Positions 1-64,000 of a DNA stretch of 64,000 nucleotides are shown one piece after another. The notes beneath the pieces are model-generated. The model made no database searches. It saw only the letters and a list, made by a program, of their open reading frames with translations, and had not been told where the DNA came from. The first letter of the stretch is position 1. Every line of letters begins with the position of its first letter. The stretch is from Candidatus Poseidonia sp. (GTDB lineage: Archaea > Thermoplasmatota > Poseidoniia > Poseidoniales > Poseidoniaceae). The stretch lies in the NCBI GenBank assembly GCA_030829545.1, contig JAURAI010000002.1, positions 62,001 through 126,000 on the forward strand. Reading direction: 5' to 3'. Both the position numbers and the translations under genes were made by a program.

Positions 1-1149
1 CTTGAGCACGCACTCTCACTTCAAAACATCCGAATCAACGTTCCATCGACCTTTACCATCGGTGTGTCGACTGAACCATCCGTGATGCAGAATGCGGCTG
101 TTCGCCTTCTCAACTTGGGCCAAACCGAGATTGAAGACATGGCCAAGGAAATCATCTTCGGTCAACTCCGTTTGACGGTTGCTTCCCTTACCATTGAAGA
201 AATCAACAACGACCGTGAGGCCTTTTTGGGTATGGTCGTTAACAATGTTGACGCTGAATTGCACAAGATTGGGCTCTACCTCATCAACGTCAACATCACC
301 GACATCACTGACGAGGCAGACTACATCAAGTCCATCGGTGCCAAGGCTGCTGCAGAAGCCATCGCATCTGCTGATGTTGACCGTGCCAATGCAACACGCC
401 AAGGTGCTGTTGGACAAGCCGTCGCAGACCGTGACCGTGAAATCGAAGTCGCAAAGAACGAGGCTCAATCTGACAAAGGACAGAAAGAAGCAGAAGCTGA
501 CCGACGTGTTTTCGTTCAACAACAAGAATCCAAAGCGGTTGAAGGTGAGAACCTTTCACGTGCTGAAATCGCACGATACAACGCTGACCTCGCAGAAAAA
601 GAAGCAGAGGCTCACAAGCGTTCGGAAGTCGCCAAGCGTAATGCACAAGTCGAAATTGAAAAGGCTCAATATGAATTTGAAGGTCAACGCTTGCGTGCTG
701 AAGAAATCGCTCGTGAGGAAATCTCCAAGCAACAAATCGAAATCGCTGCAGAAGCTGAGGCAGAACGCCAACGCCGTATCGCACGAGGTCATGCAGATGC
801 AACCCTCGCAGCATACAATGCAGAAGCAGAAGGTCAGCGTGCCGTTCTTGAAGCCAAGGCAGAAGGATATGCCAAGCTGGTGAAGAGTGCTGGAGGCGAT
901 GCAAAAGCAGCCGCAACTCTGTTGATGGTTGAGAAGATCGAAGAACTCGTTGCTCGTCAAACTGAGGCCATTGCCAACTTGAAGATTGACAAGATTACGG
1001 TGTGGGACTCCGGTAACAACAGGGAAGGCGGTGGTTCGACGTCCAATTTCGTTTCATCCCTCATGCAGAGTCTTCCGCCTGTTCATGACGTCGCCAAGAT
1101 GGCTGGCATCGAACTCCCTGAGTATTTGGGTGAAATGAAAGACGATTGA
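1..1149 (+). CDS. Flotillin/SPFH-family membrane-scaffold protein, 5' partial
   Basis: The frame is open from the first base, so the N-terminus (membrane anchor and start of the SPFH domain) lies outside the window; 382 residues are visible. The first ~110 residues look like the end of an SPFH/prohibitin domain. Residues ~115-320 are a long Glu/Ala/Lys/Arg-rich coiled coil with recurring EAEA/AEAE blocks, which is the flotillin hallmark. The end is less charged and holds a short conserved-looking stretch (KIDKITVWDSG). Flotillins form membrane-bound oligomeric rings or scaffolds; a specific role here cannot be read from the sequence. A GTG at 64 opens a shorter ORF but is internal to the domain, so I do not treat it as the start. 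The next gene begins 93 bases downstream. Confidence 0.88.
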   Translation, partial: LEHALSLQNIRINVPSTFTIGVSTEPSVMQNAAVRLLNLGQTEIEDMAKEIIFGQLRLTVASLTIEEINNDREAFLGMVVNNVDAELHKIGLYLINVNITDITDEADYIKSIGAKAAAEAIASADVDRANATRQGAVGQAVADRDREIEVAKNEAQSDKGQKEAEADRRVFVQQQESKAVEGENLSRAEIARYNADLAEKEAEAHKRSEVAKRNAQVEIEKAQYEFEGQRLRAEEIAREEISKQQIEIAAEAEAERQRRIARGHADATLAAYNAEAEGQRAVLEAKAEGYAKLVKSAGGDAKAAATLLMVEKIEELVARQTEAIANLKIDKITVWDSGNNREGGGSTSNFVSSLMQSLPPVHDVAKMAGIELPEYLGEMKDD

Positions 1150-1242
1150 GTCGCTCCGCTGGCTTGACAGGGTGTGAAAACAGCCCTTCACCACAGAGAT
1201 GAAGCGAGGGTTTCAAAGACTCCGTGACACGCAAAGTGCTTC

Positions 1243-2958
1243 ATGGCGTCCGACCTTGAGATTGCTCGCTCGGCAAAAATGGAACCCATAGAGGCCATTG
1301 CATGGAAGTTGGGCATCTCAGCCCATGAGATTGTGCCCATGGGACAGGGTGTTGCAAAAATCACATGGCAAGCACTCAAAGAACGCTTTTCCAAGCCACA
1401 GGGAAATCTCGTCCTCGTGACATCAGTGAACCCAACGCCCTTTGGAGAAGGCAAGACGGTGACCACCATCGGACTCACCCAAGCACTGTGCCACATCGGC
1501 CAATCGGCTACATGTGTGATTCGAGAACCATCAATGGGGCCTGTCTTTGGTATCAAAGGAGGAGCCGCTGGCGGTGGGCACTCCCAGGTCCTGCCAATGG
1601 AGGACATCAACCTGCACCTCACCGGTGACTTGCACGCAGTGACTTCCGCACACAATCTTCTCTCAGCCTTGATTGATAATCACATCAAGCATGGAAATGA
1701 GGCGAAACTTGACCCAACTCGAATTTCATGGCCCCGTGTGATGGACATGAACGATCGCTCTCTCCGACAGATTGTCATCGGAATGGGAGGGCCAGCGAAC
1801 GGGCACGTTCGAGAAGACCGTTTTGACATCACTGCTGCCAGCGAGGTCATGGCCATTCTCGTTCTTGCCAAAGATTACGCCGACCTACGAACACGTTTGG
1901 GTGAAATCGTCGTCGGCACGTCCACCGATGGAAATCCTGTGAAAGCGAGTGAAATCGGAGGGGCGGGCGCAATGGCTTTGCTGCTGCGACAGGCATTCCT
2001 TCCCAACCTGACCCAAACGTTGGAAGGCAATCCTGCCTTCATTCACGGCGGACCATTCGCCAACATCGCTCACGGAAATTCAAGCATCATCGCAGACCGA
2101 ATGGCTTTAGCAAGTGCAGATTTTGTTGTTACTGAAGCCGGATTCGGCTCCGACATGGGTGCTGAGAAATTCATGCACATCAAAGCAGCCACCTCTGGTA
2201 AAGCACCCGATTGCATCGTCATGAATGTCACCGTTCGTTCCATGAAATTGCACGGAGGTGCCTTTGGTGACCGCGGTGGGATTCGCCCTGACAAAGCAAC
2301 GCTTGAGGCAGAAAACGTCGAGGCTGTGACCGTTGGCGCGAAATCAAACCTCGACCGCCACATTCGCAACATGGCTGCGTTTGGTGTCCCCGTAGTGGTT
2401 TCCATCAATCGATTTACATCAGACACGGATGCAGAGATTTCAGCCATTTCGAATGCAGCCCAAGAGAGTGGCGCATCATCGGTCTGTATCACAGAAGTCC
2501 ATGCAAAAGGAGGAGAAGGTGGTCAAGACCTTGCTCATGCAGTAGTCAGAGCCGTACAGGACCATGTCGCCGCTGGCCGCCCCTTTGTCCCCTTGTTCAC
2601 GCCACAAACTGACGTGCTCGCAAAAGCCGAATCCATCGCACACCGCTTGTACAAGGCAGACGGTTTGGAGATGACTGCCAAAGCCCAGCGCGAATTGGAG
2701 CGCATTCGATCATGGGGCTATGGACACCTGCCAATATGCATGGCCAAAACCCAGTACTCCTTTTCTCACGATGCAAGCCGGTTGGGTGCACCTACGGGTT
2801 TCACCATTCCTGTGAGAGAATTCCGTTTGAACGCAGGGGCCGGTTTTGTCGTAGCCGTATTGGGCAACATGATGACCATGCCGGGTTTGCCAAAGCGACC
2901 AGCAGCCCTTGACATGGACATGGACGAAGACGGCAATCTGATGGGCGTCTTTGGGTGA
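1243..2958 (+). CDS. fhs: Formate--tetrahydrofolate ligase
   Basis: ATP-dependent ligation of formate to tetrahydrofolate, giving 10-formyl-THF for one-carbon metabolism; cytosolic. The 571 residues match the usual ~555-560 aa length and the family is recognisable throughout. The nucleotide-binding loop TPFGEGKT is at residues 65-72, followed by the conserved REPSMGPVFGIKGGAAGGG stretch and LTGDLHAVTSAHN. The C-terminal part has the typical DMDMDEDGNLMGVFG ending. The ATG at 1243 gives a normal N-terminus. The stop is 4 bases before the Pelota ATG, so the two are probably co-transcribed. The enzyme is more typical of bacteria than of archaea, which suggests old lateral acquisition and a THF-based C1 pool; that part is inference. 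Confidence 0.96.
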   Translation: MASDLEIARSAKMEPIEAIAWKLGISAHEIVPMGQGVAKITWQALKERFSKPQGNLVLVTSVNPTPFGEGKTVTTIGLTQALCHIGQSATCVIREPSMGPVFGIKGGAAGGGHSQVLPMEDINLHLTGDLHAVTSAHNLLSALIDNHIKHGNEAKLDPTRISWPRVMDMNDRSLRQIVIGMGGPANGHVREDRFDITAASEVMAILVLAKDYADLRTRLGEIVVGTSTDGNPVKASEIGGAGAMALLLRQAFLPNLTQTLEGNPAFIHGGPFANIAHGNSSIIADRMALASADFVVTEAGFGSDMGAEKFMHIKAATSGKAPDCIVMNVTVRSMKLHGGAFGDRGGIRPDKATLEAENVEAVTVGAKSNLDRHIRNMAAFGVPVVVSINRFTSDTDAEISAISNAAQESGASSVCITEVHAKGGEGGQDLAHAVVRAVQDHVAAGRPFVPLFTPQTDVLAKAESIAHRLYKADGLEMTAKAQRELERIRSWGYGHLPICMAKTQYSFSHDASRLGAPTGFTIPVREFRLNAGAGFVVAVLGNMMTMPGLPKRPAALDMDMDEDGNLMGVFG

Positions 2959-2962
2959 GGGA

Positions 2963-4027
2963 ATGAACATTCTAAAGCGGGACCTTCACGAATGGCGTCT
3001 ACGGGTTGAAACCCTTGACGACCTTTGGGTGCTTGCTCGATTGGCACGACGCGGAGTATCTGTCGCCATGCTGGGTGAACGGAGAGACCAAACCACTGCT
3101 GGAGAGGAAGGAGGCCGCTCAAAGCAGGCAGAACGGAAGAAAATGTGGATACAACTTTCCGTCCAAACCACCGAGCATCAGTCTTTTTCTGACACCTTGC
3201 GCATTCATGGCATCATCGAAGAAGCACCCATCGACATCGGAATGCATCATACCCACATGGTGGAATTACGAGATGATTTGGTCCTTTCAAACACGAAGGG
3301 GTTCTCCGAAATGGATGTGCAACTTCTCAAAGAAAGTGAATCAGCATCGAAACAGGGACAAGTCGCCTTATTGGTCGTTGAAGGTGACGAGATAATTCTG
3401 TACTTCATCACCGCACGAGGTCTTCGAGAAAGTGCAACGTGGACCATGCGTGGCGGTGGAAAGCGAGGGGATTTGAGGCAGCACGAACGCGTAGCTTCAC
3501 AATTCCGACAGACCATTGTTGACGGTTTAACCCAGCAACTTGACGAGATGATGCCCCTGGTATTGTGCGGCCCGGGAAGGAATCGTGATAGGATGCTCGA
3601 GGATTTACGAGGCGCAGGTCACCGACGCCCAATGCTATCGGTAGCCACCAGCATGGGAGGGCGAGGTGCTGCCAATGAAGTGCTTCGTGACGGCCTTGCG
3701 GGAGAATTGCTCGCTCAACATCGCATGGTCCAGGAAGTCACTCTCCTTGAGGAAGCATGGGTACGAATCTCAACCAACGGGGCGGTTGCCTATGGAGGTG
3801 AAGCCATCAAAAAGGCGGTTCAGGAAGGAGCGGTTGAACGCTTGCTCATTCTTGCTGACTTGCTGCGTGATGATACCAGCACATGCGATGGTAGCTCTTG
3901 GAGTGACTTGGTTGAACAAATCACTTCATTTGGAGGGGAGATCATTCAGTGTTCTGCTGACCATGATGCCGGTGAACAATTGGTAGGTTTTGGAGGAGCA
4001 GTGGCTCTCCTACGTTATTCGGTGTGA
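2963..4027 (+). CDS. pelA: Pelota (Dom34) ribosome-rescue protein
   Basis: mRNA surveillance factor that, with aEF1A/ABCE1 in archaea, recognises stalled ribosomes and splits them. The protein has 354 residues, the normal length. It starts MNILKRDLHEWRLRVETLDD with the Sm-like N-terminal domain (~1-125), a central eRF1-like domain (~130-250, including VVEGDEIILYFITARG) and a C-terminal eL30-like domain (~260-354, with YGGEAIKKAVQEGAVERLLI and the end FGGAVALLRY). I chose the ATG at 2963, not the TTG at 2951, because it restores the family N-terminus and has GTGAGGGA directly upstream. It follows fhs by 4 bases and precedes a small orphan by 4 bases. Confidence 0.95.
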   Translation: MNILKRDLHEWRLRVETLDDLWVLARLARRGVSVAMLGERRDQTTAGEEGGRSKQAERKKMWIQLSVQTTEHQSFSDTLRIHGIIEEAPIDIGMHHTHMVELRDDLVLSNTKGFSEMDVQLLKESESASKQGQVALLVVEGDEIILYFITARGLRESATWTMRGGGKRGDLRQHERVASQFRQTIVDGLTQQLDEMMPLVLCGPGRNRDRMLEDLRGAGHRRPMLSVATSMGGRGAANEVLRDGLAGELLAQHRMVQEVTLLEEAWVRISTNGAVAYGGEAIKKAVQEGAVERLLILADLLRDDTSTCDGSSWSDLVEQITSFGGEIIQCSADHDAGEQLVGFGGAVALLRYSV

Positions 4028-4031
4028 GCGT

Positions 4032-4334
4032 ATGAACGTGATTGAATTCTCCGACCTCGGCGAGGATGTACGGGCAAGTCTGCAAGGAAAGAGATGGCTT
4101 CTGCTGATGGCAGAAGAACTGCCTCATGCAACCGCTGCTCTCATGTTCAGCGAATTGGAAGATGTTCTGGTGGCTGTTGACCACAGAGGCCATGACGTGA
4201 AAGATGGCTTGTGGGCACGTGCAGTTCACCTTCTCATGGTCGATGATGGGACCGAAGAATCCCAATTACAACGCAGTACTGGCATCTCAAAAGTCGTAGC
4301 AGGAAACGATGACGTCTACGCTCATTTGTGGTAG
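4032..4334 (+). CDS. Hypothetical protein, 100 aa
   Basis: Not recognised. It is a short soluble acidic protein beginning MNVIEFSDLGEDVRAS with mixed alpha/beta character (WLLLMAEELPHATAALMF; VLVAVDHRG; AVHLLMVDDG) and no signal peptide, TM or cysteines. The ATG at 4032 lies 4 bases after the Pelota stop, which supports co-transcription; a longer start at 3990 would overlap Pelota by 38 bases. Its stop codon TAG (4332-4334) abuts the 3' end of the opposite-strand tRNA-Val at 4335 with no spacer. Confidence 0.6.
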   Translation: MNVIEFSDLGEDVRASLQGKRWLLLMAEELPHATAALMFSELEDVLVAVDHRGHDVKDGLWARAVHLLMVDDGTEESQLQRSTGISKVVAGNDDVYAHLW

Positions 4335-4407
4335 TGGGTCTGGAGGGACTCGAACCCTCGATCAACTCCGTGTAAGGGAGGTGTCATAGCCACTAGACCA
4401 CAGACCC
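4335..4407 (-). tRNA. tRNA-Val (anticodon UAC)
   Basis: Read on the minus strand, 73 nt fold as a cloverleaf. The acceptor stem is GGGTCTG/CAGACCC with discriminator A, the D arm contains the AGTGGC loop, and the anticodon loop is CTTACAC (positions 32-38), giving anticodon TAC. The T arm holds GGTTCGAGTCC between GAGGG-type stem bases. The anticodon stem has one mismatch at its outer pair (C27-T43). CCA is not encoded. It is convergent with the 100-aa gene, whose stop codon touches the tRNA 3' end. Confidence 0.95.
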
Positions 4408-4487
4408 ATACGGCCCTGTCGGACTCCCTTTTTCAAGAGTGCGACGAATGCGGTAACCTCAAAACAGGTAGCGATGAGCGTTTGTCA

Positions 4488-5183
4488 ATGGATGCCAATA
4501 TCCAGGCGGCTGCCACACGACTCGTTCGTAAGTTGAAAAGCGGAGGCTTTTCGTTAACCATTGCTGAATCCTGTACGGGTGGCTTACTCGCCAGTACCTT
4601 GACCGACATCACCGGAGCAAGTGCATGGTTTCGCCAATCATGGGTCACCTATGCAAACGAGGCGAAGATTGAGGTGCTGGGAGTAGATCCCGACGACCTG
4701 AATGCTCGTGGAGCAGTTTCTGCTAAAGTCGCCATCCAAATGGCTCAAGGGGCATTGAAGGCTGCAAAAGCAGACTATGCCATCTCTGTCACCGGTATTG
4801 CCGGACCCACCAATGAGGGGAGCAGTAAGCCTGTTGGCACGGTATATGTTGGCATTGCATCCAGATTTTGGGCTGAAGCCAAGCGAACACAAATTGGTGG
4901 AACCCGTGCAGAGAATAAAAATGGTTTTGTCCACTTCGCACTTCGTACGGCGATGGAATGCTTTGAAGCAGCCATGAACCGAGAAATCGCAGAAGGTCTC
5001 GAGGCGGAAATGGCAGAACTTGAAGCTCAGCGCAAGAAAGCGGAAATGGAGGCTGAGCGAGAACGGCGCGACCAAGAAGCTCGGGAAAATGCCCCTTGGC
5101 AGGATGAGGCTTGGTCAGAAGGCGATGGAGAACACTCTGATAAAATCGGCTTGGAAGTCGAGTGGAGTGACAGTGAGGAATAA
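4488..5183 (+). CDS. pncC: CinA C-terminal-domain protein (PncC-type nicotinamide-nucleotide amidase) with charged tail
   Basis: The family deamidates nicotinamide mononucleotide to nicotinate mononucleotide in pyridine-nucleotide salvage. Residues 1-~165 form a complete CinA_C domain: catalytic region AESCTGGLLAS with SCTGG at 28-32, then RGAVSAKVAIQMAQGA, SVTGIAGPT and PVGTVYVGIA. The last ~65 residues are an extra, very charged tail, first a Glu/Lys/Arg-rich predicted helix and then an acidic Trp-containing end (WQDEAWSEGDG). Normal single-domain members are ~160-170 aa. The ATG at 4488 is preferred over the in-frame TTG at 4482. It stands alone between the tRNA and polB, 65 bases upstream of the latter. 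Confidence 0.88.
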   Translation: MDANIQAAATRLVRKLKSGGFSLTIAESCTGGLLASTLTDITGASAWFRQSWVTYANEAKIEVLGVDPDDLNARGAVSAKVAIQMAQGALKAAKADYAISVTGIAGPTNEGSSKPVGTVYVGIASRFWAEAKRTQIGGTRAENKNGFVHFALRTAMECFEAAMNREIAEGLEAEMAELEAQRKKAEMEAERERRDQEARENAPWQDEAWSEGDGEHSDKIGLEVEWSDSEE

Positions 5184-5248
5184 ATCCTCAACATTGCGCC
5201 AAGGGATTTGTCCACATACCTTTTGAATCGTCGGTTCTGTATCGTTGT

Positions 5249-6850
5249 ATGGGTGAGCCGTGGGCAAGTATTGCGGCTCGCTTACGGCAACAAAGGCTGC
5301 TTGCTCCAAAATCACTCCACCAACGATTGCTTGACCTCGAAAATCCGTTTGAGGTCCTTGATGCTGCTTCTGCGTTGAACATTTCATCCGGCATGTTGAG
5401 TGCTGAACAATTGCAAGAAATGATCGCCTACGCAGGCCAATCGGGACAAACCGCCTTGCCCGCAAAAGAGCCCGTCGTCGCACAAGCGCCAACAGATCTC
5501 GCCCGTTCAATTGCCCCCATCAATGAACCCGAACCAATTGACATCCATCTGCGGAACAATTTACCGGATTGGAATCAAGCAGACTTTTCAATGAACGCAA
5601 GTGATACACCCAGCGACATTACCGTTCATTTTGATATCACTGGCAATTCAGTCACCGAAGGCAAAATGGCCGACATCAATGCGTGTTTCAACGACCGCCT
5701 GAAAAGCATACGGAAACTTATCATTCAAAATTCGAAATTACCTCGCAAGCATCAAGAGATAGGCCGCTTGGTAGCAGAAACCTCTCGCTACCAGGGATAT
5801 GAAAACAAGGCTGTTGCCATTGGTTTAGTCAATGAACCGAGGTATACAAAAAACGGCCATCTCATGTGGGGTCTTGAAGATGAAACGGGAGAAATGACCT
5901 GTTTGTTGACCAAACGTAGCGGGGATGACCGAGACCGAGCCCATGAAGCCATCATTGAAGCAGGCTTGATGCCCGATGATGTATTGGGTGTTTCAGGTAC
6001 CTTCAGCCAAACTGGAGACCTGTTCTATGTCGATGATTTGCATTTCCCGCTTGAAACAAATCATCAGAAAGTGAGTTCCGAGGTGGGAGTAAGTGTTGCC
6101 TTTTTGTCGGACATTCACGTTGGCTCCAAGACATTCCTCGAGGCTCAATGGCACAAGATGGTTCGATGGTTCCACACCGACCCGCTTGCAAAGACGATCA
6201 AGTATCTGATTCTCTCTGGGGATTGTGTCGATGGTGTCGGAATCTATCCCGGCCAAGACAAAGAATTGGCCATCCCCGACCTCTTCGCACAATACAGCGA
6301 ATTTGCTCGTTTATTGGAATTACTACCTGAATGGGTTGAATGTATCATGCTGCCAGGTAACCACGATGCAGTGCGTCCAGCAGAACCTCAACCGACCTTT
6401 GAAAAAGACATCCAACAGGATTACAATACCACGACTTTTGTTGGCAATCCTTGTGACTTTTCTCTTCATGGTGTGCGATTGCTTTCCTATCATGGTAAAT
6501 CCATCGATGATTTCGTGGGAGGACTACGAACGGTCACCTATGCAGAGCCTGTTGAAGCCATGCGAGAAATGTTGAGACGTCGCCATTTAGCCCCCCAATG
6601 GGGAGGAAAAACACCGCTTTCTCCCGAGCCCGAAGACGGTTTGGTCATACGAGAAGTGCCTGACATTTTTGTGACGGGTCACGTTCACGGGCACGAGTGT
6701 GTTGACTTCAGGGGTACGACCCTGGTGTGTTCGAGTACATGGCAGGACCAAACTTCCTACCAGCGTATGTTGGGGTTCCAACCTAAGCCCTGCATGCTGA
6801 CCATCATCAATCTGAAGAGTCACAAATCAATTTCAATTCCCTTCGCATGA
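5249..6850 (+). CDS. polB: DNA polymerase D small subunit (DP1), proofreading 3'-5' exonuclease
   Basis: Small subunit of the archaeal replicative family-D polymerase; it carries the Mre11-like 3'-5' exonuclease and binds DP2. The 533 residues are a normal length. The N-terminal ~180 residues are variable, followed by an OB-fold (~185-280, ENKAVAIGLVNEPRYTKNG). The phosphoesterase metal motifs are in order: SDIHVGSKTF (~286), SGDCVDGVGIYPGQ (~323), LPGNHD (~368), YHGKS (~413) and TGHVHGHE (~475). All expected metal ligands appear present. The DP2 gene is not in the window. The ATG at 5249 follows an A/T-rich stretch without a clear Shine-Dalgarno. It is convergent with the HAD gene, with 12 bases between stops. 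Confidence 0.96.
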   Translation: MGEPWASIAARLRQQRLLAPKSLHQRLLDLENPFEVLDAASALNISSGMLSAEQLQEMIAYAGQSGQTALPAKEPVVAQAPTDLARSIAPINEPEPIDIHLRNNLPDWNQADFSMNASDTPSDITVHFDITGNSVTEGKMADINACFNDRLKSIRKLIIQNSKLPRKHQEIGRLVAETSRYQGYENKAVAIGLVNEPRYTKNGHLMWGLEDETGEMTCLLTKRSGDDRDRAHEAIIEAGLMPDDVLGVSGTFSQTGDLFYVDDLHFPLETNHQKVSSEVGVSVAFLSDIHVGSKTFLEAQWHKMVRWFHTDPLAKTIKYLILSGDCVDGVGIYPGQDKELAIPDLFAQYSEFARLLELLPEWVECIMLPGNHDAVRPAEPQPTFEKDIQQDYNTTTFVGNPCDFSLHGVRLLSYHGKSIDDFVGGLRTVTYAEPVEAMREMLRRRHLAPQWGGKTPLSPEPEDGLVIREVPDIFVTGHVHGHECVDFRGTTLVCSSTWQDQTSYQRMLGFQPKPCMLTIINLKSHKSISIPFA

Positions 6851-6862
6851 AGCAATGTTGAC

Positions 6863-7546
6863 TCATGCCTCTTGAGAAAGACCCATGAGTGGCAAAATGT
6901 GGCTCAAATCTTTGACCGTAACGACTGGAACACCAGCTTTTTGGAAGGCCTCAATAGAGGACTCGCGCGTTGGATTGAACCCGATGAACTGGCTTCCAGG
7001 AACATGCATGGAGAGATCCATCTCGGAATCTCCTACCGAAACGCAATCTGCGGCCTCAAAGCCTTGCATGTCGAGCAAGCGATGAATGATCTCGCCTTTG
7101 CCGCTAGCGTGGAGTCGACAAATGCCTTCATCACTCAAGAACCCTTTATAGTCAAAGACAAAGCCGTTGGCAATCCAATCTTCCACGTTCAACATGGCTG
7201 CAATGGAACTGACAAATACATCAACTCCAGCGCTAACAATGGCAACGTAGATGCCTTCATCATGGAGTCGCTGGACGACTTCCCGAGCACCTTTCATCAA
7301 ATTGACGCCAGCGTATGCACGAAAGATCTCATCCTGATGGATGGGATCTCGAACTGCTTTCCACAATTGAATGTCGGAGCGCATGAACTCTACGTCAGAG
7401 ATCTCGCCACGAATGAACCTGTTGAGGTTCAATCCGTTATCCGTTCCAAAGGCATCGTGGAGGGTTCGCCAAGAACTTACAGCATCTACCAGCACACCGT
7501 CACAGTCGAAGACCACAACCTTTGGCGGGCGAGTGTCTGAGTCCAT
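6863..7546 (-). CDS. serB: SerB-like phosphoserine phosphatase, HAD superfamily
   Basis: Probable phosphomonoesterase, most like phosphoserine phosphatase (last step of serine synthesis). HAD motif I is VVFDCDGVLVD with the nucleophile Asp14 and acid/base Asp16. Motif II is the Ser in AIVSAGVD, motif III the Lys in SGKGEIIHRLL, and motif IV SVGDSEMDLSM. The helical cap lies between residues ~20 and 90, as in SerB. The 227 residues fit a single-domain enzyme without an ACT domain. It is read after the giant surface-protein gene on the same strand, with 158 bases and a hairpin between them, so it is probably separately transcribed. Substrate is assigned by family resemblance only. Confidence 0.8.
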   Translation of the reverse strand: MDSDTRPPKVVVFDCDGVLVDAVSSWRTLHDAFGTDNGLNLNRFIRGEISDVEFMRSDIQLWKAVRDPIHQDEIFRAYAGVNLMKGAREVVQRLHDEGIYVAIVSAGVDVFVSSIAAMLNVEDWIANGFVFDYKGFLSDEGICRLHASGKGEIIHRLLDMQGFEAADCVSVGDSEMDLSMHVPGSQFIGFNPTRESSIEAFQKAGVPVVTVKDLSHILPLMGLSQEA

Positions 7547-7656
7547 GGTTCATCCAGCATATGCTACCTTGAAAGGCTTCGCTTGTGAACGTCATCGAAC
7601 ACCCCAAGGAGAGGAAGCCCCGTAGGACTCCCTCTCCAAGGGACACACATCCGAGC

Positions 7657-7672
7657 AGTGACGCAGGTCACT
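7657..7672 (-). terminator. Hairpin downstream of the giant surface-protein gene
   Basis: A perfect 6-bp inverted repeat AGTGAC/GTCACT with a 4-nt loop lies 33 bases beyond the stop of the 4609-aa gene, inside the 158-base spacer (7547-7704). A second, looser inverted repeat (GGAGAGG/CCTCTCC) lies around 7609-7638. No T-tract follows on the minus strand, so a terminator or mRNA 3'-end role is inferred from position. Confidence 0.35.
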
Positions 7673-7704
7673 AACCGGGCTTTCGTGTAAGACCCTCTTC
7701 AGGC

Positions 7705-10700
7705 TCAAGCCTTCTTGTCGTAGCTCAAGTCATCCCAAGTACGGAGCAAAGCACCGTCTCCATTGATTGGAGCGTAACTTAGGGTGATGGTAGCGTCGAC
7801 GAGAGGTGTGCCGTCAGGTGCGTGGGTGCGAATGAAGATCGTGTCACCGGAGTTGAAGGTCGAGATTGACCTGGATTCATTCTCCGAGATTTGTTCTTTG
7901 TTCACCGAGTCCACGAAGGTCACGAATGCATCGCTGTTGGCCGGATTGAATCCGTACACGCCATTGCTATCAGCAAGACCCACCGTGAAGGTGTTGAGTG
8001 CACCGGTAGCGTTGAGGTAGAACACCTTGACTTCAACCGCTTGAGTAGCGAGTTCAGTCTGAGATTGCTCCACTGTAATACGCCAGTGTCCTTCGTCTGC
8101 ATCGAATCCGTTGATGTCTTCAATGTCAAAGGTCACACGAGGTACACCCTTCACGTCGGTTTCTGCGAGGCTGGAAGCCCAGACGTAGATGACACCGGAA
8201 AGCACGACTGTGATGGCCACCATCAGAATGGTTGCGATCACAGGGCTGACTGCAGCGTCGTCTTCGCTCATGGACTCAACTTCTTCTTCATCATCAGCAC
8301 GGCGGCTGGAGAAGGAGAGAGCGCTCACAAAGAGACCGGTGAGAGCCACTGCGACAATGCTTGGTGCGAACGATGGCACGGAGCTTGCTCCGATCGTTTC
8401 GACAACATCAGGCAAGTTCTGGCTGGTTGCCAAGAAGTTGCTCGATGGCTGGTTGGCGTGGTTGCACACGTCAGCGGTAGCCAAGGAGGTCATGATGTTG
8501 TTACACCAGTTGCTGTCTTCGAGCAGTGGTCGGCGCTCGGAGGTCTTCGTTGCGTTCTTACCGTATTGACCAGGCTTGGACCATGGGTCGTCACTTTGCA
8601 CATTGTTGATGATGGCGTAGTGGGATCCAGGTTCGTCGGCTTGGAAGCGGTCTGCAGTTGTCACTGACATGTCACATGGGTTGGCCAAACAGGTCACAAC
8701 GTCCATCTCAACCCAAACATGGGTTGTGTCTTTGGTGACATAAACATCTTCGGTGTACTTGACGGTTGCACCGTAATCAGGCACAGCGTAGTAACGAGTC
8801 TGTTCAACATCATCATGGCCGTCCGTGTGGTACGTGATAGCCAACATGTGGTCGTATCGGTATGGACCTTCATCGCCGCCACCGTTGATACCGACGGTGA
8901 CTGGCACATAGGTACCGGTCATGACGTTGGTAACACCGTTGAAGTTGAATCCAGCTTGGTCATCGAATGCATAGTCAGGGACTTGCTCACGGACGTTCTC
9001 AACACGAACACCAATTTCCTTGGTAGCAACACCTTGCTGGTAGTCTGCAATGGCCATGACACTTGGGTCGTAATTAGGCACAAAGGTGTTGTATTCTCCT
9101 TGGGTAGTAGGTGCAGTTGGTGTGTCACGTAGAACCAAACGGATTTGACAGTATTCAGAACCAGACGGACCGATTTGGTGGATACCGTTGTTGTTCAAGT
9201 AGTCAATTTCCCAGTCGTTAGCGTTGGTAGTTGCGTCCTCAATGAGGTCAAACACGAGGTCGTCACCAACGATGGTCGTGGTGAAGTAGTTCGTGTAGAC
9301 ACATTGGTCAGTGGATTCAACAGTCCAGACAAGGTCGTCCATTTCGTGGTCGATGTCCGTCTTGATCGCAGACATGTCGTAGGTCAAGTTCGCTACGTTC
9401 TCGTCATCTTCCATCAAGGAGATGGACCATGGGAGAGCAGGGATTGAACCGTTGTCAGCAACCATAACCGTCTCTGTCGTTCGGTTCCAGTCAAGGATGA
9501 CTGGAGCGTCGTTGACTGGAGCAACGGAGAACACAACATCGAGAGTATCGCTGTTTTGGTTCTCGGCACCGTCGTCAGCAAGACCGAGGGTCACCGTACA
9601 CTTTCCACCCAACTCGTTGTTGGTGTTTTCAGTGATGGTCAACTCGTTGTTGACGATGTCAACACTGAACGCAGAACAAGCATCGGTGGTTCCGAGGTCA
9701 ACGGCTCCGGCAGTCCAGGTGTAGACCTGTCGTGCAGGTGATTGCTCGTTGGCCATGTCACGGATGTAGGAACGTGTAGCGTTCGACACATCGCCGAGGA
9801 ACTTGGTGTGTGTACCAAATCCTTCTGGCAGGATGTTGTAGTTGCTGTCATCTTCGGAGAAGATTGGCATACAGTCAGAGCGCTCAACATTGCAGATCAC
9901 TGGTTTGTCGTTGATGTTGTTCACCGTGTAGGTGATGTTGTGGCTGTCAACCAGTCCGTTGCTGTCTGTCACTTCGAAAGAGAAGACCATGTAACCGAAT
10001 TGGTCTGTGAGCGGCGTGATGGTAACATCTTGGCCGTTCTGAGCCCAATCAACGAGCACGTTGTCGTGAGCGACGAGTGTGCCGTCGGTAACAACCCAAC
10101 TCAAGGAGGATTCCTCATCTTGGACGTCATCTGCGAGGTCGGTAAGGCTGAAGGTGAAAGAACCAGAGTCCTCATCCTTCGAGAAGTCAACCAATCCGTC
10201 GTCAGTGTCGGTACCTTCAGTGTCAATAACTGGGCAAGCACGCAAGATGTCAATGGTACTGCGGACATCTGATGTGTCTCCAGTTCCTGCGACATATCCA
10301 TCGTTGAACACGACGTTGGTAGCCATTGAGATATCATCAACGGTAGCCCAGTCGTAGGCACAGTCAGCAACAGTCTTGACCATCAAGTCGTAGTTCTTCT
10401 GACCTGAGGCTGTGGCGCTACCCTTGTAGGATTGGTAGACCAACACTTCGTCGCTGAGTGAACCACCGGTCAAATCATCGTGTGTCAATTCAACGGTCAT
10501 GAACTTGGACAAGTTCTGGAGCGTTGCTGCACTGTCGAGGGTTTGCGATGGGTGAGCCACACTGATGTCAGCGGTTGTCTCGCTTTGCACCACTGCGACG
10601 ATATCGATCTCAGATGGCATGCCACCGATTCGGCTCCATGGGAGCGAAATCTCAGCAAGCGATGTTGAGAAGTCAACGTCGACGTTAGCAGTGCTCAAAC

Positions 10701-13700
10701 TGGATGGTCCCCAGCCAAGGAAGCCGTAACTGTAGAGGTCATAGGAACTCTCACTGTCAGCCCACAACACGTAGTTTGCGTTGAATGGCAGGTTGTGAGC
10801 TCCACCGAGTCCGTTGTAACCAACGTCTGAACCACTGCTGTCGGTGCTGATGTAAATCAGGACGTCAGAGTTGGACAGGTCACTGTTGGTCATACCGAAG
10901 TACATACCGTCACCTTCGATGTAGGTCACCAAGAAGTCGTCTGTTCCGTCACCGCTCATGGTACCGGGCATTGCGTAGCCTGATGGGTTGAGGGCGTTTC
11001 CACCGACCCAATCATCATTCGAACCGTCAACAGACATTGCTTCAGGCTGGAAGGTGGTTGAGACATAGGATGCACGTTCCTTGTCCGTAGACATGAGAAG
11101 CAGAGCAACATCACTGGTTGTAGAAGCACCCAAGTGGGTGGCCTCAATGGACATCAAGTTCGCTTCGTCAATGACTGCAGATGTTGCAACGTTGATCTTC
11201 GACGGGTCCAATGTGTTTCCAATCGAGGTAACATGGGAGCCAGCCTGAGCGTCAATCTGGACGCTTGAAGCGGACCAGGTCAAGTTCTCAACACTGCCTT
11301 CTGCATCCTTAACGGCAAGGGCTGTTGTAGCGTCAGAGACACCACCGTCCCAGCGGAATGGTGTATTTTCAACATACATACCGATGTAACCAGATGCATC
11401 CATTGGGTAGACCCACACATCGTCACTGTTGATGACGTGCAGACCGGTACCGGTGCTTCCACCGTCAACCGATGCGTCGATTGCAATGACGTTGACATCA
11501 TCTGCGTAGACTCCGTAATCGGTTCCAGCAATGGTTGCATCGCCAATCAAGACGAGGTCACCGTTTTCCTTGTCAACACCAGTGGCGAAGCCGCTGATGT
11601 CAGTTCCATTAAGGGTCAAAGGATTGTTGCTGCTGTCAGTCAAGATACCTACAGTCGAAGAGGTGCTTGAACCCGTGAGGGTTGAACCGACGTCACTGTA
11701 CGAACAATCCTCGATCACGATGGCATTGTCACCGAGCGTGATTGAGTTAGCACTCGATTGAATGCTAACACCATCACAGTCAATAGCGGAAATACCCACT
11801 GCGTTCGGTGAAACACGACCTGCTGAGAGACCGATGGTGTTTCCACTGACATCAGGTCCAGCATATGCGGAGGAGCCTGATGAACTTTCAAGGACATCGA
11901 TGTCTGCACCACCGTCACCCCACGAGTCCGAAACAACGAGGGTGTAATTGCCCGCATCGCTGTAAGTTCGTAGTGGTGAATACAAGAAGTTGCTACTGAA
12001 GGAGTAGGTTCCCCATGTGTCTTTCGTGCCGTCAGGCTTGGTGACTTCCAAGCTGATTTCGTAGCCCCAACTGTCTGTTCCGAGATTGAGGTCAGCACTC
12101 TTGCCAGCGGCAAGTGTCCATGAACAGGTATCAGAACTTCGGTAATCGCTTCGGCCGATCGAACACAACGAGGACGTAGGTGATGGAGGAGCCTCCATAC
12201 CATCGAGGTAGATACCACCATCAGCATCCGTGAGGGTGTTGTCGGTGATGTCACCACTGCCTTCGCTGATGGAAATACCAGTTGAAGTTGGGTCAGCGAT
12301 GCCACCAATATCGTTGCTGTCAACGGTAAAGTTGTAGACTCCCACGAGATAAATTGCATCATTTCCGCCAGTGATATCGTTGTTCTGAATCAACAAGTCC
12401 GCTGTGCCACCTGGGTACACTGCAATAGCATGGCCGTTACTTGGACTCATGTCGTTGCCTGAGATTTCAACACCTTGAGCTTCGTTGGAATTGTAGAGCC
12501 AGATGTCAGCAATTTCTCCACCCTTTGTGAAGGTGTTGTCAGCAATGGTCATGTTGTCTGCTCCAACCTCGTTTGTCTTGTGGCTGTAGTAGTATGGCGA
12601 ACGTTCGAGCATCATACCGACACCACAGTTCACGAAGTTGTTGTTGCTCACAATGTTACCTTCTCCGCCACCGATGACCATACAGATGTCGGTGTACTGG
12701 ATAGCATTGTTCAACTCAGTGTATCCTTTGAAGTGGACAAAGGTGCTGTTTGTGATTTGGAAGTCATCCAGTTCGTAGCTGTTGTAGTAGCCGTAGCCCA
12801 TTGCACCGTTCAATGTCGCGATACCAGAAATGGTCGTGTTGTTCATGAAGGTGTTCAAGGAGTAATATCGGTATCCGATGTTGAATCCTTGAGGATCGCC
12901 TGAGTCACTGACCGCAACTGCTGTCACGGTTGCATCGTTCATGTACAATGTTGTTTCACCGCTGTAGTAAGGATACATACGGTTAGAATTATCGAAATCA
13001 TAGGATGCTGTAGAGATCCAGGTACTTCCGTTCCAGTTGTGCTTGCCAGTGGCAAGATACATGAATGGAGCGTCCATCATGACGGTCTCGCCAGCAAGGT
13101 CGTTTCCACTGTGACTGCGTAGGTAACCGTATTCGGTCATCTCGTTAGCCTGTCCCGAATTGAAGACTCGGCTACCGGTTGAGCTGAGGAATCCGGAACA
13201 TGGTGCAACGTTCACGTATGACGTTGAGGAGTCACAAATACGAGCCGTGAATGAATCTTCAAGGTACATCGTATCGGCATTTCCAGCGGAATCAGTCAAA
13301 CTAATGTCGTGGAAGTCGTAACGGAAGTCAGCGTTGTTGACGCTGCTGCTCGTCCACGAATATGCGATCTCCGCCACAGCTACTGCACTGTAACCACCAA
13401 GGTTGAGCACACATACGCTAGCGCAGGATCCGCTGTCGACAGTTTGTGTAGTGTAGGTCATATCGTGAGCAACACCGTTAGCGTCCGTTTCAGCCATTCC
13501 AGCCACTTCACCTGAAGCATCCTTGAGTACGACGTTGGTACCCACGACATTTTCAGCGACGTTTGATACATTGGCTTGAAGAGTTACGTCTACTTGTCGC
13601 ATACGCAAGAATTCACCAGTACCTGTCACTTCAATGGTAGATGTATCTACGCTTCCCTCAATGTAATCCATCACTGAGGAGCCAGAGATAACAACATCCT

Positions 13701-16700
13701 TTGTGTTGCTCATCGTTACATCAGTGAGAGTGAAGTCACCATCACCACCAGCGTCAATTCCAACTGCGTTGTTCTGAATGGTCAAAGCATTCATTGTGAC
13801 ATCTGAATCAGTGTTGCTGCTGTACTTGAATGCTGCACCAGCGGAACCAGTGATGGACCCCGTTAGGTCGCCACCAAGGTCGTTTTGATAGTAGATTCCA
13901 GCAAGCAATTGATTTTCGAGGTCGATGTTCTCGAGGTCAACACCGCCAGAGGCAGTTTGAGCGACGAGTACGCCGTAATTACCACCAGAGACGTTGAAGC
14001 GATTGGTTGTCACGGATGATTGTCCAACGACATTCAATCCAGCTTGTGTAGGATTGGTGACATCAATATCTTCAAAGTGGCCTGCAGTAAAGGCGCCACC
14101 AACTTGGACACCGTAATCGGAACCAATGATGCTACCTTCCTTGAACAGAGGAGTACCAGATTCTCGCATGTAATCACCAAGATCGCCAGGGTTGTTACCT
14201 GCACGGGCTACGAAGTCGTAGCGGTCCTGGTAATTGTCTGCTCCACGGTGTAGGACATCCATCCACAAGGTGAGCTTGGAGATATTTCCGCCGTTAGCAA
14301 CGGAATTGGAGATGTCAACGACCGGGAAGGTCATACGAGCGCCCTGTCCTGAGTTCATGTAGTAGGTGTAAGCATAGTCGAGGCAGACACCGTAGTTGTT
14401 GGGGTAACCACCGGAAGCATAACTTGGTGGACTTCCAACGTTTCCAGGTTGACCAGGACCACTTGATGGTTGTCCGTTGCTTCCTTCAGGAGGTGCGTAG
14501 ACACCGTTGAAGTAGAAGGATGGGGAGTAGTAGCCCCAGTACTTGTACGGATAACGTGATTGGTAAGTTCCCGTAGGAGAGATATCCGTCTGTTCCCAGT
14601 CGAAACCGAATTCATCAGGTGCTTCGTAGTAGTCAGGATAACCAACGCTGGTTTGTCCTAGCCAGTAGCGGTAGAAGTAGTAGAAGTAACCGTCGAAGTT
14701 CCCGTAGTTGTCTCCGGGGGATTCGATGCCGTAGTAATTGCAATGCCATGATGGAGCACCACCGGAACCACCGTTGTAGGTGTGTGTTCCTGCGGTGACG
14801 GCTGGGTCGTTGCTACCGTAGGGGTAGTATCCTTCTTGGCCATCATCGGTGACGTTCCAGCTGTTACCGTTTTCATCTTCGAACTCAATGTTCATTCGGT
14901 CGGTGATGAAGTAGTATTTGCTCGACGCATAGTTGTAGGAAGGGTGTGCGTTTCCACCAGCCCAGATGGAGTTCGCACCCACCTGAAGGAAGTTGCCTGT
15001 TCCAAGGTAGGAAGAAAGGTCAATCTGATAGGTTGTCCATCCGTTGCTTGCACCAGATAGCGCAGTACTTCGGTAGATGGTTGGTAGAGACATACCACCG
15101 TATGCTGCGATACCAACGGTGTTACCGTTGGAGGTGAAACCATCCACTTGTGGAGCACCGTTGTAGGATTGGATACCCACAGCAGCATCCTTCACCATCA
15201 CGTCATTGACTGTAGCGCCAGCGTTTTCGATCCAAAGAGCCGTTCCGGTTTGCCCCGTGTTGATGATGCTGGATGCACTGATACTCAATGAACCGCCATC
15301 AACCTTCACGGTTGCCATTTCATCAGATGACGCAGTTGAACCGAAGATGGTTGCTGAGTCAAGCATGGTCAAGGAGGCTCCATTTCCGATAAGGAGTGCA
15401 GCATCAGTAGCCGTGTCTTGAGCAATGTCACGCATGTTAGCGTGGTCAAGTGTTAGACTACCACCGTTTTGGATGTCAAGGTGCAGGCCGTAGGTCGGGG
15501 AGACCGCACGGATAGCAGCTGGGTTTCCAGAGGTTCCGTCATCGTTCGCCGTGATGGAGCCGCCATCCTTCAGCACGATGACTGGAGTGGATGTGGCGGT
15601 ACTAAGCACACGGAGCGAACCACCTTGAATTTCAAATCCACAACCATCGAGCATAAGATCTGCTGCGACGGTGATGGAAGTATCATCAAAGGTGAACATG
15701 TTGGTTGAAGCATCGTAATTTCCGGACAAGTTGCTGTAAGCAGCATCGTTGATCAACTTGTAACAGTCGAGCGTGGGGTCGTTAAAGACAATTGGAGCAG
15801 GCTCAAGGAGCAAGTCCAAGTGAGCTCCCCATGTGTAGCCGCCGCTAGGATACCAGTCGCTAGCGAGAGTTATGTCTGGGTAATCATCAGGGTATGTCTC
15901 ATTTTGACCTGCGGTACCGAATGCACGGACGACGTGGTCTGCATAAGATGTACCATCGCTGTCCTCGACAACGACCCAAACGCTCGTATTTCCGTCAGCA
16001 TCGGTTATGTGCCTTCCAACCTGGAACAACTCGTTGTTGTTGCTGTCCAAGAGGGATGCAGTCACGACGTGATCGGCTTTGTACACACGGGTTTGCTGAC
16101 CGTTGATGGTTGCAAGACGGTAGAGGGATGCGTTAGCCAGTCCACCAAAGTAAATCATGGATGGATTGGACAACGATGATGAAACATCAAAGGAACAATC
16201 ACCTGTATCTCCGCTGGAGTCAGAACAGTCGTTGCCGTTGATTGCAACATCGATCAAGACGACATTGGTTCCCGTACGTGCCTTGGCGACGTAGGGGCCA
16301 GTGCTGCTAACTACAGAGCTTGAGATGGTCGATTCACCGATGGCGATGTGTGTATTACGACCGTCAAACACGTGGTCCGTGGTTGAACTGTGTGTAATTG
16401 TTGCATCGCTGATGGTCACCATGTTCTTTGCTGTGGCACAAGATGCTGAACTCTTGAATGAATCAAGAGAAGGAGCATCCAGTTCCATAATCCAACTGCA
16501 ACCAGTCACTGTGAAAGCCCCAATGTCGAAGTTCTCCATCTCCATCACTTCGTTGGTGATGGCGCTACCAGTGAGCGTAACATCGCCAGCCGTGATGTCT
16601 GTAAAGGTACCTGGATGGATACGTTGCATTGAGATATCGCCAGCCGTGATGGTGTCAAGAACAGCATTTGTACTGGAAGGCCCATTGCCTGTCTGCGAGG

Positions 16701-19700
16701 TTCCACCTGGAACCACCATCATATCAGCAGTACCGAAGTCAACGTCCATGAGGATCATGCTATCCATTGCGAAGATACTCACATCAGCATAGGAATCAAT
16801 GTCCACGTTGTTGATGTAGACATCAGAGCCTACACCGGCATCGGATTTGATTGCCGCACCGGTTTGAGCTGCTGTGTTGGTCACAGTCACATTGGACACA
16901 CGAACGTCTTGAAGGTCGATATTCACGAAGTTGCGATATGCGTTTTCAACAGTGAGGTTTTCCGCCACAAGCATTCCTGAAGAAGAACCAGCAACGCTCA
17001 TGATTGCACCGTCTCCGACGTTACCATCAGTGTTACAGTTCTTCATGGTACCCTCGAGGAGTGTAGCCATGGTGTTTTCTGCGAAGTAGAAACACGATTC
17101 ATCAACACCGTCAATGGTGAAGTCCATCATTGTGACAACCGTTCCTTGACCGCTGCCGTGAGTAAAGACTGCACCGACATCGGTGAAGGTGACTTCAGAC
17201 ATGGTGTAGTTACCTGTGTTACAATCCGCTGTGGAAGAACCACAAGACGGACCGGAGCCGTCATGACGGCTTCCTGAACGGAATACAGCATCTTCAGTGT
17301 TGTTGAAGTTCACGTAGCTAAATTGGTGTCGATCGTCGGTTCCGCCAGATGTAGTACAGTCGTCAGTGAACGCCATACCTAGCCAGTCAGCACCGTTCAT
17401 TCCGGTGAAGTTGATTGGGTTGGATGAGTTACCAATAGCTGTGAACTTGGTACAAGAACCGTCGAAGGAAATACCCTTTCCTGCAGCAATTTGAATTTGC
17501 ACACCAGGCTCAATGGTCAAGTCGGAACTGACCGTGAGGTACTTGTTGGTAGGGTTGATTCGAATTGGGCTGTCGGTAAGGTCCCAGTGAGGGTCAGAAG
17601 TGATGTCGGAGGTGACATCAGTTCCCTTGCCTTCGTAAGGCATCACACGGTAGTATGTTGAACAGTCAGTGCTCGAAGTGGTGTAGCAGTAGTAAGCGTT
17701 GTATCCAGTCCAGAACGGAGCGATTGTACCCGGTCGAGCAAGGCTTGAACCGCTGTATGGTAGAGCAGGTTGATGGTAGGTCCAAAGGTTACGCTCAAGG
17801 TTGGTATTTCCGTTGTCAATGAAGTACATTGAACCTTGTCGGCTGAGTTGGATACGGTCGTTGCTGTCATCACCATCGTAGGTGGTACCGAAATACTCGA
17901 ATTCGAAACCAGCAGGGATGTCAATGTTAGCGTTACATCTGTTCTTGTTGGTGTTCCAATAGTAGGAAGACATACAGTAGTAGAGGTATGGTCCTCCGTT
18001 GGAAGTTCCTGAGAGAGCAGTGTTAGCATTTGCAAGCTCAACGAGTCCCTTATCGAAGGATTCCCAGCCGTGGCTTGTGGAATCTGTTGAGATACGGAAG
18101 TTCGAAGCGGTTGGTGTGTGGCCAGGGTTGCTGTTGAAACTCGTAGATGCGGAGTGAGCAATGCTTGCACCCTTGGAACGTGTTTGATCCATGTATCCAA
18201 TTGACCAGGAGTTGTAAGTAGCCTTACAGCCTGAATCGTACTTGAATTCAATCTCATTGGTCACGTCATAGAATGCTGCCTGAACGGTACATTCTGTGCC
18301 ATAGGTGTAGTATTGACGGTCATGCCATTCCACCACGAAGACCTTGTTCGGGTCGCCGCGCTCAAAGGAGTAGGTAGACGAAGTGTTCACGTTGATACCT
18401 GCACTGACGGTCGATGTGTCTCGTGAGGTGAAGTAGTATTCCACAGTGTCGTTAACTTCCAAGTCCTCGACATCAGCACTCCACGTACATTGTGAGAGTG
18501 TACAATCGGCTCGAGACTTTCCGGCTTCCTGAGTCATGGCAGTTGAGGTCCACGTACCAGCAGTACCACCATCAGGGGTGATTCGGTGATAGAGCGTAGG
18601 CCCAACACCGGCTGAACTGCTTGTGTTCAAACCTGCTGCTGGGTCACCAGCATCAAGAATAGACACCGACACAGTTCGAGTCTTAGCGTGAGAATCTTTC
18701 ATTGCTGTATGCATCATATCAGGCTTGAATGTGTCTGGCGTAGGTGCGACATTTCCGACCTTGTAAGACATGTCCCCAGTTGAGGCTTGACGGCCATAGT
18801 AACCGCTACCGAGCGCAAATCCGCTCCAGCGGTATGAACTGGGTGAGTTGTAGATCATGTAGTACGCAGAGGTACAACGGTCGTAGGATGTAGCACGGTA
18901 GAAGTAATACCATCCGTTGGTGGTCACACACATGCGGTTGGCTGTGGTCGAACTTCCAGTTGAGTTGAACTTGAAGGTACCAAAGTCACCAGTGATGTCC
19001 CCTGGGATAGCGAACTTGTAGGCTTGAGTAACACCGTATGCAAGAGATTGTGTTGGTGCTGCACCACCGGTAAGTGGTGCGTCGATTCCAGTCTCTGTAC
19101 CGACACCGACAACTCCCCATAGGTTCTTTGTGGCGTCATAGTGGTAGATCAAGTTCATTCCAGGTCCGTCAGCGGCGGTGATTTGAAGGTAGCCACCGTT
19201 GCCTACCTGCATGTTTTGATTGCCCTTGTTCGTACCGCTGTCCATACCGTAGGGACCGGTAGCAGGTGCTTGATTCCAGCGAGTAAGCCAGTTGTTGTAG
19301 AATGTGCTCGTTCCACTGTAGAAACATTGGGTAGAGCCAGTACCACAGTTTGAGGTGTCGAATTCAAAGAAGTATTCGTCACTGTCGCTGTAGTAAGTCA
19401 TTTGTCGGTCAAGGAAGCCTTGCGGGCTGTATTGGCTGCTTGCGTGCACGTCGGTAGTCAACACGGTCATCTTCTTGTGTGTTGTTGGTGCATTTGCAGG
19501 GTCAACGATGTCAACCTGGTAGGGTGTAGGCGTCGTTTGGGTACCTGTGAGTGCAGGTGTGTAACCGACGTTTGCACCGTTGCTACCTTGGTTAAGGTCT
19601 TGGTACTTCCAGTAATATCGCAAATCATCTCCGTAGGAGAGGTCATCGGTTCGTGCCTTGAAGTAGCAATCTGTAGTTGTGCTGCCGCAGGTGCCGATTG

Positions 19701-21534
19701 AAATCAATTCACCAGCATCGAGTTGGTTGTTGGAACCCAACCCATAAGTGGTGCTGCTCCAGGATGTTCCGCCATCTGTGGAGTAGTACAATTGAGGTGC
19801 ACCGCTCGAAGTGGTGTCAATACCGGACATATCGGTTAGTTTGACGTGGAATGTTCGCTCTCCTTCGATGTAGGAATCAATACCGGTGTACGGGATGAAA
19901 TCAGACGTTGGGGGATCTGCATCCGTACCACCAGAGTACGTAACCAAGATGTGAGAGTTACGGCTTCCAGAAGCGTAAGCGTAGGTGTAGAAGTAAACGT
20001 TACCGCCGCTCCAGAATTCACCAATTCCAACCGTTCCAGTGTTGGCGACGGCATCGCCAATGATGGACACACCGCCAGTTGTGGCAGCACATGCAGTTGC
20101 GGAGTTGCACATTGTAACAGTCTTCCATCCAGTACCGCGAAGGTTCACGGTACCTGCAGATGGCGAGTTACCAATCGAAGCAATCAACGAGCGAGCAGCA
20201 GTACCGCCGTAGTTAGTGGCGAGGTAGCTTGCTGCAATGGAATTTCCATTACACGAAGAGGAGCCCCAGTTTGTCCATGAATAACGAGGTGCTGTCCCAC
20301 AGCCCTCGAGGACCTTGACCTGGGCGTTTCGGTTACCGGAGTTACCGGAACTCATGTATTTCTTGAACTCAATTTTGTCAACTGTTGCTCCAGAAGGAAG
20401 CTGGTTGCTTGAGGTAAAGGCGAACTTGTGCCATGGGACATAGTAGTAGGAACCGTAGTATCGATAGTGGTAGCGGTAGGAGTTCGTGTAACAGTATGCG
20501 TAGTACTTGTAACAGTATCCACCAGAGTTGGAGTTCACTCGAATCGATGGGTCCAGCCCGATAGGGAAGACACGATCGTCAGAGGTAATCCAATCCGCAT
20601 CCACCACGGTGATGAGGATGATTTCTGGACCATAGACTTGCACAAAGAAGGTTCCCATGTAGGGTTCGCCTGCTTCGGGCTCGATGATCATTGGAGATGG
20701 AATCTCAACGAGAATTTCGCCGGTTTCAACATTGCGAACTTGAAGTGCTTCCTGCGTTTGGAAGAGTTCTTCGCCAAGTTCAGTTTCTCCAGAGAAGAGA
20801 GCATATCCTGCTGGCATTCGTAGGCCTTCGCTCAATCCGAACCATGCTGCGGCTTCGGGGAGTACGGGTGCCTCACGGATGACGAGGTTTTGCTTGACTT
20901 GTGTGGACTCAACGGTGTAGTCCAAGTCGTAGCCTTCAGCAAGTGGGTAGCGGATGACGTTGCCACCGACTTCAATGCCGTTAGGGCTAGGTGCTGTGAT
21001 GAAAGGCTCAGGAGCGCTTCCTGTCACATCCAGTGTGACGAGCATTGGGTTCAATCCCGAAATGATCGGGTCGACCCACTCGTTGGCTTGAACGGAAATT
21101 CCGTTAGCAGCTTCAGGAGCGAATTGTGTCAAAAAGGTGTTTTCTGTGACACTCCACCCTTGAACGCCTGCCTTGATGTTCAAGTCAATGTTTTCCCAAG
21201 TACCCTCGCCGCTCATGTAATGCAGAGGTTCACTCGCAATCATTTGCGTCATGGATCCATCTTCGTTCAGATAGGCCTTGGTTTTCTCGTCTCGCATCCC
21301 TTGAAGTTCAAGCGATGGGTCATATTCATATTCAGCTTCGGCAAGCGTTTCGGGGAGTTTGAAGAAATCTTCTTCATCTCCAGTTGAATTTGCTTCCACA
21401 AACTCAGCCTCTGCACTTTCATTGTTGTCGACGTAGCCGCTCATTGGCATGAGCACCATCAATGCGCACAACAATAGTGCAATTCCGATACCGCCGAAGA
21501 CGGTTTTCTTTTGGTTTTTCTTGTTTCCCAACAT
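7705..21534 (-). CDS. Giant secreted beta-helix surface protein (4609 aa) with C-terminal type IV pilin-like module
   Basis: Probable cell-surface adhesin or fibre; function unknown. There is an N-terminal signal/anchor (Lys-rich residues 1-10, hydrophobic 12-33). A Tyr-rich stretch spans ~333-368. Two related Ig-like modules lie near ~543-643 and ~933-1055. A long right-handed parallel beta-helix region (~1335-3475) is interrupted by a second Tyr/Pro/Gly-rich block (~2245-2388) and a PPC/P-domain-like beta domain (~3125-3215). A DOMON/CBM9-like domain (~3498-3658) follows, then cadherin-like repeats (~3765-4010, with NINDKP and PVNDAPVI linkers), a TM (~4389-4408) and a basic-then-acidic linker (SSRRADDEEE). 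Residues 4422-4609 are a pilin-type module starting MSEDDAAVSPVIATILM. The SD-like GAGGGTGA and a TATA element lie upstream. The frame has no interruption over 13.8 kb. Confidence 0.93.
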   Translation of the reverse strand: MLGNKKNQKKTVFGGIGIALLLCALMVLMPMSGYVDNNESAEAEFVEANSTGDEEDFFKLPETLAEAEYEYDPSLELQGMRDEKTKAYLNEDGSMTQMIASEPLHYMSGEGTWENIDLNIKAGVQGWSVTENTFLTQFAPEAANGISVQANEWVDPIISGLNPMLVTLDVTGSAPEPFITAPSPNGIEVGGNVIRYPLAEGYDLDYTVESTQVKQNLVIREAPVLPEAAAWFGLSEGLRMPAGYALFSGETELGEELFQTQEALQVRNVETGEILVEIPSPMIIEPEAGEPYMGTFFVQVYGPEIILITVVDADWITSDDRVFPIGLDPSIRVNSNSGGYCYKYYAYCYTNSYRYHYRYYGSYYYVPWHKFAFTSSNQLPSGATVDKIEFKKYMSSGNSGNRNAQVKVLEGCGTAPRYSWTNWGSSSCNGNSIAASYLATNYGGTAARSLIASIGNSPSAGTVNLRGTGWKTVTMCNSATACAATTGGVSIIGDAVANTGTVGIGEFWSGGNVYFYTYAYASGSRNSHILVTYSGGTDADPPTSDFIPYTGIDSYIEGERTFHVKLTDMSGIDTTSSGAPQLYYSTDGGTSWSSTTYGLGSNNQLDAGELISIGTCGSTTTDCYFKARTDDLSYGDDLRYYWKYQDLNQGSNGANVGYTPALTGTQTTPTPYQVDIVDPANAPTTHKKMTVLTTDVHASSQYSPQGFLDRQMTYYSDSDEYFFEFDTSNCGTGSTQCFYSGTSTFYNNWLTRWNQAPATGPYGMDSGTNKGNQNMQVGNGGYLQITAADGPGMNLIYHYDATKNLWGVVGVGTETGIDAPLTGGAAPTQSLAYGVTQAYKFAIPGDITGDFGTFKFNSTGSSTTANRMCVTTNGWYYFYRATSYDRCTSAYYMIYNSPSSYRWSGFALGSGYYGRQASTGDMSYKVGNVAPTPDTFKPDMMHTAMKDSHAKTRTVSVSILDAGDPAAGLNTSSSAGVGPTLYHRITPDGGTAGTWTSTAMTQEAGKSRADCTLSQCTWSADVEDLEVNDTVEYYFTSRDTSTVSAGINVNTSSTYSFERGDPNKVFVVEWHDRQYYTYGTECTVQAAFYDVTNEIEFKYDSGCKATYNSWSIGYMDQTRSKGASIAHSASTSFNSNPGHTPTASNFRISTDSTSHGWESFDKGLVELANANTALSGTSNGGPYLYYCMSSYYWNTNKNRCNANIDIPAGFEFEYFGTTYDGDDSNDRIQLSRQGSMYFIDNGNTNLERNLWTYHQPALPYSGSSLARPGTIAPFWTGYNAYYCYTTSSTDCSTYYRVMPYEGKGTDVTSDITSDPHWDLTDSPIRINPTNKYLTVSSDLTIEPGVQIQIAAGKGISFDGSCTKFTAIGNSSNPINFTGMNGADWLGMAFTDDCTTSGGTDDRHQFSYVNFNNTEDAVFRSGSRHDGSGPSCGSSTADCNTGNYTMSEVTFTDVGAVFTHGSGQGTVVTMMDFTIDGVDESCFYFAENTMATLLEGTMKNCNTDGNVGDGAIMSVAGSSSGMLVAENLTVENAYRNFVNIDLQDVRVSNVTVTNTAAQTGAAIKSDAGVGSDVYINNVDIDSYADVSIFAMDSMILMDVDFGTADMMVVPGGTSQTGNGPSSTNAVLDTITAGDISMQRIHPGTFTDITAGDVTLTGSAITNEVMEMENFDIGAFTVTGCSWIMELDAPSLDSFKSSASCATAKNMVTISDATITHSSTTDHVFDGRNTHIAIGESTISSSVVSSTGPYVAKARTGTNVVLIDVAINGNDCSDSSGDTGDCSFDVSSSLSNPSMIYFGGLANASLYRLATINGQQTRVYKADHVVTASLLDSNNNELFQVGRHITDADGNTSVWVVVEDSDGTSYADHVVRAFGTAGQNETYPDDYPDITLASDWYPSGGYTWGAHLDLLLEPAPIVFNDPTLDCYKLINDAAYSNLSGNYDASTNMFTFDDTSITVAADLMLDGCGFEIQGGSLRVLSTATSTPVIVLKDGGSITANDDGTSGNPAAIRAVSPTYGLHLDIQNGGSLTLDHANMRDIAQDTATDAALLIGNGASLTMLDSATIFGSTASSDEMATVKVDGGSLSISASSIINTGQTGTALWIENAGATVNDVMVKDAAVGIQSYNGAPQVDGFTSNGNTVGIAAYGGMSLPTIYRSTALSGASNGWTTYQIDLSSYLGTGNFLQVGANSIWAGGNAHPSYNYASSKYYFITDRMNIEFEDENGNSWNVTDDGQEGYYPYGSNDPAVTAGTHTYNGGSGGAPSWHCNYYGIESPGDNYGNFDGYFYYFYRYWLGQTSVGYPDYYEAPDEFGFDWEQTDISPTGTYQSRYPYKYWGYYSPSFYFNGVYAPPEGSNGQPSSGPGQPGNVGSPPSYASGGYPNNYGVCLDYAYTYYMNSGQGARMTFPVVDISNSVANGGNISKLTLWMDVLHRGADNYQDRYDFVARAGNNPGDLGDYMRESGTPLFKEGSIIGSDYGVQVGGAFTAGHFEDIDVTNPTQAGLNVVGQSSVTTNRFNVSGGNYGVLVAQTASGGVDLENIDLENQLLAGIYYQNDLGGDLTGSITGSAGAAFKYSSNTDSDVTMNALTIQNNAVGIDAGGDGDFTLTDVTMSNTKDVVISGSSVMDYIEGSVDTSTIEVTGTGEFLRMRQVDVTLQANVSNVAENVVGTNVVLKDASGEVAGMAETDANGVAHDMTYTTQTVDSGSCASVCVLNLGGYSAVAVAEIAYSWTSSSVNNADFRYDFHDISLTDSAGNADTMYLEDSFTARICDSSTSYVNVAPCSGFLSSTGSRVFNSGQANEMTEYGYLRSHSGNDLAGETVMMDAPFMYLATGKHNWNGSTWISTASYDFDNSNRMYPYYSGETTLYMNDATVTAVAVSDSGDPQGFNIGYRYYSLNTFMNNTTISGIATLNGAMGYGYYNSYELDDFQITNSTFVHFKGYTELNNAIQYTDICMVIGGGEGNIVSNNNFVNCGVGMMLERSPYYYSHKTNEVGADNMTIADNTFTKGGEIADIWLYNSNEAQGVEISGNDMSPSNGHAIAVYPGGTADLLIQNNDITGGNDAIYLVGVYNFTVDSNDIGGIADPTSTGISISEGSGDITDNTLTDADGGIYLDGMEAPPSPTSSLCSIGRSDYRSSDTCSWTLAAGKSADLNLGTDSWGYEISLEVTKPDGTKDTWGTYSFSSNFLYSPLRTYSDAGNYTLVVSDSWGDGGADIDVLESSSGSSAYAGPDVSGNTIGLSAGRVSPNAVGISAIDCDGVSIQSSANSITLGDNAIVIEDCSYSDVGSTLTGSSTSSTVGILTDSSNNPLTLNGTDISGFATGVDKENGDLVLIGDATIAGTDYGVYADDVNVIAIDASVDGGSTGTGLHVINSDDVWVYPMDASGYIGMYVENTPFRWDGGVSDATTALAVKDAEGSVENLTWSASSVQIDAQAGSHVTSIGNTLDPSKINVATSAVIDEANLMSIEATHLGASTTSDVALLLMSTDKERASYVSTTFQPEAMSVDGSNDDWVGGNALNPSGYAMPGTMSGDGTDDFLVTYIEGDGMYFGMTNSDLSNSDVLIYISTDSSGSDVGYNGLGGAHNLPFNANYVLWADSESSYDLYSYGFLGWGPSSLSTANVDVDFSTSLAEISLPWSRIGGMPSEIDIVAVVQSETTADISVAHPSQTLDSAATLQNLSKFMTVELTHDDLTGGSLSDEVLVYQSYKGSATASGQKNYDLMVKTVADCAYDWATVDDISMATNVVFNDGYVAGTGDTSDVRSTIDILRACPVIDTEGTDTDDGLVDFSKDEDSGSFTFSLTDLADDVQDEESSLSWVVTDGTLVAHDNVLVDWAQNGQDVTITPLTDQFGYMVFSFEVTDSNGLVDSHNITYTVNNINDKPVICNVERSDCMPIFSEDDSNYNILPEGFGTHTKFLGDVSNATRSYIRDMANEQSPARQVYTWTAGAVDLGTTDACSAFSVDIVNNELTITENTNNELGGKCTVTLGLADDGAENQNSDTLDVVFSVAPVNDAPVILDWNRTTETVMVADNGSIPALPWSISLMEDDENVANLTYDMSAIKTDIDHEMDDLVWTVESTDQCVYTNYFTTTIVGDDLVFDLIEDATTNANDWEIDYLNNNGIHQIGPSGSEYCQIRLVLRDTPTAPTTQGEYNTFVPNYDPSVMAIADYQQGVATKEIGVRVENVREQVPDYAFDDQAGFNFNGVTNVMTGTYVPVTVGINGGGDEGPYRYDHMLAITYHTDGHDDVEQTRYYAVPDYGATVKYTEDVYVTKDTTHVWVEMDVVTCLANPCDMSVTTADRFQADEPGSHYAIINNVQSDDPWSKPGQYGKNATKTSERRPLLEDSNWCNNIMTSLATADVCNHANQPSSNFLATSQNLPDVVETIGASSVPSFAPSIVAVALTGLFVSALSFSSRRADDEEEVESMSEDDAAVSPVIATILMVAITVVLSGVIYVWASSLAETDVKGVPRVTFDIEDINGFDADEGHWRITVEQSQTELATQAVEVKVFYLNATGALNTFTVGLADSNGVYGFNPANSDAFVTFVDSVNKEQISENESRSISTFNSGDTIFIRTHAPDGTPLVDATITLSYAPINGDGALLRTWDDLSYDKKA

Positions 21535-21585
21535 AGGTCATTCACCCTCATACGCACTGTATGCACTGCATCCCACACTTTACAA

Positions 21586-21595
21586 TACTTATAGT
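21586..21595 (-). promoter_or_regulatory. TATA-like promoter element and leader of the giant gene
   Basis: The minus strand reads ACTATAAGTA about 52-60 bases before the ATG at 21534, suitable for a TATA box with a start ~25 bases downstream. The leader then contains two near-identical 9-mers in tandem (AGTGCATAC, AGTGCGTAT at 21550-21567) and an SD-like GAGGGTGA 8 bases before the ATG. Confidence 0.45.
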
Positions 21596-21891
21596 GGTTG
21601 GGGTGCAAAATGTTTGAAGAATCCGCTCAAGCACACGTATTAGGCTGTTATCTCTCGATATCGTTCGTATCGAAATAGTTCATTTGTTTGAAGAAAATAT
21701 CACTCAATCCATTCGCAAATCTCCTTCGAGAGTCGAAAAAAGATTCTAAGGCAGAAATCATCTTAAACGAACGTAGTTTCAAGAACCTTCCAAAGATGTG
21801 GAATGTGCCTCCTGGATTTGAGACAGCAGAGGAAGATGGAAGTGATCACCAAATGAGGCATCACAGATTCTTGCAAGAAGGAATAAAGCCA

Positions 21892-21915
21892 GAGGGGCCG
21901 CCGTAGCGGCCCCTC
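21892..21915 (-). terminator. 10-bp hairpin with UACG tetraloop behind the 1049-aa surface gene
   Basis: The stem GAGGGGCCGC pairs perfectly with GCGGCCCCTC. On the minus strand, which is the transcribed strand of the gene ending at 21969, the loop is TACG closed by C-G, i.e. a UNCG-type tetraloop. It lies 53 bases past the stop. No long U-tract follows, so it may act as a 3'-end stabiliser or a transcription/RNA-processing boundary. Confidence 0.55.
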
Positions 21916-21968
21916 CAGCGTTGTACACTCGCTAGGAGTGGAGGTTGTGTTCACCAAAGGTTCTGGAA

Positions 21969-24900
21969 TCAGTAATCCCAGTCCTTGCCTTCGCCGCCTT
22001 CGCCATCTCCTCGTGAAAGGATGAAAGCGCCTGCGATAAAGGCAACAATGACTACACCACCAATAAGACCCCAGGTCCAGGTTGGCACGCTGCTTGAAGC
22101 ATCGTCGCCATCGTCACCGATGGTACCTGTCCCGTCGTTGTCGTTCGAGTTATCTGCGGCTCGGTTGTAGGTGATACTGTTCATTGATTCTCCGGCGTCC
22201 ATGTTACCCAAAGCATCCATTGGCACAGCGGTGAAGTAGTACTCGAAGGTACCTGCTGCAGTCGGCTTAGCAATGGTCATGGTGTTAGCATCAGCACCCA
22301 TCACACTGTCTGGGCACGTGGCTGGCATCTCAGCAGCCGTAAAGGACTCACCACGCTGGAAACAAACGTGCCACATAGCAACATCAGATGTGTCGCCAGT
22401 AACGTCCCAGCTGACGATCCAGTTCTCGCCGTCTTCCTCTATCTTGAGGTCGGTAGCTGCTGCGCCACCATCAACTTGCTTGTCGGCCGTAACCGTTCCC
22501 TTTCCAGCTGTTGAACAACCTTCTTCGTTGCAAACAGCAACGGATACATGGTAAACAGTGCCATGGTCGGTGTTCGTACCCGAGTAGGAATACGCACGGT
22601 CTTCATCAGCAACAGTCTGACTGAATGGTTCAGCACAGTCTTCCTGTCCGTCACAGATGGTCACAACAATATTGTCACTGCCAAGAAGCGTACCGGTGAT
22701 TCCCCAGGTAACACCAATGGCGCCACCCTTGAGTGCCTCAGCATTGAATCCGCTAACGGATGCATCGGGGATGCTCGCCTGAGCGAGTTCTCCACCCATG
22801 AGCACCATTGTGCCTGATGGGACAACGGGGCTGTTTGCAGGGATGGTGTACGTGAATTCTTCAGTTGTTGCATCAACATCGGTTGAAGTGTCAGCGAAGA
22901 GAATCCACTTGCCTGATCCGTCAATGTACCACAAGGACGTAGCCTCGAGGGTCTTGTCAACAGTTACTGAGAGCGACTGTGACAAGATATCATTGGCAGG
23001 GAATGTTGTACTTGGGGCATAGTCCATTGCAGCCACAGCGGCATAGGTTCCGGAGAATCCTTCGAGAGCCACAGCATCGTAACTTGCAATGTCCTTGTCG
23101 GTAAAGGTGGTGATGTTGAAGTCACTCAAAGCGAAGTATTGCAGTGGGTATGTGATAGTAATGCCTGCAGGGGTGGTTGCTTGAGCAACTGCATCGTTCC
23201 AGATGTCCAACATCATGGTTTGAGCGACTTGGCCACCGTGGGAATCGTTGACGACGATGTTGATCGCCAAGTTTCCGACATATTCGCCGAGGATTGGAGT
23301 GCTGCAGGTGGTTCCGCCTTCAGTTTGGTTTCGCTCGCCACATCCGAGCATTTCGCCGCCCTGATAGGAGTAGTAGAATGACAAGCCGTCACCAGACGGG
23401 TCGTCAACATCGAACGCGGTGACAGAGAGTTGCAGGAAGTCTTCTTGTCCGACTACCAGGTCACCGGTGTTCACCAGTTCAAAGGAAGTGATGAGTGGGA
23501 GGTTGTTAATGACGTCAACGGTCATTGATTCCATGTTGTTACTCATACGTTTATCAAAGGCACCAATCCATTCGATTGGTTCACCTTCTGGGCTTGGTTT
23601 GTCGTCCATTGTCAAGGTGAAGTCAAATTCATACTCACCTGGTTCAAGAGTCACCATTACACATGCTGAGCCGACCAAGGAGCCAAATCCGCCGAGCGGT
23701 TGGTGCGTGTAGGGCACATCCGTACCTTCAACACATTCATTGGCCGTTCCACTGAATACGAGTGTTCCGTCAAGACTGATGGAGTAACTGAGGTCCCAGT
23801 TGTAGGCGTCCATTCCGTTACTTCCACGGTGTTCAACGTCAGCGTAAATCAGTGATGCGCCGACATTGAGGTCGGAGTTTTCACCTGCTCGGACAAATGT
23901 TGATGGAAGCCCAGTACCGTCTGAGTTGTAACCCTGGTAGACACCCATTCGTGCAATACGGATGTCGTGATAGGTGAAGGTCGTACCGATGATTTCATCA
24001 GCATCTGTTCGGGGGTTGTCGTCATTGTTTTCGGACACTTCACAGAGGTTGTTCCATGTGGTAATGTTCTCATTACCTTCTGTGGCATCGCTGCTTTCGA
24101 TACAATCTTCAAAGGGGCCGTACATGGTGTATCCAATGACTTCTGCCTCTACCTTCATGGTGGATTCATTTTGCGCCGTGTTGATGGCGACTGAACCAGT
24201 GTAGGTCCATGCAGTGAGGTATGAGAGGACGTTGCGGGTTGCAGTCTGTGTAGCGTTAGGGTCGGTTTCGTTTTCGTAGATGTTCACGGTGGCTGGCGAT
24301 CCAGCAGTCAAGACGGTAATACCACTGTTTGCAGTAAGGTCAGTTCCGTCTGAAGCAGTAGCTGAGTTGTAGTCTCCGGAGAGAGCAAGACGGATTTGGA
24401 CGTCGCGTGGGTCAAAGGTGTCAGAGCCGTTTGCAATCACAGTGAGTGTGAAATCTCCGCTGGTGTCTGTCCAGTCAGTTTTGATATCTTGCTCCGTTGA
24501 GTCCCATGAAAGGTCAACTTGGATATCGTACCAGTCTTCAACGACTACATAGACGAGTTCAGCATTGTTAGCTGCATCGGCATCTGTTGGGCTGGCTACT
24601 TTGACTTCAACCATGTACTCACCTTGAACGGGAGTCCATGTAATGTCTGCCCCAGCACGTTGCAAGGTATACTTGCCTCCGTCGAGGTAGTTTCCTGGAA
24701 GAAGAGGAGCGGTTGTGGAATCAAAATCACAAACAGCACCGTCATCGCACATGGCGACGAGATTTTCCCAACGGAGGTCGTTTCCACTCGCATCCTTAGC
24801 GATCATTCCGACATTCCGGTTGAAGTCGGTCAGATAGACGGTAACGGTGTAGGAGAGTTCTTCGATGTTGGCATCTCCAGAGTTCTGGATATACGCAGCA

Positions 24901-25118
24901 AAGGTGGTTTCTTCTCCAACCATTAGCGTGTTGCGACAACCGCGGTCGTCGCAAGATGTTTCTTTCGGCGTTGTAATAGCAATCACGGACGGGTCAGCGC
25001 CTGCACGGCCGCTGGTGTCTTCGATTACCATGGGTTCTTCAAGTTCGGTGAAGTCAATAACTGCGAAAAAACTCGTCAGCATTAACAACCCCAAAATTAC
25101 AGGTGTCATATTCTTCAT
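21969..25118 (-). CDS. Secreted surface protein with CARDB/FN3-like domains and C-terminal TM anchor (1049 aa)
   Basis: Substrate or partner unknown. Residues 1-~22 are a signal peptide (MKNMTPVILGLLMLTSFFAV). The body is made of Ig-like modules: CARDB-like repeats in the first third (the QNSGDANIEELSYTVTVYL type near residue 75-90), Cys-containing Ca-binding-looking beta modules in the middle, and a fibronectin-III-like domain near ~880-990 (KIEEDGENWIVSWDVTGD). After an Asp/Asn/Gly-rich linker comes a single TM (~1010-1033, WTWGLIGGVVIVAFIAGAF) and a short acidic/Gly tail ending KDWDY. The architecture implies an extracellular protein anchored at its C-terminus. It has its own TATA-like promoter and a strong hairpin after the stop, so it is probably monocistronic. 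Confidence 0.88.
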   Translation of the reverse strand: MKNMTPVILGLLMLTSFFAVIDFTELEEPMVIEDTSGRAGADPSVIAITTPKETSCDDRGCRNTLMVGEETTFAAYIQNSGDANIEELSYTVTVYLTDFNRNVGMIAKDASGNDLRWENLVAMCDDGAVCDFDSTTAPLLPGNYLDGGKYTLQRAGADITWTPVQGEYMVEVKVASPTDADAANNAELVYVVVEDWYDIQVDLSWDSTEQDIKTDWTDTSGDFTLTVIANGSDTFDPRDVQIRLALSGDYNSATASDGTDLTANSGITVLTAGSPATVNIYENETDPNATQTATRNVLSYLTAWTYTGSVAINTAQNESTMKVEAEVIGYTMYGPFEDCIESSDATEGNENITTWNNLCEVSENNDDNPRTDADEIIGTTFTYHDIRIARMGVYQGYNSDGTGLPSTFVRAGENSDLNVGASLIYADVEHRGSNGMDAYNWDLSYSISLDGTLVFSGTANECVEGTDVPYTHQPLGGFGSLVGSACVMVTLEPGEYEFDFTLTMDDKPSPEGEPIEWIGAFDKRMSNNMESMTVDVINNLPLITSFELVNTGDLVVGQEDFLQLSVTAFDVDDPSGDGLSFYYSYQGGEMLGCGERNQTEGGTTCSTPILGEYVGNLAINIVVNDSHGGQVAQTMMLDIWNDAVAQATTPAGITITYPLQYFALSDFNITTFTDKDIASYDAVALEGFSGTYAAVAAMDYAPSTTFPANDILSQSLSVTVDKTLEATSLWYIDGSGKWILFADTSTDVDATTEEFTYTIPANSPVVPSGTMVLMGGELAQASIPDASVSGFNAEALKGGAIGVTWGITGTLLGSDNIVVTICDGQEDCAEPFSQTVADEDRAYSYSGTNTDHGTVYHVSVAVCNEEGCSTAGKGTVTADKQVDGGAAATDLKIEEDGENWIVSWDVTGDTSDVAMWHVCFQRGESFTAAEMPATCPDSVMGADANTMTIAKPTAAGTFEYYFTAVPMDALGNMDAGESMNSITYNRAADNSNDNDGTGTIGDDGDDASSSVPTWTWGLIGGVVIVAFIAGAFILSRGDGEGGEGKDWDY

Positions 25119-25164
25119 GTCTATACCCCCGAAGGTTCGGTGTACTTCACCACGCCATGCGTTG

Positions 25165-25172
25165 TATTTATA
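25165..25172 (-). promoter_or_regulatory. TATA box of the 1049-aa surface-protein gene
   Basis: The minus strand reads CTATAGTATAAATAC, with TATAAATA 46-54 bases before the ATG at 25118. This allows a short leader that includes GGGGGT near the start codon. The spacing resembles that of the promoter of the giant gene. Confidence 0.5.
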
Positions 25173-25307
25173 CTATAGGAACGATGTTTATGCCCCTGTT
25201 GCATCAAAAAGTGCTTTTTAGTCATGCGTTTTGACACTCAGTGCTCAATTCAAAGAGTGAATGGAGCAGTTATTTTGTTCAGCGTGTAAATATCATGACA
25301 ATTGAAC

Positions 25308-28300
25308 TCATGAATCACGCAGAGCCGCAGAAGGTGGTATTTTTGAAGCCTGTTTCACAGGCAGGTACGTCGTCAAGAACACGATCACCCAGCCAAGCAG
25401 GAACAAGAGAAGGGTGGATGTCCACGGGAAGGTGAATGCTGCACCCTCCGATTCCCATATTGCTTGATAGAGGGCTCTGTGAAAGCCGTAGCCAAGTAAC
25501 AATCCATTGAGCATGCCCAGCATGGCAATCCAAGATACTTCGATAAAGAAAATTGCTAGAACTTGACGTTGTCTCAAACCAATCGCTCTCAGCATACCGA
25601 TGGTGCGGCGACGCTCGCTCACGTTTCGAACGGTCACTACACCTATTCCCGCCACACCAACGAGGAGGCCCATCGCAAGGTAGCCCTCAAACAGTGAAAG
25701 TATTGCGAGTACAAGGGATTGAATGATGGCGATTTCCTCAGCCACCGTTTGTACTGAGACTCCCTGTGATGCAAGGTTTCTCGAGAGTACGTCAGCGAGT
25801 TCTGCTGCTGCTTGGCGCTCCTCTGTAGATTTGCCTTGGGGCGAAGCATCCATGGAAGAGAATTTGGCAGTGCTTGCTTCTGCGTCAGTAGCCACGCTCA
25901 CGTACATGCGAGTCATCTCTCCGCCGAATTGTTCATCCACCGTAGTGCTGCTCATCCAGACACCTGGGGAAAAGATGTAGGAGGACTGTTCAAGGAAGCC
26001 CCCAACTTGGACTTCTCGGGTATTTTTGGGGTTGGAGAAATCAATTAGCAAAATTGAATCTCCAATTGAAAATTGCAAGGGAACGATCGTGGCGCCATCG
26101 GTGGTAGATTCCAATCCAAATGAGGCATCGAGAAAGACAATATTATCGAAACGTTCAACCGATTTCCAAGCCTCTTTTTGTGTTTCACCAAGGGCCTCAT
26201 CCCACACATGAAGGGGTAAACCTCCGTGATTTCTGAACCCTTCATCCACCCCTCGTAAGACGTAGGGCATTCGTTCACCATCGCTATCCTGTAAATGAAT
26301 GGGTGAGCGATAAACGCCCCCCACTGCATCGATGTTCTTCATCGCAGAATCGTTCACACCCCACAGGCTGGTGTTGCTGTCAAGGTCGATAGGGCGGGAA
26401 CGAGAGGCGGTGAGAAGGAGCTCGAATTCCCCTTCTGCTTCCTCAACGAAATCCGAGGAATAGGTATCAAATTGGTCGGTATAACCCGAGAGGACAACCA
26501 CGGAAAACATGGTGATTGAGAACATGCCCATCACAACCGCCGTGCGGATGGGGTGAGCCAAGGGGTGTGCGAGGGCGACGGACCCGACTGGACCAATGCG
26601 GCGGGTGATCGCACGTGATTTGGAAAGCGTCTGCACGAGGAGAGGTGCGAGACTGGTCAATACCATGACCCCCGAAATCACCTGCAGGAGTCCTAACACA
26701 ATGAACGCCAGTTCATTGGCCTCCAAACGTGATCGAATGGGATCGACGGGAGCGAGGGCGATTGTCCAAAGGAGAAACAGCAAGCCGATGGCACCCAGAG
26801 TATTGCGTGGTCCGTGCCGTTTCCATCGCTTCCAAGGCTGTTTTGAACCGAGTATGACAGGCAGTTGCCAAGTGACAACGGGCGTCAGCAGAAGGATAAG
26901 GAAAGCCCCCAAGGAGACATAAGCGACGTAAGCAATCCCACTGTCAAATCCGAGGAATACAAGGCCTGCAAGACTGAGTATCCCGCCTCCAAGGGCGCCG
27001 ACCTGCAGGAGGTAGAGGCCCCAAGGAACGCCTGTTTTTAATGTCAAACGACCCCCTTTCAAGGCCCGAACAATATTGACTTGTGAGTTGAAGACACTGG
27101 CCGACCACAACAAAGCAACGGCCAAGAGCGTGCCCCAAATCCACCCTGCTGCAAAGGAGTCTACGGACCAAGAGAAACTGAAGGATTGAGCACCTGCTGA
27201 TGCAAAGATCGTCGAAAATGCACGAGAGATGACCCAAGCCAGACCAAGGCCGACAAGAGAGCCGATACCTCCAGCGAACAGCGCTAAAATGAGACCTTCC
27301 TGTACAAAGAGGGCACGGGCATCACTCCGCCGCAGACCAAGTGCTCGCACCACAGCCAATTCACTTCGCCGGACATCAGCGAGGAGCATGATAATGGTCA
27401 GTGAAAGAAGTACACCCGCTGCAATCGTGAAGGTGCCAAAAACGAGAAACATCGCCGAAAGAAGTCCGGAGGATTGTTCCGCTTGTTGAGCCGCTTGTAC
27501 TTTCACGGGTGATGCCACAAGGAAGAGGTCGTCCATCGTACTGCGCTCATCAAACCAATCTCGCAAGCTTTCCATGGTGCCAGAATCGGTCGAATTGGAC
27601 ATGCTTGAAATCAATAGAATTGAGCGTTCATCCGCCTCTGCGAGAGCAAGAAGTTCGGCATCATTGAGGCTGATGAATCCGAGGACAACGGCGTCCAGTT
27701 CACCCAATTGCTCAAATCCTGGCATCACACCATAAAAGCCTGCATAGGTCAAATCGACAGCGCTATCGTTGCCGTAGGCATAAGGGAGAATGCCCTTGAC
27801 TGAAAGCGATTGATTCTCCGAGAAGTTGAGATCCTCCATTCTGTTGGAAACAAGAACATCCCCCGCATCAACGGCAACTGTGGAATTCAAACCTCCAAAG
27901 GCAAGGAACATTTGAGGGAATTGACCAAACCCTTGAGCCTGTGACACAATCGGGAATCGTAGGCTCTCCAGTTCAAGCGTTGATGCATTCCATCTCGCCA
28001 GCCCCTCTGCATGCGTGCACCAATGCGTCGTTGGAGACATTGCAACATCGGCAATACCAGTGCAAAATTCGGGAAGCGTCGTGGTATTGACGTTGCCACC
28101 AGAAGGCCACATCGCTTCTGTCGTCGATGTGAAATTGCCCGAGGATGGTGAAGCAGCAACATAGTATTGCTTTGAGAGCAGGCCTTCGACTTCCAGATAA
28201 AGAGCCCCATCAAAGGCGAGTTCATAGCCCAATACCGTTGATGGTCGCTGGATATCGAGAACTCTTGTTGCGTTCAAGGATAGGTCATCTGTGAACTGAA

Positions 28301-29903
28301 GCAAGGACCATTGGTCGTCATCAGCGGTAAGGACATACCAGTGTTGAGCACCATAGACTGCTGCAAATGCAGGAGTCTCGGTGTCAAACTCGGCAACCGA
28401 TGATGATTCAACCTCAGATTCATCAGCAAGGAGAATACCTTGGTCGTGCGCTAAGAGTGCACGCTTTCCGGTCGGGTCAAATGCAATCTCGTGAAGTAAG
28501 CCTCCTTGGTCAGCCTGCCAAATCCACGCTTCGTGGGATTCGGTCAGTTCAAATCCGGCGCCAGCGGGACCGTAATGCCACAGCGCATCTCCTGAGGAAT
28601 ACAGTTCAGTCACGTCCCCATCGGCCAAGGTGAGAAGTGGTTCTTCATCCGTAACGACATCGATGAGTGGGACTTGAAGCACCTCCATCATGGTGGTTTC
28701 AGGCATGAGAATGCTCGCATTTTCCCGCAGCGCTTGTACATCCTCGCCTGCAATGCGTCCAAATCCTGCTGTGGTTGAAATGGTGATGGCGCCAGTGCCC
28801 TCGTCTGAGGTGAGATTCATTCCAACGTCGTCAGCGGTCAAGCGTTGATTGAACAGTTCTTCAATTCGTTCCGTTGCTTGTTCCACTGCCCCGTCGTCTA
28901 AATCGTCAACCAAAGCGAGGGACATCCGATTGAGAACACCTGGAGCCTCGAGCAAGGTCTGTGCTGTTGATAGGTCGGCAAATACTGCAGGAGAACGTGT
29001 GCCTGCCATCGCGCCCTGTCCTTCGTTCGCTACAACGGCATGAACCTGAACGTCCGCTTGACGTTTGACACGTTGGCCATCATCAGTAACGAACCAACCC
29101 ATCTCGAGAATGTCACCTGCTTTGATCTCAAGGCGTTCACTCGCCACCTGGTTGACGACGACTTGCGGCGTGAGAGCCCCGTCGTTGGCAGCGGCAAGGT
29201 CTTGGAAACGCATGCCCGTTGTGACATCAAGTGGCTGCCACACTTCCAAAGCATCGACGCTCGCATCTCGGGCGAACCACGACACCGACGGTTCAGCCAA
29301 GCCTTCTTCTGAGGTCAGGCTCACTCCATTCGCCACACCGTATTGACGTCCAATCACCTGAGATGAAAGAACATCGTCTTGTTCAATTCCTTGCCAAACC
29401 GAACGCGCTACTTCGGTTGAAAACTGTACACCTGCTCCAGTTTGCGGGTCGAGACCGGAAATCAGAACATCGGTGGCGCCATAGGATGCCTCAACCTCGT
29501 AAGCAACGGTTGCATCGAGGGAATCACCCACCACCAGTGAGGAAGTAATAATGGCTGAGGCTATGATTAAACCCGCAACCATCAGGACGGATTGACGCTT
29601 TCTTCGGCGAATGTTTTCCTTTGCAAGGCGCCAAACAACCAACCGTTGGGGCATGAAGAAGGGTTGAAGAAAGGTCAGGGAAAAAATGCCAAAAAGAATT
29701 CCACCCATGACGGCATTCAAAGAACTCAAGCCCATCCAGTCCAGTACATAGAGCCCAAGAATTGCGTCGACGGCTGGACCAAACATGAGGATGAGGCGAG
29801 CGGTCCATGAAAGGCTTGAGAATCTTGAAGACAAGAAAAGTGAGGCTACGCTGAGGATGACCGTAGCCAATCCAGTCAGCGTAACAAGGAGGAGCAGAAT
29901 CAT
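25308..29903 (-). CDS. ABC exporter permease, FtsX/MacB-like, with large extracellular beta-propeller-like insert (1531 aa)
   Basis: Membrane subunit of an FtsX-type ABC system; this class moves lipoproteins or peptides or drives extracytoplasmic enzymes. N-terminal TMs (~1-75) lead to an RLAKENIRRRKRQSVLMVAG segment and the first core TM (~100-125). A long external MacB-PCD-like region follows. Within it, ~425-695 has short repeated beta units with Trp/Asp turns (LWHYGPAG, AWIWQADQGG, HWYVLTADDD, LARWNAST), which look like a beta-propeller. FtsX domain 1 is near 810-940 (SELAVVRALGLRRSDAR), further TMs lie in ~950-1130, and a second external domain leads to FtsX domain 2 (~1400-1520, RRTIGMLRAIGLRQRQV). 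It is translationally coupled to the ATPase by an ATGA overlap. Most permeases of this class are 400-850 aa. Confidence 0.88.
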   Translation of the reverse strand: MILLLLVTLTGLATVILSVASLFLSSRFSSLSWTARLILMFGPAVDAILGLYVLDWMGLSSLNAVMGGILFGIFSLTFLQPFFMPQRLVVWRLAKENIRRRKRQSVLMVAGLIIASAIITSSLVVGDSLDATVAYEVEASYGATDVLISGLDPQTGAGVQFSTEVARSVWQGIEQDDVLSSQVIGRQYGVANGVSLTSEEGLAEPSVSWFARDASVDALEVWQPLDVTTGMRFQDLAAANDGALTPQVVVNQVASERLEIKAGDILEMGWFVTDDGQRVKRQADVQVHAVVANEGQGAMAGTRSPAVFADLSTAQTLLEAPGVLNRMSLALVDDLDDGAVEQATERIEELFNQRLTADDVGMNLTSDEGTGAITISTTAGFGRIAGEDVQALRENASILMPETTMMEVLQVPLIDVVTDEEPLLTLADGDVTELYSSGDALWHYGPAGAGFELTESHEAWIWQADQGGLLHEIAFDPTGKRALLAHDQGILLADESEVESSSVAEFDTETPAFAAVYGAQHWYVLTADDDQWSLLQFTDDLSLNATRVLDIQRPSTVLGYELAFDGALYLEVEGLLSKQYYVAASPSSGNFTSTTEAMWPSGGNVNTTTLPEFCTGIADVAMSPTTHWCTHAEGLARWNASTLELESLRFPIVSQAQGFGQFPQMFLAFGGLNSTVAVDAGDVLVSNRMEDLNFSENQSLSVKGILPYAYGNDSAVDLTYAGFYGVMPGFEQLGELDAVVLGFISLNDAELLALAEADERSILLISSMSNSTDSGTMESLRDWFDERSTMDDLFLVASPVKVQAAQQAEQSSGLLSAMFLVFGTFTIAAGVLLSLTIIMLLADVRRSELAVVRALGLRRSDARALFVQEGLILALFAGGIGSLVGLGLAWVISRAFSTIFASAGAQSFSFSWSVDSFAAGWIWGTLLAVALLWSASVFNSQVNIVRALKGGRLTLKTGVPWGLYLLQVGALGGGILSLAGLVFLGFDSGIAYVAYVSLGAFLILLLTPVVTWQLPVILGSKQPWKRWKRHGPRNTLGAIGLLFLLWTIALAPVDPIRSRLEANELAFIVLGLLQVISGVMVLTSLAPLLVQTLSKSRAITRRIGPVGSVALAHPLAHPIRTAVVMGMFSITMFSVVVLSGYTDQFDTYSSDFVEEAEGEFELLLTASRSRPIDLDSNTSLWGVNDSAMKNIDAVGGVYRSPIHLQDSDGERMPYVLRGVDEGFRNHGGLPLHVWDEALGETQKEAWKSVERFDNIVFLDASFGLESTTDGATIVPLQFSIGDSILLIDFSNPKNTREVQVGGFLEQSSYIFSPGVWMSSTTVDEQFGGEMTRMYVSVATDAEASTAKFSSMDASPQGKSTEERQAAAELADVLSRNLASQGVSVQTVAEEIAIIQSLVLAILSLFEGYLAMGLLVGVAGIGVVTVRNVSERRRTIGMLRAIGLRQRQVLAIFFIEVSWIAMLGMLNGLLLGYGFHRALYQAIWESEGAAFTFPWTSTLLLFLLGWVIVFLTTYLPVKQASKIPPSAALRDS

Positions 29904-30631
29904 TCCTCCTCTGTCTCAATTGCTTGTTGGTCGGCCGTGATGACCCCGTCGTTCATGGTGATGCTTCGGCGGCAACGAGCAGCGATGTCGGGGTCGTGCG
30001 TGACGATGAGAAAGGTGGTATTGAGATTCTGATTCATGCTGCTGATGAGGGACATCACCTCTTCCGAGGTTGCCGTATCGAGGTTGCCTGTTGGTTCATC
30101 GCAAAGAATGATGGAAGGCTCATGGACGATAGCGCGGGCAATCGCAACCCGTTGTTGTTGGCCCCCTGAAAGTTCGGCAGGGCGATGTTCACTGCGATCA
30201 CCAAGTCCAACACGTTCGAGGGCAGCGGTTGCTTCGCGACGTGCCTCACCTGGAGATCTTCCTAGAAGGAGCAAGGGTAGCTCAACGTTTTCCACTGCGG
30301 AGAGGACAGGAAGAAGGTTGAAATCCTGAAAAATAAAGCCATAGTGTTCCGCACGCAAGTCGGTTCGGGCATCATCACTGATGCCATAGAGCGGTTGCCC
30401 CTTCACATTCACAGCACCCGATGAAGGTTCATCAATGCCCGAAATGATGTTCAGCAGGGTGGTTTTCCCACATCCCGACGGACCCATTACAGCGACCATT
30501 TCACCGGATTGAATCGTTAAGTCAACCCCTCGCACAGCCTGAACCGTTGATTCACCGGCTTGATACAACTTCCACAACGCGGTGGCTACCAGAGCATTGG
30601 TCATGAGTGGACCAAAGAGAATTGTGTTCAT
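29900..30631 (-). CDS. ABC transporter ATP-binding protein, LolD/MacB type
   Basis: ATPase partner of the large FtsX-type permease that follows it, with an ATGA overlap. All motifs are intact: Walker [11 protein letters not shown]-loop in [14 protein letters not shown], signature [14 protein letters not shown], Walker [13 protein letters not shown], and H-loop VTHD. The 243-residue length is normal. Two starts are possible: ATG 30631 (used here) and ATG 30604, which would give [14 protein letters not shown], closer to the usual family start; neither has a clear Shine-Dalgarno. It is divergent from the MoaD/ThiS-like gene with only ~25 bases between starts, so the promoters must overlap. Confidence 0.94.
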
Positions 30632-30655
30632 AAAGTCCTGCCCGTAGGCACTGGC

Positions 30656-30910
30656 ATGGGAAGCGATGCAACCACCATTGCCATCACGCTGCTCGCCTTC
30701 GGCCCGCTAGGGGAACGACTCGGCAGCCGCAGCCATACCATTCATTTGACCCCCCCACTCACAATCCGAGAACTTGTGATTCAACAGGGGCTTGAAGAAT
30801 GGATTGATTTCGGCCTTTCCGTTGCACTCAACGGGACGCGTTGCAGCCTTGATGAAGCACTTGTCGACGGTTGTGAAATCGCCCTCTTACCCCCAGTGAG
30901 TGGCGGCTAA
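30656..30910 (+). CDS. MoaD/ThiS-family ubiquitin-like protein
   Basis: Small beta-grasp sulfur carrier or protein modifier: molybdopterin synthase small subunit, ThiS-like, or SAMP. The 84 residues begin with ITLLAFGPLGERLGSRS and end VSGG, the C-terminal diglycine that is adenylated and thiocarboxylated in this family. PPLTIRELVIQQG and NGTRCSLDEALVDGCEIALLPP fit the MoaD pattern. The ATG at 30656 is used; the longer frame from 30560 would overlap the ABC gene start. No MoaE or E1 enzyme is nearby, so whether it serves Moco synthesis or protein modification cannot be told here. Confidence 0.85.
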   Translation: MGSDATTIAITLLAFGPLGERLGSRSHTIHLTPPLTIRELVIQQGLEEWIDFGLSVALNGTRCSLDEALVDGCEIALLPPVSGG

Positions 30911-30982
30911 AGGGTCGTAAAGGACGAGGAATGAGGAAAGCCTTCAACAATGGGCACGAACACCCCATGTTGAGGAAGCACC

Positions 30983-31297
30983 ATGGTGGGCGGACTAGGA
31001 CCTTTGGAATTGACCATTCTACTCGGCTTGTTTTTCATTCTATTTGGAGCCAATAAGCTGCCAGAAATGGCCAATGCATTGGGCCGTTCGAAGGGCGAAT
31101 TTCAGAAAGGGCTCAATGATACCACGCAATTAGCGACGGCTGCACAAACTGTTACTGATCTTGAAGCAGGCGGTCGAACGCCAGACCAAGTCCTCATGGA
31201 ACGAGCAAAGGCTGTAGGCATCAACCCCGCTGGAATGGCCATTGACGAACTTGAAAAGAAAGTGAGTGCCCTTGAAGCATTGAGCAGTGACGAGTGA
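30983..31297 (+). CDS. tatA: Sec-independent translocase subunit TatA/E
   Basis: Pore-forming subunit of the twin-arginine pathway for folded proteins. N-terminal TM (LELTILLGLFFILFGANKLPEMA), then the conserved amphipathic helix with ALGRSKGEF, then a variable charged tail of ~60 residues; 104 aa in all. There is no tatC in the window. The leader between 30911 and 30982 contains an imperfect stem (CAACAATGGG/CCCCATGTTG). The gene is convergent with nob1, with 3 bases between stops. Confidence 0.92.
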   Translation: MVGGLGPLELTILLGLFFILFGANKLPEMANALGRSKGEFQKGLNDTTQLATAAQTVTDLEAGGRTPDQVLMERAKAVGINPAGMAIDELEKKVSALEALSSDE

Positions 31298-31300
31298 AGT

Positions 31301-31798
31301 TCATCCTCGCTTCCGTTTGACCTTGAGAGGCGACCCGCAACGTTCGCACGACCCTACATCCTTGTTCTTCGAGCGCTCTACATGTTCAGGAACAGGGAAT
31401 TCTGCTCTGCACCCCGTACAGTAGAGCGACCAAGACCACACTGCCTTTGAGGTTGTATTGGCAACACCGCTCACCTCACCACCAGCACTCCTGTAGGCAT
31501 TTTGCAGACGATAATCATCGGTGACAAGGTGAGCCTGGTGACCCAATGCCAAAGCCAGCACGTCCACATCAACGTCTGAAAGTCGGGGCAAGTCACCGCT
31601 TTGAGATGCAGCCTGTTTGGCTCGTTCAATCCAATCTTGTGGGGCATCCTGCCACTGAAGGTCAGCCGCATCAATTAACATCGAACGGGCTTCACTGAGT
31701 TGAGACAATTCCCGCCGTTGGGATTCTGCACAAATCCCTCCAGCCAACTGATTCATCGGCCAGTGCAAGAGGGCTGCCGTATCGAGAACCCGCTGCAT
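31301..31798 (-). CDS. nob1: rRNA maturation endonuclease Nob1 (PIN domain plus zinc ribbon)
   Basis: Endonuclease that trims the 3' end of 16S rRNA during small-subunit assembly. A PIN domain covers residues ~1-115, with acidic positions at LDTAAL, CAESQRRE, DVDVLALA and TDDYRLQNA. A zinc ribbon covers ~128-160, with CTGC and CERC pairs, and the protein ends in a basic tail (KVKRKRG). The 165-residue length is typical of archaeal Nob1. The start MQRVLDTAAL gives the first catalytic Asp at residue 6, as expected. Confidence 0.92.
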   Translation of the reverse strand: MQRVLDTAALLHWPMNQLAGGICAESQRRELSQLSEARSMLIDAADLQWQDAPQDWIERAKQAASQSGDLPRLSDVDVDVLALALGHQAHLVTDDYRLQNAYRSAGGEVSGVANTTSKAVWSWSLYCTGCRAEFPVPEHVERSKNKDVGSCERCGSPLKVKRKRG

Positions 31799-31875
31799 GT
31801 TCCGAACATGAGAATCTCCCCCATGAAGTCACCGCTTACCCCTATCTTCATGAAAGGGGGTCGCAAGGGAGTGAC

Positions 31876-32484
31876 ATGAGTTGGAAGGAATCCTTCATGG
31901 AAGCCTTCGATGTCTTCGGTCCTGCCAGCCTGGCCGTATTTTCGTTCACTGAGGCCATTATTCAACCAATACCGCCGGATTTGGTGTACATACCGATGTT
32001 GGTCAACGCATCGGGCAACGTGCCATTGGTGGTGTGGCTTTGGCTCGTAGTGACCGTTTCGTCCGTTCTCGGATGCCTGGTTGGCTATTTCATTGGGCAG
32101 CGATGGGGGTCGAAACTCATGGTTCGCTTTGGTCAAGAAAAACACCTCACCAAATTACGACAATTAACGGAGCGCTACGGTTCCTTTGGAATCTTTCTCG
32201 CTGCCATCTCACCGATTCCGTACAAAGTCTTTGGATGGATGGCAGGAATGGCAGAGATGCCAAAGCGACCGTTCCTGATTGCTGGATTGATTGGTCGTGG
32301 TTGTCGCTTTGGCTTTGAAGCAATTCTTATCGGTCTTTATGGGCAACGTGCATTTGACGCCATCATGTGGGTGTTGGATAATGAACTTCTTCTCGCAGTG
32401 GCCCTTATCGCCCTCCTTGGCGTCGTTTGGCTCGCTTACCGTTGGTGGGATGGTTTGGACGCAGACGCCCCCAATCATGCATGA
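31876..32484 (+). CDS. VTT/DedA-like (YqaA-type) inner-membrane protein
   Basis: Integral membrane protein of the VTT (SNARE-associated/DedA) superfamily, some members of which are lipid scramblases or flippases. About five hydrophobic segments are visible. Key stretches are SFTEAIIQPIPPDLVYIPML, GYFIGQRWG, RYGSFGIFLAAISPIPYKVFGWMAGMA and GRGCRFGFEAILIGLYG. The conserved Glu in FTEAIIQPIP and the ISPIPYKVF loop fit the re-entrant regions of the family. The 202-residue length is normal. Start ATG 31876 follows an AAGGGAGTGAC Shine-Dalgarno-like stretch. Physiological substrate not deducible. Confidence 0.85.
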   Translation: MSWKESFMEAFDVFGPASLAVFSFTEAIIQPIPPDLVYIPMLVNASGNVPLVVWLWLVVTVSSVLGCLVGYFIGQRWGSKLMVRFGQEKHLTKLRQLTERYGSFGIFLAAISPIPYKVFGWMAGMAEMPKRPFLIAGLIGRGCRFGFEAILIGLYGQRAFDAIMWVLDNELLLAVALIALLGVVWLAYRWWDGLDADAPNHA

Positions 32485-32518
32485 GCATCATGCTGGCTAC
32501 ATCTTTTGAAATGGGAAC

Positions 32519-32530
32519 GGTTATGAATAG
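32519..32530 (+). promoter_or_regulatory. Probable tRNA-Glu promoter
   Basis: An A/T-rich TATA-like element (GGTTATGAATAG) is centred ~27 bases before the mature tRNA 5' end at 32552, the usual archaeal spacing. Confidence 0.4.
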
Positions 32531-32551
32531 GCCGTCGGTGGACGGGTTGCC

Positions 32552-32626
32552 GCTCGCGTGGTGTAGCCAGGTCCATCATTACGGGTTTTCATCCCGTCGA
32601 CCCGGGTTCGAATCCCGGCGCGAGCA
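32552..32626 (+). tRNA. tRNA-Glu (anticodon UUC)
   Basis: A 75-nt cloverleaf with acceptor stem GCTCGCG/CGCGAGC plus discriminator A. The anticodon stem ACGGG/CCCGT holds loop TTTTCAT, anticodon TTC. The T arm CCCGGGTTCGAATCCCGG is complete. The sequence is very close to the usual archaeal tRNA-Glu pattern. CCA is not encoded and no intron is visible. Confidence 0.97.
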
Positions 32627-32727
32627 CTCTAACAAACCCTGAGTGCCAACGGGCTAGCTCCTTTTCGACCTCGAAGGTCACCGAAAGGTAGCGAGAAGGT
32701 TAAGGACAGAGAAACGCTGCCCCCATC

Positions 32728-33195
32728 ATGGTCAATATCGGAGATACCGCGCCAGCCTTTACCTTGAAAACCACCGACAAAAGTGACGTCAATCTTTCAG
32801 ATTACAGCGGTCAAACCGTTATCCTCGCATTTTATCCCGGAGCCTTTACTGGCGTTTGCGACAAAGAAATGTGTGCTTTTCAGGACAATCTCGCTAAACT
32901 CAACGAATCCAATGCCGTTGTTTTGGGCATCAGCGTTGATTCACCTTGGGTGAACGCTGAATTTGCTCGCAAGTACAACCTTGAATTCACCTTGCTCTCA
33001 GACCTCGACCGTGAGGTCGTCCAAGCATATGATGCATCCTTTGTTGGACTCGGTGGCATTGAAGGCTACATGTGCGCAAACCGTGTTGTCGTCGTGATTG
33101 ACAAGAAGGGTGTTGTTGCTCATCGTTGGGTTGCAGAAAATCCTGGTGTCGAGCCTGACTACGACGCAATCGTTTCTTTTGCTGCAACATTGTGA
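32728..33195 (+). CDS. Peroxiredoxin (AhpC/TSA family)
   Basis: Thiol peroxidase for H2O2 and organic peroxides; cytosolic. The peroxidatic motif is PGAFTGVCDKEMC, with the catalytic Cys in TGVC and a second Cys four residues later. The thioredoxin-fold pattern is complete: IGDTAPAFTL, VILAFYPGAFTG, VVLGISVDSPW, LLSDLDREVVQAY, RVVVVIDKKG. At 155 residues it fits AhpE- or Prx5-like atypical enzymes. A third Cys in YMCANR could be resolving. The start ATG at 32728 gives the family N-terminus. It stands alone, 100 bases after the tRNA-Glu gene. Confidence 0.93.
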   Translation: MVNIGDTAPAFTLKTTDKSDVNLSDYSGQTVILAFYPGAFTGVCDKEMCAFQDNLAKLNESNAVVLGISVDSPWVNAEFARKYNLEFTLLSDLDREVVQAYDASFVGLGGIEGYMCANRVVVVIDKKGVVAHRWVAENPGVEPDYDAIVSFAATL

Positions 33196-33231
33196 AGCGA
33201 GAACTCGCACCCTGCAGGGCGCAAGAAGGAT

Positions 33232-34071
33232 TCAAGCCAGCGTCCCGTTGTTGTAATCTTCAACCGCTTGATAGATTTCTTGCCGTGTATTCATCACGAA
33301 AGGTCCGTACCGTGCAATGGGTTCGTCCAATTCAGGACCTCCAAGAATGAGAAATTCTGCACCGTCTTCTTCAGCCGTCAATTCCACGGAATCTCCGGGG
33401 GACAAGAGGCCAAGTCCGCCATCATGCAGCGACCGTCCTTCGATGGCCACCGATCCTCCAAATGTGTAGACCATCACGTTATGATCTGCTTCGCAGGCAT
33501 GTGCGTAGGTAGCACCCGGTTGCATCTTCATGTGAATGTAGGTGATTGGAATCACCGTATCAATCACGGCAGAAGTTCCCAAAGCCTCTCCGGCGATGAC
33601 CTTCGCCCATACTGTTCCGTCTTCACTCGTGGCTTCTGGAATGTCCTTGGAAGGTATGTCCTGATAGCGTGGGGGCATCATTTTGTCCTTGGCGGGCAAG
33701 TTGACCCATATTTGGAATCCGTGCATTTTACCACCGTGTTCCATCATATGGTCTTGTGGAAGTTCAGAATGTATGACGCCACGCCCTGCTGTCATCCATT
33801 GAACATCACCTGGATTCAAATCTCCACTGTTGCCAGCTGAATCTGCGTGTTGCATGCCGCCTGCGAGCAAATAAGTGACCGTTTCGAAACCTCGGTGTGG
33901 ATGGGAAGGTGCTCCCACTGCTTCCCCTGGCGCGTAAACGACTGGGCCCATTTCATCAAGAAGCAAGAACGGGCTCATCAATCGGCCCATGGCCGCCGGG
34001 CGTCTCACTTTGAATCCTCCACCTTCGAGGACTGTATTCGTTGGTACAATGGATTCGAGTGTTCGTTTCAT
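33232..34071 (-). CDS. Pirin-family cupin protein
   Basis: Bicupin of the pirin family; characterised homologues include quercetinases and redox-responsive regulators. The metal-binding N-terminal cupin is clear: HPHRGFETVTYLL (two His), MQHADSAGN, GDVQWMTAGRGVIHSE (His and Glu ligands). The second cupin covers ~165-270 with VYTFGGSVAI and FLILGGPELDEPIARYGPFVMN. At 279 residues it has the normal length. It overlaps the upstream FMN-reductase gene by 4 bases (ATGA), so the two are translationally coupled, which hints at a shared redox or aromatic-compound context. Confidence 0.92.
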   Translation of the reverse strand: MKRTLESIVPTNTVLEGGGFKVRRPAAMGRLMSPFLLLDEMGPVVYAPGEAVGAPSHPHRGFETVTYLLAGGMQHADSAGNSGDLNPGDVQWMTAGRGVIHSELPQDHMMEHGGKMHGFQIWVNLPAKDKMMPPRYQDIPSKDIPEATSEDGTVWAKVIAGEALGTSAVIDTVIPITYIHMKMQPGATYAHACEADHNVMVYTFGGSVAIEGRSLHDGGLGLLSPGDSVELTAEEDGAEFLILGGPELDEPIARYGPFVMNTRQEIYQAVEDYNNGTLA

Positions 34072-34577
34072 GATTGTTGACCCCCTGTGAGACTGTTGAG
34101 CATCGCCTTGATTGTGTCCATGTTGGCTGCTTTCTTGCTGTTGACCGTTAATGAGCGCCCAATCACATTGCTGCCGAGAAATGAAAACTGTAAGCGCATG
34201 GCCGTGATGACATGATGGCCTCCACCGCCAGAATGCGTTGCAAGTGCGACGTTCCTGTCCCTGAAGAGTATACGAAAATCATCACCGTTTCGACTCAGCC
34301 AAGCAATGGCATTGTTGAGCACAGGAGGATAGGAACCGTTGTACTCAGGAGCAAACACCATCCATGCATCACCTTGAGAGAGCGTCTTACTCAGCGATTC
34401 TAAGCCTTCCAATTCATCGATGTCTCGTTCAAGAGCGACAGTATACATTGGGAATTCGTAGGCGTTAAGATGGACGGTCGTCACTGAGTGGCCCATCTCA
34501 ACAGCTTGATTTTCCACTTGGCTGGCGAGGACGGCGTTGTTGCCGTCGGATGCAAGTATGAACACCAACTCCGCCAT
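34068..34577 (-). CDS. NADPH-dependent FMN reductase-like flavoprotein
   Basis: Flavodoxin-fold reductase of the NADPH-dependent FMN/quinone/chromate reductase family. The N-terminal beta strand MAELVFILASDGNN leads into the phosphate-binding loop. The family signature is in FAPEYNGSYPPVLNNAIAWL and the later flavin-contact loop is HSGGGGHHVITAMRLQFSFLG. Length 169 aa from the ATG at 34577; an ATG at 34601 would add MSRRIPIT before the first strand, which is less likely. The stop overlaps the pirin ATG. It is divergent from the neighbouring hypothetical gene. Confidence 0.85.
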   Translation of the reverse strand: MAELVFILASDGNNAVLASQVENQAVEMGHSVTTVHLNAYEFPMYTVALERDIDELEGLESLSKTLSQGDAWMVFAPEYNGSYPPVLNNAIAWLSRNGDDFRILFRDRNVALATHSGGGGHHVITAMRLQFSFLGSNVIGRSLTVNSKKAANMDTIKAMLNSLTGGQQS

Positions 34578-34622
34578 GGTTATTGGAATACGCCGACTCA
34601 TTTAGGGTTAGCAGTATCAGCC

Positions 34623-35240
34623 ATGCTAGCCGACGGCAAGGAAGATGAAAGGGGACGCTTTGGATTGACCATGCCTCGGTTGTACATCGTGGGGCGCTCA
34701 TTGAGCGACCCGTGTTTTGGAGCCATCGACGGTCTCGAACTCACACGTCAACCCGATGGATGTGATGCTGCTGTTGTCTTTACCGACGGGGAAGGGGGAA
34801 GTGACCTCTCTACCCTCACGAACTCGGTGGAACGAATGCATGCTGCGTTGGCAAGTATCAAACTTGGCAGGATTGGCCGATTGATGGTCATCACCGATTT
34901 CGGCTCATTGAACGGACGCCGTTGGAAACAAACCCAATCAACGTGGGAGTCCAATCTCGGGGTCAGCCTCGACAGCGTTGAGGGCATGGGAGTTTTGATC
35001 GTTGAAATACTTGCAAAAAGTGCTGCCTTGCAGGGTGTTGAGGTGTTCGTGCTGCGACAAGGGAACCACAATACTGACATCCTTGGCCCTTGGATTGAGA
35101 AAACGGCCTTGCTGACCACCGCAGAATATGCTGCCATGCAGGACCCCACCATTCCTGACCTCGACGGGTGGGTGGTGATGAATCACGACCCGACTGGCGA
35201 ATTCAGGAGTGCAATTGATACCTTAGGATGGCTAACATAG
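34623..35240 (+). CDS. Hypothetical protein, possible degenerate Rossmann-fold (SDR-like)
   Basis: Not firmly recognised. From the ATG at 34671 the protein reads MPRLYIVGRS, a likely first beta strand; the ATG at 34623 adds a polar 16-residue lead. The alternation of strands and helices (AAVVFTDGEGG, RIGRLMVITDFGSLNGRRW, VLIVEILAKSAALQGVEVFVLRQGNH) resembles an extended SDR core in which a Ser-Tyr-Lys triad would be missing. There is no signal peptide and no TM. The frame can be read back to 34488 but that would lie inside the opposite-strand FMN reductase gene. Function unknown. Confidence 0.55.
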   Translation: MLADGKEDERGRFGLTMPRLYIVGRSLSDPCFGAIDGLELTRQPDGCDAAVVFTDGEGGSDLSTLTNSVERMHAALASIKLGRIGRLMVITDFGSLNGRRWKQTQSTWESNLGVSLDSVEGMGVLIVEILAKSAALQGVEVFVLRQGNHNTDILGPWIEKTALLTTAEYAAMQDPTIPDLDGWVVMNHDPTGEFRSAIDTLGWLT

Positions 35241-35276
35241 CGAGGTCTTATACAGGTTGGAGCCTGACATTTTGCC

Positions 35277-35558
35277 ATGAGTGAAGCTATGATTCTCGAC
35301 CACGCAAAAGAAGCAGGCACGGACTTTCTCATCTACACAGGAAATTTTTGCGGATATTGCAAGGCCCTGAAAAATCTGCTCAACGGGCGTGAACTTACCT
35401 TCACTGAATTCAACTTTGACGAACATCCCAGGATGCGGAGAAGCATTGTGGAAGTAACCAACCACCGTACCGTACCTGTCGTGTTTGATTTGAGGGATGG
35501 TGGACCGATATTTATCGGAGGTTTTGACGAAACAAACCGCTATCTCAAGAAAACGTGA
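35277..35558 (+). CDS. Glutaredoxin-like protein, CGYC active site
   Basis: Small thiol-disulfide oxidoreductase of 93 residues. The active site CGYC lies in FLIYTGNFCGYCKALKNLL, the cis-Pro in HRTVPVVFDL, and a Gly-Gly in FIGGFDETNRYL, where glutaredoxins have their glutathione-binding loop. TATA-like CTTATACA lies ~27 bases before the ATG, so the mRNA is probably leaderless. Its last 14 bases overlap the end of the opposite-strand esterase gene. Confidence 0.88.
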   Translation: MSEAMILDHAKEAGTDFLIYTGNFCGYCKALKNLLNGRELTFTEFNFDEHPRMRRSIVEVTNHRTVPVVFDLRDGGPIFIGGFDETNRYLKKT

Positions 35559-36168
35559 GCAACCACTCTTTCAGCGCATCGTGGTGCTCAAGTGGAATCA
35601 TGTGACCCTTTGGATGTTCGACAAGTTCTACCGCCCATCCTGCTGATTCAAACAAATGGGCTACTGCCCATCCGTCCTCAATAGGAACTCGTATGTCTTT
35701 TTCTCCGTGCATCCAGAACAAACGCTTGTTTTCGAGTTCACCCAATCGCAGACGCAATTCCATCGGGCGCACCAGACGAGTACCCATGCAAATGACACCT
35801 TGGATGCGGTCGGCAATGGGCAATTGGAGCATCTCTTGGGCCATGGCACCACCCTGTGAAAAACCACCAACGACAAGTGGTCCCATGGGCGCTTCTTGGG
35901 CGATGAGTTGTTCCAATTGTGAAAGACTTGCATCGACATCGACCAGTTCAACCCGAGAGAGGTTGAGACGTCGGGTCACATCAGCACCGAAATCTTCGTA
36001 GCGCCACCACGTGAATCCTCGTGTTGGATGTGGATAGCGGGCCTGAGGCACCAACAACGTCCACCCTTCGGGACATACCTTTTGAGCAAAAGGACGCATC
36101 ATTGAGGCGTCGCCTGTCATCCCATGCATCATGATGAGCGTTGGCATGGAATCCCTCAGAGCGTCCAC
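35545..36168 (-). CDS. Phospholipase/carboxylesterase-type alpha/beta hydrolase
   Basis: Serine hydrolase of the phospholipase/carboxylesterase (YpfH/Est) family. Nucleophile elbow GFSQGG, oxyanion region near MMHGMTGD, catalytic Asp probably in WMHGEKDIRVPIEDG, and His in HPKGHMIPLEHHDAL. At 207 residues it is a normal single-domain enzyme. The ATG at 36168 (MDALRDSMPTL) overlaps the upstream lipoprotein gene by 13 bases; the next Met at residue 8 (MPTLIMMHG) would remove the overlap and is a fair alternative. It overlaps the convergent glutaredoxin gene by 14 bases. Confidence 0.86.
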   Translation of the reverse strand: MDALRDSMPTLIMMHGMTGDASMMRPFAQKVCPEGWTLLVPQARYPHPTRGFTWWRYEDFGADVTRRLNLSRVELVDVDASLSQLEQLIAQEAPMGPLVVGGFSQGGAMAQEMLQLPIADRIQGVICMGTRLVRPMELRLRLGELENKRLFWMHGEKDIRVPIEDGWAVAHLFESAGWAVELVEHPKGHMIPLEHHDALKEWLLTFS

Positions 36169-37127
36169 TGAGATACAATTCCACCAGCGACCTTGAAGTG
36201 AAGAAGTGATGACTGACCACGTAATGTCACCGTGAGAGAGTAATCACCCGACAAGGAAGGAATGGTTCCAATAGCACCTTTCTCACTCGCACCTGAGCCC
36301 CATGCACGGGTCAACGGAGATGCCCCTTGGTGGTCCTTCATGCTCAATGTACCCGAACCTCCTCCGGCAATGTTGATGTCGATGTACCATACAAGCACGT
36401 CCCAGTCTTCTCCATCGGGATGTCCGCTGTCAAGGAAGGTATCATAGATGTCGTTCTCGTTTTCTTCATAGATGCTATCGAGAAGGTCACGAGCCTGGTA
36501 GAAATAGACATCCCCTTCGTAATTCGATTTCGTTTGCGTTAATTCCATTCGAAGTTGTTCGACTCCTTCATCATCCGTCCAAACAAGGGAGTCGAGGAAG
36601 CCGTTTCGGCCACTGAAGGCGTAGGTCAGGCGGTGGCCGTCTGAGGAATCAGCAGTTACATCAGCCACGCCGTTGTAGATCGAAGCGGTCGAAGCCGACC
36701 ATGATTGTCCAAAGAGCGTGAATTGCCAGGTATCGCCTTCTTGCCACGGGAACTTGAACACAGCTTGTGCCTCACCTTGCTCGTAAACCGAGAGGCCGTC
36801 GATGGTCACGCGTCCCAAGAAGGGGTTGTGGTTGATGACGGCGTGGCGTTGGGCCTCACGTTCGCTTGAGATGCCGAGTCGGTAGAGGCCACTATCGTTA
36901 TCGATGTCAGCGACGACCAAGCGAGCGCTGTCTTCACCAAACTGGGGTGTCACAAAGGTGTAGAGCCACTGGTCACCGATGGTCCAAGAGGGAAGCACCA
37001 ACTCGTCTTCGGTCGTATCGCCCATTGAATTGCTCGATACGGAAGGGCCCTCAATACATCCTGCGAGGCTCAGTGAGAGCATCAACAGTACCAGCATCAA
37101 GGCGCCACGCATGGCCAACCGTAGCAT
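36156..37127 (-). CDS. Hypothetical lipoprotein, 323 aa
   Basis: Signal peptide with a lipobox: a hydrophobic run (ALMLVLLMLSLSL) and then LAGC, so the mature protein is probably lipid-anchored through the Cys near residue 23. The mature part is beta-rich and acidic, with repeated Trp/Asp turns (PSWTIGDQWLYTFV, FPWQEGDTWQFTL, SWSASTASIYNGVADV), and ends in an Ig-like segment (GDYSLTVTLRGQSSLLHF). No family was recognised. It precedes the esterase gene on the same strand with overlapping ends. Start: ATG 37127. Confidence 0.72.
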   Translation of the reverse strand: MLRLAMRGALMLVLLMLSLSLAGCIEGPSVSSNSMGDTTEDELVLPSWTIGDQWLYTFVTPQFGEDSARLVVADIDNDSGLYRLGISSEREAQRHAVINHNPFLGRVTIDGLSVYEQGEAQAVFKFPWQEGDTWQFTLFGQSWSASTASIYNGVADVTADSSDGHRLTYAFSGRNGFLDSLVWTDDEGVEQLRMELTQTKSNYEGDVYFYQARDLLDSIYEENENDIYDTFLDSGHPDGEDWDVLVWYIDINIAGGGSGTLSMKDHQGASPLTRAWGSGASEKGAIGTIPSLSGDYSLTVTLRGQSSLLHFKVAGGIVSQWTL

Positions 37128-37161
37128 GAGGCCTTCAAGAGGCTAACGCTCATCACGTGCT

Positions 37162-39252
37162 TCAAAGAAGACCGGTCTTACTGAGGAATCCGTCGGCTCC
37201 AGCAAGTACTACTGCAACGATGGACATCAATTTGATGAGGATGTTCAGGGAAGGGCCAGAAGTGTCCTTGAAGGGGTCGCCGATGGTGTCGCCAATGACG
37301 GCAGCATCGTGAGCAGCATCGCCCTTCTTCGCCCCTTCAATGTGGCCTTGCTCAATGGCTTTCTTGGCGTTGTCCCAAGCACCACCAGCATTGGCCATGA
37401 AGAGGGCCATGAGGACACCGGTGACGAGGGAACCTGCAAGCAGGCCACCCAATGCGTCCCAACCGAGGGCATAACCGACGATGACCGGGGCAAGAACGGC
37501 AACAAGGCCGGGTCCAACCATTTCACGTAGAGCAGCCTTGGTTGAGATATCAACACAGGTTTGGGAGTCGGGCTTCACGCCTTCCTTACCTTCCAAGAGG
37601 CCAGGGATTTCCTTGAATTGGCGTCGGATTTCGATCACCATTTCACCAGCAGCCTTGCCCACTGAAGTCATGGTCATGGCAGCGACAACAAAGGGAAGCC
37701 CACCGCCGATGAGAAGGCCGATGACAACCATTGGGTTGTTGAGGCTCAAGTCGAGCGTATCTGTTCCTGTGTTCAAAGCAGCGGTGTAAGCTGCAAAGAG
37801 GGCGAGACCAGTGAGTGCGGCTGAGCCAATTGCGAAGCCCTTTCCGACTGCTGCGGTCGTGTTACCAATGGAATCAAGTTCGTCGGTAATGGCGCGCACA
37901 TCGTCGCCCAAACCGCTCATCTCAGCAATACCGCCAGCGTTGTCTGCCACAGGACCGTATGCATCAACGGTCATGGTCACACCAACGGTAGCAAGCATGC
38001 CCATAGCAGCCATTGCAATGCAGTAGAGACCGTACTCTTCTCCACCAAATTCATTCGCCCCGAGAATACCGAGAGCAATGAGACAGACGGGAATGAAGGT
38101 GGACATCATACCAACCGAAAGACCTGCGATAGCGTTGGTTGCGGGTCCTGTTTTGGACATTTCTCCGATGTGAGGAATGGCCTTTGTCTTGATACCAAAG
38201 ACCGGCTCAATACCGGTGTAATATTCGGTCACAAGACCAATGAGAATTCCAATGATACTTCCGAGGACAACCGAGTGCATAACACCCAATTCAACACTGA
38301 TAAGTTCTAGATTAATGGCGAGGTAACCGCCGGCCCAAAACAGAGCAGCAGCGATGAAGGTCGTGTTGCGTAGAGCCGCAGCGGGGTCGCTACCGTTCTT
38401 GAGGAAGGTCATGGAGAACACACCGATGATGGATGCGATGTATCCGATGAGGCCAAGCATGATCGGCATCAGGATATAATCCGGGGCGACTGTGCTGTCA
38501 AAACCATTGGCAATGACCATAGCTGCAATGATGGAACCGACAAAGGATTCGAAGATGTCCGCGCCCATACCTGCGACGTCCCCAACGTTATCACCGACGT
38601 TATCAGCGATGACACCGGGATTGCGTGGGTCGTCTTCTGGAATTCCTGCCTCGACCTTACCGACGAGGTCAGCACCAACGTCAGCAGCCTTCGTGTAGAT
38701 ACCTCCACCCACACGAGCAAAGAGAGCAATAGATGAAGCACCCATACCGAATCCTGCAGCCGCACTCACCGGGTTGAGGGCGCCGTCGGTTGTTTCACCT
38801 GCACCCAACCAGAAAGCGATGAGAGAGATTCCGAGCAAACCAAGTCCACCAACGGAAAGGCCCATGACTGCACCACCGTTGTAGGAAACAGCGAGTGCAC
38901 CGGCTTGACCGTCAGACTTGGCAGCCATAGCGGTACGACCGTTAGCCGAGGTTGCAGCACGCATGCCTGAGAATCCTGCAAGGACCGATGCGATAGCACC
39001 GGCGAAGAAGGCGATTGATGTATCGACATCGTTGATGAAGGCCAACACAGCCCCGACCACGATGACAAAGACAGAGAGGACTCTGTATTCTGCAAAGAGG
39101 AAGGCCATGGCCCCGTCTTGAATTTCTTGTGTGATATCTGCCACCGTTTCGTTGTCAATCTTCACTTTGTTTACTTGTTGATACAGTACAAAAGCAATCA
39201 CAAGTCCAGCAAGGCCTGCGCCCGCAGCAATTATTGGTATATTTTCCATCAT
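37162..39252 (-). CDS. hppA: Membrane-bound pyrophosphatase, probably K+-dependent
   Basis: Pyrophosphate-energised H+ or Na+ pump with ~16 TMs; 696 residues, the normal size. The PPi-binding signature is intact ([42 protein letters not shown]), as is the C-terminal copy ([19 protein letters not shown]). In the stretch [16 protein letters not shown] the position that carries Lys in K+-independent enzymes is Ala, which fits the K+-dependent class. Whether it pumps H+ or Na+ was not resolved by eye. Starts at 39252 and 39249 are consecutive ATGs; AGGTG lies a few bases upstream. Confidence 0.95.
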
Positions 39253-39406
39253 AAGTTACACCTACTGGCTTGGCGACCTGCGAGGCATTCATAAGCCGTT
39301 CCCCCGTTAATTCCGTCTCAAAGGCAGTTTCCATACTCCAATTTTATCACCGAAGTCGGAAGAAATCAATGATTTGATGAGGCAATCGTTGAAAGAGGAG
39401 TGACGT

Positions 39407-39745
39407 GTGGTCTGCTCCATGAGCATCAGTGCCGAGGAGATCTTGGCCGAGATCGGCCCGGTTCAAGAAATCCTTGACGAGCACGATGGCGTGGTCACGG
39501 TCATTGACACCAGCGACGGGAACATCATGCTCTCTCTCGACGGAGGTTGTACGGGTTGTTCGTCCACTCCCATGACCGCCATGCAGATTTACTACTCGCT
39601 CAAGAAATTGGAGCATGTCAGCGATGTCATCTTCGTTAACGGTGAACTTCCAGATTACATGCGCACCTTCATCGACCAAAAAATGGCAAAAGAATCCGAA
39701 CAATGCACCTCTGGTGACGATGAACCCCAAGGGGAAATCGTCTGA
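39407..39745 (+). CDS. NifU C-terminal-domain iron-sulfur scaffold protein
   Basis: Nfu-type Fe-S carrier. The conserved CXXC is in LDGGCTGCSSTPMTA and the rest of the domain is clear (EEILAEIGPVQEIL, GVVTVIDTSDGNIML, IYYSLKKLEHVSDV). An acidic ~35-residue tail follows, so the total is 112 aa. GTG 39407 lies 6 bases after GAGGAG and is taken as start; ATG 39419 (MSISAEEI) is the alternative. The stop codon is immediately followed by the stop of the opposite-strand membrane gene, with no spacer. Confidence 0.9.
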   Translation: MVCSMSISAEEILAEIGPVQEILDEHDGVVTVIDTSDGNIMLSLDGGCTGCSSTPMTAMQIYYSLKKLEHVSDVIFVNGELPDYMRTFIDQKMAKESEQCTSGDDEPQGEIV

Positions 39746-40072
39746 TCATTCCTCTTCCTTTCGTCCTATCGAGTGAGGGTTGGCACCAAAAGAGATGTTT
39801 TCTCCTTTGATGTTCATACGCGCTGAAATCGCTAAAATGATGCAAAACAAGGCCAGTGGACGAGGCAGATAACTCGACCCCCACAGCGAACCTCCCACTG
39901 AAGGCAGGAGCCACAGCACGGCGGCTGCGGACATCAAGAGAACGAAGATGACAGTTTGAGCGGTAGCCTCTGCTCGGGGCGAGCGTGAAAGTGTGGCAAT
40001 GAAGGTGAACAAAACCGCCGAAAGTGCACACAACACTTCTGCAACGACCTCGACCAAGGCTGCATCGACCAT
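39746..40072 (-). CDS. Small hypothetical membrane protein, about 108 aa
   Basis: Unrecognised. From the ATG at 40072 (MVDAALVEVVAEVLCAL) it has about three hydrophobic segments (VLCALSAVLFTFIATL, QTVIFVLLMSAAAVLWLL, LALFCIILAISARM), then a short tail ending GRKEEE. The open frame extends upstream to 40306 but that part would overlap the PolX start and reads as low-complexity. It is divergent from polX, with ~80 bases between starts. Confidence 0.55.
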   Translation of the reverse strand: MVDAALVEVVAEVLCALSAVLFTFIATLSRSPRAEATAQTVIFVLLMSAAAVLWLLPSVGGSLWGSSYLPRPLALFCIILAISARMNIKGENISFGANPHSIGRKEEE

Positions 40073-40152
40073 GAACACGCCACCATGTGGCTCTTCTTGA
40101 ACATGGGGGAAGAGGCGAACCTTTGTGTAGGGTCGTAGGCCTTCAGTTGAAT

Positions 40153-42087
40153 ATGGCAGGAGGCAGCTTTGCATTACCAAAACCAAGGCCGAAGGGCCCG
40201 CCCTATTTTTCCCGCAACCAAGTGGCCAATGTACTCCACCAAGTTGCGGTTTTGCTCGAACTTCAAGGAGCCAATGTCTTCCGTGTTCGGTCCTACCAGA
40301 ATGCAAGTCGGATGTTAGGCAGCCTCACCGAAGATCTCGGTGAATTGGTTGCTACGGGTGAAATCTTTGACATGAAAGGCATCGGCAAAGGGCTTGGTAG
40401 CGCCCTCACTCAAGCCGTCGCAGAAGGACAATGGCCCGATGACTGGGTCAATCTCCACACCTCCACTCCTCCCGGGCTCATTGAAATGTTAGGCATACCA
40501 GGACTCGGCCCGAAACGAATCAAATTGATGGCCGATGAATTGAGCGTTGATTCAGTCGCCCGCCTTAAGGAAGTTGCAGAAGCGAATGAAATCGCACCAA
40601 TGAAGGGCTTCGGAGCCAAATCTCAACAGCGGATTCTTGACGGCATTGATTTGCTATCCCGCTTCCGTGCCCGACGACGCTTGGACATTGGATTGCGCTA
40701 CGGTGAGGCATTCCAACGCAAGATTGCCGCCTTGCCCGGCGTTTACCGTGCAACCCTAGCGGGCAGTGCTCGACGTCGCAAAGACACCATTGGTGACCTT
40801 GACGTTGTTGTGGCCGTGGATGAAGCCGACCACGAAGACGTGGCGAATGCCATTCTCAACTTGGCGGGAATCGCCGACGTAAAAGGCGCAGGTGATTCGA
40901 AAATCAGCCTCATCCTCGACACGACTATTTTTGATGAGTCCTTTACTGTGGGACATATTGACCCCAATGTATTGGACGCCATTGGAGGAGATGACTACGA
41001 GCAGTTGGAAGCTGGCGGCACCATTGACGCACAGGTGCGTCTCGTCCCTCCCCACACCGAACCGTTCACGCTGGCCTACTTCACAGGCAGCAAAGAACAC
41101 AACATTGCCATGCGACAGCGAGCGATTGACCGAGGGCTACGACTCAATGAATTTGGCCTCATCCCCGAAGCGAAAGCGGGTGAACTCAAAGGAATGGATG
41201 CGGCTCAATTTTCTCTCCCAGCGGCCGACGAACAAGCCATCTATGCACATCTCGACATGGCATATGTCCCTCCTGAATTGAGAGAGGACATGGGTGAAGT
41301 CAACGCTGCTGCCAACGCTGCACTGCCTTCGCTGATCGAAACAAGCGACATCCGTGGCGCTCTGCACAACCACACCACGCTATCGGACGGGGAAGCCAGT
41401 CTCGAAGTGATGGCGGATACGGCCCGCAAAATGGGCTGGAAGTGGCTGGGTATTGCAGACCATTCCCCCACACTGAAAATTGCGAACGGTGCGAGTGCCG
41501 ATGATTTGCTGCAACAGGGTGCTACCATCAAGCAGTACAACCAGCAATGGGCCGATGATGAGGTTGATTTCCGCCTTTTCCACGGCGTAGAATCCGATAT
41601 TCTTGAAGGAGGCAAACTTGACCATCCCGATGATGTTCTCACCCAACTCGATTACGTCGTAGCGAGTGTCCACGCCATGACAAAATGGCGGGGAAGGGAT
41701 GAAGTCGACAATACTGAAGAACTCATGCGCGTCATCGACCACCCCGCCACCAACGTCCTCGGCCATCCAACCGGACGAATCCTTCAGGGACGAGAAGGGT
41801 ATGAAGTGGACCTCTTTGCAGTCCTCGAACACATGGCGGAACACAACGAAGAGGGGCGCCTCAAGGCCATTGAATTGAATGCAAGCCCCTACCGTTTGGA
41901 CCTGGATTGGCGATTGTGCAAGCATGCCAAGGGACTGGGCGTTCCCGTTGCAATCAATCCAGATGCTCATTCAGTTCGTGGATTAAGCGACATTGCTTAC
42001 GGCGTCATGACCGCCCGCAAGGGCTGGATTGAACCCCAAGACACTCTGAATTCCCTCTCAGCGGCAGACCTTGCCAACCACTTTTAG
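40153..42087 (+). CDS. polX: DNA polymerase/3'-5' exonuclease PolX
   Basis: Family-X repair polymerase fused to a PHP exonuclease. The helix-hairpin-helix 8-kDa-like domain has NVFRVRSYQNASRML and GIPGLGPKRIKLM. The polymerase site is LAGSARRRKDTIGDLDVVVAV, with metal-binding Asp-Leu-Asp. The PHP domain begins near residue 400 with LHNHTTLSDG and contains GIADHSPTL, FHGVESDILEGG, DYVVASVHAM and NPDAHSVRGL. At 644 residues it is somewhat longer than the usual ~570-580; the extra length lies between the catalytic domains. ATG 40153 chosen because the track back to 40087 adds residues with no domain character. Confidence 0.95.
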   Translation: MAGGSFALPKPRPKGPPYFSRNQVANVLHQVAVLLELQGANVFRVRSYQNASRMLGSLTEDLGELVATGEIFDMKGIGKGLGSALTQAVAEGQWPDDWVNLHTSTPPGLIEMLGIPGLGPKRIKLMADELSVDSVARLKEVAEANEIAPMKGFGAKSQQRILDGIDLLSRFRARRRLDIGLRYGEAFQRKIAALPGVYRATLAGSARRRKDTIGDLDVVVAVDEADHEDVANAILNLAGIADVKGAGDSKISLILDTTIFDESFTVGHIDPNVLDAIGGDDYEQLEAGGTIDAQVRLVPPHTEPFTLAYFTGSKEHNIAMRQRAIDRGLRLNEFGLIPEAKAGELKGMDAAQFSLPAADEQAIYAHLDMAYVPPELREDMGEVNAAANAALPSLIETSDIRGALHNHTTLSDGEASLEVMADTARKMGWKWLGIADHSPTLKIANGASADDLLQQGATIKQYNQQWADDEVDFRLFHGVESDILEGGKLDHPDDVLTQLDYVVASVHAMTKWRGRDEVDNTEELMRVIDHPATNVLGHPTGRILQGREGYEVDLFAVLEHMAEHNEEGRLKAIELNASPYRLDLDWRLCKHAKGLGVPVAINPDAHSVRGLSDIAYGVMTARKGWIEPQDTLNSLSAADLANHF

Positions 42088-42095
42088 GCACCAAG

Positions 42096-42347
42096 GTGAA
42101 AGCACACCTTCTTGACTCCCCAGCACTTGGAACAGGCATGCGCACCCTTCGTACCATCATCATGGGCAGCATGATGGTCATTCCCGGCTTGGTTTTGGCT
42201 CTCATCGTATGGTACATCAGCGGAAAGCCACAAACTGAACCTCTAGAATCACTGATTTGTAATGGCATACCCCTGCTTTCTGTCTTCTCTGGCCTCTATT
42301 TCGGATGGCAGACTGGGGAAGAATATTCAGCAACCTATGAACAGTGA
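42096..42347 (+). CDS. Small hypothetical membrane protein, 83 aa
   Basis: Two probable TMs (IIMGSMMVIPGLVLALIVWYI and CNGIPLLSVFSGLYFGW) with a short acidic C-terminus. No recognised family. GTG 42096 is 8 bases after the PolX stop; ATG 42138 (MRTLRTIIMG) is an alternative start that keeps both TMs. Position suggests co-transcription with polX, the 100-aa gene and nth. Confidence 0.5.
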   Translation: MKAHLLDSPALGTGMRTLRTIIMGSMMVIPGLVLALIVWYISGKPQTEPLESLICNGIPLLSVFSGLYFGWQTGEEYSATYEQ

Positions 42348-42358
42348 GTTGAATCGAC

Positions 42359-42661
42359 GTGCAGGTTCAACATTCCCTCAAACAATGGAATGACCTAGCG
42401 GCAACCTTCCAAGCCTTCTTTTCAACCTACGGAACTACCACAAGTTCTGATGAATCCTGCACCTTTGTTGCCGACCCGAGGAAAGTAGAAACTGCCTTCT
42501 CCATCCATCGTGATGGTCGCTTCTCTGCCTCAATGCCCCTGCATGAAGTTGATGCTCGTGTGGAAGATGTCATCTTTGGAATGGAGGAAAAGACGGTTCA
42601 ATGCAAGGGCGTCTTTGGAGAGTATACCTACCGTATCCCCCAACAACTCATCGGAGCGTGA
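42359..42661 (+). CDS. Hypothetical protein, 100 aa
   Basis: Unrecognised soluble alpha/beta protein with no TM or signal peptide. It reads QHSLKQWNDLAATFQAFF, then a predicted small beta-sheet (ETAFSIHRDGRFSASMPLHEV, KTVQCKGVFGEYTYRIP). It starts at GTG 42359, 11 bases after the preceding gene, and ends 4 bases before the nth start, so it is tightly packed in the same plus-strand set. Confidence 0.55.
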   Translation: MQVQHSLKQWNDLAATFQAFFSTYGTTTSSDESCTFVADPRKVETAFSIHRDGRFSASMPLHEVDARVEDVIFGMEEKTVQCKGVFGEYTYRIPQQLIGA

Positions 42662-42665
42662 ACCT

Positions 42666-43316
42666 GTGAAGCGATCAGAAAAAGCAGAGCGTATCGTGCA
42701 ACAACTCGAAGCATTGTATCCAGTGATTCCCATTCCGCTTGACCACAGCAACCCCTTCGAGTTACTTGTTGCCGTCCTCATGAGTGCTCAAACAACGGAT
42801 TTGAAAGTCAATCAGGTCACACCAGACCTCTTTTCAAAGGCGAGCACGCCAGAAGCAATGGCTCAACTTGACGTGGAAACCATCCTTGCAGACATCCGTC
42901 AAGTTGGGCTTGCCCCGACGAAGGCCAAGAACATCAAGCGCTTGTCCGAACTGCTCATGGAGCGACATGCTGGCGAGGTACCCGCTTCTTTTGAAGCACT
43001 TGAGGCACTTCCTGGAGTTGGTCACAAAACAGCGGGAGTCGTCATGGCTCAAGCCTTCGGCGTTCCTGCATTTCCCGTTGACACGCATATTCACCGCCTT
43101 GCTGCACGCTGGGGGCTTTCGAACGGTACAACCGTCGAACGAACTGAAAAGGACCTCAAAGCAGTGTTTCCGAAAGAAAAGTGGAATGACCTGCATTTGC
43201 AGATTATTTTCTTTGGCCGTGAATACTGTCCAGCCCGCTTTCACGACCTCACGCAGTGCCCAATTTGCTCATGGACGGCAACGAAGAAGCGAATCCGTGA
43301 AGAAATGAAACGCTGA
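42666..43316 (+). CDS. nth: Endonuclease III (DNA glycosylase/AP lyase)
   Basis: Base-excision repair enzyme for oxidised pyrimidines. 216 residues from GTG 42666; the longer frame from 42510 overlaps the preceding gene out of frame. Recognisable: LVAVLMSAQTTD, the helix-hairpin-helix LPGVGHKTAGVVMAQAFG with catalytic Lys, and VDTHIHRLAARWGL with catalytic Asp. The cluster loop is FFGREYC...QCPICSW: three cysteines spaced C-X9-C-X2-C, and no fourth Cys where the usual C-X6-C-X2-C-X5-C motif ends. The [4Fe-4S] cluster may therefore be incomplete or differently ligated. Confidence 0.93.
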   Translation: MKRSEKAERIVQQLEALYPVIPIPLDHSNPFELLVAVLMSAQTTDLKVNQVTPDLFSKASTPEAMAQLDVETILADIRQVGLAPTKAKNIKRLSELLMERHAGEVPASFEALEALPGVGHKTAGVVMAQAFGVPAFPVDTHIHRLAARWGLSNGTTVERTEKDLKAVFPKEKWNDLHLQIIFFGREYCPARFHDLTQCPICSWTATKKRIREEMKR

Positions 43317-43322
43317 TTTTCT

Positions 43323-43763
43323 TCAGAAGAGTGAGAAACTTCGGCCAACAATGCTTGTGATGAGAATCACTGCACTGAGAACGAAGGTGATGCGTAGTGC
43401 AACGTGGTGATGGTCTTCTTCGTGGGCTTCACGGATGAAACCGTAGGCAACAAGTGCTAGAGAACCCGTCTGCAGAATGGTGCTCATGGCGCCGAAGAGA
43501 GCAACTTGGCCCTGATAACTGTCAACGTCATCGAGATATTGTTGTGACTCCTTCTCATCTGTGATGTCGTAATCAGTCACATCAGGGATTGAGGATTCAA
43601 GAGGGAATTGAGAAAAGATACTAGCGAAGACCAGCAAAGCCAAACCAATCATCAGCCATTTCTGGAAAGAATACATATTTCCCTTTGTCGCAGTGACGGT
43701 CGGTGGTTGGTAAGGCGAGGGGGCCGCAGGTGGTGGCATGGGGGCTTGCATGGGGGCTTGCAT
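43323..43763 (-). CDS. Small membrane protein downstream of arlJ, 146 aa
   Basis: Unrecognised. It starts with a Pro/Gln/Ala-rich, probably cytoplasmic segment (MQAPMQAPMPPPAAPSPYQ; the coding DNA is a 12-base tandem duplication near 43739-43762) and has three probable TMs (WLMIGLALLVFASIF, FGAMSTILQTGSLALVAYGF, ALRITFVLSAVILITSIVG) separated by an acidic loop. It lies 42 bases after arlJ on the same strand and ends 6 bases before the convergent nth. It may be the last gene of the archaellum operon or independent. Confidence 0.6.
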   Translation of the reverse strand: MQAPMQAPMPPPAAPSPYQPPTVTATKGNMYSFQKWLMIGLALLVFASIFSQFPLESSIPDVTDYDITDEKESQQYLDDVDSYQGQVALFGAMSTILQTGSLALVAYGFIREAHEEDHHHVALRITFVLSAVILITSIVGRSFSLF

Positions 43764-43805
43764 GGAGGACCATGGCGAAAAAGGAGTATCAACCTTACCG
43801 ATACA

Positions 43806-45608
43806 TCAAACGCTGAAGATGCTGCTTGCACCCTCGAGCATGACTGCTGTGAACAATGAAGCAATCCCTGCAACCCAGGTCAACTGAATCATTTGCCCAA
43901 TGGCACTCGTTCTCGTACCACCACGCAACCTCGTGGCGATGGAAGAAACGGCGATGACCTGCATCAGAATGAGCAATGAAATGATGATTTTGAACATGCG
44001 AATGTTTTCATCAACAGACGAGGCATCTTCCATGACAGGCAGAGCCACCCCCCCACCGAAATCTGAAAGAGCACTCACGTCTGTGTCCACCAAACCACTG
44101 GCTACACCTGCGATGGCTTCTCCGAGTTGAAGGACGATGGCTGTTGTGACATTTAGGGAAGCGACGCTGGAGATAAGGAGGCCGAGCGCCACACCCCACA
44201 TCGTATTGGCAGAAAGTGCCCTCCGATTTCTCAAAGATAGAAGATTACCTACTGAACGGGACACCATTTCTGCTGTTGCAGCAGGTTGTCCGGAGGATTG
44301 GGAGCCCTCGATGTAAATTCGCGTGTAGCGAGAAATCACTGCAGAATTGGTATCTGCGTTGAAATAATCCCAGGCACGGTCAGAATCAATTCGGGTTGAA
44401 AGGCGCTTTTCGAGACGATCGATGGAATTGTCCAACATACCGAAATCAATTCCACGCAATGCCTTGATCGTTGCAGAAGGTTCTGCTGAACGTGCTTGCG
44501 CCGTGCCGCCCAGCGCACGAATGAAGTCGGGGTAAGTTTCGTCCCTGCGCTGGATCTGATTTTCTTCTCTTCGGACCATGAGGGCAGGAATCAGCAAGGG
44601 AGTGAAGGGGATGGCGATGAAGATCAAACCGTATTTATCCCACTGTGAGGTAATTGCATCCCAGGTCCAATACAATGTGAGTGTGAACAAGACGAGCAGT
44701 CCCGCTGCCACCAAACCGGAGAGTATGAGGGACCGAAGGAAGTTGATTCGAAACGGCGTGTCCATTTCATCGCGGGCAAAAGTTTGGTCTTTTGGAATCG
44801 TTGCCCTGAATGCGAAGATTGCACCGACTTGAATGAAGGTGAAAAGAAGTGAGGCCAGCAAGAGGAAGCGTAATCTGCTTGCGATTTCAATGGGCGTATC
44901 GTTTTGTCCTCCGACTTCGAAGAGTACCAAATGAATGCCTGCAATGACCAGACCAAACAAGCCAGCCGTGACCAACGACACATAGATTTCCTTCAGAGTA
45001 TCCACGGACTCCAAGCGTGTATCATACAGAGTATTGTACTGCTCGGCTACGGTTTCTTGTTCTGAACGCATGAACTCATCAATGGGCTGACCGGCCTCAA
45101 TGGAAAAAGCCATTCTGTCTAGGAAATCAGACCATAACGGGCTGGGACTTTGCTGAGCAACAATACGAGCAGCTTCGGGGAGAGAAGTGTGCCATTTGTC
45201 GACCAAGGTCTCAATTCGCTTGACTTCGGCTGCTAATTCACCATAGTCTCGCATTTGCTTGAGAATATCGAATATAGATTGGGCACCAACTTCTCCGATG
45301 GATAAAATACCCATACGAGTGATGAACATGTGCATTTCTGCTTCAATGAGTGTTGCCGTGCGTTGGACCTCAAGAATGGGAAATGCAATGGCTGCAAGGC
45401 CGGCCATGAGGGTAAGGAGAATGATGAAGAGAATGCCGGTAAATCCAGCAAAGAGCGCACCCTCGCCCAATCCTCCTGTCAGAAATAAAACGACGAGTGA
45501 AATCACAAATGTCACGCCAATAACTGGAGCAACATAGAGGCTAAGATAGCGGGCAACTGGCATCTCAAGACGACGAAGGGCCAGTTGCCAAATTGGCATT
45601 CGCTCCAT
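43806..45608 (-). CDS. arlJ: Archaellum membrane platform protein ArlJ (FlaJ)
   Basis: Polytopic membrane core of the archaellum motor, the partner of the ArlI ATPase. The 600 residues carry T2SSF-type domains: N-terminal TMs (YLSLYVAPVIGVTFVISLVV; GILFIILLTLMAGLAAIAFP), a cytoplasmic domain with MADMR-like helices (ILKQMRDYGELAAEVKRIETL), mid TMs, a second cytoplasmic domain (YPDFIRALGGTAQARSAEPSATIKAL), and C-terminal TMs. SD GAGGAG lies ~12 bases before the ATG. It follows arlI by 14 bases. Confidence 0.93.
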   Translation of the reverse strand: MERMPIWQLALRRLEMPVARYLSLYVAPVIGVTFVISLVVLFLTGGLGEGALFAGFTGILFIILLTLMAGLAAIAFPILEVQRTATLIEAEMHMFITRMGILSIGEVGAQSIFDILKQMRDYGELAAEVKRIETLVDKWHTSLPEAARIVAQQSPSPLWSDFLDRMAFSIEAGQPIDEFMRSEQETVAEQYNTLYDTRLESVDTLKEIYVSLVTAGLFGLVIAGIHLVLFEVGGQNDTPIEIASRLRFLLLASLLFTFIQVGAIFAFRATIPKDQTFARDEMDTPFRINFLRSLILSGLVAAGLLVLFTLTLYWTWDAITSQWDKYGLIFIAIPFTPLLIPALMVRREENQIQRRDETYPDFIRALGGTAQARSAEPSATIKALRGIDFGMLDNSIDRLEKRLSTRIDSDRAWDYFNADTNSAVISRYTRIYIEGSQSSGQPAATAEMVSRSVGNLLSLRNRRALSANTMWGVALGLLISSVASLNVTTAIVLQLGEAIAGVASGLVDTDVSALSDFGGGVALPVMEDASSVDENIRMFKIIISLLILMQVIAVSSIATRLRGGTRTSAIGQMIQLTWVAGIASLFTAVMLEGASSIFSV

Positions 45609-45622
45609 GTCTCATCATCTCC

Positions 45623-47338
45623 TCAGTTGTGATTGATGCCAACCCATGTATCCACAGATCGACTGAAATGGTCCCAGCCGTTTGAATAGTAAAGCCCCAG
45701 GAGGTCAAACACGTCATCATAATGTGTCAAGTCACGGTCCGCCATGCGTTGAATGGCATCGGCCCTGCGAAGCATTTCATCGTAGATGTCACGCTTGTTG
45801 GCGAAACCTGCCATGGCGGCAATCTTGTTTTCAAGCAGGTGGGATTGAAACATACCACGGAAGTAATGCTTGTCTTTGACCGGGTCCCATTCAAACATAC
45901 CACGTGTGAGAACACCATCGCTGTGCTTATTGTATCCAATTACCTCGTCAATTCCCGTAATACGACGGGCAATGCCTCCACCGGGTGCTTCAACCACTTC
46001 TTGGAAGATGGCGAAATTCAAGTTGTCAAAGAAACGAATTGGAACGTTGATTGGGTCGCCAGTAAAACGCTGAATCATCTTGACGATTGAGGATGCGTGG
46101 AAAGTTGCGATGACAGGGTGACCAGTCTGCATTGCTTGGAAAGCAGTTGCCCCTTCAACACCACGAATCTCCCCGATGATGATGTAACGAGGACGGCTAC
46201 GAAGAGCGGCTTTGAGAAGGTCGAACATCTCGACGCGAGATTCTTCGTTCTTCGCATCACGAGTCACTAGACGCTGCCAAATCTTGTGACGTACTTTGAC
46301 TTCAGGAGTGTCTTCTGCAGAATAAATCTTGACGTTATGGTCAATGAACGGAAGAATTGCATTGAGGGTTGTGGTCTTACCGGATGCCGTTTCACCGGAC
46401 ACAAGAACGGACATACCGTACTCAAGGCAAATCCAAATGTAGGCTGCCTGTTGAGCAGACATGGTTCCCCATTTGATGAGTTGAACCACGGAAATTGTTT
46501 CTTCAGCGAATTTACGAATGGTGAACGAAGGTCCCAGCATGGACACGTCGTCAGAGAAAATGATGTTGATACGAGAACCGTCAAGCAGAACACCGTCGAT
46601 AATCGGCTTGTTATCAGATACAGGGCGTCCAATACGTTCGGACATAGCCCTTAGATATCGAGCAAGCAATTCTCGCTCTCTGAAACGAATGTTCGAGGTG
46701 ACCATTCCGAAGACCTTGTGGTCCATGTGAATGTGTTTGAGCCCTACGGAGTGAATATCTTCCAACATTTCATCAGAGAGCAGAGGCTCAAGGGGTCCGT
46801 TACGGATGAGGTCACGAATCACCACGTAGTTCAGTCGCTCTCGTTGGGTCTGTGTAACGGTGAGACGTTTGTCATCCATCCCAACCATTTCCCACAAACG
46901 ACCTTGTCGGCGAACAAGATTGTTGGCCTCTGAGTCGAGAATAGTGTAGCGATCAATCATTTGTTCAAGGATATTCTCGAACTCGTTGTCCGTGGTAAAG
47001 GCGGGTGCAGTAGGGGCCTCTTGAAGAAGGGTTTCAACCAATTCACGCCGAATGTTCTCTTCCTCTTCAGTCAACTGGGGTTCGAGTCCAAACCACATCA
47101 CGGTGCCTCCACCTTCATCATCAGCAGGTGGTTCGTAGATGTGAACGAAAATGGGTTCTCGGGTAATGTAGATGAGATTGAGTGGGCGTTGCTTCTTCGC
47201 ATCACGGTCCAATGGACCGTAATATATCGGCCGTGTGCCGTACATCCCCTCAAAGTCACGAACCCAATCCGCAACGTGCGGGTAAGCAGCCATGACGCTG
47301 TTGAGGTCGCCCTTAGCAAATCGTGAATCGTCAGCCAT
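45623..47338 (-). CDS. arlI: Archaellum motor/assembly ATPase ArlI (FlaI)
   Basis: Hexameric secretion-type ATPase that powers archaellum assembly and rotation. The 571 residues have an N-terminal domain (~1-220) followed by the RecA-like domain. Walker A is SGETASGKTTTLN; the Asp box region is KIYSAEDTPEVKVRH; Walker B is YIIIGEIRG; the His box is TGHPVIATFHASS. The start ATG 47338 has GGGAGGA 7 bases upstream. No insertion or truncation. It lies between arlH (14-base spacer) and arlJ. Confidence 0.96.
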   Translation of the reverse strand: MADDSRFAKGDLNSVMAAYPHVADWVRDFEGMYGTRPIYYGPLDRDAKKQRPLNLIYITREPIFVHIYEPPADDEGGGTVMWFGLEPQLTEEEENIRRELVETLLQEAPTAPAFTTDNEFENILEQMIDRYTILDSEANNLVRRQGRLWEMVGMDDKRLTVTQTQRERLNYVVIRDLIRNGPLEPLLSDEMLEDIHSVGLKHIHMDHKVFGMVTSNIRFRERELLARYLRAMSERIGRPVSDNKPIIDGVLLDGSRINIIFSDDVSMLGPSFTIRKFAEETISVVQLIKWGTMSAQQAAYIWICLEYGMSVLVSGETASGKTTTLNAILPFIDHNVKIYSAEDTPEVKVRHKIWQRLVTRDAKNEESRVEMFDLLKAALRSRPRYIIIGEIRGVEGATAFQAMQTGHPVIATFHASSIVKMIQRFTGDPINVPIRFFDNLNFAIFQEVVEAPGGGIARRITGIDEVIGYNKHSDGVLTRGMFEWDPVKDKHYFRGMFQSHLLENKIAAMAGFANKRDIYDEMLRRADAIQRMADRDLTHYDDVFDLLGLYYSNGWDHFSRSVDTWVGINHN

Positions 47339-47352
47339 TTCGCATTCCTCCC

Positions 47353-48090
47353 TCAGCTTACCGCCGTGATGTCAACGATGAAGCCCATGCCTGGTTCAAC
47401 ACGCCATCCAATACTGGATTGAATTGGACCTGCTGCGCGTAGGAATCTTGTTACGATGATGTTTCGCTTGATTTCTCCACCAATAAGCGTATTTTCTAAA
47501 TTAAGAACGACTTCTGCAGACGCTCGTAGCGTATGCAATAATTTTGTATCCATTTCTTCCGGGTCCACACAAAGCATGAATGAACGTCCTTCTGATGCAA
47601 CTTTTCTGATTTGTTGAACGAGTTCAAAGCGTCCTTTTTCATCGAGTTCATCTGGCATCAGTGAACTGGCAGAATCGAAGACAACAACGTCTGCCGAAGG
47701 TACTGCAGGACTCGCCAATACGTCTTGTAGGCTCACGTCACTTCGTGATTCAGCAATGGTACCGAAACGACTGATAACCATCAATCGTCCTTCGCGAATG
47801 GCTTCGGTGATTCCGTAACCGATGCTTTCCATCTGCTCAACCCAACCGCGTGTCGTCAATTCAGTTGTGATCACAAGTACTTTGATTCCATTGTGAATCA
47901 TTCCGTGAACAAGGCGCTGCGAGATGAGAGATTTTCCTGCTCCGACTTTACCTTGCAGGACATAGAGGGAACGGTTTGGCAATCTCAAGCCCATCGAGTC
48001 GGCCAGTGAATCCGTTTCGACTTCAAAGGGGAAACCATCCTCTACGGGTTTGTGTGCAATCATGAAGGGGTTCTCATCAGGCAAAAGCAT
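47353..48090 (-). CDS. arlH: Archaellum regulatory ATP-binding protein ArlH (FlaH)
   Basis: RecA/KaiC-like protein that binds ATP and forms the cytoplasmic ring with ArlI. Walker A is GKVGAGKSLISQ and Walker B VVVFDSASSLMPD; 245 residues is normal. The ATG at 48090 is supported by GGAGGTGA six bases upstream, and it makes the gene overlap the end of arlG by 14 bases. The C-terminal strand IIVTRFLRAAGPIQSSIGWRV is typical. Confidence 0.93.
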   Translation of the reverse strand: MLLPDENPFMIAHKPVEDGFPFEVETDSLADSMGLRLPNRSLYVLQGKVGAGKSLISQRLVHGMIHNGIKVLVITTELTTRGWVEQMESIGYGITEAIREGRLMVISRFGTIAESRSDVSLQDVLASPAVPSADVVVFDSASSLMPDELDEKGRFELVQQIRKVASEGRSFMLCVDPEEMDTKLLHTLRASAEVVLNLENTLIGGEIKRNIIVTRFLRAAGPIQSSIGWRVEPGMGFIVDITAVS

Positions 48091-48568
48091 TCAATCTCAC
48101 CTCCGCATTAGTTGTTGCTGAATGGGTGTAGCCGCTCACACTCTCGGACAGGCCAACAAAGTACACTGAAATGTCCTCGCCATCCACGTACGACCAACTG
48201 CTGTCGGTTAATACGATTTCAAGCAAATCTCCAGGATTCCATTCAGTACCGCTTGGAAGCACAGATTCAGTGCTGGAGGTTGGTGCTGTACCATCGATTA
48301 AGACCTCGTAGCTCGACGTATCCAAATCATAACTTCCTGTATTCAAGAAAAACAGCGTGATGGTTTTTGTCGTCGTGTTATGGGCTACCATTGCTGGATC
48401 TCCTGCGAGCGCAACGCTGACTTCGCTCCTGACATCAGAGGCCCGTTCGTTAACTTGGACGACGCGAACTGCATCGCTCCATTCGGAGATGAGCAGAGCG
48501 CTCGCACCTCCCGAAATCAGCAAGGCCGTGATCAGCATGACCATTGAAGAAGCACCTCCATCAGCCAT
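48077..48568 (-). CDS. arlG: Archaellum stator protein ArlG (FlaG)
   Basis: Pseudoperiplasmic stator component with one N-terminal TM and an Ig-like domain that anchors the motor to the S-layer. From the ATG at 48568 (MADGGASSMVMLITALLISG) it has 163 residues, a TM at ~7-26, a short helix and a beta-sandwich (NTTTKTITLFFLNTGSYDLD, SYEVLIDG, GDLLEIVLTD, EDISVYFVG). ATG 48592 is possible but would overlap arlF by 20 bases, and GGTGATGG upstream of 48568 looks like its SD. The assignment to G rather than F is based on ordering and the N-terminal motif. Confidence 0.82.
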   Translation of the reverse strand: MADGGASSMVMLITALLISGGASALLISEWSDAVRVVQVNERASDVRSEVSVALAGDPAMVAHNTTTKTITLFFLNTGSYDLDTSSYEVLIDGTAPTSSTESVLPSGTEWNPGDLLEIVLTDSSWSYVDGEDISVYFVGLSESVSGYTHSATTNAEVRLNAFA

Positions 48569-48572
48569 GCCA

Positions 48573-49217
48573 TCACCACAACCTATGACCAACGGTGGTT
48601 GAACCCACCGTGAGCGTCATTCGTTCGTCGCCAGGCAGACCGGTGTCAAACCAGTTCAGGAACAGCGTTTCGCCAGAAAACCACAAATCTGTCAGCGATG
48701 GATTGTACACGCTCGAAAACTGAGTTGCATCCTGACCGTCAAGGAACATCCAAGCATCATCATGGGCGATGGTGGTGGAGCCCGTGTTGGTCAGGTTGGC
48801 GTAGAGCACATTTCCACGTACTGCAGTCAGGCTGGCCGTGGATGTCGGCGTTCCGCCACCGTTGACAACCAAGGTCGGGAGCGAGGAATAATTTCCGTGG
48901 CTGGTGATGGCCACGGAGGTGATTGCTCCCGAACCATCGATTGTGTAGGTTGCAGAAAATCCGCCGGTTCCGCTGGAGGTCACAATGGTGCCCCCGCTGC
49001 TGTAGCCTGAGCCGCCGCCGACGATGGTGACGTCGACAATGGCGCCGGTATAAATGACCGCATCATCGATGGTAAAGGCTGGTATCGGTTCGTCTGCACC
49101 TTCAATCCGATCCATGCCGGATTCAATCTGCAACGAAATGGCCTGATAGGCCATGGAGAACACCACCAGCATCGAAATACCGATGATGAGTCCACCTACA
49201 CCAACCGAAGCACCCAT
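48573..49217 (-). CDS. arlF: Archaellum stator protein ArlF (FlaF) with inserted GSGY-type beta module
   Basis: The ATG at 49217 (MGASVGVGGLIIGISMLVVF) gives 214 residues: an N-terminal TM (~7-28), then a beta-sandwich typical of ArlF in residues ~133-214 (VLYANLTNTGSTTI, DAWMFLDG, NPSLTDLWFSGETLFLNWF). Between them residues ~59-132 form an extra block, VDVTIVGGGSGYSSGGTI then SGAITSVAITSHGNYSSLPT and VVNGGG. This resembles the GSGYTSAPTV repeat found in many bacterial and phage structural proteins. The start lies one base past the stop of the preceding gene; the open frame to 49373 overlaps that gene and is not used. Confidence 0.8.
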   Translation of the reverse strand: MGASVGVGGLIIGISMLVVFSMAYQAISLQIESGMDRIEGADEPIPAFTIDDAVIYTGAIVDVTIVGGGSGYSSGGTIVTSSGTGGFSATYTIDGSGAITSVAITSHGNYSSLPTLVVNGGGTPTSTASLTAVRGNVLYANLTNTGSTTIAHDDAWMFLDGQDATQFSSVYNPSLTDLWFSGETLFLNWFDTGLPGDERMTLTVGSTTVGHRLW

Positions 49218-49218
49218 G

Positions 49219-50076
49219 TCACTCTTCACCTCGAAGCATGTGGAGGTGTCGCCACGACGAGACCAAGGCCGAGAACACCAACAATTGCCGATGTGGCAAA
49301 TGGTCCTCAAGCGCTGTTTCGGGGTCGCCGGGTTCCGCCAACTGAACGATGGCAAGAACTGCGTCGCCTTCATCTTGGGTAAGCATACCGGATTCGATGG
49401 CCTTCTGCGTGAAACTCACGGCGGCCATACCCGACATGTGGTCAAGAAGCAAAGCAGCGACCGTGGGCGCACCCGTGCTGGACTGGTTGCCGGACCCACT
49501 TGAACGTGGAGCGACAAGGAACGGGTTCGCTGCTAAGGCTTGCGCCTCGTACAACTCAACCAGTTGACCCTGGTCGTCTTCCATCATGCGAGACGAACCA
49601 CCGACTTCAACCACTTCACCGCTAGCGGTGATGATGCGGTCGCCGGTAGCGCCGTCGGCGTCGCCATCTGATGCAACGCTGTTGATACCTTCGTCGTCAG
49701 CATCGGTTTCTGTATTGACAGAAACCCCCTCATCAAGGCGGTGTTCCACCATGCGCAGAACGTCTTCAACCATGTCAAGACGACTGCTGATGAGGCGCTC
49801 AAGGCCAGATGTGTCCACCGTCGTAGGGGCTGCTGGCACCGGCGTGACCGCTGGTGCAAGCGAAGCCGCCACATTGGGCACGCTCTGTTGGCTGTTGATC
49901 CGAGCACGTGTTGGTCCGGGGGAAATCGTCCACGCATCCTCTTCTGTGAGCATTCCCTGTTCGGGGAACGGCACCTGTTCAATGGCCACGTTGGCCAAGA
50001 TTTTCAGGCGCTCTTCGCTCAAGTTTTGGTCTGCGCTTTTGTTTCCACCCGAGTTTCCACTAAATGGCCATGCCAT
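49219..50076 (-). CDS. Archaellum-operon cytoplasmic protein in the ArlCDE position, 285 aa
   Basis: No clear family. It is soluble, with no TM. Residues 1-~60 are polar with a helix (LSEERLKILANVAIEQVPFPEQ); ~65-100 is Pro/Ala-rich; ~100-125 a probable coiled coil (LERLISSRLDMVEDVLRMVEHRL). Residues ~126-185 are very acidic and disordered-looking. Residues ~200-285 are a helical domain (TVAALLLDHMSGMAAVSFTQ, GDAVLAIVQLAE, QLLVFSALVSSWRHLHML). The position between archaellins and ArlF is where ArlC, ArlD and ArlE sit in other archaea, and a coiled-coil plus helical build would suit an adaptor, but I see no diagnostic ArlD/E motif. Confidence 0.62.
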   Translation of the reverse strand: MAWPFSGNSGGNKSADQNLSEERLKILANVAIEQVPFPEQGMLTEEDAWTISPGPTRARINSQQSVPNVAASLAPAVTPVPAAPTTVDTSGLERLISSRLDMVEDVLRMVEHRLDEGVSVNTETDADDEGINSVASDGDADGATGDRIITASGEVVEVGGSSRMMEDDQGQLVELYEAQALAANPFLVAPRSSGSGNQSSTGAPTVAALLLDHMSGMAAVSFTQKAIESGMLTQDEGDAVLAIVQLAEPGDPETALEDHLPHRQLLVFSALVSSWRHLHMLRGEE

Positions 50077-50092
50077 TGTAAAAACCTCCGTT

Positions 50093-50120
50093 CCAAGATA
50101 TCACCGAAGTGATGTCTTGG
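50093..50120 (-). promoter_or_regulatory. 12-bp hairpin with cUUCGg tetraloop between archaellin and downstream arl genes
   Basis: On the minus strand CCAAGACATCAC-TTCG-GTGATATCTTGG forms 12 pairs (one is a G-T wobble) closed by C(UUCG)G. It starts 5 bases past the second archaellin stop and ends 16 bases before the next ATG. Downstream are AACGGAGG, an SD for the next gene, and TTTTT. It may end or stabilise archaellin mRNA so that archaellins are made in excess over motor proteins. Confidence 0.6.
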
Positions 50121-50125
50121 AGGGA

Positions 50126-50710
50126 TCAAACAACAAGTGCACCTGCGGTGTCGTCGTCAACGTCCAAAGTCTCGAAGGTCGAGCCGCCGTTGGAAACGTG
50201 GAGGTACAGTTGAGCCTCACCGTCGTCCAAAAGGACAGCGTCTGCCGAACAGTCATCGCCGCCACTGGCGTCGAGAGTCAATCGGTAGGCGGTTCCTGGC
50301 ATCAGGTCGTTGCCGACCAAGGCCGTACCGTCCATCTCAACATAGGCCATTTCAGCACCGGCACCCGTGCCGGCATCTGAATCTCCTTCGACCGCCCCGT
50401 TCTCACAGAACATCTGGAAGGTCACTTGGTTGATGTTGGTAATTTCACTGCCCGGAGCCAGTTTCACAAACACCATGTAACTGGTCCCTGCAGCGGCAGT
50501 GTCGACGAAGGCCGTGTCAATGAAGAGCTTGCCCGCCATGTTGTCAGCGGTGTCATCGCCAGCGGTCTGAGCGTTTTGTTGCAACTTCTCAGCCGTTTGG
50601 ATGATGACAGCAGCCGCAACTGCAGCCACAAGAATGAGGGCAATGAAGACGATCATGGCGCCAATACCGATGGCAGCCACGTTGTCACGAGATTCGTTGT
50701 TGGTCTTCAA
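50126..50710 (-). CDS. arlB2: Archaellin ArlB, second copy
   Basis: Filament subunit. 194 residues from a TTG start at 50710, which overlaps the stop of the first archaellin as TTGA. The N-terminal helix is NVAAIGIGAMIVFIALILVA then AVAAAVIIQTAEKLQQNAQ, almost the same as its partner, followed by a divergent beta-rich C-terminal domain with acidic and Gly/Ala segments. Homology to the GIGTLIVF core puts processing before AIGIGAM, with Ala at -1 and no Lys/Arg-Gly pair. The C-terminus is LDVDDDTAGALVV. The next in-frame alternatives are internal, so the TTG is the sensible start. Confidence 0.92.
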   Translation of the reverse strand: MKTNNESRDNVAAIGIGAMIVFIALILVAAVAAAVIIQTAEKLQQNAQTAGDDTADNMAGKLFIDTAFVDTAAAGTSYMVFVKLAPGSEITNINQVTFQMFCENGAVEGDSDAGTGAGAEMAYVEMDGTALVGNDLMPGTAYRLTLDASGGDDCSADAVLLDDGEAQLYLHVSNGGSTFETLDVDDDTAGALVV

Positions 50711-51270
50711 ATGACCACCGCCCCAGCAGTAACGTCGCCGCCGTAGTTGAGAACTTCGAAGGTTTGACCTCCGCCACCAGCCTGGAACAGGATGGTGTGC
50801 TCAGCGTTGGCAGTTGGGTTGCAGTTGGCCGTCGTCAGCGAGGTGACGTAGGTGTTTCCTGCTGCGATTGTCGCGGATGATGTGCCGGTGTCACCGATGA
50901 TGTGGGTTGCACCTGCAGGGAGGATCGCCAAGTCATCTTCGTCCACACCAGCAGCACACACGATGGTCCACTGAATGTCTTCGGTCACCACATCATCTGA
51001 ACCGGGCGCAAGTTCGAAGGTCACGTCAAGTTGGTTTGCACCACCAACAATGACGTTGACCACGAACAAACGGGCTGCCATGGAGTCCGTCGTGTCCTGT
51101 CCGGTCGTCTGTGCGTTCTGCTGCAGCTTTTCTGCCGTCTGAATAATGACAGCAGCAGCCACTGCTGCGACCAAGATCAAAGCAATGAACACAATCATTG
51201 CTCCAATACCGATGGCCGCAACGTTGTCGCGGTTTTCGTTCGTTTTTTCGTTTTTCATATTTTTCACCAT
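50707..51270 (-). CDS. arlB1: Archaellin ArlB, first copy
   Basis: Filament subunit of 187 residues. A polar leader (MVKNMKNEKTNENRD) precedes the hydrophobic NVAAIGIGAMIVFIALILVA core; the C-terminal domain is beta-rich and shares little with the second copy beyond the TAGAVVI-type end. A short hairpin (51286-51300) and GGGGGATAAAAACAAAAA lie before the ATG at 51270. The 45-base spacer after the 315-aa gene is one of the few gaps in the operon, so a further transcript start here is possible. ATG 51258 (MKNEK) is an alternative start. Confidence 0.92.
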   Translation of the reverse strand: MVKNMKNEKTNENRDNVAAIGIGAMIVFIALILVAAVAAAVIIQTAEKLQQNAQTTGQDTTDSMAARLFVVNVIVGGANQLDVTFELAPGSDDVVTEDIQWTIVCAAGVDEDDLAILPAGATHIIGDTGTSSATIAAGNTYVTSLTTANCNPTANAEHTILFQAGGGGQTFEVLNYGGDVTAGAVVI

Positions 51271-51285
51271 TTTTTGTTTTTATCC

Positions 51286-51300
51286 CCCGCTCCGTGCGGG
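51286..51300 (-). promoter_or_regulatory. Short hairpin in the archaellin leader
   Basis: Stem CCCGC/GCGGG with a 5-nt loop, 16-30 bases before the first archaellin ATG, followed by GGGGGATAAAAAC. It could separate archaellin expression from the three genes upstream, for example as an RNA-processing or attenuation site. Confidence 0.3.
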
Positions 51301-51315
51301 TGGAATAGGACACGG

Positions 51316-52263
51316 TCAATAAGAACCTCCTTGACCAAGGTTGATGCGAAGCGGCATGCGTATTGTTGCCACTTCATCTGATGCGAGTGTACGAATGAAT
51401 GGAACTTCCTCTGCGAGGAAACCAGGAGGGACCCAAGGCGTGAGAAGGATTTCGCTGAGGGGTTCCATTGAGCGGTTTTGTGCTCGCATGGTTACCGTAA
51501 TCTCTCCTGATCGCATCTCATAGGCGGTTGCAACCGATAGCTTTCGAGTCAGTGGCGTATCTTCCGATGTAAGGCGATAATCTGGTTTTATTTCAAAGCG
51601 CAGAGGAATGTTACCTCCGGGAGCGATAATGGGGAGGTCAACATTTGGCGGGAAGGCAGTCCAACCTTCAGGAACTGGGGGTTTGAGGCGCAGCATAGGC
51701 ATGGGGATTGGGCCGTCGTTGATAATGCGGACAAGAAGCACACCTGAATCTCCACCTGCAGGCCATCGTGTGTCTACGCCCATCCAAAAATGCCTGAAGA
51801 GGAAGGGGTTGAGCGTTGATGTGTTACCACCGATCAAATCCTCGAGTAAATCTTCAACTTCAAGTGTTGATTGTCGAATGTCCCCGATTTCGGCTGCTGC
51901 TGTGGATTCTCGCAATTTGTACAAGATACGCTCTGCCTCTTCCAGTGAGATGTGCTTATGGGTCAGCAAACGATGCAACATAGCAATACTTCGACGCAGA
52001 TGAAGGACATCTTCCTCTAACTCATCAAGCGTTTTCTCGGCGATTTTGATGTTCTTCTTGGCTCGTCCAAGTTGGTGCATGCCCAGGTAAACTTTGGCTT
52101 CACCGAGGTCCATTTCGGTTTCAGAAAGTGACGGGTTTTCTTGCCGAGCGGCTTTGCGAGCGATGCGTTCCAAGGTTTGTGATGCCTCGAGAATACCTTG
52201 CTCACGTTCGGCCAATTCTTGAGCCATGACATCGTCTGGGATTTCAAATTCCTCCTCAGTCAT
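51316..52263 (-). CDS. Archaellum-operon helical plus beta-sandwich protein, 315 aa
   Basis: Unrecognised; cytosolic by sequence, with no signal peptide or TM. The ATG at 52263 overlaps the stop of the 1633-aa gene (ATGACTGA), so translation is coupled. Residues ~1-140 are a bundle of long helices with TPR-like spacing (GILEASQTLERIARKAARQ, KVYLGMHQLGRAKKNIKIAE, LDELEEDVLHLRRSIAML, ISLEEAERILYKLRES). Residues ~150-310 are beta-rich and Pro-dense (MPMLRLKPPVPEGWTAFPP; LLTPWVPPGFLAEEVPFIR), similar in style to the CARDB/NEW3 modules of its neighbour but on the cytosolic side. The track start at 52299 is 12 residues longer and lies further inside the upstream gene. Confidence 0.75.
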   Translation of the reverse strand: MTEEEFEIPDDVMAQELAEREQGILEASQTLERIARKAARQENPSLSETEMDLGEAKVYLGMHQLGRAKKNIKIAEKTLDELEEDVLHLRRSIAMLHRLLTHKHISLEEAERILYKLRESTAAAEIGDIRQSTLEVEDLLEDLIGGNTSTLNPFLFRHFWMGVDTRWPAGGDSGVLLVRIINDGPIPMPMLRLKPPVPEGWTAFPPNVDLPIIAPGGNIPLRFEIKPDYRLTSEDTPLTRKLSVATAYEMRSGEITVTMRAQNRSMEPLSEILLTPWVPPGFLAEEVPFIRTLASDEVATIRMPLRINLGQGGSY

Positions 52264-55200
52264 CCGATTCACCTCCGTCATCAATCTTGAACTCTTCATC
52301 GTAGATGTCGCTATTTTCTACCGAGCCTGCTGAAAGTTGAACTGGGGCGGGGGCTCGCTCGCCGAGGATTGCAGTGAGGTCAAGGCCATCATCTGCTAAA
52401 TCATTGAGCAAGCGAGCAGGGTCTCCAAGGTCGCGTTCAATGCGAATGGCCTTGATTTCAGCGTCCGTCATACGCCCGTAGAGGTTGCCGTAAAGCCGGT
52501 CGGAGCGGCGTAGAATATACCACACACCAACCATAATGGTAACAAAATATGCTGCCATCATCAGCAAGTTGTCGCTATCCGTGGACAATTGTGCTGGTAG
52601 GCCGAGCATGATTGCAAGCATTCCGAGCACTGGAATTGAAAGGATGATGGTGAGTTGCCGACGACGGTCTGTTAGAGCATCAAAATGGTCGGAGTAAAGC
52701 GTTGAAATACCCTTTCGAGCACGCTGATAATCTTCGTGAATGAGACGGAATTCTTCGCTGCTCTTCCATGCCATCCGCCAAATCCAAAGCCCACACAGAA
52801 CCAACACAGTAGGTCCCCAGTAGAACGAATTGAACAAGTGGAAGGCAAAGCCGAAACTGATGACTCCTGCATACACGCCGGCTAATTGCCACTTTTCGGA
52901 TTGGCTTGCGAGGCGTACGAAGATCACCGAGAGCAAAGCTGCTACAACACAGGCAATGAAAGCAATCGAGAGGTCTGGAGACCAAGATTGAACGGTAATC
53001 TCAAGCTGCAATGCATCGTTATCTTGTTGATTGTTCTCGCCAACATAGAGATATTCCATCGATGCTGTGCAGGAGATGGCCCGGGAGGCTTCCCACCAAT
53101 CAATGGTATTTGGCTGCAATTCCCACTGGAAGGTATGCGATTCACGTGGGCCGAGGATGGCAAGATTGTCAGGAGTTGAGAGGATGGTCACGTCGCCGTC
53201 ACAGTCGAGCAGGGGAGTGATGCCCAAGGCTTGTGCAGTACCGTCATTTTTGACTTGCATGGAGTAGGTTGTTGCTTGACCTTCAAAGAAAAATTCTTCA
53301 TCAGGACCATGACTTACGACTTCTGGGTCGGCATAAACGGCCAATTCGTACGTAAAGGTCTCCTCGTCATAGACCGTGTAGCCGTTGTTTTCATCAGGAT
53401 GGTAGAGTCTGAACGTGAGGTCCCAGCCATCTCCTGCGAGGATGTTGGGAGGGTTGGGCGTGTCGATGACAATGGTGATTGGGTCACTGGTTACCCATGG
53501 CTGGCGAGAGGGGAGTGTGACACGTGTATCCGTTCCCAAGGAGGTTGAACCACAATATTGTGACAAGTTCAGTGGCGTATCTACGCCATCTACCCTGAGG
53601 CTAAACGACCATTCGTAGTCGGATGCATTTTGCCCAACACTGGCCATGTCGAGAAGGCGAGTGGATTGGCACAACTCAATCTCGTAAGCAACAGCCTCAA
53701 TTTGCCCGGTAGGGATGTGAGAGTAGGTGATGAAATATTCCATTTCCCCGTAATCTTGAGGCGGTGCGACGGGTGTGTCGCTTAACTCAAAGAAGCGATC
53801 CATCTCGAGATTAGTGTAGAACTCAGCACTGCCCTGTACCTCCGAGTCGGCTGGTAAAAGTTTCACGATGAGATTGGCGGCAAGAGTGAGCGCAGGTTGG
53901 GTAGCCGTATTCCTAACGGTGAAGGTGAATTGTTTCGGAATTCCCTTCTCGAGATCCAGTGTCTGTGGAGCCGAATTCAAAATTTCCCAGTCTGTACTCG
54001 GCGTAGTGAGGCCGCCTTGAAGGAGCGAATAACTGACGTTCACGGTGACGTCGGCATTTCCTGTATTCGTAACCATTACGTCCCAGGTTCGCTGCGTACC
54101 TCGGTGGTATTCCATGGTGGTTGGCCACTCATCGACTTCCACCATGAACAACGGGTTGACGATGAAATCAAAGGTGTGAATCTTGAGGACTTCATCGGTT
54201 GTAGCGTTCAAAATACGCATGGTGACTGGATAAATTTCGCCGTTGAGTAAATCTTCATCCCCGCCAAGAGGTGGAACTGCTACCGAGAAGGTATCAGAGT
54301 AGGCTTCATCCACGCCAAGATTGAGCGGAACATAAGCCGAAGTTACCGTCCAGTTTTCAGCGACTGTAGTTTCAAGGATGATGTCCTCCACAAGGTTTCC
54401 GTTATTGGTGAGTGTGAAATTGACTTCCTGAGTCGTTCCAGGGATGACGCCAAGACTGAGTGGCGTATCGACCATAATGCCGTGCTCTTCGCTGATGTTG
54501 CCGATGATATCCGCAGAAAGGTTGAGACCTGAATCAGCATTGGACACCCAGAGAGTCGCAGAATAAACCGTAGCGGCCAAGGCTTCGCTTGAAGGGGTCA
54601 TGCGAATGCGAACCGTTTCGTCATAGCCTGCCCCGATTTGGATCACGCCAGGGGTTTCAAGTTGGAAGGTCAATTCTCCACGATTGGAATCGTCCAGCCA
54701 CAAATTGAACGTAGCAGGTGTATTCCCTATGTTGCTCACAACCACGCTGGTGGTGATGGAGTCGCCAACCGAGAGGTTGACTTTTTGGCTTGTTGGATGA
54801 ACCAAGGCATTGACTTTCTCACCAACACGAATCGGTATATCGAGTTGCGTAACAACTGCGCCACTGGCAAGGTCAAGAACTTGAATTTGCAGGTATTCGA
54901 TGCTGTTTGCTGGAGCATCAGGGTCGGTAGTCACATAGGTGGAGAAATTTCTCATGTGCACCAAAGCATCAGAGGGATAGTCTGCTACATCAGCGGGAAC
55001 TGAGAGAAGCGTTGTGGAAGGCATGAGGCTGGTATTCGAAAACGAGGCAACCCAATTTGCGGGAAGCGTGTTCATCATCACCAAGGAATACGAGGTCATG
55101 TTGTTGCCCGTGTTGTTGAGCGAGAGCGGGACTTCTGTTTCTTCACCCACCATGACGTCAAAGGGAGCATAGTCCTGACCTTCAGCGCCTAGAACGGGGG

Positions 55201-57157
55201 GTACGACAAGCGTTAGCGTCTGAGTGATCGCTGATGCGAGAACGTTGGAGCCTTGATGGACGCCACCCAACGTGGGTGTTGCGGTAACGGGGAGAGTGAG
55301 GGTACCTGACATTGGATAGTCATCTGCGGGTCCTTGGAGCGTCATGACGGCCGAGGAGGTTTGTCCGAGATTCATACCCGGGAAGGCCGTTGGCGTAAGC
55401 CCGACTGCCCAGCGTGCTGCCTCGTCAAAGCCGCCCGTGGAATCCGATACAAACACCGGCGTTCCCAGACTGAGCGTAGCATCAACCGTTTCCGACAATT
55501 GAGTCACGAGATTGTGACGGACCTCAACATCGAGGTCGAGAATTTCTTCAAGACCAACACCTTGACGGGCGAGCATCACTTCTTCAACGGTCATTTCAAT
55601 GTGTTCGGAAGGCAAGCCTGGGTCAACGATGACAACGGGCTGGATGGTCACAGGGGCAGCTCCAAGATCGGGCAGGCCTCCGTTGGTTGATTGGGCTTGA
55701 ACCCATACCGACATCGAATCACCAGCGCGGTTGTATTCGGATGAAACAAGGGGGTTTTTGATGCTCGCAGGCGTCACGCTGACGCCGATGTTAACGTCTT
55801 CACCGGGCTGGAGAATACCGGTGGAGGTACTTGCCAAGGTGACATCCCAGTTGATTGGGTTGGTTGAGACGCCGGTTGAAAGCATGAAGGTCGTTGGAGC
55901 GTTGCCTGTATTCTCAACATTCACTTGGATGGTTCCTTGGACTCCGGGAATCAGCGTCGTAGAAGCAGTTGGCATGGTCACGTCGACTCCGTAGGACTCA
56001 CTTGCCAAAACGGTGGTTGATACGGTCTTGGAGAGAGAGGCGCTGTTGGAGGAGACCGTGAGCGTCACGATGTCAGAATCTGTTCGTAGTGCGTCGGCTG
56101 GAACAGCTACTTGAATCAAGACTGAACTCGTTACGTTGGGAGATATGCTGGGGGTTTGTGAGGCGGGCGTCATCGTTGTGACCCAGCCGGTCACGCTGTT
56201 TTGTGAAACAGTGTAATCGTCACTGGACAAACCGACATTCTTCACCAGATAGGTGAGGGTGGAGGTCTGGCCGGGCTCAACACTCCGATCGTGAGCCGGT
56301 GTTATTTCGAAGTCGTAATTTGAAAAGACGACGACTTGGGACAAGAATTCAACCGACTTGGACCAACCAACGCCGCTTGCAGTCATGGTTCCAATAACGT
56401 TCCATGTTCCGCTGCGCGACGTTGCATCAAAGGACATGGCAATGCTTTGAGGGGTCGCCCCTCCGTTATACAATGAACCAGGGTTCACGATAGGCAGGGT
56501 TGATGATGCGACCGAAAAGGTGTTGCTAGGGTTGCCGACTTCAGCGAATGCTAAGGTGTAGGATGCTGAGAAATTCTTCACGCCATCGTTGCGTACATCG
56601 ATGGAAAAGGCATGAACGGATTGTGACCAAACGATGTTTGTGGCCCCACCAGTGGGTTGAGGGATGTTGACGACTGGTACGCTGGCATTTTGATACTGTT
56701 GGACATCAACAATTTTCTGTTCTTCGTTATTTGCAGTGTTGACATCAACACTTGAACTGACGCGTGCTTTGAGGATTTGATCGTCACCGAGCGTTGCGGC
56801 CCACGAAAAGACTTGCACAGCGCTGCTTGCCCCTGCGTTGATGACGCCAAGGTCTGCAGTATCGATGACAACGTCGCCCGAAGATGAGGTGCCTTGGAGC
56901 ACGAGAGCGAGAGAAGCCTGACCCGCTGCAAGTCCGATATTTTGGACTTGAATTCGCACGATGTGAGTGGAATCCTCGGCTACAACATTTCCGTTGAGGA
57001 GGATGGAGCCTGCGTCATCGAGGGTAAACGAGGAAATGACAAAGTCTGGAGTTGAACGCCCGCTGTCCGCAACCGTAAGAGGTGCGACCATGGTGGCGAT
57101 GAGAAGAGCGACCAGCCCGTACGCAAGCCTTGGCTTAGACAGAGTCTGCACCTCCAC
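52256..57157 (-). CDS. Large CARDB/NEW3-like surface protein with five C-terminal TMs, archaellum operon (1633 aa)
   Basis: Unknown role; first large gene of the archaellum operon. GTG 57157 start, signal peptide (LAYGLVALLIATMVAPLTVA). The extracellular part to ~1390 is about ten Ig-like CARDB and NEW3-type modules (recurring VEPGQTSTLTYLVKNVGL, NVENTGNAPTTFML, NNGNLVEDI, VTNTGNADVTVNV patterns). Five TMs lie between ~1391 and 1549, with a cytoplasmic helical loop between TM3 and TM4 (SEEFRLIHEDYQRARKGIS). The cytoplasmic tail (1550-1633) is acidic, ending GGESDD. With N-terminus outside, five TMs put the tail in the cytosol next to the motor. The gene overlaps its neighbours by 23 and 8 bases. 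Confidence 0.88.
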   Translation of the reverse strand: MEVQTLSKPRLAYGLVALLIATMVAPLTVADSGRSTPDFVISSFTLDDAGSILLNGNVVAEDSTHIVRIQVQNIGLAAGQASLALVLQGTSSSGDVVIDTADLGVINAGASSAVQVFSWAATLGDDQILKARVSSSVDVNTANNEEQKIVDVQQYQNASVPVVNIPQPTGGATNIVWSQSVHAFSIDVRNDGVKNFSASYTLAFAEVGNPSNTFSVASSTLPIVNPGSLYNGGATPQSIAMSFDATSRSGTWNVIGTMTASGVGWSKSVEFLSQVVVFSNYDFEITPAHDRSVEPGQTSTLTYLVKNVGLSSDDYTVSQNSVTGWVTTMTPASQTPSISPNVTSSVLIQVAVPADALRTDSDIVTLTVSSNSASLSKTVSTTVLASESYGVDVTMPTASTTLIPGVQGTIQVNVENTGNAPTTFMLSTGVSTNPINWDVTLASTSTGILQPGEDVNIGVSVTPASIKNPLVSSEYNRAGDSMSVWVQAQSTNGGLPDLGAAPVTIQPVVIVDPGLPSEHIEMTVEEVMLARQGVGLEEILDLDVEVRHNLVTQLSETVDATLSLGTPVFVSDSTGGFDEAARWAVGLTPTAFPGMNLGQTSSAVMTLQGPADDYPMSGTLTLPVTATPTLGGVHQGSNVLASAITQTLTLVVPPVLGAEGQDYAPFDVMVGEETEVPLSLNNTGNNMTSYSLVMMNTLPANWVASFSNTSLMPSTTLLSVPADVADYPSDALVHMRNFSTYVTTDPDAPANSIEYLQIQVLDLASGAVVTQLDIPIRVGEKVNALVHPTSQKVNLSVGDSITTSVVVSNIGNTPATFNLWLDDSNRGELTFQLETPGVIQIGAGYDETVRIRMTPSSEALAATVYSATLWVSNADSGLNLSADIIGNISEEHGIMVDTPLSLGVIPGTTQEVNFTLTNNGNLVEDIILETTVAENWTVTSAYVPLNLGVDEAYSDTFSVAVPPLGGDEDLLNGEIYPVTMRILNATTDEVLKIHTFDFIVNPLFMVEVDEWPTTMEYHRGTQRTWDVMVTNTGNADVTVNVSYSLLQGGLTTPSTDWEILNSAPQTLDLEKGIPKQFTFTVRNTATQPALTLAANLIVKLLPADSEVQGSAEFYTNLEMDRFFELSDTPVAPPQDYGEMEYFITYSHIPTGQIEAVAYEIELCQSTRLLDMASVGQNASDYEWSFSLRVDGVDTPLNLSQYCGSTSLGTDTRVTLPSRQPWVTSDPITIVIDTPNPPNILAGDGWDLTFRLYHPDENNGYTVYDEETFTYELAVYADPEVVSHGPDEEFFFEGQATTYSMQVKNDGTAQALGITPLLDCDGDVTILSTPDNLAILGPRESHTFQWELQPNTIDWWEASRAISCTASMEYLYVGENNQQDNDALQLEITVQSWSPDLSIAFIACVVAALLSVIFVRLASQSEKWQLAGVYAGVISFGFAFHLFNSFYWGPTVLVLCGLWIWRMAWKSSEEFRLIHEDYQRARKGISTLYSDHFDALTDRRRQLTIILSIPVLGMLAIMLGLPAQLSTDSDNLLMMAAYFVTIMVGVWYILRRSDRLYGNLYGRMTDAEIKAIRIERDLGDPARLLNDLADDGLDLTAILGERAPAPVQLSAGSVENSDIYDEEFKIDDGGESDD

Positions 57158-57626
57158 TGGGCTTATCGAAGCGGTCGATGGTCACATTACGACCTTGTCG
57201 TTTCCACTGAGTGAGTAATTGCTCAAGCAGGGATTGGTGCTCTTCCTCAGAAATGCCAAGGCGGCGACGCTCCTCCCACAGAAGCAGTTGTTCGGTCCGA
57301 GTCAGCAACGCGTCTCGCAGATACAACTCGAGGGTGCGCCGGTAGGCATCTCGGTCAGAGATGGCGTAAACGATGGTATCGCCAGGAACCTGGTCGGCCC
57401 TGGTTTGAATGAGATTACCAAGCATCAGCGCCTCATCATAGGTCAAATGACGCTTGTCAAGGTCCGTTTGTATGCTGCTTGCGATTTCTTGAAGTTCAAA
57501 TTTGGTCTTTGAACGTTGAATCTTCTTGAAGTGACGACGCGCCCTACGTGACATACGTCCGCTCACCATAATTTCTTCTGTGTCCTGCCAGTTATTGAAA
57601 GAATCGGTTGTATTTATTGAAATCAC
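57135..57626 (-). CDS. First gene of the archaellum operon, 163 aa, basic helical protein
   Basis: Unrecognised. All-helical, highly charged cytosolic protein: SRRARRHFKKIQRSKTKFEL near residues 26-45, RHLTYDEALMLGNLIQTRAD, DAYRRTLELYLRDALLTR, LLWEERRRLGISEEEHQSL and LLEQLLTQWKRQGRNV. The basic patch resembles RNA- or membrane-surface-binding proteins. Start is GTG 57626 in the available frame; ATG 57569 (MVSGRMSRRARR) is an alternative with a more compact N-terminus. Its end overlaps the start of the 1633-aa gene by 23 bases, so it is coupled to it. Confidence 0.68.
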   Translation of the reverse strand: MISINTTDSFNNWQDTEEIMVSGRMSRRARRHFKKIQRSKTKFELQEIASSIQTDLDKRHLTYDEALMLGNLIQTRADQVPGDTIVYAISDRDAYRRTLELYLRDALLTRTEQLLLWEERRRLGISEEEHQSLLEQLLTQWKRQGRNVTIDRFDKPSGGADSV

Positions 57627-57755
57627 CCGTTTTGATTCATAAATTATTCATTATGCATAAAAGCAATATAGCGTCATAAATCATATCATTTTGAAGCGCC
57701 ATTGTAAGAAATATCCATCCAATTCCTTTTGGAGGCGAGGCCGCACCCTCAAACC
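57627..57755. promoter_or_regulatory. Divergent promoter region between archaellum operon and bcp
   Basis: A 129-base spacer with a very A/T-rich centre (57630-57700). Minus-strand TATA candidates include CTTTTATGCATAA near 57648-57661 for the archaellum operon; on the plus strand ATAAATCATAT near 57676-57686 could serve bcp. A GGAGGCGAGG stretch follows at 57731-57740, 16-20 bases before the bcp ATG. Exact start sites cannot be read. Confidence 0.45.
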
Positions 57756-58241
57756 ATGAGCGAAACAATTCAATTGCAAGCAGGCGAACGTGCTCCCGAC
57801 TTCACGGCACTCGATCAGGAAGGAAATCAACACAGCATCGCTGCCTACATAGAAGCCGGCAAGCACGTCATACTCTACTTCTATCCGAAGGACTCCACCC
57901 CAGGATGCACGACTCAAGCATGTGATTTTCGAGACAACATGGCCCGACTGAACAACGGAGATTACGTCGTCCTTGGAGTTTCAAAGGACTCTCAAAAGTC
58001 CCACCAGAGATTCATTGACAAACAGGAACTCAATTTTCCTCTTCTTGTTGACGAGGACCTCACCCTCCACAACGCCTTCGGAACATGGCGCATGAAGAAG
58101 AATTACGGCCGAGAATACATGGGATGTGCCCGCTCAACCTTCGTCATCCATCCTGACGGATCCCTTGCGTGGTGCCGCTACAATGTCAAGGCAAAAGGAC
58201 ACGTTGGCATGTTGATGCGTGAACTCGGCATGGGCGAATGA
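57756..58241 (+). CDS. bcp: Thioredoxin-dependent thiol peroxidase, Bcp/PrxQ
   Basis: Peroxide-reducing thiol peroxidase. Motif KDSTPGCTTQACDFRDN contains the peroxidatic Cys and the resolving Cys five residues later, as in PrxQ. Other stretches fit: ERAPDFTALDQEG, VILYFYPKD, VVLGVSKDSQKSHQRF, STFVIHPDG. 161 residues from the ATG at 57756, the usual length. An upstream TTG at 57729 is rejected because it adds residues with no domain character. First gene of a + strand trio with an acyltransferase and a flavin reductase. Confidence 0.94.
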   Translation: MSETIQLQAGERAPDFTALDQEGNQHSIAAYIEAGKHVILYFYPKDSTPGCTTQACDFRDNMARLNNGDYVVLGVSKDSQKSHQRFIDKQELNFPLLVDEDLTLHNAFGTWRMKKNYGREYMGCARSTFVIHPDGSLAWCRYNVKAKGHVGMLMRELGMGE

Positions 58242-58250
58242 GGTGAAGTG

Positions 58251-58733
58251 ATGACGGAGCTCCCGCTCGCTGGCCAGCGGATTGACTTGTCGGGAGGAGG
58301 CACTGCTTGGTGGCCTTGCCACATAGGAACGGATACCACCGTCGGCCCTTCAAGTTCGATCGGTGCGCTCGCTCATGTTGGCCAGCGTGTACGCATTGGT
58401 CAGCGATGTAAGATTCAGGGTGCCGCCTACATTGCGGACGATTGCCAACTGGAAGACGATGTCTTCGTCGGACCGAGCGCAGTCCTTCTCAACGACCGAT
58501 TTCCACCTTCAAACGATCGGAGGAAATGGAAACCTATTCACGTTGCATCAGGCGTGGTGATCGGAGGCAATGCTACCGTTATCGCGGGATGTAATCTCGG
58601 TCAAGGAAGCGTTTTGGCTGCGGGAGCAGTCCTCACCAAACATCTTCCTGCCAACGAAGTATGGGCAGGAAACCCCGCCCGATACCTCATGAGCCGAGAA
58701 GCTTACGAACAAGCAAGGGAGGACAAGGCATGA
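58251..58733 (+). CDS. Hexapeptide-repeat (left-handed beta-helix) acyltransferase
   Basis: Acetyl/acyltransferase of the LbetaH class, close in pattern to sugar N-acetyltransferases (WbpD/VioB style). Hexads with branched residues run through IGTDTTVGPSSSIGALAHVGQRVRIGQ, DCQLEDDVFVGPSAVLLND, HVASGVVIGGNATVIAG and GQGSVLAAGAVLTKHLP, ending in VWAGNPARYL, the typical C-terminal motif. GTG 58248 is directly before the ATG; GAGGTGA lies upstream. Overlaps the next gene by ATGA. With the nearby epimerase it may take part in surface glycan synthesis (inference). Confidence 0.85.
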   Translation: MTELPLAGQRIDLSGGGTAWWPCHIGTDTTVGPSSSIGALAHVGQRVRIGQRCKIQGAAYIADDCQLEDDVFVGPSAVLLNDRFPPSNDRRKWKPIHVASGVVIGGNATVIAGCNLGQGSVLAAGAVLTKHLPANEVWAGNPARYLMSREAYEQAREDKA

Positions 58734-59536
58734 AGGACGAACGGCGTATCGTTGCAGAATTCCTTCAACGCTGTAACATCTATGCGAAAGCGAGCATCGA
58801 GCGAAAACAAGAGCGAGGCGAGGTCGATGAAATTCCGAGGTGGCAAGCCTACATTGAGTTCAACAAACATGCGCTTGAAGAAATCGCTAACGGCACTCTT
58901 GACCGTTGGTTTACGCAACATGAAAATGGCACTCAAGAACCACTTTACCGCCTGGACATCGATGCCATGGAACATGTTGAACGAAGCACATGGCTCAACA
59001 ACGTGCTCTCACCGCGACCCGTCGTTGTGGCAGGAACCATGGACAGTAAGGGTGTGAAAAACTTCGCACCGCTCTCCTCAGTGATGGGCGTATCGACTGC
59101 ACCGCCCTACCTAACAGCCTCGTTCTCAATTCACAAGGACAAGCGACCACGCGACACCCTCGCCAACATGCGAGTCACGGGTACCGTCATGCTCAACCTC
59201 ATGCCAAGCACTCCCCGAGGGGCTGAAATCATCGACGAAACCGGGACACCGCTCCCCCATGGAAGCGACGAATCGATCCTGTTGGACCTTCAAACTGTAC
59301 AAGACCAACCCCTTCTCCTAACAGAAGCGGTAGCGGCGATTGAAGCTGAATATGTTGAGGAACATGCGCTTCCCGATGCCGTTGCACGCCTCACTGTAAT
59401 GCGGGTCAAAGCCGTATGGTTCTCATCTACGACCGTGCCCTCTGGAGGCATCGATGTTCTCTGTCAGCACGGCCGAGATGACATCACTCCAGCACCCGAC
59501 GGATGGACGCGCAGGGTGGACAAGCACTACGGTTGA
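58730..59536 (+). CDS. Flavin reductase-like FMN-binding split-barrel protein
   Basis: FMN-binding protein of the flavin reductase (DIM6/NTAB) family. An N-terminal helical stretch (~1-85) not typical of the family is followed by the split barrel: LSPRPVVVAGTMDSKGVKNF, APLSSVMGVSTAPPYLTASF, RDTLANMRVTGTVMLNLMPS. The start ATG at 58730 overlaps the acyltransferase stop (ATGA); the longer frame from 58661 is internal to that gene. 268 residues. The C-terminus overlaps the convergent epimerase gene by 10 bases. Enzymatic partner unknown. Confidence 0.84.
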   Translation: MKDERRIVAEFLQRCNIYAKASIERKQERGEVDEIPRWQAYIEFNKHALEEIANGTLDRWFTQHENGTQEPLYRLDIDAMEHVERSTWLNNVLSPRPVVVAGTMDSKGVKNFAPLSSVMGVSTAPPYLTASFSIHKDKRPRDTLANMRVTGTVMLNLMPSTPRGAEIIDETGTPLPHGSDESILLDLQTVQDQPLLLTEAVAAIEAEYVEEHALPDAVARLTVMRVKAVWFSSTTVPSGGIDVLCQHGRDDITPAPDGWTRRVDKHYG

Positions 59537-60513
59537 CCTTTGAGCTGGCTCCAAACAGACATCAGTCCGTCCTTGAGAGAGACGGCAGGAGACCAGCCCA
59601 GCATCGCAACAGCGTTGAAGCAATCCGGCAAACGACGCACTGTATCACCGTGATAGCCCTCTGAGAGAACGATGTCAACCGCTTGGGAACCCACCACCTC
59701 ATTGATGGATTGTGCCAGAGAAAGCATGTTCACTTCTTCCTCAGAACCAAGGTTGAAGCAGCAACCACTGAGCGGTTGACCCTTGATTCCTTCAGCGAGA
59801 TTCCCAGCGAGGTAAAATCCATTGACAAGGTCATCGACGTGCGTAAAACTACGTGTCTGCAGGCCACTGCCGTGCACGTTGATCGGCTCTTGACTGCGAA
59901 TTGCCTCAAACATCATCGCCACCACTTGCCCGTACTCGTCCCCTATCAAACGCGCACCATAGCCGTTGAAAGGTCGGACAATACGACCGTCCAAACCGTT
60001 GCGTACTGCGTGCTGAACGGCCACTTCGTCAAGGTATTTACTGGCCCCGTAGGCAAAGCGTTGATGGTGGGAAGCATTGGGAAAAAGACTCTCACTCTCC
60101 TCCTTCAGAGGCATGCTGGAGAGGTCACCAAAGGCTTCAGGTGACGAGGCGAGGACATAGCGAGCGCCCCATTCAATGGCCTTCTCTACGGTTGCGAGCG
60201 TGGCGTTGATGTTGACATCAATGACATGGCGGGCGGCTTCGTGAAACCAACGAGTTCCGTTGATGGCAGCAAGATGGTGAATGAGGTCAATACCTCCCAA
60301 ATGGTCGTAGCAACGTTGCAAATCCTCCTTTGAACAGGCATCGCCACTAACGAAATGAAAGGATGCATGTGAGGTACATACTTCCAAATTTTCCGCTCGC
60401 CCACGAAACATATTGTCCAACGCAACCACATGATGGCCTTCGCTGAGCAGACGTTCGCATAATGAAGACCCAATGAAACCTGCACCGCCCGTTACCAAGA
60501 TACGTTGGCTCAA
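59527..60513 (-). CDS. NAD-dependent sugar-nucleotide epimerase/dehydratase
   Basis: Extended SDR of the UDP-glucose 4-epimerase/dTDP-glucose dehydratase class. NAD-binding loop VTGGAGFIGSSL, YxxxK in YGASKYLDEVAV, HLAAINGTRWF, and NGYGARLIGDEYG are all present; 328 residues is a normal length. The TTG start at 60513 is used because it begins directly at the first beta strand and overlaps the AcnX stop as TTGA. Substrate not determined. Coupled downstream of the aconitase-X gene, for which no clear metabolic link is seen. Confidence 0.9.
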   Translation of the reverse strand: MSQRILVTGGAGFIGSSLCERLLSEGHHVVALDNMFRGRAENLEVCTSHASFHFVSGDACSKEDLQRCYDHLGGIDLIHHLAAINGTRWFHEAARHVIDVNINATLATVEKAIEWGARYVLASSPEAFGDLSSMPLKEESESLFPNASHHQRFAYGASKYLDEVAVQHAVRNGLDGRIVRPFNGYGARLIGDEYGQVVAMMFEAIRSQEPINVHGSGLQTRSFTHVDDLVNGFYLAGNLAEGIKGQPLSGCCFNLGSEEEVNMLSLAQSINEVVGSQAVDIVLSEGYHGDTVRRLPDCFNAVAMLGWSPAVSLKDGLMSVWSQLKGQP

Positions 60514-61883
60514 GGCGATACACGCTCCAGGACCGTGAGCGTGACCTCGTCATCAATGCGGGTGAATTCTACGAGGTCACCGTTGTTGACCTCCTGACAA
60601 GGATCGAGGTCAAAGCCGTGGCCATAGGGCACGTCAAGCAGCGAGCAAGCAGGGAGTGTGAGGGCACAGACGTCCCGATTCACAATGGCTTTGGGTCCTT
60701 TCCCAGTGTACAGCAACCCCATCAAAACATACGGCGCAACCGTTGAACCGGAGCCTTTGGGATAGATGAGCACGGTATCTTGAATCGCTTCTCCATCCAA
60801 GGGATGACCTGGCTCTTCAATCACGCCCGTGTCCCTGTTGACATATCCGAGGTAGGTGATGGGCACGTCACTGACCATGGCTCGACCCTTGATCGAAAAA
60901 TCGCTTTGTGAGTTCAAGCCAGCACCTTTCAACGTGGCATCTCCATCACGGTGTGTTTTGCTGGAGGCATGTTGGGGTTGGGCTTTGACGCTGAGTTTCG
61001 GACGTGGCCCCGCACTTCGCTCAGGGTCAAATGCATGGGCGACACAATCAGCAATGGGCATCACGCTTGTGGGGAGTCGATTCAAACCGCTGGTAAGGTA
61101 ATGTTCAGCCTTCAGGGAGTTGGTCAGCAAGTGGTTGTATTTTTCACGGTTGTAAGGCGTTACTTCAGGGCACGTATCCTTGAGAAGAACCGCCCCTGCT
61201 TCCTCGAGCATCGCAATCGAACCGTCGGCTACGGCGAGGTCGTAATTCTCGCCACTGGTGAATACCCACAGGCGCTGGTCTGGAATTCGCATGCCCATTT
61301 CCATGTGCCCTCGTACGGCAGCAGCCGTTATGCGAATCTCTTCGAGGCTGGCTTGAGGACAGCCTACGACCACCAAATCCACCTGCCCTGTTGGAGCCAA
61401 ATCTTCGTAACGCTGTGCTAAATCCTCGGCTGTAAAGGTGAGGTCACCTTGCCAACCGCCTGCTGGAGGACTGTACGTGCCATCAACACGCTCTAGAGGT
61501 GGCGTTTGGGTATGACCTTCTGCCCAAAGCATGGCGCAACCGTAATTGGCGGCAGCAGCGGTCAACGCCTTCTTTGAAGCGAAACTGATGTAGTCAGGCA
61601 GGCCCGTGATGAAGGGCATTGGGCCGTAGGGCGTGGACCACTCAGGACGCACCTGCTTGCCAATCCAGTCACCCAAAATTGACCAGTCAGCCAGATGGGT
61701 GAGCTTGCAGTCCACGTGAACCAAGATATTTGGCACTCGGTTCTGCTCCAAATGCAAGCCCCATTCAGGAGCATAGCCCGTGAGTGCCGTTGCCAAGGCA
61801 GACAGTCCGGATTCCCGATTGGTGATGAGTGAAGTCCAGGTATTGGAGAAACAAACTGCATTGGATTCTGCCCATGAAGCCAT
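60510..61883 (-). CDS. Aconitase-X (phosphomevalonate dehydratase-type), catalytic remainder plus swivel domain, after an in-frame TAA
   Basis: 457 residues from ATG 61883 (MASWAESNAV), in the same frame as the preceding N-terminal fragment. The AcnX catalytic part is clear: WAESNAVCFSNTW, TNRESGLSALATALTGYAPEWGLHL, VGCPQASLEEIRI. The C-terminal ~130 residues are an AcnX swivel domain (PITYLGYVNRDTGVIEEPGHPLDG, KGSGSTVAPYVLMGLLYTG, AIVNRDVCALTLPACSLLDV), usually a separate small subunit in archaea. The family includes phosphomevalonate dehydratase of the archaeal mevalonate pathway and hydroxyproline dehydratases. A GAGGT 4 bases before the ATG could allow re-initiation. Ends overlapping the epimerase. 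Confidence 0.8.
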   Translation of the reverse strand: MASWAESNAVCFSNTWTSLITNRESGLSALATALTGYAPEWGLHLEQNRVPNILVHVDCKLTHLADWSILGDWIGKQVRPEWSTPYGPMPFITGLPDYISFASKKALTAAAANYGCAMLWAEGHTQTPPLERVDGTYSPPAGGWQGDLTFTAEDLAQRYEDLAPTGQVDLVVVGCPQASLEEIRITAAAVRGHMEMGMRIPDQRLWVFTSGENYDLAVADGSIAMLEEAGAVLLKDTCPEVTPYNREKYNHLLTNSLKAEHYLTSGLNRLPTSVMPIADCVAHAFDPERSAGPRPKLSVKAQPQHASSKTHRDGDATLKGAGLNSQSDFSIKGRAMVSDVPITYLGYVNRDTGVIEEPGHPLDGEAIQDTVLIYPKGSGSTVAPYVLMGLLYTGKGPKAIVNRDVCALTLPACSLLDVPYGHGFDLDPCQEVNNGDLVEFTRIDDEVTLTVLERVSP

Positions 61884-61910
61884 ACCAACCTCTGATTCAA
61901 GCCCTCGGTC

Positions 61911-61913
61911 TTA
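61911..61913 (-). other. In-frame TAA interrupting aconitase-X
   Basis: The minus strand reads TGT ACA CCT TAA GAC CGA GGG CTT. The codon lies where the family has Tyr (TAC or TAT, one base away). The frames on both sides are the same (61883 and 62309 differ by 426, a multiple of 3), so this is a nonsense codon and not a frameshift. Confidence 0.75.
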
Positions 61914-62309
61914 AGGTGTACAGGACAAGGTTCCATCGATGCCCAATCGCTCATAGGCTTGTACAATCTCAAATTGCTGCTCGAGGAAATCAGGCCATTG
62001 AATGTCCATTTCTTCCATTTTTTCTCGGTCACAACCCGCGGAATTCAGCGTAGTAGGAATGACAACCTGCCCGTCATCATCGGCTGATAAATCGGAGAGG
62101 AAACGGCGTAAACCGTGGCCACCGGTGATGACCGAAACGCCCGAGACGTGAGCGTGAACTACTTCGATGAAGCCGTCGGCTTGCGCCGTGTAGGCAAGGT
62201 CGACAACCAAACGTGCTGCCTTTTGACGAGTAACACCTTCTTCGCCGCGAAGTTGGGCGAGCAAGCGACTCGGTGTCTCCATGATTTTTGCCACAACACG
62301 AAGCCTCAT
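61911..62309 (-). CDS. Aconitase-X N-terminal fragment ending at an in-frame TAA
   Basis: 132 residues from ATG 62309, which has GAGGGGTGA at 62315-62323 upstream. They match the start of AcnX: KAARLVVDLAYTAQADG, VVHAHVSGVSVITGGHG, VVIPTTLNSAGCDREKMEEM, and the end IDGTLSCTP. In intact AcnX the Cys-Thr-Pro is followed by Tyr, then a short loop to the AWAES motif; here the Tyr codon is TAA. The next sense codons after it (D R G L E S E V G M) run straight into the downstream fragment without any frame change. Either a split gene, a pseudogene, a sequencing error or a rare readthrough case. Confidence 0.78.
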   Translation of the reverse strand: MRLRVVAKIMETPSRLLAQLRGEEGVTRQKAARLVVDLAYTAQADGFIEVVHAHVSGVSVITGGHGLRRFLSDLSADDDGQVVIPTTLNSAGCDREKMEEMDIQWPDFLEQQFEIVQAYERLGIDGTLSCTP

Positions 62310-62387
62310 CAAGTCACCCCTCAACTTCTTCCACTTGACAGGGTGCAGGGAGAACTTTTCTAAGGGTTGAAGTGAAGAAGTACGTTC

Positions 62388-64000
62388 ATGTCAGAAGAAG
62401 ACAGAATTTGGAGTGAAGACACCCGTGAATCAGAGGAAGAACAGAATGAAGAAGGCCATGAACATCGTCACAATCGCTTGTTTTCAGCCTTGCAGGTCAT
62501 CGCCGTAGTTGTGGCCATGCTGCTTGCAGTGTACAACAATGCCCTCATCAAGGCGGAGGAAGAACAGGCGTTCGAAAGCCAACAAATGTTCATTGAAACC
62601 GAACCTTTTGGTCCACTCGCACCCTGCCATGAAGGAGGTATACATTTCAACCTTGGAACCGACACCAACCTGAACGGCGTTGTGGAAACCAACGAAGTGA
62701 CCTCAGACACCGTTCTCTGCCACGGCCTTCAAGGTCTCTCCGGACCACAAGGCCAACCTGGTATGGATGGCAATGAAGCCTCCATCCAACTGCTCACCTC
62801 ACAGACCCTGCCCCTCGGCCACGATTTCTGTCCCAGTGGCGGAACGAACATCTCGATGGGGCTGGATATCAACACCAATGAGGTGTTGGAGGAAGAAGAA
62901 ATCTCCAATTCGACCCTTCTGTGCAACGGAGTCATTGGAGCAAGCGGTAACAACGGTAGCGCAGGCATCGACGGCTCAAGCGGATATTCTGCCCTCGTGG
63001 ACAAAGTCCCCGCACCAAGCTACCTCTGCAGGGATGGCTTCGTCATTCAATTTGGCGTTGATGACGGCCGGGGCGAAGGAAGTGTCTCCAATGATGTGCT
63101 TGAAGAGGATGAGGTGCGTGAACGTCTCAATTTTTGTTTTGAGCCTCTGCGTTCAGAACGTTTCACTGATGTTTTTGATGGAGTCGCAGATTCAATGACC
63201 ACAGGATGCGATCAGGGACTCTGGCTGCCCAATGCAGAACAGTTTATCTTTTCAGCAAACGACGGACAGGTTGGTTGTGAATTATTTGTCAGCGATGGGG
63301 AGGTCAATACCACGGAACTTCTGCTCGACCTTCACCCGAACGGTGATGGCCTTCCCGGCCAATTCATCGGGTTGAACCACCTTGAGAGCCATCAAGGAGA
63401 CCTCATCTTTTTTGACGGAACCAACGGGGTTGACGGAAGAGCTCTGTGGGTGCATTCCACTGCTAACAACTCATCGTGGTCTTTGGGCGTGGTTGAATGG
63501 CACCAGCCAAAACCTTGGGCAGAGGGGCTCTTATTCACTCTGACCAACGGTGATTATGTCTGGACCAACGGCACGGCCTTGCTTCCATGGCATCATCATC
63601 CAATGTGGAACTCAAGCGTGCGTCAGCAGATTGCAACCTCCATCTCGCCCCTTACACACATCGGGCAAGCTTGGCTGCATGCTGATGAACACGCACTTTG
63701 GTTCAGCGCCCGTGATGGAAATGACGACGTTGAAGCCTATCGTATCACCATTCAAGGAACGATGACATCATGGTCGGTCAATCCCTTTGCGAATCTGGAA
63801 TTAACCCATCCCCTGAGTGATGGGGAGAACCTCCTCGCCATTGGAACGAAGGGGACTGCCAAGCAACTGCTTCGACTCAATGACAACGGAAGCAGCGAAT
63901 GGTTGCCCTCCCTTGCCCCCTCAATGGGCGACACGAAGATGGGAAAAGGCATGGGCTTGCACAAGATTGGGGACAATTTGGTATATGATGCTGAGGTGAG
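62388..64000 (+). CDS. Large secreted protein with Cys-framed DUF7151-like and ELWxxDGT-like repeats, 3' partial
   Basis: Open frame from ATG 62388 to the window end (537 codons visible). Residues 1-33 are acidic and polar, followed by one TM (~34-55, FSALQVIAVVVAMLLAVY). Three tandem modules with Cys at both ends follow (~80-265), with Gly-X-Y-like linkers between them: CHEGGIHFNLGTDTNLNG...LCHG, CPSGGTNISMGLDINTNE...LCNG, CRDGFVIQFGVDDGRGEG...NFCF. These look like the Cys-Gly-Gly..G.D.N..G.L family (DUF7151-like). The second half has FSANDGQVGCELFVSDGEVN and FFDGTNGVDGRALWVHST, similar to ELWxxDGT repeats. Probably an extracellular, N-terminally anchored protein. Divergent from aconitase-X; AAGTGAAGAAG precedes the start. 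Confidence 0.8.
   Translation, partial: MSEEDRIWSEDTRESEEEQNEEGHEHRHNRLFSALQVIAVVVAMLLAVYNNALIKAEEEQAFESQQMFIETEPFGPLAPCHEGGIHFNLGTDTNLNGVVETNEVTSDTVLCHGLQGLSGPQGQPGMDGNEASIQLLTSQTLPLGHDFCPSGGTNISMGLDINTNEVLEEEEISNSTLLCNGVIGASGNNGSAGIDGSSGYSALVDKVPAPSYLCRDGFVIQFGVDDGRGEGSVSNDVLEEDEVRERLNFCFEPLRSERFTDVFDGVADSMTTGCDQGLWLPNAEQFIFSANDGQVGCELFVSDGEVNTTELLLDLHPNGDGLPGQFIGLNHLESHQGDLIFFDGTNGVDGRALWVHSTANNSSWSLGVVEWHQPKPWAEGLLFTLTNGDYVWTNGTALLPWHHHPMWNSSVRQQIATSISPLTHIGQAWLHADEHALWFSARDGNDDVEAYRITIQGTMTSWSVNPFANLELTHPLSDGENLLAIGTKGTAKQLLRLNDNGSSEWLPSLAPSMGDTKMGKGMGLHKIGDNLVYDAEV

Follow-up and report, generated by a model that had tools for sequence, protein, structure and literature searches.

In the surface ocean, members of the order Poseidoniales (MGII) are the most abundant archaea, and in type IV pili the mature pilin requires a free N-terminus in the filament core. 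Archaeal prepilins require G, A or S at position -1 of the cleavage site, and a charged residue at -2 has been called critical (reviewed in PMC4371748); the sites of Haloferax PilA proteins read DA|VS, RA|VS and DS|AV, with the bars placed by the FlaFind rule (PMC4371748). Several described systems come close to the protein reported here. In modular pilins such as PilB of Streptococcus sanguinis, a functional module, probably for adhesion, is covalently joined to a pilin (PMC8179133), as is the case here. PilY1 and DUF2341-type adhesins are, like this protein, very large surface proteins linked to type IV pili, but they are encoded by separate genes and carry no covalent pilin (PMC4858521). 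For Poseidoniales themselves, archaellum-based adhesion has been proposed in the main genome paper on the order (PMC6461757).

We analysed a stretch of 64,000 nucleotides from a Candidatus Poseidonia genome (contig JAURAI010000002.1, positions 62,001 to 126,000; hereafter the window), in which a giant surface protein ends in a pilin-like module. The features of this locus are as follows, in window coordinates.

7705-21534, minus strand: giant surface protein gene, an open reading frame of 4,609 aa with a C-terminal pilin module
21448-21504, minus strand: N-terminal signal sequence or anchor, residues 11-29, from hydropathy (putative Sec signal)
8374-21447, minus strand: ectodomain, residues 30-4387, with a tandem-95 match
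8317-8373, minus strand: first C-terminal transmembrane (TM) segment, residues 4388-4406 (SVPSFAPS...RR), from hydropathy; present in 129 junctions
8254-8307, minus strand: acidic linker, predicted cytoplasmic, residues 4410-4427; acidic in relatives and without a stop codon
8269-8271, minus strand: in-frame ATG, Met4422 (M-S-E-D-D-A-A-V-S-P); possible relic or optional pilin start, not conserved order-wide
8248-8256, minus strand: predicted prepilin peptidase site, DA|AV (4427/4428) or A|VS (4428/4429), by the motif rule of PMC4371748; A4428 in 129/129
8161-8253, minus strand: pilin assembly helix (H-domain), residues 4428-4458, from PF07790 and TIGR02537
7708-8160, minus strand: pilin head, beta-rich, residues 4459-4609, from AlphaFold2 and Foldseek
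6863-7546, minus strand: HAD-family phosphatase, the constant downstream neighbour

Hydropathy recognised just three membrane-type segments in the giant protein, at residues 11-29, 4388-4406 and 4432-4450, the last of which falls inside AVSPVIATILMVAITVVLSGVIYVWASSLAE. The second is followed by SSRRA, the acidic linker (net charge -8), DAAVSPVIATILMVAITVVLSGVIYVWASSLAE and a head of ~150 aa. A preliminary description of this DNA had given residue numbers that proved correct to within one or two residues (the TM was recomputed as 4388-4406), and had placed the ectodomain outside the cell, a short loop inside and the pilin outside again. We infer the same membrane topology, which fits both the hydropathy and the presence of a basic residue behind the first C-terminal TM in 129/129 of the junctions described below. 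The ectodomain gave a tandem-95 (cadherin/Ig-like) match near residues 3787-3882; beyond this, profile and PDB searches returned no convincing Pfam or PDB match, and DUF2341 was not matched when the giant protein was compared with Pfam. The ectodomain probably acts as an adhesin. A cupredoxin-like (amicyanin/plastocyanin) match occurs at about residues 3184-3274 of a giant orthologue from the second family (L150, genome G031), and the window protein has no recognised match of this kind. A 1,531-aa FtsX/MacB-type permease and its ABC ATPase are encoded at 25308-30631, upstream of the giant gene.

By its sequence, the C-terminal module of the giant protein (A4428-A4609, the last 182 aa) is a member of the archaeal type IV adhesion pilin class. 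The preliminary description had recognised an archaeal pilin N-terminal pattern here and proposed a profile comparison of residues 4422-4609; this 188-aa piece matched Pilin_N (PF07790) with an E-value of 6.6e-10 and 40.2 bits against a cut-off of 25.2, and the full 4,609-aa protein likewise exceeded the curated cut-off (E 1.7e-8). The claim was supported by further searches. NCBIfam TIGR02537 was matched with an E-value of 1.5e-10 (40.4 against a cut-off of 20); a profile built from 42 relatives of the module, all 42 of which match Pilin_N, retrieved the solved haloarchaeal pilins 8fj5 (1e-9), 8gi2 (1.2e-6) and 9myg (2.7e-6); and a fold comparison pointed the same way. In the latter, AlphaFold2 modelled the mature module from 47 sequences with a pTM of 0.70 and a well-predicted beta-rich head (pLDDT mostly close to 90, with ten-residue blocks ranging from ~74 to 93), the helix itself being poorly modelled, while a longer model of modest confidence placed helices at the first C-terminal TM and the pilin helix. 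The first-ranked Foldseek match was the type IV filament of Cuniculiplasma (8rey, E 8.9e-4), followed by archaellins intermixed with Ig-like folds and Kir channels; since the TM-scores of the best match were only 0.34-0.44, we regard the fold evidence as supportive only. The archaellin family Arch_flagellin (PF01917) was not matched by the module, and the true archaellins of the window lie at 50126-51270. Pilin_N proteins have a short leader at the protein N-terminus, whereas this module begins at residue 4428. The pilin head was also matched by surface proteins of ~440-690 aa that lack the pilin helix (L310 2215-3534, L311 181-2238 and L312 1-1880; E-values as low as 5.5e-39 over A3 columns ~120-261), and the head domain could be an Ig-like module common to several proteins.

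A trivial explanation of such a chain would be that assembly or ORF calling had fused two adjacent genes, and nearly all of the source genomes are metagenome assemblies. We examined how the module is encoded elsewhere in the order, as the preliminary description had suggested. Among 319 Poseidoniales genomes searched, most genera carry the module in frame as part of very long ORFs. This gave 129 distinct versions of the fused junction from genomes assembled independently by many groups and from many sites; all genera of one family and four genera of the other have the fusion. Where the junction DNA was read, in loci of 15 genera, it was always open, with the TM, basic residues, acidic linker and AVSPVI, and the in-frame junction is also carried by a single-contig genome (G073). 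On the downstream side, 100/100 loci share the HAD phosphatase gene, which indicates one ancestral locus; we treat this gene as a synteny marker and do not think that it takes part in the mechanism. With the fusion conserved across the order, chance is excluded, and the probability that it is an artefact is negligible. Neither of the two outcomes that would have spoken against the preliminary description came about: profile searches did find pilin similarity, and related genomes did not show the module as a separate gene whose fusion is an assembly artefact. Flags of '1 TGA', which had raised the possibility of a split gene in genus g11, mark the normal stop at the end of the pilin. Some genomes (G002, G012, G126 and G142) have the fused module twice, as copies or variants located on different contigs, representing either a strain mixture or paralogues. 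In 293 genomes across the phylum, the module was found outside the order, among the matches listed, only in pilin-sized frames of ~144-262 aa.

The distribution of conservation along the protein bears on what the module does. Full-length orthologues in other genera have 4,513-5,368 aa, and we aligned 19 full-length genes drawn from both families. In this alignment the pilin helix, 31 residues long, has a mean modal identity of 0.951, ranking first of 4,579 windows (the next best elsewhere reaches 0.793), compared with 0.68 for the preceding TM and 0.54 for the pilin head, and 23 of the 31 helix positions are near invariant. Any hydrophobic helix is able to anchor a protein, and head-like domains without a pilin helix exist in other surface proteins, so the C-terminus could be an ordinary two-pass anchor with a capped outer domain, unrelated to pili. 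However, conservation of this degree is more than a plain membrane anchor would require, and here the helix stays nearly fixed while the other TM drifts; together with the pilin profile and PDB matches, and with a presence that follows Pilin_N and T2SSF genes (see below), this makes a plain anchor very improbable. The contrast in conservation between the two helices also speaks against the alternative offered in the preliminary description, just a second TM capped on the outside.

The C-terminus also resembles PGF-CTERM/archaeosortase signals, which consist of a PSF motif, a TM and then basic residues; the likeness is a mere resemblance, and the giant chain differs in continuing into the pilin. 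An archaeosortase reading was rejected, as window positions 8272-8700 gave no match to an NCBIfam sorting signal at E-values up to 10, and in the sequence examined no protein ends at a PSFAPS-type TM.

Region 1000-1500 of the ectodomain is conserved across orthologues, yet in genus g10 (L316 of genome G042, 1267-8742; L251-L255) the fused chain has only ~2,500 aa and this region was not found, while the junction, the helix and the locus neighbours are kept. The g10 ectodomain has been either shortened or replaced, so that changes in this part of the protein are compatible with retention of the pilin. The same ectodomain region was missing from all 37 genomes tested from genera without the fusion; the giant gene is gained or lost as one unit.

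We then considered the machinery that could process and assemble such a module. The window contains an archaellum operon, a candidate user of the same peptidase, with the following genes.

43806-51270, minus strand: archaellum operon with two archaellins, FlaG/F-like, FlaH, FlaI and FlaJ
50707-51270 and 50126-50710, minus strand: archaellins
48077-48592, minus strand: FlaG/F-like
47353-48090, minus strand: FlaH
45623-47338, minus strand: FlaI
43806-45608, minus strand: FlaJ

This operon lies 22 kb from the start of the giant gene, which does not adjoin any Pilin_N-type pilus operon. Directly upstream of the operon is a 1,633-aa surface protein with Ig/NEW3 domains (52256-57157). Two more type IV pilus-type loci occur in the genome, on contigs C3 and C7, and free pilins are encoded on C7 and C12. 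The fused helix is identical at 29 of 31 positions to that of the C12 free pilin, at 16/31 to the C7 pilin and at 4/31 to the archaellin, whose helix is of a different class; the fused helix therefore belongs with the C12 pilin. Pilus formation in Haloferax fails when the conserved H-domain is replaced by an unrelated one (PMC4371748), which suggests that the fused module may be able to assemble with C12-type pilins. A candidate prepilin peptidase (G000:C21:5086-6057) is encoded on the same contig, ~64 kb away, with both Asp motifs (MDHKNRRV and GGAD) and an E-value of 8.2e-6 against PF06847, slightly below the cut-off. PF01478 gave only divergent or contaminant matches in the peptidase search, those in G302 and G214 having sequences that resemble bacterial ones, and it was a model of the divergent family that recovered the peptidase. 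Elsewhere in the genome, two adjoining large pilin-like proteins of 613+ and 361 aa (G000:C25:1-2922, L121) carry the motifs AVSAAVATVLLFGG and AVSEVLGVVMLLAM and are possibly a pseudopilin pair.

When compared by genus, the fusion is restricted to where pilins, pilus platform proteins and prepilin peptidase co-occur. In the fusion-bearing genera, almost all genomes have about three to five T2SSF platform matches; Pilin_N was detected in 207 genomes, all but one of which belong to these genera; and the peptidase, searched with a model from divergent A24 proteins, was present in 226 of the 319 genomes. Genera g2, g3, g6 and g8 have no fusion, Pilin_N, T2SSF or peptidase, with the exception of g3 genome G214, whose matches look like bacterial contamination from their sequences. 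Genera g4 and g22 of the second family have the peptidase and a single T2SSF match, with no fusion and, bar one genome, no Pilin_N. This pattern indicates that the fusion follows pilins and not merely the archaellum, the archaellum part of this inference hanging on the single T2SSF match.

Whether the pilin is cut free depends on the residues at the junction. Ala immediately precedes VSPVI in all 129 fused junctions, and the edge of conservation coincides exactly with this Ala at -1, with 11 different residues found at -2. The DDAAVSP of the window satisfies the prepilin motif as DA|AV. Cutting at the Ala before VSPVI is therefore plausible from the motif, and release of the pilin seems to us about evenly balanced or slightly favoured. 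Against cutting, we counted the acidic character of the fused leader, whereas basic residues are usual close to the start of free pilins, and the frequency of the strict motif (charged -2 with G/A/S at -1, in either register), which is found in 59/129 fused copies compared with 34/41 free pilins of the same clade.

These observations would also suit a hairpin that is never cut, in which the helix docks in the pilus platform or at the base of a free-pilin filament and the ectodomain forms a fixed foot or collar, or else blocks or terminates growth. The strict motif is missing in 70/129 fused copies and the helix is nonetheless almost invariant, and the linker is always there and in frame, as such a hairpin would have it. 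Nevertheless, a hairpin has no obvious need for the invariant Ala at -1, it leaves the motif match of the window's copy without a role, and it denies the filament core the free N-terminus that a mature pilin needs there. We consider an uncut hairpin the main and a serious rival, though on balance less likely than not.

Alternatively, a separate pilin could be produced, also or mainly, by translation from an internal start such as Met4422, with the fusion being incidental. The sequence M-S-E-D-D-A-A-V-S-P does resemble a pilin start, and the linker contains an ATG in 101/137 distinct junctions; Met4422 itself is shared by all 20 sequences first aligned, but not across the order. However, linkers without any ATG, GTG or TTG occur in 23 of the 137 junctions, spread over at least eight genera, which rules out an obligatory internal start; an SD-like match precedes just 36 of the 101 linker ATGs; and a stop codon never separates the ectodomain and pilin parts. 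Production of two separate products is thus quite unlikely. Met4422 is likeliest a relic of an ancestral pilin start, and optional internal initiation is possible in some lineages.

We favour a model in which the junction is processed like a prepilin. The giant chain would be exported via its N-terminal signal and anchored by the TM at 4388-4406, with the short acidic loop inside the cell placing the pilin module in the membrane like a free prepilin. The prepilin peptidase of the cell would then cut, most likely at the Ala just before VSPVI, leaving the ectodomain, a probable adhesin, anchored by its own TM. The mature pilin would pass to the pilus machinery, where its helix could pack with free pilins of the same helix class. 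Synthesis as one chain would supply pilin and adhesin one to one in the same place, where the pilin may serve as a pilus base or primer subunit next to its adhesin. This model is favoured because of the pilin match, the order-wide fusion, the rank of the helix, the Ala at -1, the peptidase, the co-occurrence with T2SSF and Pilin_N, and the 29/31 helix identity. Against it stand the frequency of the strict motif, the acidic leader, the position of the gene away from any Pilin_N-type pilus operon, and the limits of the AlphaFold models, in which confidence was modest for the longer piece and the helix was poorly predicted. Taken whole, an anchored giant ectodomain with a co-translated pilin that is cut and assembled, we judge it to have an even chance of being correct. 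Slightly short of even is our confidence that an internal class III site in the giant polyprotein is cut so that each anchored adhesin delivers one pilin locally, a coupling not described before.

The fusion points to a new means of linking an adhesion protein to a fibre on the cell surface. If the chain is cut, it would combine an internal prepilin site with a fixed ratio of adhesin to pilin; if it is uncut, a giant covalent foot would hold the pilus to the cell. In both cases, the locus provides a testable handle on the attachment of MGII cells to particles, and the word pilin is absent from PMC6461757. A search of the literature for a pilin polyprotein, an internal prepilin site or an MGII pilin fusion found no prior report, and no such fusion appears in the passages found in the archaeal type IV pilus census (PMC4858521); an inverted pilin fusion is apparently undescribed.

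Compared with the Pilin_N pilins of Haloferax (PilA1-6) and Natrinema (PilA2), the module shares the H-domain AVSPVIxxILMVAITVxL, the Ala before VSPVI, a beta-rich head, a length of ~180 aa, and a genome with peptidase and platform genes. It differs in that the fused pilin comes after 4,427 residues, a second TM among them, and in that the charged residue at -2 is often absent in its relatives. Modular pilins provide a parallel for the covalent joining, and the most extreme one quoted in PMC8179133 has 860 aa, against 4,609 here. In those proteins an N-terminal pilin is followed by the module, whereas here the pilin is C-terminal (PMC8179133; Raynaud 2021). Because of this inverted order, processing would separate the parts of the giant protein, while the parts of modular pilins remain joined. 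Genus g13 encodes modular pilins of the conventional, N-terminal kind that reach 1,424 aa (L308 1654-5928 and L309 3097-5136), and both orders of pilin fusion thus exist within one archaeal order.
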